Shown piece by piece: positions 1-64,000 of a stretch of 64,000 nt of DNA. The position numbers and the translations under genes were made by a program. Numbering within the stretch: position 1 is the stretch's first letter; every line of letters begins with the position of its first letter. Source of the stretch: Mesostigma viride (lineage: Eukaryota; Streptophyta; Mesostigmatophyceae; Mesostigmatales; Mesostigmataceae); assembly GCA_009746045.1 (NCBI GenBank), contig RPFO01000229.1, forward strand, positions 120,001 through 184,000, written 5' to 3'. The notes below the pieces were generated by a model. That model searched no databases. It was not told the origin of the DNA and worked only from the letters and a program-made list of their open reading frames with translations.

Positions 1-493
1 AATTGGCAGGTAGCAGCAGCTATGAGCAAAGGATGCCCGAATCCTCGCGAATCTGACTATCGGTTGAGTTGAGTTGCGTACTTGCGTTGACAATCGTGCT
101 TGGAGCAGTTGCGGAATGCGGACCTTAATAAACTGGCCAGCAAGGCACCAGGGCTGTGGAGTGTGGTGTGGCAAAGAGAGATTTAGTCACTCGTTTACGG
201 ACGTTTTCTGACCAGAATGCTGGCGCTTTTCGGGGAAGAGTCAATGGTCGATCGGGACTGACACTCCCGTGTCTTTTTTTTTCTCCATTATGGATATGAA
301 AGTTGACAGTTTGACTAAATCTGCGTAGCAACTCAATCCATGGCTTTGTTGGAACTGCGTTGCTTGGTCGCGAGGAATAGAAGGCATGCGTCTGGGCAGG
401 CTCTGTTGCAAAGAACCTGTTCGGACGTGCCTACGTCCCGTCCTGCTCGCGACACAACGATGCTCAGATAAATAAGATCCACGTGAGGAAGCC
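1..493. other. 5' flank of the PUF gene
   Basis: No coding region is supported here. It precedes the PUF start codon and probably holds its promoter and 5' UTR. I see no confident TATA box or other named element. Confidence 0.4.
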
Positions 494-3400
494 ATGGAGC
501 AGCTTGATGAGTTTCTTCCATCCCTTTTGTTGGATGAGATGCCTAGGGCGACGTCGGCCCCTCCCCAGTTGGACGACCTTCAGAAGGTCTACGCGGCGGA
601 GTTAGTCCAAAGCTCGGGGGGGGGCAACTACATGAACCTGGTACGTATCCAGGATGGCATCCACCCCTCCATGGATGTCAGATGCGACGCCGATTACGAG
701 CTGTTTTACAAGGAATTCAGCGGCACACGCAAGCTTCCTCGGCCAATGAACCCTCGCACTTTGTACACGGAGCTGCCCTACCGATTCCTGGAAAACAAAG
801 CCAATGCCACGCGCGCCGAGGTGGGCAACGACGGGTATTTCTATGGCGATAGCGAGCAGGCGAGCGGCGAGGATGACAAGGGCTCCTACCCGGCCGACGA
901 CCAAGGGTTGCCCAATGCGCTGGCCAGGATGTCGCTCGCAGCGGACGGCTCGATTCAGCCCGATGCATCCCACTCCCCGCCCGTGGGCGACTACGGCTTC
1001 TCCCCCTCCCAAACCATCCCTGAGGGCTCCCCCCCAAGGGTCCAGCCCCGCCAGCAAACGCCCTCGCCACCCCCGGCCCTCGCCCAGCCCCCTCCCAGCC
1101 TCCAGCTCCTCCAGCAGCTTGGTCGGCCGTCGCTGGACCTCCTTCAACGGGAGCAACGGTCCAGCTGGGCCCCTTCTAGCTCGATCGCGCGCGCACAGCT
1201 TGCGCAAGCGGCCGCCGCCGCGGCCTCATCTGGTGAGGACCTAGCGACTTTCCTCGCGCATCGGCCCATGCGCATGTCGGACTCGATGACAGCTCGATCG
1301 GGCCGGTTGTCCGACTCTGCGGGGTCGTCTGGCCACCCGCCCCGCCCGACGCGTTTCTCGGATTCCGCTGGTTCGCGCGGGATCGCTCTCGCGCCAAACG
1401 CCGACGGTTCTGGTGTTGGCCGCTACGCCCCCCTCTCGTCATCCTCGCTGATGTCATCGTCGTCGCAGGCCCACCAGCTGGGGGTCCTTTCGCGCGAGGG
1501 GTACACGGCGCTGTACAACAACCTCGCATCGCTCAACCCGCAGCAGCAACGTCGGCTCATGGAGCAGCTCAAGAGCGCAGAGGGTACCGAGTACGCCATG
1601 TCGCTCGCAGCGGCCGCTGCCGCTGCCGTCACCGGGGTGGCCACGCCGCCGGGCCCCGCGTCGCGCAGCCCCGATCCCACCATCCGGGGCGGGAACGCAT
1701 TGCACTCGAACCGAAGCAGTGTGAGTAGCAGTACGGGCACCGGGAGCGGACCCGGCTCGAGCCCTGGATTAGGGGCAGGCGGGGCGGGGATGTCCGCCGG
1801 GGGGGCGGTAGGCATGGTTGGAGGCTCGATCGGGCATCACCACCTGCACAGCAACGGCGTGGTGGGTGGTGGGGGGATCAGCAATGGCGGGTATGGCACC
1901 GTGGGTGCGTCGCCAGACCGCGAGCGCCGCACGAGTGTGGGGCAACGGGGCGTCCCCCCCAGTGAGATGCAAGCATTATGGTCGCAGCCGCGGAACGTCC
2001 AGCCATTGCCGCAGCAGCCGCAGCCGCTGGCATCCCCGCCGGCACCTCCCCCGCAGCAGCAAATGCTGCCATCGTCACCGGCCATGTCGCAGCCATTGGG
2101 ACCCCCAGGGGGGATCTCCCCGGCCCTGACACCACAGCAGCTGCTCCTCCACCAGCAGCAGCAGCAGCAGCAGCAGCACCTGTTGCAGCAGCAGCAGCAG
2201 ATGCTGCTCTTGCAGCAGCAGCACCAGCAGCTGCAGCAGCTGCAGGAATTCATCAAGCAGCAGCAACTCTCGGCCGCCGCCATGTCGCCATTTGGTGGCG
2301 GTTTCACGTCGCACCCGGGCATGGGCGCGCACATGCAGGGGATGCCGACACCCCCAATTGTCGCGTCCCCCCCAGCGCCACCTCCCATGGTGGCCCCTGG
2401 GGTCGGAGTCGCTCAGCCTCTGGTCGGGGTGTGCAAGATGTTCGCGACACAGGGGTACTGTGCCATGGGTGCCGCGTGCTCGCTTCCCCATATCCCCCTC
2501 TCACAGATTCTCCCGCTGTTTGCGCCAATGGTCGCGCCGCCACCAAACGCTGCCACGCTCGCGACCGCCGCCGGAATGTCGCCACCCATGGGCGACGTCT
2601 TGGGCGGCGACATGGCCATGCATGGCCTCCCGGGCAAGGGGGGGGCTATGTGGGGGTCGGCATGGGCAGTCCCGGTGCCGGCATGTCGTCCGGCGGGGGT
2701 GGCCATAAGCGTTCCTCGGGAAGCAACCAGGGAGGACAGGCCTACGGGGGCCTCTCACCTCAGACGATCTCCTCCGGGGCTGACTCGGCCCCCCATCATC
2801 ACCAGGGGTCGAAACACGCCGGGCCGTCATCGTCGATCAACGCGGCAGCAGCGGCCGCGGGGGCTGCAGGGGCCACCCCCGGGGGTGGGGCCGCCTCGTC
2901 CTCATCTTCGGGCCGGCGTAGCAAGTCGGGCCGGCGCAAGAGCGGCAGCACGGGAGCGGAGGGGGGTGACGGGGGGAAGCAGAACGGCGAGGGCAAGGGC
3001 GGGGCGGTCAGCAGTGCAAAGTACATCTCGCTTGAGGACGTGCAGGTGGGTGTGCTGGGTCTGGTGTGGATTTTTGATTAAGTCACTTGGGTTGAGAGCC
3101 GCATCTGGTTAGGTCCCTTTTTTACTTTTCCCTTTTTTCCCTTTCTTTCCCTTTTTTCTCTTTTCCCTTTCTGGTTTGATTTCCGATTTTTCCTGGTTTA
3201 ATTTCCTAGCTTTTTTATTCCCGTCTTCATCGTTTCTTTTTCCCTTTTTTCCCTTCTTTCATTTCGTTGTTGGTTTGTCCCCATGGGCCCACCGGCCACC
3301 GGCCGCGTTTCACAGACCAGCATGAGCCCACAATACCGCTGTCGTATTGAACCCCACTTGTCTGCATGCGATGTCGGTTTTCTTCCAGCAACCTTGAGGG

Positions 3401-6400
3401 CAACATCATCAGATCCCAAAAACCTTACAAGACCAATGTTTTCTATCCCATCACGCCTGCACCACGCCACGCACTTGTCTGCATGCAGTCCCCTGTTCTA
3501 TGCTGCCATTCTCCACAGGGCCGCATACCCTTCTAGAGCACCAAGGACCAGCACATGATATTAGATATTATGTTTGCTTTATTTATGGCAGTCATGAATC
3601 GTAGTGCAATCAACCATTGTTTTCTATCAGGCCTGAACCACACTACTCTGCGTGCACTCTCACTGTCTGCTTCATGTATCTCAACTCTCTTCCATCAAAA
3701 ACTATCTTGTCTTTCATTACTATTTCTTCCCCCGAAAAATTCCCACAGGGCCGCATCTACCAGATCGCAAAGGACCAGCATGGCTGCCGCTTCCTCCAGA
3801 AAAAGTTTGATGAGGGCGGGGAGCGCGAGGTGGAGATCATTTTCCGGGAGATTGTGGACCACGTGGTGGAGCTGATGACCGACCCCTTCGGCAACTACCT
3901 GGTGCAGAAGCTGCTGCTCTGCTGCAACGCGAGCCAGCGGCACGAGGTGCTGCTGCAGGTGTGCGGCGCGGGCGAGCTCATCAACATCTCCCTCGACATG
4001 CACGGGTGAGTGCTGGGGATGTTTATGGATATACGTCCAACCTTTAATGTTGCACAGTGAGCTAATTACTCTAGCTCATCAACATCTCCCTCGACATGCA
4101 CGGGGGAGTGCTGGGGATGTTTATGGATATACGTCCAACCTTTAATGTTGCACAGTGAGCTAATTACTCTAGCTCATCAACATCTCGCTCGACATGCACA
4201 GGTGAGTGCTGGTATTCATTTGCCTGCTACCTGTGCGTTGTGGTGGGGAAAAAACATGGTCTCGTTGGCTCATTTGCTCATCAGCGTATCGCTGTGGATA
4301 TGCACGGGTGGTTCGGGTTGGGCTTGGTCGGGGCCACTCTGTATCGCAACGAATGCTGGGCAAGCATGCTGCCATCATCATCCTGCTCGACAATGTTGCT
4401 ATCATCATCCTGCTCGACAATGTTGCTATCATCATCCTGCTCGACAATGCTGCTATCATCATCCTGCTCGACAATGTTGCTATCATCATCTTCTATACAG
4501 GGTTCGCAGTTTTAAACAAGCTGTCTACCTTTTGCCCCGTTCCTGCCCCTCCTCTTTGCCTCCTTTCCCCTTTCTCTCCTTTCCTTCACCCCCTTTTCCA
4601 TCGCTTCCTTTTACTTGCCACCCCGCCACCCTCTTCCCCCTTCATCTCGATGCTGGCCCTATCAACGTTTTCTCCCCCCCTCGTTGGCCTTCTACCGTGT
4701 TGCTACTTGCCATCTCCGTCCCCCCCTCCTGGCATTGCCCTTCCCCCTTTCCCCCACCCTACCCTCTCCCCCCGACCCTTTCACCACGGTGCTTCTCCCC
4801 CCCTTTCCCCCGCCCAACTCACTGCATCATTCCCCCGACTCATTACATCTTCCCCCCCCACTCTCTCCGTCTTCCTTCCCCCCCCCCTCGTCACGTCCCC
4901 CCCCACTCGTTACACCTGCCAGCACGCGCGCGGTCCAACGTCTTGTGGAGACGCTCAGCCCCGGCGAGCAGACGCGCATGGTCATCCGCGCGCTGCGCCC
5001 CGGCGTGGTCACACTCATCAAGGACCTGAACGGGAACCATGTCATCCAGCGGTGCCTGCAGACCCTCTCGCCCCAGGACTCGGGGGTATGCTACCCCGCT
5101 AGCATGTCACGAGCTAATCCCTGTTGTTGTCGCCTTGTCGCCACGCCTTGTCTTGCCGATAATGATGGCCGGTTTGTCTTGCCGATAGCTGGGGGCTCTA
5201 ATATGTGCCATACCGCGTCATCTAGTGTGTCTGCTGACGCTTGCAGCCGCTGCAGGACTTGGGGAGCATGTCTTCCTCACATGAGCTTTGCCGTGATGAA
5301 CATGATCATTAGGGGCTTATTACAAGACGTGGTGTGTGGAAATTCCTTTTCACATGCTCCGCCCCTCTCACACACCGCCACCCCTCACCACCCACACCCC
5401 ACCATCGCATATTTTAACCGGCTGCAATCTCTTTAGCCAACCTTCTCTTTACCTGCCCTCGTTTGCTCGCAACATTTTCACGGGTGCTTTGCGAAGCCAT
5501 GGAATGTCTGGCCTACCTCGCGTGCCTTCTTCCCCAACCTCCAATCTGCCCTTTGATCACGTGGCAGCGCTTTTTATGTCTCTGACTTCATGCTTTTTGC
5601 GCCGCTCCCCAACCATTCCCCCCCCCAAGCCCCCCAACCCCGCACCACCAGTTCATCTTTGTCGTGGCAATCTGTGAACCAACATGCCCTCATTGCTGAT
5701 GTACGGCCTCCCCCACGTGCCTTCGTTCCCAACCTCCAATCAATTCATCTTTGACGCGGCAGCGCATATGTATTTACTTATTTATTTATCTATCTAATTC
5801 CCAACCCCTTACACCACCAGTTCATCTTTGACGCGGCCGCCGCCCACTGCGTCGAGATCAGCACGCACCGCCACGGCTGCTGCGTGCTCCAGCGCTGCGT
5901 TGATCACGCGACGGGTGCCGAGCAGCAGCGGCTACTGCAGCAGATTGCGGCCAACGCTCTGGTGCTGGCCCAGGACCCGTTTGGGTGAGTGGTGTGGCTA
6001 CCCTCTATGAGTAGTTGCCAAGGCGAGGTGTGAGGTGGTAGAAAGAAGCAGCGGGTGCTGCAGGAGATTGCGGCAAATGCGCTGGTGCTGGCGCAGGACC
6101 GGTTCAGGTGAGTGGGGTGGGGTGGGTGTTGGGCGTTGGGTCACTGGGGGAGGTAAGTAATTTTGTAATTGTTATTAGGTCATTGATAGGCCACAAATAG
6201 GTCACAAATAGGTCATTAAAAGGTCATTAACAGGTCATTAATAGGATTGCGGCATTGCATGTGTTGGCACACAACCTCTTTGGTTGCATAACTGACTGCC
6301 CGTGTCCGTGTTCCGGGTTCAAGAGGAGGCGAACCGCTTGTGCAATACCCTGGTGCAGGGGGTTTTGAGTTGGTTAGACTACAGCTATTAGTTGCTGGTG

Positions 6401-7946
6401 CAGGCCCGCTGGTGGTGCAGGGCCACTGCTGCTTAGAAACACCGGCGTATGGTTTTGTGGAAGTTTGATCTGGACATGGAGATTAACACTGGCATGCCCC
6501 CCCCCCCCCCCAGCCTTCCTCTCCGTTGCTGCATAGGCTTCTTGAGGGTCACTGTCCAAGGGATCGGACGTTATTGATCTAGGCTTCCCCTTCCACCCCG
6601 CTTTCTCCAGGTATTCATATCTTTGTGATATATGTCCTGTGGTACCTCGGCCTCACCTGCCCCTTGGTCACAATCCATGACCTCGCCCCCCCCCCCCCGC
6701 CCCCCCTCTTCCGCAGCAACTACGTGGTCCAGTACATCCTCGACCTGCGCCTGCCCTGGATCTCGTACGAGGTCATGCGGCGGCTGGAGGGCCACTACCC
6801 GTTCCTGGCGACCCAGAAGTTCTCTTCCAACGTGGTCGAGAAGTGCGTGAAGCTGGCGTCCGACGAGGGCAGCCGCAGCCGGCTGGTGCACGAGCTGGCG
6901 ACGTCCCCCCGCCTCGGCTACCTCCTGCACGACCCCTATGCCAACTACGTGATCCAGAGCTGCTTGGCGACCACGCAGGTGAGGAGGGGGCGGAAGTGTA
7001 ATCAGCCCCTATCCAGGCAGCCCATCGAATGGAAGCCCAGCTGCTTTTTTATAGGGGTCGCTTTGAGAAGTGGTAGGGGAGGGAGGTGATGATTGGGTAT
7101 GGGTGACACGTCTTGAAAGTTTTCTTTTGTGTGGGAGCTTTCTGGTTTGTGGGAGTTTTTGGGGGGGGCGGGGAGCTTTTGTTTTGTGCGGGAGCTTTAT
7201 ATTTTGTTTTGGAGGAATTTGGTCTCGTGGAAGCTTTTTGTTTTCATGTGGGACACCGGGTGACAAGGGTTACATACGTATGTGGTCGCTCTCACAACTT
7301 TTCTTTTGTGTTGTCTATCAACATGGCAAGCACACGCACACAAGGAACAGCTAAGACAGGATCAGTGACCCAAATCTGCCCATGAAACTTGTCTTGTTTT
7401 GCAACACTTCGCGCCATACGTTCAGTTCCCGTCTTCGCTGGCTTGGTCTGCTGCGACGCTCGACCGTTGAGATTGGGTAGCTCTCATTCTCACGAGGAGA
7501 TGCCGTAGGATCACCCCCCACCCCACGCGTAATAGTATCCTGTTTGGGTCCCATCTCCTAGACTCCCGTTTATTTCCTTTTGCTCTTCCTCTTTTTTCTC
7601 TTTCTGAGTCGGGTTTCCCTATTCCGTTCCCTTTTGTGGCACTGCCCACAATCTGTGATTCCACCCCCACGCGCACCCGCACCCCACCGCCAACGTGATA
7701 ATCCCCATCGTGATTGCCAACCCTTCTCCCCTCGTTCGGCGGGGTCTTTTGTACTGTGAACCCTGAAAGCAAATTTTTGTTTTCATGACTACCCTGTTCA
7801 CGACCGCTGAAACAACTCACGGCGCGCAGGGCCCCACCCATGCGGAGCTCGTCGAAGCCATCCGGCCGCACCTCCCTGCGATCAAGAACTCACTCTACGG
7901 CAAGCGCATCATCGCACGCACCAACATGAAGGCCAGCTTCAAGTAA
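494..7946 (+). CDS. PUM: Pumilio/PUF-family RNA-binding protein with CCCH finger
   Basis: Inferred exons: 494-3045, 3749-4005, 4923-5085, 5821-5984, 6717-6978 and 7830-7946, all with GT donors and AG acceptors, giving about 1170 residues. The N-terminal 850 residues are low-complexity (Ser, Gly, Pro, a Gln-rich run at about 2148-2270). Near 2430-2485 there is one CCCH finger, C-x8-C-x5-C-x3-H. Exons 2-6 encode a full Pumilio homology domain with eight repeats. Their RNA-contact cores are CRFLQ, NYLVQ, TRAVQ, NHVIQ, CCVLQ, NYVVQ, SNVVE and NYVIQ, ending in the usual YGKRI tail. By the known PUF code this predicts a UGUAUAUA-like target, so the protein is probably a cytoplasmic 3'-UTR-binding repressor. 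The start lies in a good context (gccATGg). Exon 1 needs a one-base frame change at the G run 2638-2645. Exon joins are inferred from PUF homology and splice signals. Confidence 0.93.
2638..2645 (+). other. G8 run where the PUF exon 1 frame shifts
   Basis: Upstream of this run the PUF frame is open from 494. Downstream the Gly/Ser-rich frame that reaches the exon 1 donor (KYISLEDVQ, 3045) is one base out of register. One missing G in the run would join them. This is probably an assembly or sequencing indel; a real frameshift or a tiny intron is less likely. Confidence 0.7.
3435..3790 (+). repeat. Intron 1 duplication of the exon 2 acceptor edge
   Basis: Positions 3435-3558 are a diverged copy of about 3617-3790. 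Both contain a cacagGGCCGCAT acceptor-exon junction followed by an AAGGACCAGCA block. Only the second copy continues into the PUF repeat. The first is an inactive echo of the exon 2 start lying inside the intron. Confidence 0.65.
3975..4205 (+). repeat. 98-bp tandem repeat spanning the exon 2 end and donor
   Basis: The unit starts at 3975, 4073 and 4171. It includes the last 31 bases of exon 2 (AGCTCATCAACATC onward), the GT donor and about 65 bases of intron. The second copy has lost the donor (gggGGAGTG); the third keeps a GTGAGT. The first copy gives the reading that joins to exon 3. Confidence 0.85.
4368..4492 (+). repeat. 27-bp minisatellite in PUF intron 2
   Basis: Four to five copies of a unit with core ATCATCCTGCTCGACAAT. 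It resembles the exon 2 terminal segment (ATCAACATCTCCCTCGACATG type) and may be a shorter, more diverged amplification of it. Confidence 0.75.
5520..5840 (+). repeat. Intron 3 copies of the exon 4 acceptor edge
   Basis: The true exon 4 start (CAG then TTCATCTTTGACGCGGC at 5821) is echoed at 5643-5669 (TTCATCTTTGTCGTGGC after CACCACCAG) and at about 5745-5766 (TTCATCTTTGACGCGGC). Each lies in a longer similar block containing CCAACCTCCAATC. A first, weaker copy is at 5520-5575. Confidence 0.65.
6046..6283 (+). repeat. Intron 4 copies of the exon 4 3' end and donor
   Basis: 6046-6117 resembles the last 57 bases of exon 4 plus its GTGAGTGG donor: ATTGCGGCAAATGCGCTGGT here against ATTGCGGCCAACGCTCTGGT in the exon. 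A weaker third copy lies at about 6243-6283. The copies keep donor-like sites and could act as decoys. Confidence 0.7.
7123..7255 (+). repeat. Degenerate minisatellite in PUF intron 5
   Basis: Several imperfect copies of a TTTTGTGTGGGAGCTT-type unit. It is non-coding and lies between the donor at 6979 and the acceptor at 7829. Confidence 0.6.
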
Positions 7947-8062
7947 GGAGCACCAGCATGAAGGCCAACTTCAAGTAAGGAGCACCAGCATGAAGGCCAG
8001 CCTTCAATAAGCACCAACGGGAAGGCCAGCCTCCAGTAAGGAGCACAATTGCGAAAGCCAGC
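7921..8062 (+). repeat. Tandem copies of the PUF stop-codon region
   Basis: The end of exon 6 (AACATGAAGGCCAGCTTCAAG then TAA) is followed by four degenerate copies with the core ATGAAGGCCAGCTTCAAGTAA or a variant. The first stop, at 7944-7946, is taken as real; the copies fall in the 3' UTR. Confidence 0.8.
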
Positions 8063-11000
8063 CTTTCGAAGCGCCGGCTGCAACGCCGCTAACCCGAGTT
8101 GTGGCTTACTCTTTTGGCACTGGCCGTGGCGGCGCCAGCGGGTAGCGTACCAACCTGTTATGGCGCCAAAAATTGACATGGCGCTGGTCGTTGAGGCTCC
8201 AGCCTCCGATAAGGCCGTGGCTCGTGTGGTTCCTGGTACTCGTGGACCCCCAGATTGCAAGCCTTGTACAACTGGAAGTCCGGATACCTGTGGTCGGGGT
8301 CATCCAATCAGGGCGCCTAGGATCTGGCTGAGGGAAGAGGTGCGGGAGGCGGGAGTGTGCTGGGTGAAGTGCCCGCCACCAAGGCCTGTCTGTCTGTCCA
8401 GCCTCCGGCACACCCCTGGGTGGGTGGCCGTCGCCCACAGCAGCGAACAACTGTCATCCCCAAGGTCCCTGGTCCCCCCCCCCGGCAGCGCGCCTGAGAT
8501 GCCCAGGGCTCCTCTGTGGGGGTGGCGGCAACCATTTTGCTATTCGCGCTTTTGAGCATTACAGTAGAGCATGATAGTAGAGCATCATAGAGCACTACAT
8601 AGCACTGTAGAGCGCTCTAGGTAGCGCTCTTATGTGTGTATATGTCTACCTATATGTCTATCTATGTAGAGAGCGTGGCGTGCCCTCACGTGCAGTTGGC
8701 GGCCGTTCGGCACCTCGGTCAGACTTGCCGGGGTGCGGGGAGGCTTTCTTCTTCGTCTTCTTTTTTTGTCAAGCTTTTGATGAAGTGGGCAGACCGTGTT
8801 GGATCGGGCGGGTTGCGTGGGGGTGGCATGGGGGGGAGTTTGCCCGGGATGGTGTCGGGATGCGTGGGAGGTGGGAAGCAAATGGGTAGTTTTGCCCGGG
8901 GTGCTAAATGGTAGTTCTGCCCGGGGTGCTAAATGGTAGTTCTGCCCGGGGTGCTAATGGGTGGCTGTTGGAGGCTTCTGGCGGGGTGGGTGGGGGCATT
9001 GCCAGGGCAGACTTCCCAACGTTACCTCGGTGCATTCGGGTTGTCTTGCTGCCACTGCCACGTGTACGGCTGTTGTGGATGTGGAAAGGCTTCACTCCAG
9101 TGGCTGGTGGCAAATACACAACGGGCGGGTGGCAGACTCATGTGGACTTTGGTTGGAGCGAGTGCTGGGACGGGGAGCCGACTCGACTAGGAAGCGCGCA
9201 AGGGGAGCTGGCATACTTCTTGCGGTGTAGGGTTGTAACGAGTACCCTAATGGAGCGCAAGCGGTCAGTTACAGGAGTGCCAGGGAGGTCATGGGAAGAC
9301 CGGCTGCCAGCTGCTTGTAAATGGCCAACACTTTCTTTACCCAGTGGCTGGGCTCCCTAGCCATGCTTCAAGCCTCAAGGATGCTCCAAGCATGCTCCAA
9401 GGATGCTCCAAGCCGAGGGCCGCTTACACTGTCTCGGCTGAATGGTCATCCCAACCATGTGGTCGGGTGACCTGTGGGGGGTCAACCCATGGGGGATAAA
9501 TGAGGGGGGGTCAAATGATTGGATATAGCCTGTAATTGGCCAGCTACGAACCTTGACGGGTTGCCAGGTGATTAATCATCGGATGCCAGCTAATGCCAGG
9601 CGAGAGATGGCCTGGGTTGAGAGATGCGGCGGCGACTGATTTGGGTGGCCCTGCCCGGTGGCTGTTTTCAGACCGTGAGGACAGCCGGCCCGGAGTGTCT
9701 TGCGGCAGTTATTTACGGGGGGGTTCTTTCAGCGCCGCGCGCCTCCCAGGCATGCTGTTACCTGGTGGCTGCACATGCAGGCTGTAAACTCGTGCTCGTA
9801 TGGGGAGGCAGTTACCTGGTGGCCGTACAGGCAGGTGGTCCGCAACTGCGGGTCCTGCGCCGACTCCCCTAGCGTGACCAGCTCACTGAGTACCAGGCCA
9901 CGTGTGCAAGTATATCCTGTTGTGATGCAGCTGTCAAGCAGCCCGTTTTGCCATGTGTCATGCTGCTGTCGAGCAGCTTGTTTGGCCACGTGCAGAAGAG
10001 TGTTCAGTGATGGCGGTTTTGGAGACCCCGACGGCAGCAACCGCAGATGATCCGCAGCAAGTGCCCGGCGGGAGTCGGCAAGAGGCCACCGTTGCAGCAA
10101 CACGTGCCTGAATGCGCCAAAGGGTGCTGTGTGGGAGTGCCGTTGTGCGGGGTAGGGATGCCATCCGTGTTCTTACGGCCAGCATTTCGGAATGTCTTGT
10201 GGCCTTCGGAACAGTCAGCGTTTCGGGCCGTATTTCAGCGCCTTTTGAGCTTTCCTGGAGGGCGTTCCGGGCTGCCTGTGGGACCTGCCCCAACAGTGGC
10301 CTGACAAGAAAGGAAGTGGGAACTAAAGGTTGGCGGGGGGTGGGGTGGGGTGGGGGATTTGGGGGGATTGGGGGAAGGGTTGCGCATGTGCTTACAAGGA
10401 GTGAAGGCAGGCAAGCGGCTGGGAGTAAGGGCGAGGGGAGTCGCAAAGATGATGGCCTACCGGGTTTGATGGGCATCCTGTGCTCTCCTTGCCTGATAGG
10501 GCCCCCTCTCTCCTCTTGGGATTGCGACGCCCAAGCCAGCTGGACGGGCAGGCCTAATGAGGTGTGTGTTGGGGAGGGGGGGAGGTGCGGGGGGGGGGGA
10601 TAGGGATTAGGTGGCAGCATCCAGCAGCTTCGGAGTCGGCTTCCGGTGAGGACAACCCATGCCGGTTCTGACGCGGGGATGGCCGTGCCAGTCCTACAGG
10701 GGAAGCGCACCATTCCTGTGGGCAGTGCAGGGCCTGCGCGGCGTGCAAGCAGGCCAGCGTGTGCGCTCTACGGTGGGCATGGCGGACAGGAGCGAGGGTT
10801 GCATCGCCGGGTGAGCGAAGGTGGGGGCCGTGGGTGAGGGGATGAGGGGGCCGTTTGGGGGAGGAAGCGGGAGAAAGGGGACGGCGTGGTGACGGAGTGG
10901 TGTGTCGGCGCCTTGTCACTGTCATCGCCATCCTTTGCTGCTGCGACGGAAATGTACCTGTTGACCTCCCAGGGTGGCGACAAAAACACGGCCGCAAGGT

Positions 11001-11965
11001 CCGGGTTGGTGCAATGCTGAAGAGGTTAGGTTCCGCATCTTAAGCGTGGAGTGTGGCGGCGCTGCTCCAGACAACGGGGCCTTTGGGGGACTAAGGATTT
11101 ATGGAGGACTCGCTAATTTTGGCAGTGGGCTGCTTCTGTCGCCCGGGGCCTTGCACAAGTCAACAGTAAAGTGTAGACTCGTTTGAGTCGAAAGTGGTTG
11201 TGAAGTGAAGAATGTGTGGGATGTGGGGGTGGGTACATGTGCGGCGAGTTGCCAGGGCACGCAGCAGGGCTGCCGAGGCAGGTGCCGCCCCCGTATCATT
11301 TTTGTTTGTTGTTTTCTTGGCCGTTTTCCCCCCAGGCTGTGGTAACCTCCTTTGGGGAGGTTGCGGTGGGACGGGGGCGTTGTTTTCTGCACGGCAGGCG
11401 CAGCGGCCTGCCTTATTGCAGCGCACGTAATTTTACTATTTACAGCCCAGAGATTACCAAGGCATGTACCCTGTACATATCGCCCGCTCCTACGTTGCTC
11501 TTTCCTGCTCGGCAGAGAGCAGGCGAGTTTGGAGTTCTTCGGACCCCTCCACTGGTCATTAGTTGCGCCGACCAGGAAGCTGTCAATGCGGCACTTTTGT
11601 GTACATTTCTACGTGTAAGACTATGCTTTAATCTTGCCATCATCCAGCATTGGAACTTCGTGCATGCGGACTTCCCGTTTGCCGCTGAGTGGTTGGATGC
11701 TCCTCATGAGGCTGGCTTGGGGGGCTTGGAGGAGGGGTTTAGAGTGGGGATGGTCTGCATCCCCGTAGCCTGGGTAAGTCTGCTCTGCTACCTCGACACG
11801 TGGTAACATGCGGTTAACCATTAGGGTGTTTACTGTGTACCAGCTGTTTCAAAGAGGCCAGTGCTGTTGGTTGCTGATCCTATACAGACTCGACTGTTTT
11901 GATTGTTGGCTGGCCACCTATAGTGCTTCTTTATAGTGGTCACATCAGTATATTGGTATGACTAC
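8063..11965. other. Intergenic or 3' UTR region without a recognised gene
   Basis: No reading frame here shows a recognisable domain or steady coding character. It holds small repeats: TAGAGCA-type runs at 8550-8640, a 25-bp unit at 8885-8960, and CCAAGGATGCT repeats near 9370-9410. Part is probably the PUF 3' UTR. Confidence 0.5.
8885..8962 (+). repeat. 25-bp tandem repeat
   Basis: Three copies of a unit with core TGCCCGGGGTGCTAAATGGT. No coding role is seen. Confidence 0.8.
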
Positions 11966-12199
11966 CATTAACTATATCAAGGAGACAACCAGCGCAGGCC
12001 AGAAATCGGGAGAGTCCAGACCATGGTAGCTCGAGCCTGCCGTTATCTTGTCCGCGTGTTTGAGTCGTTCAGGATTATGAATATGAATGGTACGTGATGG
12101 AAATGTGTAGCCTTGTGCATTGAAATTATGGCTGGCTTACGTGTAGAGCGACTAGATGACCTAGACGGTGGGTATCATTAACTATATCAAGGAGACAAC
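11966..12199 (+). repeat. Dispersed repeat R, copy 1
   Basis: A segment beginning AGCGCAGGCCAGAAATCGGG contains a short open stretch (MVARACRYLVRV...) followed by a GTACGTG donor-like site. It is flanked on both sides by the direct repeat ATTAACTATATCAAGGAGAC-AACC (about 11967 and 12175). Related copies are at 20491-20920, 30705-31010, 31610-31818 (reverse) and 61118-61225 (reverse). The family is not recognised. Confidence 0.7.
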
Positions 12200-12239
12200 C
12201 ATATATCTCTCCATTGTTACAACCATGTTTTTAAAGGTA

Positions 12240-12650
12240 CATTATTAATTAATTAATTGATTAATTAATTAAACTCGTGATCCCGTTGGGGAGCAAGTAA
12301 GTAAGTGCGTGAACATGCATGTGCACTTAAGGTATGCCACGGAGTACCTGATATAAGGTACTTTCCTACGCGGATACTGCACCGGCCGCAAAGGCAAGTG
12401 GCGTGACTCATTCGCCCAGGTCTGGAGTCGCAGATAGCAACTCCGGGTCATCCGGAGTATCCAAGACGACTGTACGCTCGGCCATGATGGATGACATGTG
12501 TGCATGCTAAACCCCGATAGCCTAGGAGAATATCAAAGCTTCTCCCGGAGCCTAGCTGTGGGGCTTTAGGGGTACACGGCCCAGGGTTCATGCACCCACA
12601 ACCCATTGGGAAGTCTCGATGGATGGACGGATGGGTGCACACATTCCTAC
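12240..12650 (-). mobile_element. 3' end fragment of a non-LTR element
   Basis: On the minus strand it ends with the stem-loop GCTCCCC-AA-CGGGATC and a TTAATTAA tail, the same 3' architecture as the other non-LTR copies here. Upstream sequence is degenerate and gives no domain. A 5'-truncated or decayed copy. Confidence 0.6.
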
Positions 12651-12804
12651 CGGCGGTCTATTCTATCTATTCTATGTAGATGCCTCTAGATTCTAGTACT
12701 ACGTTATCTCACGCCGCACACACCCCGCCAGCCTCTAGCTCCCCAACCCCCTGCCGACATCGTGGGTCCCCGGCGCCCCTTGCTGGTTCAACGCCGGCAC
12801 CACT

Positions 12805-14187
12805 CGCTGCACATTAAAATTAAATTAATTTAAATTATAGCATGACTCCGTTGGGAGATCATGTAGCACGTATTCCCTTGCCGGATGGATGGAGGTGGGC
12901 GAAGCCGCGAAACCGATCTAAGCTAACTAAGCTAATATCTAGAAAACCCTAACTACTCTAATCAACAAAGCGCCCCTTCCTTTTAGGGGGAGGGCGCTTG
13001 CCCACAGGGGCCGGCGTGTGAGCCTGGACAATCGTCTTCCATGCACTCTTCTTGTTCTGCATAGCAGTCCAAGCAAGAGAGAGGGAGTGAATGGCCGAAT
13101 GCGGTGTTCAAACGAAGCTAGCTGGGACCACTAGGTCGGCCAGCAACTGCTGTGGATAGGTCATGGCAGCCCGTTTACCCATCTTTCTAGGAATGTCCTT
13201 ATTGGGGCCAGCAGGCCAGGTCAGGATATGCCGCCCAGGTTGGCCAAGCCGCTGGGGGCCGGCCAGACCGAGGTCGGTGTCTACGACTCTACGTACCTGA
13301 CTGGTGCGAGCAAGATGTCCTACGAATGCTATCCTACGCTGCCTAATCTCGTCCGAAATGCGAGGCATACCCTGATACAAAGACCCTAAAGACCTATGTG
13401 TGGAAAACCCTACGTTCAGGGCCTGTCGGAGCATCCTGGTAACCGTGCCATTCAGCCGTGTGGCCAGCGTGTCCGTGAGCGTACGTCCATGCCTCGGCAC
13501 CATAGGTACGTGAGCACCGTGAGGACCAGCTAGGACCTTGAAGAGCTTTCGCTTGCGGTGCTCGCCCAGGTCCTTCGAGCGCCAGTAGGTTTTGAGCGAA
13601 CGAGTGCCTAGCCCAAGCCAGGCCGATGCGAATGTCCACATCGTCAGCGGTGTCGGGGAGCATGCATGCTCCCCAGCAGTTTTAAGCGATCACGGAACGG
13701 GACCTCCGTCCCGTCTAGCAGCCGCGGCAGCGGCGGGCGACTGGTAGCCCCAATCACCATCGCCTCGGTTTTGACACTAATCTCCAACACCACCGCCCGT
13801 GCCTCCAAGCCCAGACAGTCCAGCCAGGTCTAAATGTGCTCGGGGCGCTCGATGATGGTGGTATCATCCGCATAAATCAGGTCAGACAGGCGGTAGCCAG
13901 GGCCGCCGCCGCCATACTCGTAGTCGTTAAGGATGTCCAAGCCCATGCACCGGGCTCGAACCCCTTAAGAGCAGTAAAGCGTGCACGTGCCTGCCGCGCA
14001 TGACGTGATCCACGACAATAATGAACAGGTATGGGGACAGGACACTTGTAACCTTCGGCCACACCCCGTGGTGAAGGGGCCGGAATGGTGGGGTGGTGCC
14101 CTCCGCAGTCCGCACTACTGCCTGTGAGCCGAGGTCATACTGCAGCCGGCGAATGGCAGCAATAAACGCTGGAGGCACGCAGCGCAT
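12805..14187 (-). mobile_element. LINE fragment with reverse transcriptase remnant
   Basis: Read on the minus strand it encodes a decayed LINE reverse transcriptase. A palm segment (LSPYLFIIVVDHVMRG) is followed by YADDTT, whose YADD codons lie at 13863-13874. A C-terminal region with LYQGMPRISDEIRQRRIAFV follows, then a basic tail ending KRKGRFVD at about 12966. Frame changes and an in-frame stop (EHI-stop-TW) make it a pseudogene. The 3' end has a CTCCCAACGGAG stem-loop near 12850 and an AT-rich tail at 12810-12838. The 5' part is missing and abuts another element at 14188. Confidence 0.8.
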
Positions 14188-14470
14188 AATTAATTATTAA
14201 ACACGTGCTCCCCAAGGGGGACCCCTTGGGGAGTCACTGAGCACCGAAATGCTTTTAATCCCTGTGTGTGCACAATGAGGAGAAAGGGCAGAGACCCCCA
14301 GTCTTCTTCATTCATGCCTAGCTAAGGCATGCCACAGCTGCATTCGGGCACGCTAGCTAAACGGACACGCCAACGATCCGGCAATCTGTGGGTGCAATAA
14401 GACCCATGTGAGCATGGCATAATATTGAAGGAGCGTGGGCAAGTAAACTGATCGAAGCCAGGACGTGGCA
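14188..14470 (-). mobile_element. 3' UTR fragment of an ORF1-only element
   Basis: Its reverse complement matches the 3' UTR of the element at 16660-18685 (CTTGCCCACGCT, GGGTCTTATTGCACCCACAG-like blocks, ATTAAAAGCA, then the stem-loop and a TTAATTAATT tail at 14188). The stem-loop is expanded by about 13 bases here. The copy is strongly 5'-truncated. Confidence 0.7.
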
Positions 14471-14505
14471 CTGATGGCTGTACAAGGACTACGCAGCGCA
14501 TAGCT

Positions 14506-16659
14506 ACCGCCTACCTACAATGCCCACACCCCGTTCCCGGGGGAAATGCCCCCCCGCGGGCCAACGAGCTGGTCCACTACTGCCGCCTATACGGCATTGA
14601 TGGCTCAGTGTTCAAGAGCACCGGCGCTACTTTGAGGGCCCTGGAAGATTGCGCCGAAATAGTCCAGTTCTTAGCACAGGAACGCAAGCTCCTTGAACCG
14701 GCCCGGTGCATGGGCCCATCCCCGACGAGAACCTGGAGAGGTTCCGTCGCCCGGCCAGTGGACAACCATCGCCTCGCTATCCTGTGCAGCGCTTCTTCCA
14801 GCTAATAAGTGAAGACGACCTCACCGCTAAGCTCCGCATGCAACCCAGCGGCAGCCTGCGCAGCCGGCCGGGCTCAGGGCTGCCACATCGGCTCCCTCCA
14901 TCTGCAAGCTAGATGACATCCGACCAGTGCTGGCCGAGGAGCACGCGACCTGGCCGTTGGCCGAGAAGCTGACCTAGCGCTGAACACCACGCTCAACACA
15001 GTGGAGGCCCAGGTCTCCAATGGGGAAACCGGCAAGGTCGTCCACAAGCTCCAACCTCAGTTCACGGCGCTGCAGACCGCAGCGCAGGCATCTGAGTGAG
15101 GCGCATGCTGCACTTGTCTCAGTCACCTAAATCAGGTGGAGGGCAACTGCGGCCTGCTCGTAAATCAGGTGGAGGGCAACTGCTGGCTAGAAGCCATCAC
15201 CGCCTAAACCGATGTCCTGGCCGCCCAGGTCCCGGCGGCCCGGCCGGCGAATGGCGATTGCAGCGCAGGTCTAGACGGCCTCCATTGCAGCCCAGCCCAC
15301 CCGGCCGGCCGGCAGATGACAGCCTCTCGGGCCGCACTCCTACGCGGACCTGCTGCGGTCAGCGACCGCCTCGACCACTGACGCCATCGCTACAATTTAA
15401 CTCCAGGAGCTAGCTAAATTGAAGACCTTCGTCAGGCAAAACGACGGGAGGCCGCACCGACCGCGCTCGCCGCGAGTGCCGAGTGGTGCTGCATCGTTTC
15501 CCCCAGAAGCCAGGTGAGACGTTAACCACCCTTGCCGACGAGCTCAAGGACCAGCTTCTTATATACCCTCACGGCCTGGTAGGTGAGGTGGAACGTACTG
15601 CGTGGGTGCCACCGCCCTCCCCACTCACGGGACAAGGCGGCTCCGGCCCCACCTAGCTGTCCTGCTCACCTTCCCTTCCGTCCCCGGAGGACAAGCAGCG
15701 GTTAATTCCTTTCTCGTCGCAAGAGGTTGCACGACCTCACCTGGACGCTGGACGACGACCTGACCCCCGCCTCAGCATGGCAGCAGCTCGACGCGATCGA
15801 CCTGTGGCCGGAATACCTCCGCCACAAGCAGGACCGGCCCCCAGAAGCCCAAGGTGTACTGGAGGGGCCGCGGCCGGGGACCTGATGATCAACCACAAGA
15901 TGTCGACGCCCCCTGCGGGCTAGAATAGCCCTAGCTTGTAATCATTGGTAGTCATAGCCGCCATGGCAGCCATGCCTAGAATGTTTGCCTAGCCTTGCCA
16001 CCACACAGGTAGTCACGTGCACCGCTAACGCACGGTACACAACCAGCCATAGCCTTAGCTTTAGCCATTGTACGTACAGCCACCAGCCATGCTACGTCCA
16101 TCGCAAGCGGTTGCACGACCTCACCTGGACGCTGGATGACGACCTGACCCCGGCCGCTCAGCAGCAGCAGCGACGCGACCTGTGGCCTGAATACCTCCGC
16201 CACAAGCAGGCCCCCCAGAAGCCCATGCAAGGTGTACGTACTGGAGGGGTGGGCACCTGATGATCAACCACAAGATGTAGACGCCCCCAGCGGGCTAGAA
16301 TAGCCAGGCTAGCTAGCTAGCTTGTCAATCATTGGTAGTCACTGCCGCCATGGCAGCCATGCCTAGAATGTTTGCCGAGCCGTGCCACCATACCTAGTAG
16401 TCACGTGCACAACCAGTGACTGGCCGTAGCCTTAGCTTATAGCCCTTGTACAGCCATGCTACGTCAGGACTGGCTATGATCAGTTTACTTGCCCACGCTC
16501 CTTGTTATGATATGCTCACACGGGTCTTCTTGCACCCACAGACCTTGCATGTCGGATCGTCTACAGTATTATATCCGGTTGCTGCATGCTGTGGCACTGA
16601 TGCCTCTACTGAGCTGGCACGAAGGAGAAAGGGGGTCTCAGCCCTTTCTTCCTGTTGTG
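14506..16659 (+). mobile_element. Decayed ORF1-only retroelement, split by a younger copy
   Basis: This stretch parallels the element at 16660-18685 from its ORF1 coiled-coil part (about 14900) to the ORF1 end (RLHDLTWTLDDDL-like at 15720-15780), with many frameshifts. Part of the ORF1 3' end and 3' UTR is present twice (about 15700-15990 and 16090-16400). Its 3' UTR stops at TTCCTGTTGTG (16649-16659) and resumes at 18686 with the same 11 bases, continuing to a stem-loop and tail at 18697-18765. It was therefore the target of the next element. Confidence 0.75.
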
Positions 16660-18685
16660 GAAGGAACCGCTAGCTGCTTGTCCTCAGGGGAGGGGAAGGT
16701 GAGCAGGACCATTAAAATGGCTGACGGCGGTATGGCTGACGGCGGAGCTCAGATCTTTTGCGTCTGAGCCCCAAATTCGGTCAGACCACTTGCATTCGAT
16801 GCGCTTTATTCAGACGTACACGCCAGTATAATCGGTTACGGCTGAAACGCAGTATTGACAAAGTTATCACGTGACAAGCAGCTATGACGACCCCAAAAGC
16901 AAAACGGGGTCTGGAAAAGGAGCTTACCGGCTCCCAGCCCAACCCGCTCGCCATCGTTCTTGCCCAGCCGCCTGGGCACGCCAACCCACCGCCAGCAAAC
17001 CCATCGCCAAGCGCCTCGCCTGAATCCAAGAAACCATGCCACGACCGCCACAAATGGAGCCTATTCTTGCCCGGCGACAGCAGGTTCTCCCTCCTCGAGT
17101 GGCAGAACCTGTCGCCACAGGAAGTCGTCGAGGTCCTCCAGTTCCTCACACAGGAACGGAAGCTCTTCGTGCCGCAGAAGGGGGGGCGGCTATCGACTAC
17201 CGCAACACGTCCTGGCTCTACACTTATGAAGAACCACGCCAACGCCTGTTTATCTTGACCAGCTACTACCAGCGCAGCCTCGCCGACATCCACAGAGCGC
17301 TCAAAGCCCCCGCCCCCGCGCACAGCCGCCAGCCCCTTCGGCTCCCTCCCTCTGCAAGGATGACATCCGCGCAGTGCTGGAGGAGCACGTGACCTGGCCG
17401 CTGGCCGAGAAGCTGACATCGCTGAACACGACGCTCAACACGGTGGAGGCCCGGGTCTCCAATGTGGAAACCAAGGTCGTCCACAAGCTCCAGCCCCAGT
17501 TCACGACGCTGCACACCGCGGCGCAAGCTTCGGAAACGCATGCTGCACTTGTCTCTCGCCTTAACCAGGTGGAGGGCAAGTGCGGCGTGCTCATGAAGAA
17601 GCTTGAGGCCATCACCGCCCACACCGAGGCCCTGGCCACACAGGTCCCCAAGATAGCGGAGCAGACGGCCACCATCATGCCTCCCAGCCACCCCGGCAGG
17701 ATGCTGGTGACCTCCCGCCGCTCTCCTACGCGGACCTGCTGCGGTCAGCGACCGCCTCCACCACCGACGCCATCGCCACGAAGCTCCAGGAGCTGGAGGA
17801 CCACCGCCAGGCCCAGCAACGGGAGGTCACCGACCGCGCTCGCCGCGAGTGCCGCGTGGTGCTACGTCGCTTCCCCCAGAAGCCAGGTGAGACGTCAACC
17901 TCTCTTGCTGACGAGCTCAAGAACCAGCTTCTTACCCTCATGGGCCTGGTAGGTGAGGTAGAACTGCGTGGGTGCCACCGCCTTCCCCACTCATGGGACA
18001 AGGCGGCTCCCCCACCAGTCCTGCTCACCTTCCCCTCCCCTGAGGATAAGCAGCGGTTCCTCTCTCGTCGCAAGAGGTTGCACGACCTCACCTGGACGCT
18101 GGATGACGACCTGACCCCCGCTCAGCAACAGCAGCCGGACGCGACCTGTGGCCGGAATACCGGCCTCCGCCATAAGCAGGACCCCCAGAAGCCCAAGGTG
18201 TACTGGAGGGGCGGGGACCTGATGATCAACCACAAGATGTGGACGCCCCCAGCGGGCTAGAATAGCAATAGCCCTAGCAATTGTAACCATTGGAGTCACT
18301 GCCGCTAAGGCAGCCATGCCTAGAATGTTCGCCTAGCTGTGCCAACATACCTAGTCACGTGCCGCCAACGCACGGTACACAACCAGCCATAGCCTTAGCC
18401 TAGTCCTAGCACAGCCATGCTACGCCCGTGCTATGGTCAGATTACTTGCCCACGCTATACTTGTTATGCCCCGCTTACATGGGTCTTATTGCACCCACAG
18501 TTTGCCGGATCGTTAGCCTGTCCTTTTAGCTAGCCGCGCCCGATTGCAGCTGTGGCATGCCTTTGGCATGAAGGAGACTGGGGGTCTCTGCCCTTTCTCC
18601 TGTAGTGCACACACAGGGATTAAAAGCACTTCAGTGCTCCGTGACTCCCCAACGGGAGCACGTGTTTAATTAATTAATTAATTAA
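16660..18685 (+). mobile_element. ORF1-only non-LTR element inserted in an older relative
   Basis: It is bounded by the direct repeat TTCCTGTTGTG at 16649-16659 and 18686-18696, an 11-bp target duplication typical of target-primed reverse transcription. It has a 5' leader shared with the other ORF1 elements (ATGGCTGACGGCGGAGCTCA at about 16736), one ORF1-type coding region, a 3' UTR, the stem-loop GACTCCCC-AA-CGGGAGCACG (about 18642-18661) and a TTAATTAA tail. No reverse transcriptase or endonuclease lies inside. The first 50 bases are an antisense copy of its own 18015-18059. Confidence 0.85.
16884..18260 (+). pseudogene. L1-type ORF1 protein, frameshifted
   Basis: From an ATG at 16884 the frame encodes a Pro/Ser-rich N-terminus. 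A heptad-like coiled-coil region follows (about 17395-17660, with NTTLNTVEARVSNVETK), then an RRM-like segment (CRVVLRRFPQKPGET) and a C-terminal domain (VLLTF ... FLSRRKRLHDLTWTLDDDLT ... KVYWRGGDLMINHKMW). This order matches LINE-1 ORF1p, an RNA-binding trimeric chaperone. Three or more frameshifts break it, one at the G run 17178-17184. No zinc knuckle is seen. Confidence 0.8.
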
Positions 18686-18696
18686 TTCCTGTTGTG

Positions 18697-18765
18697 CACA
18701 TACAGGGATTAAAAGCACACAGGTGCTCCGTGACTCCCCAACGGGAGCACGAGTATTTAATTATA
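18697..18765 (+). mobile_element. Displaced 3' end of the 14.5-kb element
   Basis: It continues the 3' UTR interrupted at 16659: CACATACAGGGATTAAAAGC, then the GACTCCCCAACGGGAGCACG stem-loop and an AT tail. Confidence 0.75.
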
Positions 18766-18983
18766 ATTGTGGTTGTCTCCTTGATAATTAATTAGTTAAT
18801 TTGAGGGCCCCGCTCAGCGTGTCACCCTTGCCCTCCAGTGGCAACTGCTGCACATTGATGGAAAACGCTGTATTTGTTGCATAAACTCAGTATCTTGAGC
18901 TCCAAACATCATTTCAACCTGAAACTTGGAATGAAGGTAGGCAGTAGGCCCAGCTCCATGCCCATAACCTGAATTCGCAAAAA
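18766..18983. other. AT-rich spacer with a reversed ATCAAGGAGACAACC motif
   Basis: The motif occurs on the minus strand at about 18771-18785. Nothing else is recognised. Confidence 0.4.
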
Positions 18984-19006
18984 ATCAAGGAGACAATGGT
19001 CAGGGC

Positions 19007-19339
19007 ATGGGCCTTAACGGTGAGATCGAGCTGGCCGCCCACCGCCTTCCCCGCGCGCGGGGTAAGGCAGGGCCGCCCCCGCTCCTTCTCACCTTTAAGA
19101 CCCCGGCGGACAAGATTTCTTTTCTCAGACGCCGCAAGCGGCTCGAGAAGACTCTCTTCACCCTTGATGACGACTTGACCCTGGCGCAGCAACAACGGCG
19201 ACGGGAGCTATGGCCGACCTACCTCCAGCTCCGGCAGACCAAGGCGGGGCAGCCGGTGTACTGGAAGGGGGCGGCCATCTACGTCGGCCACAAGCCCTGG
19301 CAGGCGACCCCCCCCCCCCCGCGGCCCCAGCGACTCTAG
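19007..19339 (+). pseudogene. ORF1p C-terminal fragment
   Basis: It encodes the end of an L1-type ORF1 protein: the PPLLLTF strand, then FLRRRKRLEKTLFTLDDDLT, AQQQRRRELWPTYLQLRQ and VYWKGAAIYVGHKPW, with a stop at 19337-19339. The N-terminal two thirds are missing through 5' truncation of the element. Confidence 0.8.
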
Positions 19340-19746
19340 ACGCCCCAGCTTAGGGGAATACAGCAGTAGTAGTGCAGAATAGATAGACCGTGGCCATGTG
19401 TACATGTACGCCTCCTAGAGGCACTATCCCAGCTAAGCCCCGCGCTTTATTTTAATCATGTACATGTGTGCCTATGATGTGCCACACTCCAGACGATGCC
19501 TAGCCTTATTTAGTAATGTTGTGCCCATGCAGGGAGTAACTCTCTGCTGAGATGCCATGCCCTAGCTTATTGTATAGCCATGCTGATCTTCCCCCCCATG
19601 ACAGGCTCCCCCTTCGCTGGGCATAGCTTGAAGATCATGGGGATGCAAGTGCCCTGGTGCACCTAGAGCAAGGGTCCTTTACATTCCCACCCTTGCAGGA
19701 AGTAGCTTAGAATGTATGATAGGCCATATGCCCCTTCTCTGGGCTA

Positions 19747-20420
19747 TTGAATTGAATTGTAACATAACTCCGTTGGGAGTATATGTAGCACATAGCCCTT
19801 AATTGAGAGGGGGCATATGGCCTATCATACATCCTAAGCTACTTCCTGCAAGGGTGGGGATGTAAAGGACCCTTGCTCTAGGTGCACCAGGGCACTTGCA
19901 TCCCCATGATCTTCAAGCTATGCCCAGCGAAGGGGGAGCCTGTCATGGGGGGGAAGATCAGCATAGCTATACAAAAGCTAGGGCATGGCGTCTCAGCAGA
20001 GAGTTACAGCTCCCTGCATGGGCACAACATAACTAAATAAAGCTAGGCATCATCTGGAGTGTGGCTCATCATAGGCACACATGTACATGATTAAATAAAG
20101 CGCATGGCTTAGCTGGGATAGTGCCTCTAGGAGGCGTACATGTACATGGCCACGGTCTATCTATGCTACACTACTACTGCTGTATTCCCCTAAGCTGGGG
20201 CGTCTGGGGTCGCTGGGGCCGCGGGGGTCGCCTGCCAGGGCTTGTGGCCGACGTAGATGGGGCGCCCCCTTCCAGTACACCGGCTGCCCCGCCTTGGTCT
20301 GCCGGAGCTGGAGGTAGGTCGGCCATAGCTCCCGTCGCCGTTGTTGCTGCGCCAAGGTCAAGTCGTCATCAAGGGTGAAGAGAGTCTTCTCGAGCCGCTT
20401 GCGGCGTCTGAGAAAAGAAC
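19747..20420 (-). mobile_element. Nested antisense ORF1 element with 11-bp target duplication
   Basis: It is flanked by TCTCTGGGCTA at 19736-19746 and 20421-20431. On the minus strand it runs from a 5' truncation inside ORF1 (TTCTTTTCTCAGACGCCGCA-like) to the stem-loop ACTCCCAACGGAGTTATG and a CAATT-type tail at 19747-19760. Host and insert belong to the same family, so the two bodies form an inverted repeat of roughly 600 bp per arm. Confidence 0.9.
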
Positions 20421-20490
20421 TCTCTGGGCTATGTGCTACATATACTCCCAACGGAGTTATGTTCCTAATTAATTAATTAATTAATTAATT

Positions 20491-20925
20491 AATGGTCAGC
20501 GCAGGCCAGAAATCGGGAGAATCCGGACCATGGTAGCTCGAGCCTGCCGTTATCTTGTCCGCGTGTTCGAGTCGTTCAGGATTGTGAATATGAATGGTAC
20601 GTGATGGAAATGTGCACGTAGCCTTGTGCATTGAAATTATGGCTGGCTTACGAGTAGAGCGACTAGATGACCTAGACGGTGGGGCCGGCCAGAAACAGTT
20701 TGCTTGATCAGTGCGTGTGTTTCGAGCCTAACTGGCCGGGAATGTCTAGTGGTGAGCACCATTGCTGCGATCGCTCTCCCACCATTTACGAGGAAAATAC
20801 CCGCAAATGGAAAACCACTGAAAAGGTCTAGCTAGTCAGTCATTACGTGAGCCATGCCATGATTCCAAACGTCCAAGAACTGCACACGGTGCAAAGGCAA
20901 AAATCCGGCACTTTCAAATAAGCGG
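20491..20925 (+). repeat. Dispersed repeat R, copy 2 (longest)
   Basis: Its beginning was displaced by the insertion and lies at 18984-19003 (ATCAAGGAGACAATGGTCAG). After it come GCGCAGGCCAGAAATCGGG, the MVARACRYLVRV open stretch, a GTACGTG site and about 300 bases similar to 30705-31010. Function unknown. Confidence 0.7.
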
Positions 20926-21764
20926 CGGGAACCAAAAATGTGCTATATATATGCCTAGCTCCGTCGCTCAGTCGTTGGCGGAAAGCTGCCGGCTCCTGCC
21001 CCTTTTGGCAACGGCAGCGCCTGACCCCCTGGACCCCAGCAGCCCTTTGCCCTTCGTCACCGCCATCCAGGAGGCCTATGCTGAGATCCAGGAGGCCTGT
21101 TCTCCCGTCCGTGCCGCTCAGGCGGTACAGCGCCGCCTCCCTCGCGGCACTCCGGCCTCGGTCGCCTCCGTTCAATCTCCCGCCGCATTCCCTGCTCGCG
21201 TCATCGATAAACACCGGAAAACCTACGCGGGTATTCTGCACACGGCTGATTGGATTCAGAGTGAGATCGTACGTTATACGCGTTATACGGTCACGGTGGA
21301 GTATAATGTATAATACGGTATAATGCGGTATAATACGGTATTATACGTTTTCGTACTGACACACTCAGAATACTCTGATTTTACACATTTTAAGACACCC
21401 ACCATCAATCCACATGTTTTTAACACTGTTTTGGACATAATCCAAGGTTGCCCTACCCTCGGCTATACTCTATACGGTGGATATTGTGGACACGATCGAT
21501 GTATTGCATGTAATACTGAGAATGTAAACGTGCGCATGCATAATTGTGTGTATGTGTATATATGTGGCTTTATATTGGTTATGTTTACTTGGGTGCCTTC
21601 ACTTTGATGCAAGTAATTATATATTTTAATATATATATATGTGGCTGTGCATGCACGCAAATACTACAGTAGTATACAATTAATGCATGTAGTATGTTTG
21701 CATGGTGCGATGCTATGTGAATATACTGAGCTGCATGTGACTACAGGTGTGTGACTCGTGGTGT

Positions 21765-21850
21765 GCATTAATTAATTAATTAACTGAATTAATTAATTAA
21801 TATTAATTAATCTCGTGTCCCCGTTGGGGAACCACGGAGGCTAAACAGGT
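21765..21850 (-). mobile_element. LINE-type 3' terminus nested in the hAT-like element
   Basis: A TTAATTAA-rich tail followed (on plus) by CTCGTGTCCCCGTTGGGGAA, the reverse of the stem-loop and tail of the non-LTR families. Its upstream (5') extent is unclear. Confidence 0.55.
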
Positions 21851-22118
21851 GGGGATGTGATAAGTAACTCACATATTCTCACCTTCCATACAACAACCTT
21901 GTTTTCCAGCAGGCTGAAGAGCATGACAGGCGTCTATGAGCTCGCCAGCTCCTTGCAACGGTGATGCCGCTCCCAGGCAGCTAGGGTCCTTGACTACGCA
22001 ATATAGAATGTCTACCGTGTGAAAACCTCCATACAGGAAGCGTAGCAAAGCCAGATAACTGCCCGATCAATTCTGGGTAGCTTTAGGAAGCATGGCATAC
22101 GCAGCGTAAGGAAAACCA

Positions 22119-22780
22119 TTGAAAGCTGCGGAAAATCTGATAGCACAACTGCAACAAGTGGAGAACAAAATAGCAAGAAAAACCCAGAAACGGCGCAAAA
22201 AGTTTCATGCCAGGTTCATTAAGAGCGCAAACAGACTGGGCGGTGACATGCGGCAAATCAACGTACCACGGCCGGCATTATTTCCTACCCAGGCGCGCAA
22301 GAAAAGCCAGCCAGCCATGGATGGATTAACCGCGGATCGCGCAGGCCTGAACGAAATCATTTTAGAAATGACAGGAAATGGCCGCAGATCGAAGATGCTT
22401 AGGTTATTTTCATGGTGTCCGTTACTAAACGGCTCTTGCTGCATCAAAATAACCCACGAATGTCGAGTTCTACCGTCGCAGGCACACATGCTAGATTATT
22501 CATCGCGGCCAAATTGACGTTGGATGAGACCCCCGTGCAAATCTGTACCAACAAAGGCAGCGAATTTGCAAATAGTGCAGATCTTGCTATGAAACATCAT
22601 AATAGAACATCACTTTTAACCATCGGCTTAATTTTTTCGCCTGTCGCCCGCCGGATTAGCCATATTTTAACGGAACGCACGTCGCCATGGCCACCTCCGC
22701 ACGGTGCGCGCACTGTGCACCACAATGTCAAAATAAGATCGCGTCGAATTGTGAAAGTTCAGACGGGTCAGTACTTATAG
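22119..22780 (+). CDS. Unrecognised open stretches inside the hAT-like element
   Basis: Two overlapping frames, 22119-22517 (basic start, QVENKIARKTQKRRKKFHAR) and 22412-22780 (RMSSSTVAGTHARLFIAAKL). Neither matches a family I know. They may be a decayed transposase or captured host sequence. Confidence 0.25.
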
Positions 22781-23830
22781 TAGAGATACGAAATCTGTGG
22801 CTTCAAATCGTTGCCCTGTCGTTCTGGCATCCTAGCCGCGCAAAACGTAAAAAAAACGCGGAAAACACGGCATCATACGGTATAATACGGTATTATACGT
22901 CATTATACGCTAAAACGTATTATAACGTATGAATCATACGCTCAAAGCCAGCGTATTACGTATTATACCGTATTATACCGTATTATACGGCGTATGATCT
23001 CACTCTGATTGGATTGCTCTTTTCGCGGACCTCAACGCCCAGGGACGTGCGTGGCTGTTCTCGCTTTCCTTGCGGAGTGTGGGCTCGGCGTACCTTCGTG
23101 CTCTTCCCATGGCCCCCCCATTCGCCTTGGCTCCCAGCCACTACTCGGTGGCGCTCCGGCACCAGCTATTTGCCCCGCAGCCTCTTGTTCCGGCGCCGGG
23201 CGGCCTTGTGGTAGCTGTGGGGAGCCGCTGGATCCCACGGGGACTCACTACCTTGCCTGCATGGGGGGCCAATAGAATCAGAATTGGTATTTGTATTTGC
23301 ACACTGTCCTCCTGACGGTGGTGCTCGCCATGGTTCGGTCGGTTTTCCCCCACGCGAACATCCGGCGCGAGGATGCGGATGGCGCTGCCTTCTATTCCCC
23401 CATGCAACCACCGGCCTGACATCGTGGTGCTGGACTTTGAGGGGGGTGGCCGGCATCTGCTTATTGACGTTTCGGTGGCGCGGCCCTTTGCGCTCTTAGC
23501 CACGTGGCTGGGGCCTCCCTCACGGCAGGTTACACGGCGGACCGGGCGGAGCGGGCCAAGCTCCTGGCCTACGGCGACGTCGGGCACCATCGTGTGGTGC
23601 CCTTTGTCCTGGAGGAGTTTGGGGCCATGGGGCCCCTGACCTCCGCCTTCTTCGATCAAGGAGTGTTGCCGGCTCCGGGAGGACCGGCTGGACCTGGAGG
23701 GCCGGCGGGCCCCATGGTCGGCACGGACCTGGACGTCATATATTGGCGTCAGCGCTTGTCAGTGGCGCTGACTCGGGCCATGGCTGACATCCATCCTCCG
23801 CCGTACGCGGGCTGATTTTGCAGTGCAGCA

Positions 23831-24245
23831 GGGCTATTAGGTTCCTCCCGTTAGGAGTTTCCATTGGTCTTATCGTAGTATAGAGCTTTGACATGGCTCT
23901 GTATATAGGTTTATAGCTGGGCGTTTGCTTTGATTTGAGTGATTTCACTCTGCTGTAAGTAATTATATTTTTATAATATATATTCATTGAGAATGATAGA
24001 TTACGGATATATATATGCCAAATTTTCCTTATCAAGGAGACAACCTTATGTTGCATGCCCATCTCTGACCTCCGTAATCTATCATTCTCAATGAATATAT
24101 ATTAAAAATATAATTACTTACAGCAGAGTGAAATCACTCAAACCAAAGCAAACGCCCAGCTATAAACCTATATACAGAGCCATGTCAAAGCTCTATACTA
24201 CGATAAGACCAATGGAAACGCCTAACGGGAGGAACCTAAGAGCCC
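23831..24245. repeat. Foldback with ~176-bp arms
   Basis: 23831-24007 and 24071-24245 are near-perfect inverted copies, starting GGGCTATTAGGTTCC and ending GGAACCTAAGAGCCC. The 63-bp spacer contains ATCAAGGAGACAACC at 24031-24045. Arm ends carry a small CCTCCCGTTAGGAG stem-loop. Possibly a MITE-like foldback element. Confidence 0.8.
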
Positions 24246-24389
24246 TGAATGAATATATATGCCAAAAATATGCTATAATCGCAAAAATATGGACGTTTGA
24301 CCCCCCTACCAGCGTGCCAAAGTTGCTAAGAATAGCATTTCAAACTACCTATTGGCAGTATGACTCCAAAATCATCTCCAAATGAAGTG

Positions 24390-24779
24390 TGGTGGGGCTG
24401 CAAACATGCATGCCACCCAAATGCGTCATGTTCAGCATGTCTACCAAGTTTGGATATGATGCCATGTCATTCAGCCATAAACAGTGACGTTTGCAAGCAG
24501 AAAAAGGTGAAAATCACGTTTTTTACATATTATCATGCCATTTACTTCACGTGAATAGTTTGAAATAGGGCTGCAAACATGCATGCCACCCAAATACATC
24601 ATGTTCATCATGTCCACCAACTTTGGACATGATCCCATGTCACTTAGCCATAAGATAGTGACGTTTGCAAGCAGAAAAAAAGGTAAAATTCAGAGCGTTT
24701 ACACATTATCATGCCATTTACTTCAGATTTCTAGTGTATGAATTGGGCTGCAAACATGTATGCAACCCAAATGCATCAT
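24390..24779 (+). repeat. Satellite with ~175-bp period, interrupted by the Copia element
   Basis: Units start GGGCTGCAAACATG at 24395, 24568 and 24745 (periods 173 and 177). The third unit is cut by the LTR element at ATCAT and continues at 35539-35610. Related units occur at 51650-52150. Confidence 0.8.
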
Positions 24780-25158
24780 AGTTATGCAACACGAAGCTTG
24801 GAATGCTCGGGCACTGCCAAATGGCGAGAGTGTGCGTGAACGACGAGACACCTTGGCATTAGGATAATGTGGCACATATACTGCTGGCCAGCCGTCAACT
24901 ATGGCTGGCCAGACTTTGCGTAAGTTAAACTAACTTACTGATCCTGGACGGACTAACCTATCAGTTACAACCTGATCTAGTCAGTCCTAACATGACAACT
25001 ACAGTCCCGGTACTGAGGTACCGGCTCATCACATACTGAGTACAGCCACGTGTCCATGCCACGACTACTCTAGTCCAGCACCGTCCCAGTACCCAATTGG
25101 GCGCCGGCGGTGCTGGCACGTGTCCACTTAGGCTACAGGCGGGAGACTTAGACTAACT
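24780..25158 (-). repeat. 3' LTR of the Copia-like element
   Basis: The same 379 bp as 35160-35538, with two substitutions. Confidence 0.92.
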
Positions 25159-25541
25159 CCCACTTTAAGTTTTCTTTGGGTTTCAACAGAAACACACATA
25201 GCCATCAAATGGACGCAGCCATTCCCAATGCCTTAAAAAACTGTCAGATAACCTACTAGGACCCAAAGGTCACCTCACACATGTACAAGAGATGCATTAA
25301 AAAGGCCCCATGTCTCAAGCATGGTTTCTTAACTGAGTGAGATGGGTGCTCCAGGCCCCAGCATGTCATGGTCATCCAAACAAGTGTCTCACAAAATTTT
25401 ATTCAATAAATAACACATTCATCATGTCCCAACTTTCTAGACCAGTGCTTCTCACTGTCAGAAAACTACCCAGCTGCCACTGCAGCCTTTCAGCTGCAGT
25501 ATTAGGCAGGGGGTCATGGGCTAACATGTACAATGTGCCAG

Positions 25542-26504
25542 TCACTTCAGACTGTAACCAGGGTTCATCAACCCATACAAGACCTGGTATTGTGGTCCTG
25601 CTGCTTGTGGCACCTTGGTCAGTGCATCTGCAGCATTGTCTTTGTCCCTGACGTGGGCTTTAGACTCCAGGTACTTGCATTCCTGTTTTAGCACAATCCA
25701 ATCCAGGTCCGAGTGTACAGCCAAAGGATTGGCAAGGAAAGAGATGATAGATTGAGAGTCAGTCAGCAAATGTGCTTTCACTCCTGCAGAGCTACCAGCC
25801 TGGTGTTGAAGCCAGACCAGCAAGTGATTGAGATACCTTGCATGCAAGACAGAAGATACCACAGCCCTGCATTCAGCTACATTGCTACTCACAGCTTTCC
25901 TCTTGTGCAATCTACTGAACCAGGAGACTAGTGACTTCTTCCCACCTTGGTTATGCAGGAAAAACAATCCAGCCTCTCTGGCTTGAACCTTGGTAACTAC
26001 CCTGGACTCCATTGAACTATCCATCATGCACGTGATGTGAATGGGAGTAAACAGGTCCAGTGAGTGAAGCATCAAAGGTGGACCATCATGCAACAACTGC
26101 TTGATTGCCCGTGCTCCTACCTCCTGTAGTACCTCATCATCTACCCTGCTCACAAAAGCCAGGTGGGGTGCACATGTAGCACATAGCCAACCAAGCTTGC
26201 CTCTAATGGTAGGGCACATGTCAGGGGTGATGTGAACAGGCAGGACATCCAGACAAGACTTAATGTATTCAGCAGAGGCCTGCATGGAACAAACCCAGCT
26301 GCCCTGCTGCTGCAGCAACTCAAGCATCATGCCACAGAACTTGACTGGCTCCTTGCCCAGCTCTAGCTGCTTGCCAATCTCAAAACTGGCAGACACCTGA
26401 GCTATGAAAGCATCCACTGCAGCTCTAGGACCTGAGATTAACTGATCATCCCCATGCCAGACAAACATCATCATTCCATCAGGGTGTGGGATGACAAACA
26501 GCAA
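25542..26504 (-). CDS. Copia-like reverse transcriptase (end) and RNase H
   Basis: It begins with LFVIPHPDGMMMFVWHGDDQLISG, where HGDD replaces the usual YVDD but keeps both catalytic Asp. The connection follows, then RNase H with MMDSSMES, AECRAVVSS and LLTDSQSII (Asp, Glu, Asp) and the Copia-typical end DNAADALTK. About 320 residues. It is one frame off the preceding RT part (26471-26875), so the pol frame is broken near 26500. Confidence 0.85.
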   Translation of the reverse strand: MLFVIPHPDGMMMFVWHGDDQLISGPRAAVDAFIAQVSASFEIGKQLELGKEPVKFCGMMLELLQQQGSWVCSMQASAEYIKSCLDVLPVHITPDMCPTIRGKLGWLCATCAPHLAFVSRVDDEVLQEVGARAIKQLLHDGPPLMLHSLDLFTPIHITCMMDSSMESRVVTKVQAREAGLFFLHNQGGKKSLVSWFSRLHKRKAVSSNVAECRAVVSSVLHARYLNHLLVWLQHQAGSSAGVKAHLLTDSQSIISFLANPLAVHSDLDWIVLKQECKYLESKAHVRDKDNAADALTKVPQAAGPQYQVLYGLMNPGYSLK

Positions 26505-26875
26505 GGGTCAATGTCATCATAGGTGGCCCCTAGCTTCATGAATACCTCCTGTGCAGACAGCCTAAAAATTTTTGGAGCTGACTGCAACCCTTCAACCCCC
26601 AGGTTTGGCCTCAACAAGGGTTGAACAATATCCCTGTGCCACACCTTAGGAGTATTCACCACGTATACCTGACCTCTCCAGACCTGCTGTGCTATGGCAG
26701 GGTCCCCCTTTAGAAAGGCTCTTTTGATATCTGTGGCTTTACACACATAATCCTTCCCTGTATTAAGCTGATGCAAAAACAAGGAAAGCAACACCTTGAG
26801 AGACGTTTGCTGAATACCAGGAGTATAAAGCTCAGCCTCTGTCAGCTCTGTAGAGCCCCTGAACTCAGTACACAT
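26471..26875 (-). CDS. Copia-like reverse transcriptase, fingers/palm part
   Basis: It contains KATDIKRAFLKGDP, the first catalytic Asp block of Copia RT (D-x-KRAFL-x-GD). Upstream, the RT start (KLRLKFVCKHKPQADGG ... HAR) lies at the end of the 26842-28920 frame and is one base out of register near 26870. Confidence 0.8.
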   Translation of the reverse strand: MCTEFRGSTELTEAELYTPGIQQTSLKVLLSLFLHQLNTGKDYVCKATDIKRAFLKGDPAIAQQVWRGQVYVVNTPKVWHRDIVQPLLRPNLGVEGLQSAPKIFRLSAQEVFMKLGATYDDIDPCCLSSHTLME

Positions 26876-28920
26876 GGCCTAGCATGGAAAATGGGTGGTC
26901 CCCCATCAGCCTGAGGTTTATGCTTGCACACAAACTTTAACCTTAGCTTCTTGGCTCCAGCTGGCATAGCATCAAGAGGAGTCACAGGTGGTGTGTGTGT
27001 GGGACTACGTGCATCTGGAACAACCCACTCCTCCCTGGCTTTGGTAAAAGCCTCCAGCCACTTAAGAAACCCAATCTGCGTCTGGCAGTCCCGTACAATA
27101 TCATCATAGGACAGGGGAGACATGGATGCAACATCCCATCTACCAAGCCCAAACGCTGAAGGGTGTAGCTTTTGAGAGTGTATGAGGTCCTCCACACACG
27201 GTTCCTGACCTGGGAGGTACTTGGGCTTAACTGCATTGATGGCAGCATCCAACCCAGTGCTAATCTGGCTCAAAGGGATTTTAAAATGATCTAGAGGCAC
27301 CTGTCCTACCCCTGCCACACTCAACCTCCCAGCTGAGATGACAACACCAGGGTAAGATACAAAAGGTTCCCCTAACAGGGCATTCCCTGAGTAGCCCTCA
27401 ACCACCTGAAATGGAGTGGGCATACCCAAGATTTGAATGCTCACCTGACCTTTGACCTGCATTTTGGTTTTGCCTGAAAAATCTGACACTCTAGCCCATG
27501 GTGAGGCCTTCATTTTCAGACCAGATACAGCTGCTGCACTGATGATACTCACCTGTGCTTGGGTGTCTACAGCCAAAATACTAGGATCTTGACCTGCATC
27601 CCCTACAGCATTGACCTGTGCTGTACCTGTTGCCACAACTGCTTTAGTGTTGTGTGCCTTGTGCAAGGCCTTAAGAATCTCAGCAAATGACTTCCTGGGA
27701 ACGACAGGATCTGCTCTATTTTGTGACTCCTCCAGGTGTGAGGGAGGTGCTACCTGCTGCTCACCCTGTGCACCGTCCTCCTGCCCAGGTGGACTATTGG
27801 GTTGTAGTGGGGCTGCACTACTGAGGAACACAGGAGCTTCTACTGTGGTGCTAGTGCTTGCATCAATGACGTCCTTAGCCAATTCATTGGGTGAGATCAA
27901 TCCACCAGACTCCTGCTCTGAATCCATGTCCAAGAATTCTACCCCTGACACGTCTGCCAGTGGTGGGTAATAAAGCTTGAGTCTATGCTTGCTGACCACA
28001 CGCTCTCTGTCATGTTGTATAGTGACTGCAGTCCCTTCTTCATGAATTTTGGTGACTACAGCTGGACCGTGCCATCTGGCAGAGTGTGCTCTTCCTCTGT
28101 CACCCTCTCTGAAAAACAACACATGGTCCCCCACTTCAAACACAGGCCTGGCATTATTTTTGTCTTTCTTTGCCAGCAACTTGGCTAAGTGCTGCCTTTG
28201 TGTGTTGTAGTGAGTGTGTACCTCTGAAGCATAGCTGCCTGACTGAAGGCCAGTTGGGGTGATTTCCCCAAAAGGTGAGGACATTATTGGTTTGGCGTTT
28301 AGCTGGGTAGTCACCCCTGCTGCCCAAGATGCCCTGTCAGCATAGCTACCAGAGTCAGCCAACCTGGATGGCATTTTTCTTATCACATCCCTGATGGCTC
28401 TCATGGTACGTTCTACCAACCCCTGACGTTCATGATCTTGAGCCCCAGACACTTCTATCTTGGGCAGGTCATTCCTGTCCTGGATGCAGAGAAACTGCTG
28501 ATCCAGCATTACTTTTTCAATGGGGTGAAAACGTGCCAAGGCTATCTGTAAAGCTCTGTGCAGCTGCTCTTTATCCATCCCAGGCAGGGGCTCCACTACC
28601 ACAAACCTTGACCAGGCATCCTTTATGACTAGGTAGTATACCGTGTCCTTCACCACGTGTATAACATCCCCAACCAGTTTGCCTCTAGCCAGTGGTGGTG
28701 TGGCCACATGCCATTTTCTGGGCTTAGGAGCATATAGCTGACATTGCTCACAGTGCTTACGTACGTGCCTGCACATCTGTTCCAGATCATGGCCTTGTAT
28801 TTTATTGGCTAGCCTTTCAGCCACAGCCTCATGGCCCATAACCTTGTGCAGTTGCTCTGCTAGAGCACCATACGTGATTACCTTTTCTGCTGCTGCACTA
28901 AGGGAGCTATGGTGGGTCAC
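26842..28920 (-). CDS. Copia-like integrase with protease-like domain after it
   Basis: About 690 residues. Near the N-terminus is the HHCC zinc site (H-x4-H-x26-C-x2-C, with CEQC). A DDE-type core follows: GDVIHVVKD, VMLDQQFLC, then GLVERTMRAIRD. The second Asp to Glu spacing is about 29, shorter than the usual 35. A GDHVLFF...RWHGPAVV SH3-like tail comes next, then an acidic Pro/Ser-rich linker. After that is a retropepsin-like stretch, SILAVDTQAQVSII ... ALLGEPF, where the catalytic DTG reads DTQ. The frame ends at the RT entry. In known Copia elements the protease precedes the integrase, so this order is odd. Confidence 0.8.
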   Translation of the reverse strand: MTHHSSLSAAAEKVITYGALAEQLHKVMGHEAVAERLANKIQGHDLEQMCRHVRKHCEQCQLYAPKPRKWHVATPPLARGKLVGDVIHVVKDTVYYLVIKDAWSRFVVVEPLPGMDKEQLHRALQIALARFHPIEKVMLDQQFLCIQDRNDLPKIEVSGAQDHERQGLVERTMRAIRDVIRKMPSRLADSGSYADRASWAAGVTTQLNAKPIMSSPFGEITPTGLQSGSYASEVHTHYNTQRQHLAKLLAKKDKNNARPVFEVGDHVLFFREGDRGRAHSARWHGPAVVTKIHEEGTAVTIQHDRERVVSKHRLKLYYPPLADVSGVEFLDMDSEQESGGLISPNELAKDVIDASTSTTVEAPVFLSSAAPLQPNSPPGQEDGAQGEQQVAPPSHLEESQNRADPVVPRKSFAEILKALHKAHNTKAVVATGTAQVNAVGDAGQDPSILAVDTQAQVSIISAAAVSGLKMKASPWARVSDFSGKTKMQVKGQVSIQILGMPTPFQVVEGYSGNALLGEPFVSYPGVVISAGRLSVAGVGQVPLDHFKIPLSQISTGLDAAINAVKPKYLPGQEPCVEDLIHSQKLHPSAFGLGRWDVASMSPLSYDDIVRDCQTQIGFLKWLEAFTKAREEWVVPDARSPTHTPPVTPLDAMPAGAKKLRLKFVCKHKPQADGGPPIFHARPCVLSSGALQS

Positions 28921-29271
28921 GCATCATGTGTGACAGTGTCATGTCATATGCCACTTCCCAATCCACATCATCACACTCAGGCAACACTTGGCAGACAGAA
29001 GGTAACAGGAAACCATTTGTGAAAAATGGTGAGGGTAGCTTACAGGTGTCACCCTGGTCTGCCGCCCCCGCGCGGTTGTAGCGCCCTGGCGTGTCTTGTT
29101 GTGCCTGGGTGCCGTGCAGCGCGCTCCTGCTGCAATGGGGTGACGTGTTTTCCAGCATCCAGGACAAACATCAACGTCAGAACCATAGTCGGGTTTGCCT
29201 TTCCAGCAGTCATCTTTTAGGTGCCCCTTACAAAGGCACCTAGTGCAATGCTTGGTGGGGTCATGAGGCAA
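28907..29271 (-). CDS. Gag nucleocapsid zinc knuckles
   Basis: HCTRCLCKGHLKDDC is a CCHC knuckle (C-x2-C-x3-GH-x4-C). A second Cys/His cluster, CPGCWKTRHPIAAGARC, follows. A neighbouring frame (LPSPFFTNGFLLPSVCQVLP) leads toward the integrase, so the frame changes near 29060 and again near 28915. It would bind and package element RNA. Confidence 0.7.
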
Positions 29272-29744
29272 CCTCTTGTCCCCCCTGCTGGCTTAGCACC
29301 CCCTGGCTTGCTAGCTCCCCCACTTTGTTTTCTGTTTTTATTGTTATTGTTCTTTCCCCCCCCTTGTTTCCACCTCCCCCACTTTTGTTGTTTTTGTTTT
29401 TATCCCCCCCCATTACCGCCTTTACCTGGGCTACCAGCGACTGCATCTGCTTCTTGGAGAGCCCCGTACCTGAGGCTTCCTCCCCCTTTACCTGCTTCAC
29501 CTTTCCTTCCTTGGCTGCAGCAGCAAACGGCTCTAGGCATTGCTGCACATAGGCCATTGCCTTCCTAAAGTCCTCCCACTTATCCTTTAGACCTGCCAGG
29601 ATTACTGACAGGGTGGTGGGGTCCAGTTCTGCCTTTTGTAGCCATAGGTGTACTAGGTACTTGGCATTGAGCTTCTTCAGCTCCTCATCTCCCTCTATGT
29701 ACATGACATATTTTTTGTTGTCACTCACATACACTAGGAACTCG

Positions 29745-30050
29745 GGGGTGGTAAATTTACCACTTTTTATCACTTTTTACCACCTTTTTACCACCTCGAG
29801 GTGGTAAAAGAGGTCTAAGGGTGGTAAAAAGTGATAAAAAGTGATAAAAAGTGATAAAAAGTGATAAAAAGTGGTAAAAAAGTGGGTATATTTTACCACT
29901 TTTTACCACTTTGTGGTAAAAAGTGGTAAAGTGGTGGTAAAAGGCTTGTGCAAGTGGTAAAAAGTGATAAAAAGTGGTAAAACCGAAGAAGTGATAAAAA
30001 GTGGTAAAAAATACCACATGAGCATGCACACAAGTGGTAAAAACACAAGT
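29745..30050. repeat. Left subterminal GTGRTAAAAA array
   Basis: Roughly 15-20 copies of a 10-11-bp GTGGTAAAAA or GTGATAAAAA unit, mostly direct with a few inverted. Likely transposase-binding sites. Confidence 0.8.
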
Positions 30051-30317
30051 GCTAAACCGACAAAAATGTCAGGCGTAAAACGACAAGAAAAGCATCTTTA
30101 TTCATTCAATCATCAAAATATTGGCATGGTTGTCAGGTGAACCTGCTACATATGGTGTTTGTCAACCGTAGGAGACTTCTTGCGCCTGCGCCTGCCCCAA
30201 CAGTATACCACGAGAAAAATCATGAGCTTTATTTCATTAAGTCATTAATGTGAAAAAAAACTCAGCACCACTAAGGTGCATTATAGGGTTATCATACAAT
30301 ATAGCCAATGTACCATC
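30051..30317. other. AT-rich interior of the TA transposon
   Basis: No coding region or known repeat recognised. Confidence 0.4.
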
Positions 30318-30620
30318 AAAGCCGCGAGCCACGAGGTAGCCATGGCTGACAGCGGAGATCATAACTTTCTCGTTTGGGCACCGAAATCGGCTGTGAACAT
30401 CACAATCGCTTCGTCTTTCTAAGACGCACACGCTGATATAATTTTCCGAAGCTATTGCGCAATATGTGATGAGCAAACGCTCCTCGACACAGGCAGCCTG
30501 GCGGCTGCGCTAAGCCCTGAAAATACGTCTGCAGCTCCGGCTGCAGCCTCGCCCTCAGGTCCGGAAGGCAGTGGTGACACTAGTCGGGCACTGGTGGTCG
30601 CCCAGAGCCCTCATTTGATG
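30318..30620 (+). mobile_element. 5' leader fragment of an ORF1-only element
   Basis: It matches 48000-48290: GCCACGAGGTAGCCATGGCT, then CATCACAATCGCTTCGTCTT and the first ORF1 codons (about 30470-30610), with frame breaks. It lies inside the TA transposon. Confidence 0.75.
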
Positions 30621-30704
30621 CCCAGCACGTTGAACGCGTTGTGTCGGCACAGCGACCCCCCCTGCATTCAAACAAAGGCACACCGATAACCAAGAAAAGA
30701 CTAT

Positions 30705-31010
30705 GCAAATGTGTAGCCTTGTTCATTGAAATTATGGCTGGCTTACGCAAAGAGCGACTGTAAGATGACCTATACAGTGGGGCCGGAAACAGGTTGCTTG
30801 ATGAGGACGTTAATCGGGCTTCGCTGGCCGGGAGTGTCTAGTGGTGAGAACCATTGCAGCGATCGCTTTCCCACCATTTACGAGGAAATAACCGCAAATG
30901 AAAAACCACTGAAACGGTCTAGCTAGTCAGTCATTACATTAGCCATATGCCATGCATGTTTCCAAACGTCCAAGAACTGCACACGGTGCAAATGCAAAAA
31001 TCCGGAGGAC
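30705..31010 (+). repeat. Dispersed repeat R, copy 3 (3' part)
   Basis: Close match to 20620-20915 (GTAGCCTTGTTCATTGAAATTATGG ... CACGGTGCAAATGC). The initial R segment is absent. Confidence 0.75.
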
Positions 31011-31084
31011 ACGACTTCATTGCTTCATATTTGTATGCAGAAGAATAAATAAGTGACATGCATTAAGGGCCCGCCTGCATAAAG

Positions 31085-31245
31085 GGCCTGCAGTCTGATT
31101 CGGGCCCAACGGCAGCACCGCCATAGAAGATAAGGGCCGGCAGTCTGATTCGGGCCCAACGGCAGCACCGCCATAGAAGATAAGGGCCCGCAGTCTGATG
31201 CGGGCCCCACGGCACCACCGCCATAGCAGAACTCGAAGGGGTCGT
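31085..31245. repeat. 53-bp tandem repeat
   Basis: Three copies of a unit with core GCAGTCTGATTCGGGCCCAA and CGCCATAGAAGATAAGGGCC. Confidence 0.8.
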
Positions 31246-31609
31246 GGTGCGCGTGAAAGGTAATGTATGCCCTTTGTCGGTAGGTACCGTTGGGGTCAAA
31301 TTGGGTGCCCCCAAAATCGGGCCGACGCGTCAAAAGACTGAGGCCGTCGATGAGTGCCATCGTGCGGCTTGGGTAACTTCTGTTGGAAAACTTCAGGTAA
31401 GTTAACTTAATGCAAACCACTGGTCGCCCGCGTCGGGAACCGGCCCAACGGCTCTCCCGCAAAAAATTACGCGGCATACTGCATAAGTCGTCGGATCGTT
31501 ACATTTCGACGGTCAAGATTTCATGATGAGGTTTGCGTTCAATTTGCCGCAGTTTGCAACCCAGAGAAAGTAGTCGTTGGACTCGTTGCCCACGATGAAA
31601 CACAAACAA

Positions 31610-31818
31610 GCAAGCTGTTTCCGGCCCCACCGTCTAGGTCATCTAGTCGCTCTTCACGTCAGCCGGCCATTATTTCGCATGTAAGGCTACACATTTCCAT
31701 CTCCATTCATATTCATAATCCTGCACGGCTCGACAGCGCGGACAAGATAACGGCAGGCTCGAGCTACCATGGTCCGGATTCTCCCGATTTCTGACCTGCG
31801 CTGGTTGTCTCCTTGATA
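31610..31818 (-). repeat. Dispersed repeat R, copy 4 (reverse)
   Basis: The reverse complement begins ATCAAGGAGACAACC then AGCGCAGGTCAGAAATCGGG and carries the MVARACRYLVR open stretch. It ends in the GACCTAGACGGTGGGGCCGG block. Confidence 0.75.
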
Positions 31819-32699
31819 TTGGCAAAACTCTCCGGTAAGAGGTTTTTCGCAGTTTGGCTGTTTCGAAACGTTACTTAAGTGAGATGCCTTCGGATCAGGA
31901 GACTCACACAGCCGCGACATCATGCCAAAGGTCCTATGTTCGATCCCTTGCTGGTAGCTTCTGAGCTTTCTTATTTTCTCTGTTCCGCGGAATCTCAGAT
32001 TTGGGCCGCTAGCGTTTTCACGTTTGTTGCTTTCTGATCCGACGACAACGTTGTGGCTTGCTCGTGTGACATCTGGCGCATGGTGTGATTCATGTGTATG
32101 GGCTGCTTTGCCATAAGAGTGAGTGTTGGGTCTTAAATCGTATTCTACACATTTGCTGCATGGACCGTTAGGTGCTGGTGAGCTCTTCCTTGTAGAATTG
32201 TGATGTCTATGTCAAGGATCTGATATCTTTTTGTTCTCTTGCATATTGTGTCGCGGCTTGCTTGGATTCTTGCAGGCACCACGGGAATGAAATGGGAGCG
32301 GTCAGCATGATGCCCTAGCAAGCGACCAGCTTCGTTAACCACTAGCTGCCATCGTATAAGATGAAAGGCAATGACGGATGTGTCATAAAGCCATAACAGT
32401 GTTGTATAGATGATTCATTAAATGATCAATGGTTACAATTTCAGAACAGCCTCTGAATGGCTAGTATGAATCGATAGGTTCTTGACGGCTATAAACATTT
32501 ATTATTTAAACATTTTAATGAAGCGATTTTGATTGCCCTGATTTGACCAGTGCTGTTGATTCACGTCCTGTTTTTTGAGATTTTTCTCACGTTTTCTCCT
32601 TTTCTCACCTTTTTTGGGTCATCTCACCCGGGCGAGAAACGTGTTTTCTCACCCATTCTCAAAGCCGAGTTCCTAGTGAGATCTATCTGCGTTTTTTCC
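31819..32699. other. AT-rich transposon interior, nothing recognised
   Basis: No supported gene. TTTCTCACC-like runs occur at 32580-32670. Confidence 0.4.
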
Positions 32700-32999
32700 C
32701 TCCATATTTTTTACCATTTTTACCACCGATTTTTTCACCTCCATGGTGGTAATTTTTTACCACCTGTTTTCACCCTCGTTTTTACCACCTGGTGGTATTT
32801 TTTTACCACGATGGCGGTCAGGTGGTAAAATGGAGGTGGTAAAGGCTTTTACCACCCCCTGTTTTACCACCTTTTACCACCTGTTTTACCCCTTTTTTAC
32901 CACTTTTTATCACTTTTTATCACTTTTTATCACTTTTTACCACCGGGTGATATAGATTTTACCACTTTTTACCACTTATATCACCCCCGAGTTCCTAGT
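32700..32999. repeat. Right subterminal TTTTTAYCAC array
   Basis: The mirror of the left array: many TTTTTACCAC and TTTTTATCAC units running up to the terminal inverted repeat. Confidence 0.8.
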
Positions 33000-33367
33000 G
33001 TAGTCACGCTTATTGACCTTATAGGCCTCTATCCACTGGAAGCCCTTAAGCACTTCTAAGTGCTCCCCCGTGGTGACAAGTGCCCTAAGATCAACCATGA
33101 ACTGCGCCCACAACACATTTTCTGCCACGTCTACCCCGCTGCTGGCACGCTTTTGGTACAATTGTACCAACTGCTGGATAGGCTTGGCAGATTGATGGAT
33201 GGGTGTGGACGCACGTAGAGAGGCAAACCAATCACGGACATTGTCGCTAGCATATGCATGTGACAACTTAAACAACCACTCCCTAGCTTCGTCTTGGGTA
33301 TGGCCCTCTGGCAAACCCGGAAACACTAGCTTGTCCTCTTTCTTTTTTGGATCAAACCTGGGCCTAG

Positions 33368-34687
33368 TCAAGGCTGGATTGTGGAGGTTGTTGTCGTTCC
33401 TGCAGTTGGCGGTTGCTGCTGCTGCTGCTGTTGCTGTCGCTGCTGCTGCTGCTCCCCGCCCTCGTGCCGTGTTGGTGCAGACTCCTGCGTGCCGTGTCCT
33501 GCCCCGCCCTGGTTGCCCCCCCTCTCCCCGTCATCCGCCCCCTCGTCCCTCCTCCGCTTTGGCTGGGGTGCGCATGCCTCTGCCTGCGCCCTTCGCTTGG
33601 CCGGCTTCAGCGATGCCACTAGCCTGGCCACCGTGTCGGCCAACGTCGCCTGCTCGCCTGGAGACAGCGGGGTATCTGCTTCCAGCATGGCTTGCGCCAG
33701 CTGAAGCTGATCAATGAGGTCCTCCCTGTTGGACAGGTTAGACGGTCCGGCTTCACCAGGCTGCCTGTAAACACGCGTGCGTGCGGCAGTGCCATCACGG
33801 TTGGTGATGGTCTTCTTAGGCTGCGACAAATAATAAAACATTTGGCTTGCAGAAACATCCTCATCCGGCCCAAGGCCAAACTCGACTCTCACCGCTTCAC
33901 CAAGCGGTCCCCTCACCGCTGACTTACGTGCATGCTTGAGCATGCGTCGTCGCTGCTTTAGGATGCGCTGCTCCATCCTTCCCACATTGGCTTCCCACCT
34001 TGCCAGCGAGCGTCTGTAACGTTCCTGCGCCTCTTGCCTGCCAGGCGCCTCCAGCTCAGCCATATGCTGCAGCTTCATCGCCTGCGCCTTTTTCCACACC
34101 CTGAGTTCGCGGACCATCCGGTCCCGGCGCACCTGGGTGATCGACATTTTGAGCTTGATGCGCTCCGTCAGCGCGATTTGCCTCACCCGCTCCGCATGCT
34201 CGCGCTCCTTCTTGGCTTCTGCCGCGGCCCTCCGCGCCTGCCGACGCTGCTTGTCGGCGATGAACGTCGCCATGCGCTTCTGCGCCTCACGCTCCCGCGC
34301 CGTCATGGCTGGGGTCATGAGGATCTCGTCCTCAGCAGATGCCCCCGACGGACCTGTCAAAGAGAACTCCGACTCCTGATGCACACCTAGGTGTACCTTC
34401 GGCTCACGAGACCGACGCAAACTTTTAAAACATGCAAGGTCCCCCCGACGCATCACCTCAAACTGCTCCTCGCCAGAAGCCAGCTCACTGCTGTGAAACA
34501 ACGCCCGGCGCACGTTCTCAGCATCCGCCCTCTGCTGGGCGCGAGCACGTGCGTGCGTGTCCGCGCGCCGAAACTCCCTCTCCTCGCGCTCAGCCATCGC
34601 CCTGGCGAACTTAGCCTTCGTCTGCTGCCACCTGCCGCGAACGTGCGTCATCCTGCTCCTCGGCTGAGGAACCAGGCTGGAGCCCAT
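33368..34687 (-). CDS. Copia-like gag, basic coiled-coil-rich part
   Basis: About 440 residues, very rich in Arg, Glu and Ala (for example KRMATFIADKQRRQARRAAA and ELRVWKKAQAMKLQHMAELE), predicting long helices. It ends in a Gln-rich stretch. It overlaps the upstream frame (34611-35054) by 77 bases in another register and the gag core by a few bases. It is probably the middle of one gag polyprotein broken by indels, or joined by frameshifting. Confidence 0.6.
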   Translation of the reverse strand: MGSSLVPQPRSRMTHVRGRWQQTKAKFARAMAEREEREFRRADTHARARAQQRADAENVRRALFHSSELASGEEQFEVMRRGDLACFKSLRRSREPKVHLGVHQESEFSLTGPSGASAEDEILMTPAMTAREREAQKRMATFIADKQRRQARRAAAEAKKEREHAERVRQIALTERIKLKMSITQVRRDRMVRELRVWKKAQAMKLQHMAELEAPGRQEAQERYRRSLARWEANVGRMEQRILKQRRRMLKHARKSAVRGPLGEAVRVEFGLGPDEDVSASQMFYYLSQPKKTITNRDGTAARTRVYRQPGEAGPSNLSNREDLIDQLQLAQAMLEADTPLSPGEQATLADTVARLVASLKPAKRRAQAEACAPQPKRRRDEGADDGERGGNQGGAGHGTQESAPTRHEGGEQQQQRQQQQQQQQPPTAGTTTTSTIQP

Positions 34688-35054
34688 ACAGCTCCATGGA
34701 CTCCTCCTCGGCAGGAGGTGCCGAAGGTCCAGCCCCCGCCGCTGCAGCTGTTGGTGCGTAGGGAGGACCCCTCGGCCTGTTCACAACAGGCGTGGATCCC
34801 CTCCCCTGCGGATACAGGGGAACTCGCAGCACCGCGCTGCTGTACGAGCCCTCAGACAAGTGGCCCGACGAGGACGTTCCCGACGTCGACGGGTCAGCCT
34901 CCATGGACTGATCGAAGCTTCTCGCCGCCCGCTCAATCTCTGCCTGGGCGGCAATCTCCGAATCTGACGTCCCCGACGATGAGGATGTCGGAGAGCTAGA
35001 ACGGCTCCTTGGGTGCATCAGAGCCTTACCCTTGTTGTTGTTGGGGTTAGACAT
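34611..35054 (-). CDS. Copia-like gag N-terminal part
   Basis: The first ATG after the 5' LTR, at 35054, opens MSNPNNNKGKALMHPRSRSS, followed by a Ser/Pro/Gly-rich acidic stretch. No domain is recognised. It runs into the next gag frame near 34650 with a +1 change. Confidence 0.6.
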   Translation of the reverse strand: MSNPNNNKGKALMHPRSRSSSPTSSSSGTSDSEIAAQAEIERAARSFDQSMEADPSTSGTSSSGHLSEGSYSSAVLRVPLYPQGRGSTPVVNRPRGPPYAPTAAAAGAGPSAPPAEEESMELYGLQPGSSAEEQDDARSRQVAADEG

Positions 35055-35159
35055 TTTTCCGAAAAAAAAACTGGAGGTAGAAGAATGGAATGGGTTGTTT
35101 TGTTCACGAAATGAACGCTCGTCGTCCTGTGTGTGTATGTTTTTGGAGTTTTTAATGCA

Positions 35160-35538
35160 AGTTATGCAACACGAAGCTTGGAATGCTCGGGCACTGCCAA
35201 ATGGCGAGAGTGTGCGTGAACGACGAGACACCTTGGCATTAGGATAATGTGGCACATATACTGCTTGGCAGCCGTCAACTATGGCTGGCCAGACTTTGCG
35301 TAAGTTAAACTAACTTACTGATCCTGGACGGACTAACCTATCAGTTACAACCTGATCTAGTCAGTCCTAACATGACAACTACAGTCCCGGTACTGAGGTA
35401 CCGGCTCATCACATACTGAGTACAGCCACGTGTCCATGCCACGACTACTCTAGTCCAGCACCGTCCCAGTACCCAATTGGGCGCCGGCGGTGCTGGCACG
35501 TGTCCACTTAGGCTACAGGCGGGAGACTTAGACTAACT
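35160..35538 (-). repeat. 5' LTR of the Copia-like element
   Basis: 379 bp. It reads AGTTATGCAACACGAAGC at its plus-strand left edge and ...GACTTAGACTAACT at the right edge. Confidence 0.92.
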
Positions 35539-35610
35539 ATCATGTTTAGCACGTCCACCAATTTTGGATATGAGCCATGTCATTAAGCCATAAACACATC
35601 ACCTTGAAAT
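35539..35610 (+). repeat. Remainder of the interrupted satellite unit
   Basis: It continues the unit broken at 24779: ATCATGTTTAGCACGTCCAC, TTTGGATATGA, GCCATGTCATTAAGCC. Confidence 0.75.
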
Positions 35611-36990
35611 GACCGCTTTTTTTACATACAACATCAACAACAAGGTGCAATACACCACTGACAGGCTGTCACATGTCACCTGGCATCCATGTACGCTCAC
35701 GTCACGACATCGGCATATCCCAGTTCTACATCTTTTGCGTTTCCCACCCATGCAGTCACCCACCCATGCAGCCAGCAGCCATGCACCTGAACACCTACCC
35801 ACCCACAAGACTAATACACTCACGCGCCTGGGCACCCAGCCACCCACCCGTCCACCCACCCACTGACCCACCTACCCAGCCAGCCATGCCCTTACTAACC
35901 CACCCTTTCTAACCACTGGTGCACCCGGGCACCCAGCCGCCTACCAATCCACTGGGACATCCACCCACCGAGCCCGCCACCCACCCACCCTAGTAGTAGA
36001 TAATAAGGAGGCATTCACCCATCCAATGTAGCCAGCCACCCAATCACCTAATCACCCAACCACCAAAGCACCCAACCACCTAACCACCCAGCCAACTGGC
36101 CCTATGTGCGCCTACCCGGCCTCCCACCCTTGACCCACCCACGCACCTTAACCCACTCAACCACTCCCTCCCCCCACACTCTTACCCACTGAACCACGCA
36201 CGCACGCATGCACTTTCTCAGCCAGCCACCCACCGGCCACCTATCTCACCCCCAACCTGCAGAGCCCTTCACTTGCGATACGTGAGTCGATCCCAACCAC
36301 ACATCCATCCACGCAATCATATCTGTGCGTCCAACCACCCATCTAACCACCTGTTCGCCCACCCACGCACTTCTCGTCACCTACACATCCACCGCTACCA
36401 ATTCCACTGATGCCTCACCCACCAACCCACCCGCATCGCTAACCATCCAATTAACCACTACCTAACCCACCACCCTCAAACCCATGCAAGTGTTTCATCC
36501 ACCCACTTAGAAGACCAACAAGTCCCCAAAGCATGTAAATCACCCAGCCACCTGGCCATTAACCTATAACCAACCACCCTTCCATTCATCCACCCACCAT
36601 AACCAGCCACCCAAATACTCACCCAGCCACCGTCTCCAACTGCCTGAGCTCCTAGCTCTGCCAGCCACTGACCCAGGCATTCACCTTTCAGCCAACCACC
36701 TGCCCAAGCCACCCACCTCTAGCCAGGCTTGCATTGAAGCATCTCGCCTGAGCCACCCACCCAATACTCCCCGGGCAACCAACTAAACAACTAATCAATC
36801 ACCCAGCCACACAACCACCTAACCTGCACCCAACACCCAACCACCCAAATACCTAACCACCTAACCACCCAACACCCAAACCAGCCTGGCATGTGCATGC
36901 CCGTTCGCCCTCGCACGTCTGCACCCTTGCAACCCCAATACACGCTCCACTCACCTTGCCAGCCAGTGCACGCCCAGCCAGCCACCTAGC
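35611..36990. repeat. Degenerate CCACCCA-type simple-sequence region
   Basis: Long stretch of imperfect CCCA/ACCC tetranucleotides with point changes and small insertions; an old relative of the pure arrays at 43712 and 53650. No gene is supported. Confidence 0.7.
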
Positions 36991-38322
36991 TGCCCAACTT
37001 ACGCATGAAGGCAATCTTAGCCATGAATAACCTCACCTAGCGTCACTTGCAAAGTTGCATTGCCTGGGTACTTTGCATGTGGCAGTTTCCAACTTCTTGT
37101 GAACAACTGAAAAGGCTCTATCTTCGCGGTAATGAATTAGCAACAACGTTGGAATCGTTCTCCTTTCCCTCTTTAAGACAGGCTTTCAACAAGAAAGACA
37201 AGGGTAAATATCTGGATGCGGTGGCGATGATCAAAGCACAGTGCCCTTGAGAAAGTCTTATAAATCAGCTCTCTACCTTTTGAGAAGCTGTCTTGTGTTA
37301 GCAGCGATCCTGGGCCCTCTAGCTCGGCTAACCTCGCTTGATCTGTACTTCTTTATTGCCGCCGGTAGATGCGAAGCTTGAGCCCATCGTGTCGTGGGCG
37401 AGGTTATCTGCCCGACCCATCACACCTCCAAAACGCATTGCCGACTAATGAAAAAAGATGCCCCTCTTTTCCTTTTGTGCCTGGCGCTAAAAAAAAAATG
37501 AGCTCGCTTGGAAGACATTGTTGCAAAACGCTTCGTACAGGCATCATAAGCAGTTTTTTCGCAGCCTTTCCCACACATACCGCACATCCGGAAGACCATT
37601 AACGACTTTTGTGCGGAATCTTGGGCACGCCGTGTGTCCTGCCGGCTCACTGCCGCAGGCTGGGCATTATAGGAAGGTCGGGCACAGTCTAGAAATAGTT
37701 ATTTATCTGCCGACAAATATATGCATGGCATGAAGCAAAAACCAGACGGATTTTGCACCCCTTTTCACTAGTTCAGGGCGATCTTCATTTCTACTACTCA
37801 ACATGTCGCGAAAGTATGTGGTAGATATCCTCGAAACTACACACAAAAGCTATGGTTAAGAGGGTGCGACAAGTTATGCATCCTACATACTGAGTTCCCC
37901 TCGTGACGAAATATTGCATTCGCAGGTCAGAAATCTGCACTTGGCCGCGCGAACCCTGAAATTCATTTTACTAATAACCACCGCCAATCAGCCGACTAGA
38001 TTGCATGACAAAAAAATGGGATAAACTAACGAAGATGTGAAATAAAACAGTTATCCAAGCGCCCCTCCAATTTATGCGAGGCAATTTTTAGACTGCCGCA
38101 TTGAACCCGACAGCCACTGTTGGTGGCTGCCGCTGTCCCTAAATAATGTGCTAACTCACAACTCGACCGGAGGCCGGAGGGAATACGTCATACACTGTAA
38201 AGTGCAAACAAGTAACGTGCGTCGTAATTACAGGCGCGGGACTACAGGCGGAGCCAATTTTCGGAAGAACCGTTAGGTTCGCCAGAATTGGCGAAGCATA
38301 TAATAAGGCCGTTGTTGTTGTT
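36991..38322. other. Region without a recognised gene
   Basis: More AT-rich than its surroundings. The frame at 37047-37250 ends EQLKRLYLRGNELATTLESF...MIKAQCP and could be a C-terminal exon, but no upstream partner is found. Elsewhere nothing is recognised. Confidence 0.35.
37047..37250 (+). CDS. Possible C-terminal exon, weak
   Basis: Its 3' half has balanced composition (LKRLYLRGNELATT, FNKKDKGKYLDAVAMIKAQC) unlike the repeats around it. The start is not reliable and no family is assigned. Confidence 0.2.
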   Translation: MQSCIAWVLCMWQFPTSCEQLKRLYLRGNELATTLESFSFPSLRQAFNKKDKGKYLDAVAMIKAQCP

Positions 38323-38330
38323 GTTGTGTC

Positions 38331-39136
38331 AGGAGGGGTGACATTGAGCCATGCAAGCGAAATAGGGGCCGGATCCTGCAGCCGCCGGTCCAGAATGTCT
38401 GGCCCCTATTTCCATACTAGGGGCCCGTGCAGCTACCGGCACCAATTCTAGCTAGCCCCCATCTTTTCGGCCCCTATAGGGGAGATTCCAGGGGCCGAAT
38501 TTTTATGCAGCCGCCAGCCCTAGATTTCGGGCCCCCATATTGTACTGTACAGCAGGCGCGGCATGCCGCATCATGCCACGTGGCGTCCCATCTTGCCATG
38601 CCCCGGATGCCAGCTATGTACGGGCCTACGGATGCCTACACAAAAAACTGTGTCGGCATCCGTCCTCACGCCGCGCCGCGCTATACTGTCATGCAGTCTG
38701 CAGATGTCTTGCCCAGTTCACTTCAGTTCAGTTCAGTTTAGTTGGAATCCCACGCCGGTCATATCCAACAGTCCAACAGAGATAGTTTTGCGACGTAAGT
38801 AGCTCGGATGGTAACCTTACTAGGGTACTGTGATATGTCTTGCCCAGTAATTGCCTGTCGCCGGAGAGGCATGCCGGCATCAAGCCACGTGGCGCCTCAT
38901 CTTGCCACGTGGTGTCGCATCTTGCCACGTGGTGCCGCATCTTGCCACGTGGTGCCGCAGCTCGGCCACGAAGCGCTGCGCTATTGGGGGCCAGTAATAC
39001 GGGGCCACCGCCGCCGACCCTCGTTTTACTCGCCAGCCCCTATTTCAATTCAGGGGCCGGCGCTTACCGCAGCAGTCAGGCCCTGGGACGGGCCCCTAGT
39101 ATCCAGGAAATTTTGCCTGGAGATGTCACCCCTCCT
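38331..39136. mobile_element. 806-bp non-autonomous TIR element with 8-bp duplication
   Basis: The termini AGGAGGGGTGACAT and ATGTCACCCCTCCT are perfect inverses, flanked by GTTGTGTC at 38323-38330 and 39137-39144. A 6-bp TTGTGT duplication with a CAGGAGG start is an equivalent reading. The interior is rich in GGGGCC palindromes and encodes no transposase. An 8-bp duplication points to hAT-like or related superfamilies. Confidence 0.85.
38880..38965. repeat. 20-bp minisatellite with CACGTG core
   Basis: Four copies of CTTGCCACGTGGTGCCGCAT or variants, inside the 806-bp element. The CCACGTGG core is a palindromic E/G-box. Confidence 0.75.
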
Positions 39137-39144
39137 GTTGTGTC

Positions 39145-40441
39145 CCACGCGGCCACGCCGCACATGGGCAGCAGAGAATCTATAGTGGCCGTACACGTGA
39201 GAAAATGTTTCGAGATGCGGTTTTTCGGGTGTACCTGTCAGTCGGGCCGTTCGATTCGACATCTGACGGTCTGGAATTTACAAGTCTCTTTTCCGGTGAA
39301 ATGGGTGTTTTTTTATTTCCATATACCAGTTAAGTTAACCCAGGTGTGCCACAAATAGCCAAAAGTTACCTAGTTGTGCCTCAATTGGGGTGCCCGCATT
39401 AATAAGGTGCGCCCTGCGACCATGAATGGTCTGGAATTTACAAGACGTCTGTTCAATCGATCGGGAGAGGGGAGCATTCTCGCAAACAGCCAGCTAGGAC
39501 CTACACAGGACGGTGTAGGACCGTCCGCAACAGCCTGTATAAAGTCTTCAAAGGCCTTGGCTACCGGAGGCTACTTGGTCAACGGCGTTCATGCGCGGAC
39601 GCGCCAACACGCACACGGCGCGGGTCCCAAATCTCTGCTGCCCATGTGCGGCGTGGGCAAAAACAACAACAACAACAACAACGGCGCGGGCGCCACGGCT
39701 GACATCATGAGCGCTCAGCGTCATGTTGCCACGTTGTGCCATTATTCTGGACTATCGGGGTGGCATCACCGGGGCCAGGATTCCTGATTCGTGGATGCAT
39801 CCACACTTTCTGCCAGGATATATGCCACTCCTTCACTTCCTCTAGTCCTGCCACGCCTAACCGGAAAAAAATTTCAGCCTCAAACCCTGCTCAAACTCTT
39901 GACCACATGCCCTAAAACCGTTCTGACTCTCTCAGTTAGTATTCTCGACATCGTACTATTGACGGAAGATTGATGTTGACGTTACGTCTGGTCTGCGGTT
40001 TGAAAAATGTCCGTTCTCCTGTCCGGCCAAATTCTAAGATACCACCTGGATGCCAGGCAAAATTTTGCAAAACCTTGCAACATTTCATCGTCACTTTGAA
40101 AGCGATCTTATCACTTAACGGCTGACGCCAAAAAGTTCTTCATCCAGCCGTCAAACCCTTGGAAACTTGTTCAATCCGACGATTCTTGGGCGCCGCGATC
40201 GCCGGGTCATTGGACAGACTGGGGCGGCGGGATGTGGAGGTCCTAGCACGACACAAGCATGGCATAGCATGGCATCGGGATTAAACGTTTTACGCGTTGC
40301 TCGTACCCGTGGGCCGTCGGCAACAGCTAGGCAAGCTCGCAGCGCACTGGGGAATTCCAAGCGAATTGCGGTGACAAGTTGAATTTGCATTCGCAGTTCT
40401 GATAAGAAGACGGCACCCCTTAGCGCATTGCAAGTGGAGTC
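39145..40441. other. Upstream region of the ZIP gene
   Basis: No gene recognised. The 3' part should hold the ZIP promoter and 5' UTR. A CAA repeat lies at 39660-39680. Confidence 0.4.
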
Positions 40442-43400
40442 ATGGAGGCGATCGGGAGGAAGAAGCTAGGATCGCCCCAACCTGCGGGCAGATTCAGCGG
40501 GGTTGCTTCCTGCACCCGGCTGATGCTGTTCTTTCTGCTCGCGGTCAACCTATTGGGGGGCGCCTGGGAGGCGAGCGGTCACAATGGGCCGATGTTTGCT
40601 CATTTCGACCTGGACGGTGATGGCCTGCTCAATATGATGGAGGCCGAGCTGTTCATGGCGAGCGTGGTCGCTGATCCCGCGAGCCTGGCCGCCTGCCCCA
40701 ATGCCTCGTCCATCGTGCTTGCCCGCGACGGAGATGGGGACCTACGCCTGAACGCGAGGGAGGTCGAAGGGATGTCCTGGGACGTCCTGCAGTGCATCCA
40801 TGACGCCGGCGCCATTTGCTCCGCCACTGCGACGGTGAGCACGAGCGCGGGTTCCTACGCGTGCGCCGCCGAGCACGAGGAGGAGCACGAGGAGGAGGAG
40901 CACGCGGACGAGCACGAGGAGGAGGAGCACGCGGACGAGCACGGTCACGCTGAGGAGGAGACAGAGACCATGCTCACGTTCCCCGGCCCCGCGGCCACCA
41001 CGTGGCACTGCGAGCTCGCGGAGGACGAGCACGAGGAGGCCGCTCCTCTCAACAGTTCCCCCGCCGAGCGCTGGGGGCTGGGCATCCTGGCCGCCGTGGT
41101 CGTGTCCGTCATCTCCCTGGTGGGAATCTTTCTTGTCAGCTTCGACATGCTCTCGGTCCCTCACCTCACCGATTACATGGGCGCCCTCGCCGTGGGCGCG
41201 ATCATCGCATCCGTCTTCCTGCACATGCTCCCCGAGGCCGCCGTGGGGGACAAGGACGGCCGCTTCGCGTGGCGCACGGGCACCAGCATCATGGGAGGGC
41301 TCATGACGGCCTACCTGCTCGAATCGGTCGTGCGGACCACGCGCGTGGTCATGGGTTTCCAAGCGCACGAGCATCCTGGCCACGAATGCCACGATTCTGC
41401 GGGAGCCAGCATTTGCAACCGTGACGTCACCGTCCCCGCGTTGGTGTATGCCCCTTCTGCGGAGCCCATCCCTGGGGTAGGCGTCCCCGTGACCCACCCA
41501 AGTCTCGTGAAAGAGATTGATGACGGCCCTTGCTGTGACCATGCCCCCGAGCGGCTGGTCATGCCGCCCACGATGGCCGTTGCCGCCGCCGCCGCCGTCA
41601 CCGCCGCCCCGGTGGATCTAAATGTAGTCGCGGGGGATGGCGCGGCGGTGGAGCTCAAGAGCGCTTGTCTCGCAGGCGACAGCAGTAAATTTTCCAGGGA
41701 CGGGGCCCTCCAGGTGGCGGCGGTCGCTAGCCCTGCCACCGTGGTGGCCGTGCAGCAGCCCGCAGCGGCCCTCGGTCACGGCCATGCGCATGGGGGGCTG
41801 CGCCGGGCGGGGCGTCCCAGCCTCAAGCGTCGCGTGAGCCAAAAGTTCCTGTCAACGGAGTCCGTGGTGTTTGTCATCCTGCTGGGTGACTTTGTGCACA
41901 ACGTGGTGGACGGGCTCGTTATCGGCGCGTCCTTCTCGGTGCGTGATACTGTAAATAGTAGCATGGATGACTAATAGATAGTAACACTGATTGTAGCACT
42001 GGTAATGTTTAGAGGAAGCATGATAAATGGTGCATCAGGCTCTAAATAGGGATAGTAACACTAATGACAATACAGATAACGTTTAGAGGAAGCATCATTC
42101 TTGGCGTGTGGTACGATAAATAAGCAAAGGTAGTGTGATCATCATAACAGTGTAACCATGTTTCGAGGAAGCGTCGTTCCCGGTGCGTGGTGATATTAGG
42201 AGCAGTAACAGCTCTAGTAAAAACGTTAATAACGTGTACAGGAAATGTTTGTCCTCTATGCACGCTTGTATCGTGCCAGCGCTTTGTCAAGGAGGGTAGT
42301 TGGGTTTTGTGGCACGGCATTCTCGGTGCGTGTCCATGGGTTGAGAGGAAGCCGTGGAGGTAGAACGGATGTGGGCTATGGGGGGGGGGGGGTTGAGTGT
42401 TCTGGTTGTTGATAGACTTGTAGTAGTCTGGGTTCAAGAGAAGTAGTCTTGGTTTCAAAGAGATTATTGTTTGGATGGTTTGTGCTTTTTGTTCTTTCCT
42501 TCCTCTTCTCGTTGTGTCCAGCGTGTCTGGTTTGCGCGTCCTTTACTCAGCTCTTGGCGGCAACAAACAAGGCTCGTTTTTGCAAACATCCTTCTACACA
42601 CTGGCTGCCAACAAAGGTGCTGACATCAACCTTCTGCGTGTTTTTGTTCCTTGGCATGCTTCTTGCTGTCTGCTTCCTCTATCTATCTTTCTATCAACTT
42701 TCTATATATGTTTCTATCAAGTTTTTTTTTAATCTATCTTTCTATCAACTTTCTAACTCTCTCTCTGTCAACTTTCTGTCTATCTTTGCTGCCATGTGAT
42801 TCTATGTTTTGGGGGGAGTGGCTGTGGTATTTGGGGGCTGTGTCCTGTTTGCGGGGTCGCGCACTATGTTTGGAACGGTGTGCTCGTTTGGGTGTGGTTC
42901 ACGTTCTATTTTTGGTTCCGGCTTGCAGCTCTGCGATACCTCGGCGGGCTGGTCCATCACGTTCGCCACAGTTCTCCACGAGGTGCCGCAGGAGCTGTCC
43001 GACTTCATCGTGCTGCGCCGTGCGGGGCTCTCGGTCTTCTCGGCGCTGGCACTGAACCTGGCGTCCGCAAGCAGCTGCATCATTGGCGCCATCGCTGGGC
43101 TTGGGACCGCCAAGATCTCTGAGTCGACGCAGTCTGTGCTGATCGCCTACTGCGCGGTAGGTGGTGATTATCATTTTAATGATAGTACTTATAATAGTAA
43201 GCATTATAGTTGACGTCCGTGCTGATCGCCTACTGCGCTGGAGGTTGAGAATTCAATAAGGATAATGGAATGGTAGGCTTGGTAGTCAGTCTGTTCTGAT
43301 CGCCTACTGCAGTGATCGAAATAATAATAACATTAATATGGATGAATTGAATATTAGGAAGTATTTTAGGTGGAGCAGTCCGTCATCATTGCTTACTGCA

Positions 43401-44310
43401 CCGTATGAGTTGAAAAACTAATAGTAACAATGTCGTGCCCCCCCCCCCCCCCCCCCCTTTTTCTCTATCTTATGGAAGTCTCCCATAATGAAGTTGAGAC
43501 TGCAATCCTTATCCTAAGCGACCACACCAGGAATGTGGTTGTCACCTGAGCTTAATGAGTTCCTGTCTTCTCCGCTCCCCTTCCCCCCCCCCCCCCTGTC
43601 AACGCAGCGCCCCAACCCACTGCCAATGAAATGCTCAATTCACCCCCCTCACCCCCCTCCGGCAGGCGGACCCGCTGCTAACAAAATGGCAAAGGCCCAT
43701 CGCTTCACTTTACCCCACTCACCCACCCACCCACCCACCCACCCACCCACCCACCCACCCACCCACCCACCCACCCACCCACCCACCCACCCACCCACCC
43801 ACCCACCCACCCACCCACCCACCCACCCACCCACCCACCCACCCACCCACCCACCCACGCACGCACGCACACACGCACACGCCTTTCTCTTCAACCCCCT
43901 TCCCCTTCATCTCCCGGGCCCCGGGCTCTGCTCTCCCCTTCCCTTCTTTCGTTGCTCTTCTCTCGCCCCCCTTTATTTGTATATCTTCTCTCTTGTCGTC
44001 CTCTTCCCTTCGTATTTGTGTCTTGTCGTCCTCTTCGCTTTGTTTGTTTCTCATGTCTTCCTCTTCCCCTCGTTTGTGCCTCTCCGCTTCCCCCCCTCCC
44101 CCCCTGCAGGGCATCCTCGTCTTCGTGGCGATGGTCGACATCCTACCTGACCTGATGACAGTCTCCAACGTGCACGGCAAGTGGATGGCTACGGGCCACG
44201 TCATCAAGCGCTTCCTGCTCATCGTGGTGGGTGCGGCCGCGGTCGGCCTGACCACCATGCACGACAAGCACTGCGAGGCGCTGCACGGGGGGGCGCACGC
44301 GGGGCACTGA
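40442..44310 (+). CDS. ZIP: ZIP-family metal transporter with N-terminal EF-hands
   Basis: Exons 40442-41938, 42929-43156 and 44110-44310, all joined in phase 0, give 641 residues. A hydrophobic start (LMLFFLLAVNLL) looks like a signal peptide. Two EF-hand loops follow: DLDGDGLLNMME and DGDGDLRLNARE. Next comes a His/Glu-rich stretch (EEHEEEEHADEH), then eight hydrophobic segments. Segment IV has GDFVHNVVDGLVIG (HNxxD). Segment V has LHEVPQELSDF, the LIV-1-type HExPHE motif with Gln for the second His. The III-IV loop is long, with HGHAH. It should import zinc or a related divalent metal across a plasma or organelle membrane. EF-hands fused to ZIP are unusual and suggest calcium coupling, which is inference. 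Confidence 0.93.
41925..42335 (+). repeat. ZIP intron 1 echoes of the exon 1 donor edge
   Basis: The exon 1 end GCGTCCTTCTCG-GTGCGTGAT is followed by degenerate copies, for example GAAGCGTCGTTCCCGGTGCG at about 42170 and GCATTCTCGGTGCGTGT at about 42318. They sit in units of about 75-90 bp with a GAGGAAGCRT core. Confidence 0.6.
43125..43406 (+). repeat. ZIP intron 2 echoes of the exon 2 end
   Basis: The exon 2 end GTGCTGATCGCCTACTGCGC recurs three times in the intron: 43216-43240 (nearly exact), 43290-43312 and 43378-43404. AT-rich spacers of about 50-65 bp separate the copies. Confidence 0.85.
43438..43457. repeat. Poly-C run in ZIP intron 2
   Basis: About 19 consecutive C. Confidence 0.9.
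43712..43858. repeat. (CCCA)n microsatellite in ZIP intron 2
   Basis: About 145 bp of uninterrupted CCCA units ending in CGCA variants. Confidence 0.95.
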
Positions 44311-44463
44311 TCCGGTCAAGGGGGGGGGGGGGGGGGGGCGCAACCAATGGCGTCAAGCTGATCCGGAGTCAAGCCTGTCGGCTGCACGCGTGTGTGGCTA
44401 TCTATACCCACTGCCCCGCATGCCGGGGCGGTGACAGGCACTGCGAGGCGCTGCACGTGGCAA
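44264..44463 (+). repeat. Copy of the ZIP stop region in the 3' UTR
   Basis: AAGCACTGCGAGGCGCTGCA before the stop recurs as GGCACTGCGAGGCGCTGCAC at about 44436. TGATCCGGTCAAG is echoed by TGATCCGGAGTCAAG at 44359. A G16 run lies between. Confidence 0.7.
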
Positions 44464-47437
44464 GGGAGTTGGTTTGCGATAATTTTGGGCCCACTTGGAC
44501 CGATGAGACGGATCCGGGTCACCTGGTGGGGCCAGCAACTATGTAATCTCTCCCCCCTAGTTAGGTCTTGTCTGGAGAGATGTGCCATTGGTGAGAGACT
44601 TTAGAGACTTGGAGTCGCTGCCTGCACGGCAAGGACCAGGGAATTGCGGCTGGATGGCAGGTCTCTGGGCCGCTGGGGTAGCCCACAGGTAGGGAGTTGG
44701 CGCAGGGATGGATTGGACTTGGGAATGGTTTCCCCATGGGACAAGGGCAGCTGGGAGCACAACATCGAACCCCCATATCTTGCAACAGGGGCAGAACCCT
44801 ACTCTTTATCTGTTGTGGCTGATCACCCCCCATGGCCTCACTGGGGTGCACATAATAATACTTAATTGGGGAGGGTATGTCTACGTGCACCTCGGAAGGG
44901 CGCTTGCCAGTGCACCAACTCACGTTGGCTTGAGAGCACGGCCTTTCCGTTTCTACAGAGGAAGGAGGTACTCGGGAGCTCGGTTCTTTATGATACGGTC
45001 GTGAGAAATCACGGCGGTCGCTCCAGAAAACGACCTTCCCTGTCTCGCCGGCCAACGACCTTGCTTGTCTCACAGGCATGCCCTCGGCAAGGCAAGGCAT
45101 ATCGCCGCTGTGCTGGCACCCTGGTAGCGAGCACGCGGTCTCGTGGGGAGCATGTTTTTGCATGGAGCACACGTTCCCTGTAGCGAGCGCCCTCGCTTGT
45201 AGGGAGCATGACGTGGGCGACAAAGGACCCATTGGACCGACAAGGTTAGAATAAAAAGTGTGAAGAATAAAAAGAAAACATGGCCGTGGGGTGGCACGCT
45301 GTCCCATATCCTGTGCCTTGCCCGTGGGATGCCAACGCGATGAAGAGATCTCAACGCGGTTGTCTGCGTGTGGTGGTAGTCGTGCAGCGGTGGAGGCAGT
45401 GCCGTTGCTGTGGGGAAGGGGGTCGATAAGGTTTCAGCCGACCAGGGCAGTTGGCCCCTGAACGGGGGTGGCATTATTCAAACCCTGTGCAATCCTGCGC
45501 AGGCATCCGAAACATTGGGAAAGCGCGCTTGGATTCCATCGGGAAACCGGTAGCCTTTTGGTGGCCAGGGCCACACAACTTGTTGGTTTGGCTGCGACTG
45601 CTGGCATCCGCGGGGCCAGGGACATCCTGGCTACCTCGTCAACGGGGTGTTGTACTCCTGCCTGGCGCAGTGCCATGCACTTCCGTGTGTGGGTGACTGC
45701 GGCTAGAATCGCAGCGTGTGTGTGACTGCAACTAGTGTCGTGGGCGCTCTGGGCCCAGGGAGGCTGATTCTGGGACCTGGCCCCTCTTGCTGTCCCTTGC
45801 GCAGGCTGCGCGGTGCAGTGGAGGAACTTTGCCTTGCGCCGGTCGGGGATTGCGCTGGGTCACCTCGCCACTTTGCAATCTCAGTCTGGTTTGCTTTGCA
45901 ATTGCTGTCTGGTTTGCCTGGTTACAAGGGGCAGCGGGCTTTCTTGGGCATCCGTTTGGCTCTGGGCGCATCGTAGCTCATTCCGTTGGCTGAGATGCCG
46001 CGGTTTCTGTTGTTTGCCTCAGAAACTGCCTGTCTGTAGACGGAGAGGGGCGCGCTCTGGGGGCATGCAGGAGCAGGCCATGGAGGATGTGTGGGGCCAT
46101 GGCCACCGGGTCGATCCGATCCTTCTTGTCCAAGGCATTCCTTTTGCTCGCTTGCCAACGCTCAGCGTTCCATGCTGCCTGGGGCTTTGGGGGGACCTGT
46201 TCGGCCACACTGTGGTGTGAAATCGTTCCCTGCTGGGTGGTTGGATCCCGTCTTGAATGGGTGGGACCCCAGTTGCTTTGACATGGTCAAGGCACCAGGT
46301 CTCTGCCTTGCCTCTCGTTGCCTTTGCGGGCGCCAGCACGCCGCCTTCTGGGAGCATATTGTGGTGACCGGGGAAAGCATAATGGGTTGCTGTGATGGAA
46401 AGACACCACACAGCTGGCTCGGGCAGAGCTGGGCGTGCTCTCTCCACTTGTCTTGAGGTGCCTGCTGGCCATGGGAGGCAGCTCTGGCATGCGTGGAGGC
46501 TTGTGCAGGTCGGATGTTTGCCAGGGGCCAAGTCTGATGGGGGGGATCCGTTGGAAAAATGCGACACTGGGAATACGGTGGTGGATTTATTGTCACGATT
46601 TTGCTGTGTGCCCTAGCGGCAGTGCCCATTCATGATAAGGCAGCTGCTTCGCAGGCTACGCTGTAGTTTGTGGCAGCGACCAGGGCTCGATGGGCGTGTA
46701 TATTTAGACAGACGCGGTTTGACCGCTAACGCGGAGACGGATGCTCACTTGATACGGGCGTGATGCCGGTGTCGTTTAGGCCTCAAGTTGGCCAAGGGCG
46801 CTCACCCGAGACAGCCAGTGCTGGCCATCATTGTCCAATCCAAGTGCCTACCAAGAGAGTCGCTATGAACAAGAAGGCGGGTTGGGGATGTCGGGCAGCG
46901 ATTTCTATTGGTTGTGTCTTAGTTCCCTGCTTTGCCGGGGCGCACGATGAGTGCGATTGCCCCAATAGGTGAAGTAGTTTAGATAGGTGGTTGGTACTGT
47001 GGCAGATCCTAGAGAATAGATTTAACACTGCAGCCTAATGACACCTGTTTTGGGTGACATGTGGGAGGCAGGCAGAAGTCGGGAGTGATATAGATGAAAC
47101 GTTCTTGTGTGGTGGGAGCATCAAGAACTTTTGTACATAGCATTTTCGAGTCGTCATGCCAATCAAATGGCAAATTTTGTGTGGCTAATGATCAAGTTGT
47201 CTCAGTTAAAAAATCAAGAGCCGAAGAAATATCCTCGTTCTCTTCCGTTTTGCTCGGTGATTCATTCATTAATTCGTTCATTCACGCGCAACTGCTGGGA
47301 GAGTCATGGGGTACCTAGGTATACCTTCCTAGGTATCCCTGTTTGATGCACAGCAAGAAGGCTGAGGCACGGGACCCCCCCCTTCTCTCGTTACCTGTGA
47401 ACGGCATGCAGGCCACATGCAGGTTCAATATTAACCC
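44464..47437. other. Intergenic region without a recognised gene
   Basis: GC-rich, several long but featureless frames on both strands, no recognisable domain or splice-consistent series. A gene made of small exons cannot be excluded. Confidence 0.45.
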
Positions 47438-47925
47438 CGATTAAAATTAAATTAAATTAAATTATAACATGCCTCCGTTGGGAGATCATGTAGCACATAT
47501 TCCGTGATGGATGGGTGGGGTGGGAGGAGCCGCGTAGTCGAACTATCCTAACTCTAAGCTATCTAGAAAGTCCTAACTACCCTACTCATCAAAACGCCTC
47601 CTCCGCTTGGGGGGAGGTGGTTTGCCCACAGGGTCGGGCGTGTGAGCCTTGACAATCCTCTTCCACCGCGTCTTGTTCTGCATGGCGGTCCAAAGAAGGG
47701 AGAGAGAGTGGATGCGGTATTCAAACTGGGCTGGGACCAGTAGGTCATCCAGCAACATCTGTACGTAGTTCGTGACATGTTTCCCTACCTTTTTGGCAAT
47801 GCCCTTGGGGCCAGGCCAGGTCAGAATGTGCCGCCCTGGCTGGCCAAGCCGCTGGGGGCCGGCCAGACCAAGCGGTGTCGACCTGGCTGGATTGACCCCG
47901 ATGGATTGATGGATGGGTGCAAACA
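47438..47925 (-). mobile_element. LINE 3' end, second copy
   Basis: The minus strand encodes an intact C-terminal stretch (LLDDLLVPAQFEYRIHSLSL, WTAMQNKTRWKRIVKAHTPD, ending PPPPKRRRRFDE-stop at 47582) matching the 12966-13250 LINE. It is followed by a CTCCCAACGGAGGCATG stem-loop and a TTTAAT tail at 47440-47466. 5'-truncated. Confidence 0.8.
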
Positions 47926-47989
47926 GTCCTTGAACTTCATAAAATTAAATTTTTTTAAAATTAGAGCGCGATATATTGTCGTTCATTAC

Positions 47990-49352
47990 GCGAAATTCCG
48001 GCCACGAGGTAGCCATGGCTGTCGGAGCTCATAACTTTCACGTTTGAGCACCGAATTTAGCCGTGAATATCACAATCGCTTCGTCTTTCTAAGACGCACA
48101 TGCTGATATAATTTTCCGACGCTATTAAGCAATATATGGCGAACAAACGCGCCTCGACGCAACGCAGCCTGGCGGCTGCGCTCGGCAATGAAAATACGTC
48201 TGCAGCTCAGGCTGCAGCTTCGCCATCAGGTCCGGCAGGCGGCGATGACACTAGTCGTGCACTGGTGGTCGTCCAGCAACCTCCCGGGCTTAACGCCTCG
48301 CCATCTGCATCGCCTGACCCCAAGCGCACCCGCTCAGCCGACAAAACAGGAGGGTCACGCCCCCCAGAACCGAGCTTTCGGCCCCGGCCTTTCAAGGTCG
48401 AAGATTACGACTGGGCCAACCCGTCTCCGACCGATGCTATGCGCTGCATCTTCTTCGGGGATTACGCTTCGCTTTACGACCTGTGCCTACATCTTCACGA
48501 CCTCAATCGCCTCCTCGGCCCGGACGGCGGCCGCTGGGCCAACATCTACCAGCTGTCCGGCTGCCCCCGCCCGGCCCATCTCCAGCACGCCATCCTCAAC
48601 TCCCTTCTCCAGCGCTCTGACGGCGAGATCTGGGCTCCATCCCTTTCCGCCCCCACGCTCCGCTCCATCCTCACGGAAGCCTTTCAGCAGCACGTGACCC
48701 CCCTTGCTGCCGACATAGCAGCAATCGGCGGCACGCTGACTGCTGAACTTCCTCACATTTCCACCGCCGCCGCATCCACCTCCACTGCCATTTCCGCCTC
48801 CACTGCCGACATCAAAGCCCAGCTCCTCGACCTCGACCAACGCCTTCAAGCGACCGCCAACGCCCTTGAGAGCTTGCATGACACCGCCGGCCTCACCGCC
48901 CAGGCGGTGAAGGACATCGCCGCCCAGCCGGCGCCTGCTGGCCCAGCCGGCGATGCTCCCTCCACCAGGGCGGACTTGCTTAAGCAGCACACCACCTCCA
49001 CCACCTCCACCATCTCGGCACAACTCAAGCAACAAGTCCTCGACCTTCGCGAGGAAGCCGACATCGCCGGGCGCAGCCACAATGTCATCGTCAAGCACTT
49101 CGACCAGCCGGCAGGTGAGACCTCCACGAGCCTTCTTGAGGCATTTAAGCGCGACATTTTTGCCCCCATGCTACTCACTGGTGAGCTGGACATGTCGGCT
49201 GTCCGCCTCCCCCGCGCGCGGGGGAAGGCTGGCCCGGCACCCGTGCTCCTCACCTTTAGGTACATGGCGGACAAGCTGTCGTTCCTTAAATGCCGCAAGA
49301 AGCTCTCGGAGACTTGCTTCACGCTGGACGACGACTTGACCCTGGCCCAGCA
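47990..49352 (+). mobile_element. ORF1-only element lacking its 3' end
   Basis: It shares leader and ORF1 with the minus-strand element 49611-51570, almost base for base, from CCGGCCACGAGGTAGCCATG to CTTGACCCTGGCCCAGCAA (49352), where similarity stops. The two copies face each other as an inverted repeat of about 1.35 kb per arm. Confidence 0.85.
48136..49352 (+). CDS. L1-type ORF1 protein, C-terminally truncated
   Basis: It starts MANKRASTQRSLAAALGNEN. The N-terminal half is Ala/Ser/Pro-rich with a conserved block (FKVEDYDWANPSPTDAMRCI). A coiled-coil stretch follows (DIKAQLLDLDQRLQATANAL), then an RRM-like part (NVIVKHFDQPAGETS) and part of the C-terminal domain (PVLLTF, FLKCRKKLSETCFTLDDDLT). 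The frame runs on to 49437 through unrelated sequence. Nucleic-acid chaperone by analogy with LINE-1 ORF1p. Confidence 0.82.
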
Positions 49353-49610
49353 ACCACAACGGTCTGAAAGTGCCAAAAAACAGCCTTATAACTCCTGTAC
49401 GATGCAAATATTGTCGAAACATGCTAGATCTTGGTAGGTAGCATGTTCAGGACACCAGTAGAAGGATTGCAACTTTCCGGACGTACCGGACCTCAGCTGA
49501 CCTATTTTTGGCATGTCTATTTTTAGCAGTTTTCCAGATTTTAATATAAACAAATACATTCTAATATGCAAATAAAGAGTTCTTGACCTGGCTGTTTGCA
49601 AGTAAGTTGA
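49353..49610. other. Spacer between two inverted ORF1 elements
   Basis: Unrelated AT-rich sequence. Its right edge, CAAGTAAGTTGA (49599-49610), is the target duplication of the next element. Confidence 0.6.
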
Positions 49611-51570
49611 TTAATTAATTAATTAATTATCAACATCACTCCGTTGGGAGTCAATGTAGCACATATCCCTGAGAAGGGGCATATGGCTTTAAATACATCC
49701 TAGGCTACTTCATGCAAGGGTGGGAATGTAAGCAACACTTGCTCTAGGTGCCGCAAGGGCACCGGCACCACCATGCTGTCTCAGGTTCAACCCAGCTAAG
49801 GGGATCCTGGCACGGGGGAGGAAGATCATCATGGCTATGCAAGGGCTAGGGCATGGCTTCTCGACAGAGAGCATCTCTCTGCATGGCATAGCATGGCTAA
49901 GTTCTTAATGCAACATCCATGGGGGTCCCATTATAGACAAAGCATGGCTAAATGTTGAAGGCATCATCCATGGGGGCCATTATGGGCGCACATGCGCGTG
50001 GGCCACATGCTAGGCTAAGCCTTACTAATCTACACTACTGGTATATATATTCCTAGTCTGAGGTGGCAGGAGGGGGCTGCCAGGGCTTGTGGTCAACGTG
50101 GATGACCGCCCCCCTCCAGTATACCGGCTTCCCCCTTGCGCTCTGCCGGAGCTGAAGGTAGGCCGGCCATAGCTCGCGTCGCCGTTGTTGCTGGGCCAGG
50201 GTCAAGTCGTCGTCCAGCGTGAAGCGAGTCTCCGAGAGCTTCTTGCGGCATTTAAGGAACGCCAGCTTGTCCGCCATGTACTTAAAGGTGAGGAGCACGG
50301 GGGCCGGGCCAGCCTTCCCCCGCGCGCGGGGGAGGCGGACAGCCGACATGTCCAGCTCACCAGTGAGTAACATGGGGGCAAGAATGGCGCGCTTAAATGC
50401 CTCAAGAAGGCTCGTGGAGGTCTCACCTGCCTGCTGGTCGAAGTGCTTGACGATGACATTGTGGCTGCGCCGGGCGATGTCGGCTTCCTCGCGAAGGTCG
50501 AGGGCTTGTTGCTTGAGTGGTGCCGAGATGGTGGAGGTGGTGGAGGTGGTGTGCTGCTTAAGCAAGTCCGCCCAGGTGGAGGGAGCATCGCCGGCCGAGC
50601 CAGCAGGCGCCGGCTGGGCGGCGATGTCCTTCACCGCCTGGGCGGTGAGGCCGGCGGTGTCATGCAAGCTCTCAAGGGCGTTGGCGGTGGCTTGAAGGCG
50701 TTGGTCGAGGTCGAGGAGCTGGGCTTTGATGTCGGCAGTGGAGGCGGAAATGGCCGTGGAGGTGGAGGCGGCGGCGGTGGAAATGTGAGGAAGTTCAGCA
50801 GTCAGCGTGCCGCCGATTGCTGCTATGTCGGCAGCAAGGGGGGTCACGTGCTGCTGAAAGGCTTCCGTGAGGATGGAGCGGAGGGTGGGGACGGAAAGGG
50901 GTGGAGCCCAGATCTCGCCGTCAGAGCGCTGGAGAAGGGAGTTGAGGATGGCGTGCTGGAGATGGGGGCGGACGCAGCCGGACAGCCCGTAGATGTTGGC
51001 CCAGCGGCTGCCGTCCGGGGCGAGGAGGCGATTGATGGAGTGGAAATGGAGGCACAGGTCGTAAAGCGAAGCGTAATCCCCGAAGAAGATGCAGCGCAGA
51101 GCATCGGTCGGAGAAATGGTGGCCCAGTCGTAATCTGCGACCTTGAAAGGCCGGGGCCGAAAGCTCGGTTCTGGGCGTGAAGACCCTCCTGTGTCGTCGG
51201 CTGGGCGGGTGCGCTTGGGGTCAGGCGATGCAGATGGCGAGGCGTTAAGCCCGGGGGGTTGCTGGACGACCACCAGTGCACGACTAGTGTCATCGCCGCC
51301 TGCCGGACCTGAAGGCGAAGCTGCAGCCTGAGCTGCAGAATTTTCATTGCCGAGCGCAGCCGCCAGGCTGCGTTGCGTCGAGGCGCGTTTGTGCGCCATA
51401 TATTGCGTTTTAGATTCGGAAAATTATATCAGCATGTGCGTCTTAGAAAGACGAAGCGATAGTGATATTCACGGCTAAATTCGGTGCTCAAACGTGAAAG
51501 TTATGAGCTCCGACAGCCATGGCTACCTCGTGGCCGGAATTTTATATCATGGTTGAAGTAAGTCATGGTT
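49611..51570 (-). mobile_element. Complete ORF1-only non-LTR element with 12-bp target duplication
   Basis: It is flanked by CAAGTAAGTTGA at 49599-49610 and 51571-51582. On the minus strand it has a 5' leader of about 170 bp, one intact ORF1, a 440-bp 3' UTR, the stem-loop GACTCCCAACGGAGTGATG (about 49634-49652) and a TTAATTAA tail. Total 1960 bp with no endonuclease or reverse transcriptase. It looks like a whole mobile unit, comparable to mammalian half-L1 (HAL1) elements. Confidence 0.9.
50053..51399 (-). CDS. Intact L1-type ORF1 protein
   Basis: 448 residues, uninterrupted. It starts MAHKRASTQRSLAAALGNEN, with a conserved block FKVADYDWATISPTDALRCI and a coiled coil near the middle (DIKAQLLDLDQRLQATANAL). 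An RRM-like region (NVIVKHFDQQAGETSTSLLE) follows, then a C-terminal domain (PVLLTFKYMADKLAFLKCRK, FTLDDDLTLAQQQRRRELWP, VYWRGAVIHVDHKPW). The domain order and the final VYWRG-type motif match LINE-1 ORF1p. No CCHC knuckle. The start is set by alignment with the 48136 copy. Confidence 0.88.
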   Translation of the reverse strand: MAHKRASTQRSLAAALGNENSAAQAAASPSGPAGGDDTSRALVVVQQPPGLNASPSASPDPKRTRPADDTGGSSRPEPSFRPRPFKVADYDWATISPTDALRCIFFGDYASLYDLCLHFHSINRLLAPDGSRWANIYGLSGCVRPHLQHAILNSLLQRSDGEIWAPPLSVPTLRSILTEAFQQHVTPLAADIAAIGGTLTAELPHISTAAASTSTAISASTADIKAQLLDLDQRLQATANALESLHDTAGLTAQAVKDIAAQPAPAGSAGDAPSTWADLLKQHTTSTTSTISAPLKQQALDLREEADIARRSHNVIVKHFDQQAGETSTSLLEAFKRAILAPMLLTGELDMSAVRLPRARGKAGPAPVLLTFKYMADKLAFLKCRKKLSETRFTLDDDLTLAQQQRRRELWPAYLQLRQSARGKPVYWRGAVIHVDHKPWQPPPATSD

Positions 51571-51582
51571 CAAGTAAGTTGA

Positions 51583-51645
51583 TACTCATGACTAATGACT
51601 GTACACAAGATCTGATCGTCATCCAACCGCATTTGGTAACAAAAT
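51583..51645. other. Short spacer before the satellite
   Basis: Nothing recognised. Confidence 0.4.
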
Positions 51646-52150
51646 GCCACCAAATGCTAGCAAAAATGTGCGTTTTTTGTATTTTTCATCACATTTCATT
51701 GCAGTTTCCATACAAGCTGTGCTCGGTTGAGGCTGGAAACTTGTAGGCATCTTAAACATCATTATTCTAGACATCCCACAAAAATTCAGGTCCATCATAG
51801 GATGTTATTGATGTCAGTTTGCTCACAAATGTTACAAAAAATGCACGCTTTTCGTATTTTTCATCACATTCCATGGCAGTTTCCATACAAGATGTGCTCA
51901 GTTCAGGCTGGAAACTTGCATGCATCTTTGCCATCATTATTTTAGACATTCCACAAAAATTCAGAACCATCAGAGGATATTTGATGTCAGGTTGCTCACA
52001 AATGTTACCAAAAATGCACGTTTTTCGTATTTTTCATCACATTTCATTGCAGTTTCCGTACAAGATGTGCTCTGTTGAGGCTGGAAACTTGCATGCATCT
52101 TAGCCATCATGATTTTAGACATTCCACAAAAATTCAGGCCCATCATGTTC
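51646..52150 (+). repeat. Satellite with ~175-bp period, second locus
   Basis: Three units with AAAATGCACGTTTTTCGTAT and GGCTGGAAACTTGCATGCAT blocks at about 51662, 51838 and 52011. They resemble the 24390-24779 units (GGCTGCAAACATGCATGCC; AAAATCACGTTTTTTACATA) in the same order. Confidence 0.8.
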
Positions 52151-52507
52151 TATTTGGTAGAGTTATCAGTGCCATACCTGCCAGTTTCCATTACAATTTC
52201 TTACCCATGGATGCGAAACTGCCAGTGTGGAATATCAAGGAGACAATCTGGTCAACTCAAATAAGATGACTCACTAAAACATGGAAACCATTCACGAGTG
52301 ATATAAGACAACCTCCAGGAGACATACATAAAAGTTCATTGATATAGACACAGCTGACAATATGCACATGTGGCCATGTGGATGCTCACGCAATCTCTTA
52401 TTATACGGAGGAGATTGCTGAACATAATATTGGCAGCTGTCGCATGCATGGCTAGAAAGGTCATTTTACACGTGCACCCACAGCATGCCAAGTAATGTAG
52501 CTGCAAA
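52151..52507. other. Spacer with one ATCAAGGAGACAA motif
   Basis: ATATCAAGGAGACAATC lies at about 52227. No gene recognised. Confidence 0.4.
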
Positions 52508-52737
52508 TTACTCAACAGGCGGCATGGCGCTGATGCGTTTGCGCGCCCTCATCTCGGTATCGCTAGCAGGTAGTGGCACCTCCCTGCACAATCTCTGCCT
52601 GACCTTGTCAGCCTTCATGCACTGTGTCAACATGGACACCCCCATACCCTTGCCCTTGGCATCACAGCCAAGCTTTCGACGGTGGTTGGTGAAGCTCTTG
52701 GTGTCCTCCTTGCGCATGTGGTGCATGTGCAAGTTAC
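52508..52737 (-). CDS. Unknown coding-like exon beside the microsatellite
   Basis: The minus strand reads NLHMHHMRKEDTKSFTNHRR, KLGCDAKGKGMGVSMLTQCM, KADKVRQRLCREVPLPASDT, ending ISAMPPVE-stop. The composition is protein-like and basic. The upstream side is the GTGA array, so its true start is unknown. No family recognised. Confidence 0.35.
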
Positions 52738-55672
52738 TAAGTGAGTGAGTGAGTGAGTGAGTGAGTGAGTGAGTGAGTGAGTGAGTGAGTGAGTGAGTGA
52801 GTGAGTGAGTGAGTGAGTGAGTGAGTGAGTGAGTGAGTGAGTGAGTGAGTGAGTGAGTGAGTGAGTGAGTGAGTGAGTGAGTGAGTGAGTGAGTGAGTGA
52901 GTGAGTGAGTGAGTGAGTGAGTGAGTGAGTGAGTGAGTGAGTGAGTGAGTGAGTGAGTGAGTGAGTGAGTGAGTGAGTGAGTGAGTGAGTGAGTGAGTGA
53001 GTGAGTGAGTGAGTGAGTGAGTGAGTGAGTGAGTGAGTGAGTGAGTGAGTGAGTGAGTGAGTGAGTGAGTGAGTGAGTGAGTGAGTGAGTGAGTGAGTGA
53101 GTGAGTGAGTGAGTGAGTGAGTGAGTGAGTGAGTGAGTGAGTGAGTGAGTGAGTGAGTGAGTGAGTGAGTGAGTGAGTGAGTGAGTGAGTGAGTGAGTGA
53201 GTGAGTGAGTGAGTGAGTGAGTGAGTGAGTGAGTGAGTGAGTGAGTGAGTGAGTGAGTGAGTGAGTGAGTGAGTGAGTGAGTGAGTGAGTGAGTGAGTGA
53301 GTGAGTGAGTGAGTGAGTGAGTGAGTGAGTGAGTGAGTGAGTGAGTGAGTGAGTGAGCGAGTGAGCGAGTGAGCGAGTGCGTGAGTGAGTGAGTGAGTGA
53401 GTGAGTGAGTGAGTGAGTGAGTGAGTGAGTGAGTGAGTGAGTGAGTGAGTGAGTGAGTGAGTGAGTGAGTGAGTGAGTGAGTGAGTGAGTGAGTGAGTGA
53501 GTGAGTGAGTGAGTGCGTGAGTGCGTGAGTGCGTGAGTGAGTGAGTGAGTGAGTGAGTGAGTGAGTGAGTGAGTGAGTGACTAGTGAGTGAGTGAGTGAG
53601 TGAGTGAGTGAGTGAGTGAGTGAGTGAGTGAGTGAGTGAGTGAGTGAGTGAGTGGGTGGGTGGGTGGGTGGGTGGGTGGGTGGGTGGGTGGGTGGGTGGG
53701 TGGGTACGTGGGTGGGTGGGTGGGTGGGTGGGTGGGTGGGTGGGTGGGTGGGTGGGTGGGTGGGTGGGTGGGTGGGTGGGTGGGTGGGCCGGGTGGGTGG
53801 GTGGGTGGGTGGGTGGGTGGGTGGGTGGGTGGGTGGGTGGGTGGGTGGGTGGGTGGGTGGGTGGGTGGGTGCGTGGGTGCGTGGGTGGGTGGGTGCGTGG
53901 GTGGGTGCGTGGGTGGGTGCGTGGGTGGGTGGGTGCGTGGGTGCGTGGGTGCGTGAGTGCGTGAGTGCGTGAGTGCATGAGTGCATGTGAGTGCGTGAGT
54001 GCGTGAGTGCGTGAGTGCGTGACTGCGTGAGTGCGTGAGTGCGTGAGTGCGTGAGTGCGTGAGTGCGTGAGTGCGTGAGTGCGTGCGTGCGTGAGTGCGT
54101 GCGTGAGTGAGTGAGTGCGTGAGTGAGTGAGTGCGTGAGTGAGTGAGTGAGTGAGTGGGTGGGTGGGTGGGTGGGTGGGTGGGTGGGTGGGTGGGTGGGT
54201 GGGTGGGTGGGTGGGTGGGTGGGTGGGTGGGTGGGTGGGTGGGTGGGTGGGTGGGTGGGTGGGTGGGTGGGTGGGTGGGTGGGTGGGTGGGTGGGTGGGT
54301 GGGTGGGTGGGTGGGTGGGTGGTGGGTGGGTGGGTGGGTGGGTTGGTGCATGGGTGGGTGGGTGGGTGGGTGGGTGGGTGGGTGGGTGGGTGGGTGGGTG
54401 GGTGGGTGGGTGGGTGGGTGGGTGGGTGGGTGGGTGGGTGGGTGGGTGGGTGGGTGGGTGAGTGAGTGAGTGAGTCCACGAGTGAGTGAGTCCACGAGTG
54501 AGTGAGTCCACGAGTGAGTGAGTCCACGAGTGAGTGAGTCCACGAGTGAGTTCACGAGGGAGGGAGGGAGGGAGGGAGGGAGGGAGGGAGGGAGGGAGGG
54601 AGGGAGGGAGGGAGGGAGGGAGGGAGGGAGGAGGGAGGGAGGGAGGGAGGGAGGGAGGGAGGGAGGGAGGGAGGGAGGGAGGGAGGGAGGGAGGGAGGGA
54701 GGGAGGGAGGGAGGGAGGGAGGGAGGGAGGGAGGAGGGAGGGAGGAGGGAGGGAGGGAGGGAGGGAGGGAGGAGGGAGGGAGGGAGGGAGGGAGGGAGGG
54801 AGGGAGGAGGGAGGGAGGGAGGGAGGGAGGGAGGGAGGAGGAGGGAGGGAGGGAGGGAGGGAGGGAGGGAGGGAGGGAGGAGGAGGGAGGGAGGGAGGGA
54901 GGGAGGGAGGGAGGGAGGGAGGGAGGAGGAGGGAGGGAGGGAGGGAGGGAGGGAGGGAGGGAGGGAGGGAGGGAGGGAGGGAGGGAGGAGGGAGGGAGGG
55001 AGGAGGGAGGGAGGGAGGGAGGAGGAGGGAGGGAGGGAGGGAGGGAGGGAGGGAGGGAGGGAGGGAGGAGGAGGGAGGGAGGAGGGAGGGAGGAGGAGGG
55101 AGGGAGGGAGGGAGGGAGGGAGGGAGGGAGGGAGGGAGGGAGGGAGGGAGGGAGGGAGGGAGGGAGGGAGGAGGGAGGGAGGGAGGAGGGAGGGAGGAGG
55201 GAGGGAGGAGGGAGGGAGGGAGGAGGGAGGAGGGAGGGAGGGAGGGAGGGAGGGAGGGAGGGAGGGAGGGAGGGGAGGGAGGGAGGGAGGGAGGAGGGAG
55301 GGAGGAGGGAGGGAGGGAGGGAGGGAGGGAGGGAGGGAGGGAGGAGGGAGGGAGGAGGGAGGGAGGGAGGGAGGAGGAGGGAGGGAGGGAGGGAGGGAGG
55401 GAGGGAGGGAGGGAGGGAGGAGGAGGGAGGAGGGAGGGAGGGAGGGAGGGAGGGAGGAGAGGAGGGAGGGAGGGAGGGAGGGAGGGAGGGAGGGAGGGAG
55501 GGAGGGAGGGAGGGAGGGAGGGAGGAGGAGGGAGGGAGGGAGGGAGGGAGGGAGGAGGAGGGAGGGAGGGAGGAGGGAGGAGGAGGGAGGGAGGGAGGGA
55601 GGGAGGGAGGAGGGAGGGAGGGAGGGAGGGAGGGAGGGAGGGAGGGAGGGAGGGAGGGAGGAGGGAGGGAGT
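52738..55672. repeat. 2.9-kb composite of tetranucleotide arrays
   Basis: In order: (GTGA)n 52739-53650, (GGGT)n 53652-53940, GTGC/GTGA mixed 53940-54150, (GGGT)n 54155-54460, a 16-bp GTGAGTGAGTCCACGA unit 54465-54555, then (GGGA)n with GGA slips to 55672. Adjacent blocks differ by single-base changes. Long frames through it are repeat artefacts. Confidence 0.95.
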
Positions 55673-55827
55673 GGAGCGGTCACTCACAGCAGTTTATTCC
55701 CACCCCAGCAGGGCCCCTCCCTCACATCCGGCTGCAAAATCTGCTTGATGTCGCTTCTCTCTAGAATAAGCCGCACAGCCCTGATGCGAGCAAACGGCTC
55801 GCCATCATACTGTCGCTCACTGATGCT

Positions 55828-56090
55828 TTATTCGCGCTTTCCGTAAGATGAAAACATGACGGAAAAGAGAGACTCGGGGAAAGGGATACGGTGAAATACT
55901 TGTCTGCTACCGGCCGGGGTTTCAACAGCGAAGAAATTCGCACCTGAATGTGCACATACCACTCCGTCACGTCGACAACGGTCTTGCATCGCAACCGTGT
56001 CACAGACGCGGCAGCAAAAATTGCTGGCGGCATTGACATGCTCGCCGCAGTTAACGAACGTGCGGAGGTCCGTTTTAGCCCCTGACGCCA
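55828..56090 (-). CDS. Small Cys-rich protein of unknown function
   Basis: From an ATG at 56090: MASGAKTDLRTFVNCGEHVN, then FCCRVCDTVAMQDRCRRDGV, VCAHSGANFF, stop at 55828. The Cys/His spacing suggests a zinc-binding fold, but no family is assigned. A possible acceptor (TTTTGCAG) lies just upstream at about 56115, so it may be an exon. Confidence 0.35.
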
Positions 56091-56656
56091 TGGCGTCTTT
56101 GATGCCAACAACGCCTGCAAAAGACACGATATCGGGCACAAAAGCACTTAAAAACGAATTACGGGTCTGCGACGCCTGGCCCAGCCTAGAAATTGGATAA
56201 AAAATCGCGCCAGCTCGGTTAAAGCAAACTGAGCCGGTAATGAAAAAAGTGCTTCGGTCAAGGCCTTAAAAACTAAAAAATGCGTCGATTAGTGTCAAAA
56301 ACCAGATGTTAGGGCGACTTTCATCGGGAAATTTTTTTGCTGCAGGTAGGTGGGGTCGAGAGAAAATCGGCGACAAAACAGGCACCCACCTGTGAATGAC
56401 GCCAAAATGCCGAAGGACTCCGCAGAGTTTGTGGCGAAAAAAAATAACGGCAAGTAATATATGACCCTAGGAGCATACACTTAAATTTCCAGCCTCGATA
56501 CTGCCTTTTTATTCGCTCACGATAGCCTGCCAGGCCGCCATGCCTGTCGGTGGAAATTCGGTCACCGTCGTGCACGCACACACCAAAAATCTCATTTCGC
56601 GCCACTTTTCGGGTCCTTCTTACGAGGCTGCATTTTGGCGGGGCTCGGACCGTTGT
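56091..56656. other. Region without a recognised gene
   Basis: AT-rich, no supported feature. Confidence 0.4.
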
Positions 56657-57243
56657 GACAGAGGCGACGCGAGCTATGGCCGACCTACCTTCAGCTCCGG
56701 CAGAGCGCACGGGGGAAGCCGGTATACTGCAGCAGGGGGGCGGTCATCCACGTTGACCACAAGCCCTGGCAGGCCCCCCCTGCCACCTCAGACTAGGGAA
56801 TATATACCAGTAGTGTAGATTAGTCAGGCTTAGCCTTTGCAAGTGGCCCACGCGCATGTGCGCCCATAATGGCCCCCATGGATGATGCCTTCAGAATTTA
56901 GTCACGCCCTGCCTATATTAATGGGACCCCCATGGATGTCGCATTAAGAATTTAGCCATGCTATGCAGTGCAGAGAGATGCTCTCTGTCGAGAAGCCCTG
57001 CCCTAGCCCGGCCTTGTGTAGCCATGATGATCTTCCCCCCCATTACATACTCCCCCTTAGCTGGGCATAGTGTGAAGATCATGAGGGTGCAGGTGCCTTG
57101 GTGCACCTAGAGCAAGTGTTGCTTACATTCCCACCCTTGTAGGAAGTAGCCCAGAATGTATTAAAAGCCATATGCCCCCTCTCAGGGATATGTGCTACAT
57201 GTACTCCCAACGGAGTTATGTTTCTAATTAATTAATTAATTAA
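56657..57243 (+). mobile_element. 5'-truncated ORF1 element
   Basis: It starts within the last ORF1 codons (GCGACGCGAGCTATGGCCGA, as in the 49611-51570 element). The common 3' UTR, the stem-loop GTACTCCCAACGGAGTTATG (57203-57222) and a TTAATTAA tail follow. Typical 5' truncation after incomplete reverse transcription. Confidence 0.85.
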
Positions 57244-57532
57244 TATCGCGTTGTAAGCTTTTTTTAGAACGCGTATAGCACCTTAGGGAAAAAAAAATCA
57301 TGGTCATGTATATACTTTCCTGAAAGCCCATAAATCAAAGTTTTGTTTTAGCTACTCAGACCTACAACATGCTGATTCATTAGAGAGATACACTGGTTTG
57401 AATACAGGGGGGTCTGACCATGACCGCGATTTGTTGACCCTAGGTCACAAGTCATGTGCTTATTCACAAATGGTTCATGGAAAAAATCTGGCTTCTTGCA
57501 CGAGCTATGGGCAACATAAATGGGCAACATAA
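57244..57532. other. Spacer, nothing recognised
   Basis: ATATCGCGTTGTAA at 57243 recalls the palindromes at 62126-62182. Confidence 0.35.
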
Positions 57533-58066
57533 AGAAAGTTGGTGCGAGAGGTCCCCAGTTCGATTCCGGTCGGATTCATTTGCAGATCGCGTTTTCCGCG
57601 TTTTCCGCGGACCGGCACTGAACGCAAATGGTTTTCACCTTTGCGGCGTGCCAAATCAGAATATACGCTTGGCTGATCTCGATAGTACCGGCTACGCCCC
57701 CTTCCCCTCTCAAGAAGGTTCCAGCCGTGTTCAGCCCGTCTCACGTTTCGAGCCCTGAACAAGTCTCGAGTGCAGACACGTGTGTAGTACTCCTACACAC
57801 ACAGATCTCGAATTATTTATCTAGCACCAAATCCGAAAGGCTTGCCATCACTCCCCGGAAAGGAGAACTTTTGCGGATGACTGTAGGTGTAAGTTGGCGA
57901 TGCCCTAGGATCCGGAGACGTCTGTCCTATAGTCAGCGAAAGTTGGTGCGAGAGGTCCCCAGTTCGATTCCGGTCGGATTCATTTGCAGATCGCGTTTTC
58001 CGCGTTTTCCGCGGACCGGCACTGAACGCAAATGGTTTTCACCTTTGCGGCGTGCCAAATCAGAGA
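57533..58066 (+). repeat. Two direct copies of a tRNA-3'-half-like sequence
   Basis: About 130 bp at 57533-57660 recurs at 57938-58066. Each contains GTGCGAGAGGTCCCCAGTTC then GATTCCGGTCGGATTC, which reads like a variable loop, T-arm B box and acceptor end. The T stem pairs poorly, so this is not a working tRNA. Candidate tRNA-derived SINE or old tRNA duplicate. Confidence 0.5.
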
Positions 58067-58072
58067 GCCGGT

Positions 58073-58127
58073 GGCCGAAAGTTTGCTCAGTTGGCCAAGG
58101 ATTCTAAGTGAGCAAACTTTCGGCGCG
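58073..58127. repeat. 16-bp perfect hairpin GCCGAAAGTTTGCTCA
   Basis: GCCGAAAGTTTGCTCA and TGAGCAAACTTTCGGC are exact inverses separated by about 20 bases. Related GAGCAAACTCTYGGCC copies lie at 60520-60556. Confidence 0.8.
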
Positions 58128-58154
58128 CAACGCGCGGCTTGTTCAGGAAGTACG

Positions 58155-58330
58155 GCAAATCGAAAAATGCCTAGGCACTTTTGGATTCGACTAGGCAGGA
58201 CTAGATCTCAAATCTAAAAATGCCTAGGCATTTTTTCCGTGAACTAGATCTGAACAGCAACGAATTGGTCGCAATAAAAATGCCTAGGCATTTTTAGATT
58301 TGCCTAGGCACTTTTGGATTCGCCGTCCTT
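58155..58330. repeat. Cluster of TGCCTAGGCA palindromes
   Basis: Four copies of TGCCTAGGCA or AAATGCCTAGGCATTT at about 58168, 58219, 58280 and 58304, with CACTTTTGGATTCG repeated beside two of them. It looks like a binding-site cluster, perhaps a transposon end. Confidence 0.75.
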
Positions 58331-58487
58331 TCTGAACAGCCGCGCATCAGTCGCAACTACCGTTGTAGCGAGGCATTTTATGCGTGCTCGGCATTTTGGG
58401 TTTAACGGACTGCACTGCACTTTGAATTCAAACAGTAAAAGCAACTGTTGAACACGTTTAGAGCTCGGTGGGTGAGAACAAGCGGAA

Positions 58488-58980
58488 ATGGCTGCCACAA
58501 TGGGCACCGAAACCATGCAATTATGCGGGGGTGGTTGCGCAAACATGACTGGCTCAGTCCACAAGTGCACATGCGGCAAGTGGATGCATGTTTTTTGTGG
58601 CGTCGGCGTGGGAGAAGAAGGTTTTGGACAGAAAATTCTGTGCAAGGAATGCTGCGGCGATACGAAGGAGCCGAAAGTCGCTCCGGATGACCTGGGCAAT
58701 CAGCTTGATAGCGCGAAAGGAATTGACAAGAGGGCTGCTAATGACAAAGAAGCCCACTCTGATGGGGAAGAAGATGAACAGCGGGATGCTGAGGACAGGG
58801 CCCTTAGATCTAGCACGCGACATGGCCAGATTGGAAGTTGACCTTGACGAATTAGTGGACCATGCCGTTTTAAGTGGGCAAATGAAGGCCATGACAACTA
58901 AGCAGCAAGCCGGGACGGAGACCAATGTATTCAAGGGCGCCAGAAAGCAGGTACAGGGCGAAGTATTTTTGAAATCATGA
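58488..58980 (+). CDS. Small protein with a PHD/ZnF-like Cys-His cluster
   Basis: From an ATG at 58488: CGGGCANMTGSVHKCTCGKW, MHVFCGVG, then ILCKECCGD. The ligand order is C-x3-C-x8-C-x-C-x4-H-x2-C...C-x2-C, reminiscent of PHD-type or transposon-associated zinc fingers. An acidic tail (SDGEEDEQRDAEDRAL) follows. The frame changes near 58800 into MARLEVDLDELVDHAVLSGQ ... GEVFLKS, ending 58980. It may belong to a small mobile element with the palindrome cluster upstream. Function unknown. Confidence 0.4.
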
Positions 58981-59039
58981 CAGGCTGCCTGCTGCGGACT
59001 TTCGTTTTGCGGTATATAGCGGTCATGCATTCTTTAAGC

Positions 59040-59410
59040 CGTCTTTAGCGGTCATGTATTCTTTAAGCCGCTTGGAGGAGGCGGTAATGGCTGCCGCGTT
59101 GGCCGGTGGCTGTGTCGCAATGGTGTCCACAGCGTCGACTAGTTGCGTAATGGTGTGAGGCGCTGAGTCCTCCCCGTCGGCGGGGGAATGGGAGGCGGCT
59201 GACGGTGATTACGCCATGGCTAGTTTCCGGAAAATACGAACCCTGCCTGTGCTGCGTTTTATGATATTGCGCTAAATCTTGGGCGATGGCGGCCGCAAAT
59301 TATATAATCGTGTTCGTCATCAAAAGGCGCGTCTACTGCAATTTACCCGACCAAATTTCATGCCCGGATGTAAAAGTTATGAGCATTCTCGGCATCCATA
59401 GCTCGTCACA
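59040..59410 (-). mobile_element. Leader and ORF start remnant of an ORF1-type element
   Basis: The minus strand begins GAGCTATGGATGCCGAGAAT and CTCATAACTTTTACATC, like the leader of the 48-51-kb elements. An ATGGCG then hits TAA two codons later. An open stretch, HTITQLVDAVDTIATQPPAN, follows. A dead copy of another subfamily. Confidence 0.4.
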
Positions 59411-59419
59411 CCGTAAACC

Positions 59420-59421
<2 letters not shown>

Positions 59422-59498
<77 letters not shown>

Positions 59499-59836
59499 GC
59501 TATGGCTGGCATGGGCATGGGAGGTGGCATGGGCATGGGCATGGCTGGCATGGGCGGCGGTGGGATGGGCATGGGGCTGGGCTGCGGTGGCATGGGCATG
59601 GACGGTGGCATGGGCGGTGGCATGGGTAGCGCTGGCATGGGCATGGGCGGTGGCATGAGCGGTGGCATCGGTGGCGCTGGCATGGGCGGCGCTTGCATGG
59701 GCGGCACTGGCATGGGCATGGGCGGTGGCATGGGCATGGGCATGGGCATGGGTGGTGGCATGGGCATGGGCGGTGGCATGGGCATGGGCGGTGGCATGGG
59801 CATGGGCGGTGGCATGGGCATGGGCATGGGCGGTGG

Positions 59837-59873
<37 letters not shown>

Positions 59874-60110
59874 GTGGGCATGGGCATGGGCATGGGCATG
59901 GCTGGCATGGGCGGTGGCATGGGGCTGGGAATGGGCATGGCTGGCATGGGCGGCGGTGGGATGGGCATGGGGCTGGGCGGCGGTGGCATGGGCGGCGGCA
60001 TGGGCATGGCTGGCATGGGCGGTGGTGGCATGGGCATGGGCGGCGGCATGGGCATGGCTGGCATGGGTGGTGGCATAGGCATGGGCATGGGCATAGATAG
60101 GCGGAATGGG
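59422..60110. repeat. (GGCATG)n hexanucleotide array
   Basis: About 690 bp of GGCATG units with GGCGGT and GCTGGC variants. The open Met-Gly frame across it (59286-60128) is most simply a repeat artefact. Confidence 0.9.
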
Positions 60111-60128
60111 AGGCACAGCCGAGCCTAG

Positions 60129-61117
60129 CTTGAACCTTAATCGCCTTGTTGGGCTTCATCTCATGGGCGTTCTTCGTTAGATTGTGACATTGGTAGTGTA
60201 ACGACTAAAAGTAACGTAGTGGAGCTGCGGTCTTAATGAACTTTCATGATTTTTAGTGGAACTGACGTCTTAACGATTTATAATTATTATGGTGCATGTC
60301 ATGGCTACAATTTGCATCGTTTTTCTGTGGAAACTACATGTCAAAGCTTCGTGCACAAGTGGCTAGAAACCATACCTGGCTAGGGTGAGGCAGCGTGGGG
60401 GCAGGAGGGAGGGGGGGGGGGGGGGGGGGGGGCGACACTTTACTTTGGGGAACACTTGCGGGGAGGTACGTGATATTATTCCATTGATTTCACACTAAGT
60501 TGGAATACTGGCTGTCAAGTGAGCAAACTCTTGGCCAACTGAGCAAACTCTCGGCCACCAACTCAGAACATATGCAGGCTTTGTGGAACAAAACTCAGGC
60601 CCATTGGCCGGGCCACTGCAGGAGCTATTTTTCATTAGCATCACAAACACAACGCAGTGGGAAAAATGAGAGCCCTTCACAACATGGCGCAACGACACAA
60701 GCACCATTAATTAATCAATTAATAGACACGTGACTGCGTCACAAGCACCATAAACGGGGCCATAGTGAGCTTGGAGGGTCAAAACGTTGAAAATAGGTGT
60801 TGTATAAGTTATACAGCATCAAACATGCATCAAACATCATGACTGGATGACCTAATATGACTGAATCAGGCAGCCACAGCCAAAGCATCATCCACTCTCA
60901 CAACGTGTTGAGCACATGCCTCGTGGGAAGGGAGGTGCTGGGTTTTCATTCCATAACGCGTGCAATACTGAAAGAAAGAGGCACGTGTAATGAAAGGCTT
61001 GGATAGGTTGAGTGATCCATGAGCTTACATGCAGGCAAAGATGACGCTGGAATGCATGTAGCTAGCAAATCATTGGTGGCAAGATGCTAACAACACATGA
61101 TTATACACCATTCATCT
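60129..61117. other. Region without a recognised gene
   Basis: Contains a G run at 60411-60432 and two GAGCAAACTC motifs at 60520-60556; otherwise nothing recognised. Confidence 0.4.
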
Positions 61118-61225
61118 TCATCATCCTGAACGACTCGAACACGCGGACAAGATAACGGCAGGCTCGAGCTACCATGGTCCGGATTCTCCCGATTTCTGGC
61201 CTGCGCTGGTTGTCTCCTTGATACA
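61118..61225 (-). repeat. Dispersed repeat R, copy 5 (reverse, initial part)
   Basis: The reverse complement runs from ATCAAGGAGACAACC through GCGCAGGCCAGAAATCGGG and the MVARACRYLVRVFESF stretch, then stops near 61120. Confidence 0.75.
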
Positions 61226-62205
61226 CCATGATTATGGGCACCTAACTGATCTTCTTGCACAATCAACACAGTATAATTACCATCAACATCCAATCCTCAC
61301 GATATATGCACGGCTTTCACCTACGACGTATACAGTGCACCTAAATACTGCACAACTGCAACCTGCTATGGCTGACATGCAAGCAACGTCGAGTAGGATG
61401 GCGGTCTTAGAGAGGCTGGGCAGAGGTCGGTAAAAATAAGTGGAAAACTGGCAGAAACTAGGTAGAAACACGATATACTTCCGCCTGCAAGCACTATTGA
61501 GCCGGTGGCAGAGGCCATTTCCAGGAAAATACAGCATACCGTAGCAATAGCCACGGTCACGCCTTAAACGCTATTTGCAGGCATCATCATGCCCGGATCT
61601 ACCCAATAAAAGTCTGCACAAATCTCGGTTTAGCCGAGAGTCCGGGCGTTCGGAATGAAAAAACATGTGTTAAGAAGTCGAAACACCATGGAACTGATAC
61701 CAAGCATGGTGCCGCAGCAGACCCGAGTCCTGCCGTAATAATATGTATGCCGGTTTCTAGGGTTTCCGCATGAAAGTTGGGTGAGAAACTGGAAAAAACT
61801 ACGTTTCCTTCGCCCCAGTACCTCAACAAACTGGTAGAAACATAATTATCAACCTTTGAATGCATCATCATGGTCGTGCCACCCAACAGCCACTGAAATT
61901 CGCGCGAAAACTGGCGAGATCTAGATACCTGCCGCCATCGCCGTCGTCTTCACCTTCGTCCCGCAAAAACGCCTGATTTCAGTGGTACATATTTGTTTGC
62001 AGCTGTCACAAAAAAAAAACGTAGGAAACCATGATTTTTTCTTGAATTCTATGATATGTTTCTTACCTGTGTTGAAAGTTTCAGACCAAAACTCGCATGT
62101 TTAACGGGCTTGCCACGTGTCAGATTACAACGCGATACATCGCGTTCTAACCCTACAACGCGATGTATCGCGTTGTAAAAAAAAACGGGCTAGAGCAAGC
62201 TAGTG
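61226..62205. other. AT-rich region; palindrome at 62126-62182
   Basis: No gene recognised. 62126-62182 holds ACAACGCGATACATCGCGTT and CAACGCGATGTATCGCGTTG, two nested palindromes. Confidence 0.45.
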
Positions 62206-62337
62206 TGTGTAGCTTACATTCCCACCCTTGCAGGAAGTAGCCCAGAATGTATTACAAGCCATATGCCCCTTCTCAGGGATATGTGCTACATGTACTCCCA
62301 ACGGAGTTATGTTCCTAATTTAATTAATTAATTACCA
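62206..62337 (+). mobile_element. Severely 5'-truncated ORF1-element 3' end
   Basis: Only the last about 130 bp of the 3' UTR remain, with stem-loop GTACTCCCAACGGAGTTATG (62294-62313) and TTAATTAA tail. It adjoins a small piece of the same family's 3' UTR (62337-62386). Confidence 0.8.
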
Positions 62338-62386
62338 GTAGTGTAGATTAGTCAGGCTTAGCCTAGCACTATGTGGCCTACGCGCA

Positions 62387-63595
62387 TTGAATTGAATTGA
62401 ATTGAATTGAATTGTAACATAACTCCGTTGCATGGGAGAATACGTAGCACATATCCCAGAGAAGGGGCATATGGCTTTTAATACATTCTAAGCTACTTCC
62501 TGCAAGGGTGGGAATGTAAACAACACTTGCTTTAGGTGCCCCAGGGCACCTGCACCCTCATCATGATCTATCACGCTATGCCCAGCTAAGGGGGAGCATG
62601 TCATGTGGGGGAAGATCATCATAGCTATACAAAAGCTAGAACGTGGCATCTCATCAGAGAGCAGCTCTCTGCATGGGCACAACATAACTAAATAAAACTA
62701 GGGCATCATCTGGAGTGTGGCTCATCATAGGCACACATGTACATGGCTAAATAATGCGCGTGGCTCAGCTGGTATAGTGCCAGTAGGAGGCGTACATGTA
62801 CATGGCCACGGTCTATCTATTCTACACTACTACTGCTGTATTCCCCTAAGCTCAGTGGGGCGTCTGGAGTCGCTGGGGCCGCGGGGGTCGCATGCCAGGG
62901 CTGGTGGCCGACGTAGATGGATGGCCGCCCCCTTCCAGTACACCGGCTGCCCCGCCTTGGTCTGCCGGAGCTGGAGGTAGGTCGGCCATAGCTCCCGTCG
63001 CCGTTGTTGCTGCGCCATGCAGGGTCAAGTCGTCGTCAAGGGTGAAGAGAGTCTTCTCGAGCCGCTTGCGGCGTCGGAGAAAAGAAATTTTGTCCGCCGG
63101 GTGAGAAGGAGCGGGGGCGCCCCTGCCTTACCCCGCGCGCGGGGAAGGCGGTGGGCGACCAGCTCAATCTCACCAGTAAGGCCCATGCGACTAAGAATTT
63201 CTCTCTCAATTGCACGTGCAAGCTTCTCGGAATTCTCACCTTCCTCCATGTCGAAGTTCTTGACAATGACGTTGAGGCTGCGCTTGGCGAGCTCGGCCTC
63301 CTCGCGGAGGTCGAGCGTCTGCTGCTGGAGCTGGGCTGCGACGGCGGAGGTGGTGGAGGTGGCGTGCTGTCCGCCCAGGTCGGGATGGGAGGAGCATCGC
63401 CGGCCAGGCCAGCCGGGGCTGGCTGGGCGGCAATGTCCTTCACCGCCTGGGCGGTGAGGCCTGCGGTGTTTTGCAGGACCTTGATGGCAATTGCATTGTC
63501 CTTAAGACGTTGGTCAATGTCGCGGAGCTGGGCGGTGATGGAGTCGGTGGAGGCGGAGGGGGGGGGGGGTGCCGGAGGCGAGGAGGGCAGTGAAC
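62387..63595 (-). mobile_element. ORF1 element, 5' side interrupted
   Basis: The minus strand ends with a CAATT-type tail (62387-62417) and a stem-loop carrying a CAT insertion (ACTCCGTTGCATGGGAG on plus). ORF1 parts are readable in shifting frames (STDSITAQLRDIDQRLKDNA; RRRELWPTYLQLRQTKAGQP; VYWKGAAI). It stops at 63595, where CATACGG-rich sequence begins. Confidence 0.75.
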
Positions 63596-64000
63596 AGCCA
63601 TACGCAATACGCAGCCATACGGGGCCCTTGTGTATGGTGTATAATACGCCATACGGGGTATAATACGCAAACCATACGGGGACTCTTGAAAATGCTGTTT
63701 TTTGCATGGTTCAGGGGGTTCTTCAACATTCTGACCAATCAGGCATGTTTTTTGTGTGTTCTTGCAACACCACTTGCCTTTATTTAACACATCATCACAT
63801 AATATTGCCGTTGCCGTCGCTGCATGCCTACAAATACAAGCATTGTACATCTGTTGTTATTAATAATGTCTGTAAATAGCACACGGTCAGTCGGCCAACT
63901 TGCCAAAAGTAATAAGACATTGTGCCAGAAACAGACATCTTGCCTACTCGTGGTAGGCCACCATGCAATATTGATCTACATGAAGCAAGAATCCATACGG
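63596..64000. mobile_element. Probable end of another TIR element running off the window
   Basis: 63596-63682 has repeated CATACG and TATAATACGC motifs (CAGCCATACGCAATACGCAG at the edge), like the subterminal motifs of the 21257-23007 element. The last bases (CCATACGG) hint at more. The second end is outside the window. Confidence 0.4.

Follow-up and report, generated by a model that had tools for sequence, protein, structure and literature searches.

The window analyzed in this study, 64 kb of the Mesostigma viride genome, contains retroelements that, judging from their sequence, are complete, inserted, and repeated units encoding an L1-type ORF1p and nothing else. We suggest, with a probability of roughly 70%, that these are non-autonomous LINE-like elements whose RNA would be coated by their own ORF1p and copied in trans by the reverse transcriptase (RT) of a separate LINE possessing the same 3' hairpin. 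The first-pass annotation of this DNA spoke of a protist family; the host is a streptophyte alga.

Structure of the full-length element

The full-length ORF1-only element, el1, occupies positions 49612..51570 on the minus strand (1,959 bp) and is bounded outside both ends by the target-site duplication CAAGTAAGTTGAT, at 49599..49611 on its 3' side and at 51571..51583 on its 5' side. The duplication is an exact 13 bp, and one of 400 random window stretches did equally well at its left end. The first-pass annotation had recognized this duplication, giving 12 bp for it and 1960 bp for the element; both lengths are corrected here. The 5' start of el1 agrees within about 12 bp with the starts of copies A and H, three copies with unrelated flanks.

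From 5' to 3' on the minus strand, el1 consists of a leader common to el1, A, and H (51400..51545), ORF1 (50053..51399), and a 3' hairpin (49633..49657) formed by 5 bp, a one-base bulge, 5 bp, and a CAAC loop, next to which lies a TTAA-repeat tail. The leader, stem-loop, and AT-rich tail described previously are all found, and ORF1 is open over its 448 codons, as had been claimed. Its 448-aa product is predicted to comprise a helical N-terminal domain (residues about 80-165), a coiled coil, an RRM, and a C-terminal domain (CTD). The earlier statement that nothing in el1 resembles an endonuclease or RT also holds: none was detected by Pfam analysis of ORF1 and of four overlapping ORFs (no family at E<=0.01 in the latter) or, for the part from the RT to the C-terminus, by tblastn with seven RT proteins. 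Approximately two repeats of a 16-bp unit containing part of the target duplication are observed at the 5' junction (51547-51579).

Additional copies in the window

Self-comparison of the window distinguishes two lineages, el1-type (el1, A, C, D, E, F, and H) and el2-type (el2, B2a, B2b, and B3). At least eight other fragments had been reported to have the plan of el1; ten sequences sharing this plan or one of its ends were found, namely A, C, D, E, F, H, B2a, B2b, B3, and a hairpin at 12293.

Among the el1-type copies, A is represented by a 5' part (47993..49357, plus strand) with the leader and ORF1, 95.5% identical to el1, and a 3' part (56663..57244, plus strand) with the ORF1 end, 3' UTR, hairpin, and tail. 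We take both parts to be one copy split by a 7.3-kb insert, because the 5' part is homologous to el1 as far as 50184 and the 3' part takes up again from 50183. The insert (49358-56662) has no end repeat of 6 bp or more and no duplication; it contains el1 and a 2.9-kb AGTG tandem array (52740-55673). Copy C (62395..63557, minus strand) retains the 3' half of a frameshifted ORF1, the 3' UTR, a hairpin (at 62438) with a 4-nt insertion, and an AATTC tail. Copies D (19748..20420, minus strand) and E (19004..20490, plus strand) are 5'-truncated and extend from the ORF1 end through an AATTC and a TTAA tail, respectively; D, with its 12-bp duplication, is inserted in E. Both resemble the abundant subfamily of the Mesostigma protein P0002 (tblastn identity 98% over 52 aa for D and 96.7% over 120 aa for the C-terminus of E). 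Copy F (62207..62334, plus strand) is a 3' end with hairpin and tail, and in the region 62207-63557 F and C adjoin another 3' UTR fragment (62333-62387). Finally, copy H (30328..30605, plus strand), limited to the leader and ORF1 start, lies within a likely LTR retrotransposon (24780-35538), whose 379-bp LTRs (24780-25158 and 35160-35538) are 99.5% identical and whose ORF at 26842-28920 weakly resembles an integrase (rve, E 2.1e-5, which falls short of the Pfam cut-off).

The second ORF1-only subfamily is represented by el2 (16660..18685, plus strand), which is inserted in B2b. The plan and the 11-bp duplication reported for it previously are present; its ORF1, however, is split by frameshifts into ORFs of 124, 192, and 134 aa. 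Copy B2a (14882..16059, plus strand) contains ORF1 and the beginning of the 3' UTR, breaks off where el2 has position 18399, and lacks the hairpin. Copy B2b (16101..16659, plus strand) contains the ORF1 end and 3' UTR and continues beyond el2 at 18697-18768 with the hairpin. A reading of 14503-16659 as a single copy (B2) was rejected in favor of these two partial copies. Copy B3 (14189..14490, minus strand) is a 5'-truncated 3' end with a 12-bp duplication at the edge of the RT-encoding remnant RT1. The 3' UTR of el2 and B2b aligns with that of el1 in short stretches only. The 5' end of el2 (16662-16709) repeats positions 18018-18061 of the same element as an inverted copy of 48 bp (89.6%), which template switch or twin priming at the 5' junction may have produced. 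An el2-type hairpin at 12250-12312 (the one at 12293) is preceded by sequence matching neither lineage and possibly belongs to a third client family.

Insertion of one family member into the 3' UTR of another is seen more than once, at 16649-18768 (el2 in B2b) and 19004-20490 (D in E). Other features of the window are identical 127-bp direct repeats (57534-57660 and 57938-58064, spacing 404 bp) and Pumilio-repeat ORFs at 3617-7089, one of which is overlapped at its end by a 98-bp tandem duplication (3975-4212).

Evidence of insertion as complete units

In all seven window copies that keep both the ORF1 end and the hairpin, the interval between them is free of RT sequence. Its length from stop codon to hairpin is 403 nt in el1, 419 in A, 395 in C, 398 in D, 390 in E, 385 in el2, and 399 in B2b, the stop positions of C, D, and E being the ends of tblastn matches.

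Target duplications were looked for in ten copies (el1, A, C, D, E, F, el2, B3, RT1, and RT2). Six have one, five of these being ORF1-type: 13 bp in el1, 11 bp in el2, 12 bp in D and in B3, and 9 bp (exact) or 13 bp (one mismatch) in E, with 12 bp and one mismatch in the RT-encoding remnant RT2. Random window stretches matched these six in at most 5 of 400 cases. No convincing duplication was seen for A, C, F, and RT1, the 8 bp of the last lying in the tail and being equaled by 7 of 400 random stretches. Empty sites could be reconstructed in two cases: the flanks of el2 (in B2b) and of D (in E), once joined, align with uninterrupted homologs, and the gap of 11 columns in the el2 alignment has the length of its duplication. 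An artefact or gene-prediction noise is rejected by the duplications, empty sites, and recurring junctions. Duplications, empty sites, and the seven RT-free copies likewise support the proposal of the first-pass annotation that ORF1-only elements are complete units.

ORF1 protein and selection

The predicted fold of the el1 ORF1 product matches human LINE-1 ORF1p, with an RRM followed by a CTD, the order of L1-like (coiled coil-RRM-CTD) ORF1 proteins, and has an extra N-terminal helical domain, for which Foldseek gave no PDB match at E<=0.001. Long helices are predicted, at low confidence, at residues 206-260 and 276-309, and the protein is probably a trimer. The L1 type assigned to ORF1 previously agrees with this fold but is not recognized by Pfam, which finds no family in el1 ORF1 at E<=1; the proposed kinship with L1 ORF1p is one of predicted structure. 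A sequence search of solved structures with the ORF1 profile yielded only ribosomal L7/L12 (E 0.86 and 1), which was rejected.

All 47 ORF1 relatives among 7,998 candidates scored are Mesostigma gene models (JGI 'Mesvir1' names). The closest is 83% identical to ORF1, whereas P0002, which represents a 90%-identity cluster of 32 member proteins, is 55% identical. The ORF1 profile gave 136 pattern matches in viral_contigs and 102 in genome_contigs, none of them confirmed in either set. Five Mesostigma gene models (P0001, P0012, P0019, P0024, and P0039) fuse ORF1 with other Pfam domains, which from their accessions we take to be oxygenase, kinase, AP2, and others. These models are probably annotation joins and possibly exonized copies.

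Comparison of el1 with C, D, and E yields dN/dS of 0.43 (209 codons, p 1.3e-5), 0.40 (p 0.013), and 0.44 (p 0.0038), respectively, three values that are not independent because el1 is common to all. For the closest copies, el1 and A, the ratio is 0.94, indistinguishable from 1 as in dead copies, and recent selection on el1 itself is unsupported. In the second lineage, el2 versus B2a gives 0.42 (p 0.017) and 0.74 (p 0.27) and el2 versus B2b gives 0.52 (p 0.13), which weakly supports constraint on ORF1 there. The common ORF1-3' UTR junction of the el1-type copies makes it most likely that ORF1 was under constraint at a stage when these elements had already become ORF1-only, though separate origin of each copy from a full LINE could yield equal dN/dS figures.

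Constraint on ORF1, together with the fused gene models, would also suit a host gene derived from a LINE ORF1 (compare mammalian L1TD1), with processed copies made by a LINE by chance. We consider this highly improbable: all six el1-type 3' ends have the hairpin of the RT-encoding LINE and a short-repeat tail instead of an mRNA poly(A), copies are nested within each other, and as many as 32 member proteins fall in the one cluster mentioned above.

RT-encoding LINE remnants and the common 3' hairpin

The window also contains two remnants of an RT-encoding LINE, absent from the first-pass annotation, that are likely to represent the helper. RT1 (12813..14188, minus strand) is broken, has a YADD motif at 13863-13874, and ends with the shared hairpin. 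RT2 (47442..47890, minus strand) belongs to the same LINE but is truncated on its 5' side; what is left is a 3' end that encodes the C-terminus only and includes the same hairpin. These are the only two places in the window with RT-related sequence at E<=1e-4, and neither is within el1. The seven tblastn queries, of which five are Mesostigma gene models and two are ENA proteins, extend from the RT to the C-terminus and lack the endonuclease.

The last 59 nt of RT1 match six of six el1-type 3' ends (E 8e-6 to 1e-9), the rest of its 298-nt end being unmatched. RT1 and RT2 are alike along the entire 3' UTR, but their similarity to el1-type ends is confined to the last ~60 nt. This stretch has 30 columns that do not vary among eight ends. 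All six ends folded, RT1 and RT2 included, gave a hairpin of one kind (4-5 bp, a one-base bulge, 4-5 bp, and a CAAC loop). In el2 and B2b the hairpin is related and its loop identical; el2-type ends do not match those of RT1 or RT2 at E<=0.01 and have only the loop and the hairpin plan in common with them. Therefore, the helper of the el2-type elements is less certain.

In the eight-row hairpin alignment 96.3% of cells pair, compared with 32-45% for slid versions. Its covariation score was reached by 4 of 500 shuffles, which is support rather than proof because the shuffles ignore relatedness; two pairs change on both sides, a result equaled by 118 of 500 shuffles. By folding energy alone, three of the ends do little better than shuffled sequences (z -1.26 for RT1, -1.84 for RT2, and -1.95 for E). 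The hairpin pattern has no match in viral_contigs.

Protein searches produced at least seven relatives of this RT, including the Mesostigma RT-domain protein P0054 (RVT_1, E 8.2e-17). A full-length RT protein (about 648-2060 aa) was not among the 7,986 candidates scored at E<=0.001, nor does the 64-kb window contain a full-length RT LINE. Clade comparisons place RT1 in no single clade: P0054 is matched similarly weakly by R2 (6.5e-6) and L1 ORF2p (8.6e-5), profile A7, whose consensus is short of most RT columns, matches neither of them, and NCBIfam returns a weak group II intron RT only. The C-terminal pattern presumably looks more RTE- than L1-like. This ambiguity and the L1-like fold of ORF1p would suit another helper, a LINE of the L1 clade that encodes an ORF1 itself and ends in this hairpin, with RT1 and RT2 being mere clients or relatives. 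We regard such a helper as unlikely, given that RT1 and RT2 are the sole relatives of this RT in the window and that the limited lists of candidates scored included relatives of it and no full-length protein.

The 3' ends also bear on the possibility that the elements are no more than an ordinary ORF1+ORF2 LINE shortened by internal deletion time after time, every copy being a dead end. There is a precedent, as HAL1 is described as having arisen from L1 several times (PMC5753468). Against it, the diverged copies C, D, and E (about 72-81% identical to el1) have one and the same ORF1-to-3' UTR junction as el1, the 3' UTRs of window copies have no RT-related sequence at E<=1e-4 (tblastn with the above queries, which lack the endonuclease), and the 3' UTR of the RT LINE matches theirs only in its last ~60 nt. 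Judged from this window, recurrent deletion is quite unlikely. A single ancient deletion followed by a long ORF1-only life is compatible with these data and fits the trans-mobilization reading.

Proposed mechanism

We propose that the replicating form consists of the leader, ORF1, a 3' UTR of about 400 nt, the hairpin, and a short-repeat tail. The element RNA would be translated into an L1-type ORF1p, probably a trimer as its fold suggests, which may coat its own RNA. The endonuclease and RT would come from the separate LINE left as RT1 and RT2 and would recognize the common 3' hairpin. This helper would then nick target DNA and copy the RNA by target-primed reverse transcription, so that the insertions would be flanked by duplications of about 11-13 bp and would often be 5'-truncated. 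That the polymerase is borrowed, as suggested by the first-pass annotation, is the best reading of the seven copies without RT and of the hairpin shared with an RT LINE; its supply in trans is what we infer from them. A related arrangement, which we consider unlikely, is a two-part LINE, in which separate ORF1p and endonuclease/RT units with one shared hairpin mobilize each other, the RT unit being without an L1-type ORF1.

Comparison with known systems

Mammalian HAL1 is non-autonomous and is described as encoding only an L1-type ORF1p (PMC5753468). The el1-type elements likewise have ORF1 and lack ORF2. The 3' end of HAL1 is the L1 poly(A), without a conserved hairpin, whereas el1-type ends carry a conserved hairpin and TTAA or AATTC repeats and no poly(A) end. 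Further differences are the streptophyte algal host, the extra N-terminal helical domain in ORF1p, and the fact that only the last ~60 nt are common to el1-type elements and the known RT LINE. HAL1 is not the sole close parallel, as had been believed: Drosophila HeT-A, also non-LTR, is reported to encode no RT and likely obtains it from TART or TAHRE (PMC5537684). HeT-A joins chromosome ends, whereas the Mesostigma elements have inserted at internal sites and show 9-13-bp duplications.

The eel UnaSINE and UnaL2 form a stringent SINE/LINE pair. In such pairs a 3' tail is common to client and helper, for instance in SINEX-3_CR/L1-1_CR of Chlamydomonas (PMC3747384), and the ORF2p of zebrafish LINEs is reported to bind its cognate 3' stem-loop (PMC4176376). 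By analogy, the el1-type elements, whose ends share a stem-loop with an RT LINE, may be trans-mobilized by hairpin recognition. The tail sharing is alike, but the Mesostigma client also encodes a constrained protein. Short internally deleted elements (SIDEs) are non-autonomous, LINE-derived, and accompanied by a LINE partner; Persaeus, for example, is described as Zenon with an internal part deleted (PMC6740152). The Mesostigma elements differ in keeping the whole ORF1 and in having a 3' UTR that resembles the RT LINE's only at its end. More generally, a domain lost by a retrotransposon may be supplied in trans by another retrotransposon or the host, as noted in PMC3905857.

The available text of two Mesostigma genome papers (PMC6947507 and PMC7027972), one of which reports abundant transposable elements, mentions no ORF1-only family; novelty is judged here against the open-access literature. 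If the proposed reading is true, these elements would form a lineage of ORF1-only retroelements beyond mammals and flies, with a helper identifiable by its tail. It would also become testable why an RT-borrowing element retains its ORF1p, a question left open by HAL1 with its poly(A) end. As Mesostigma is at the base of Streptophyta, these elements would provide a hairpin-sharing system at that position.
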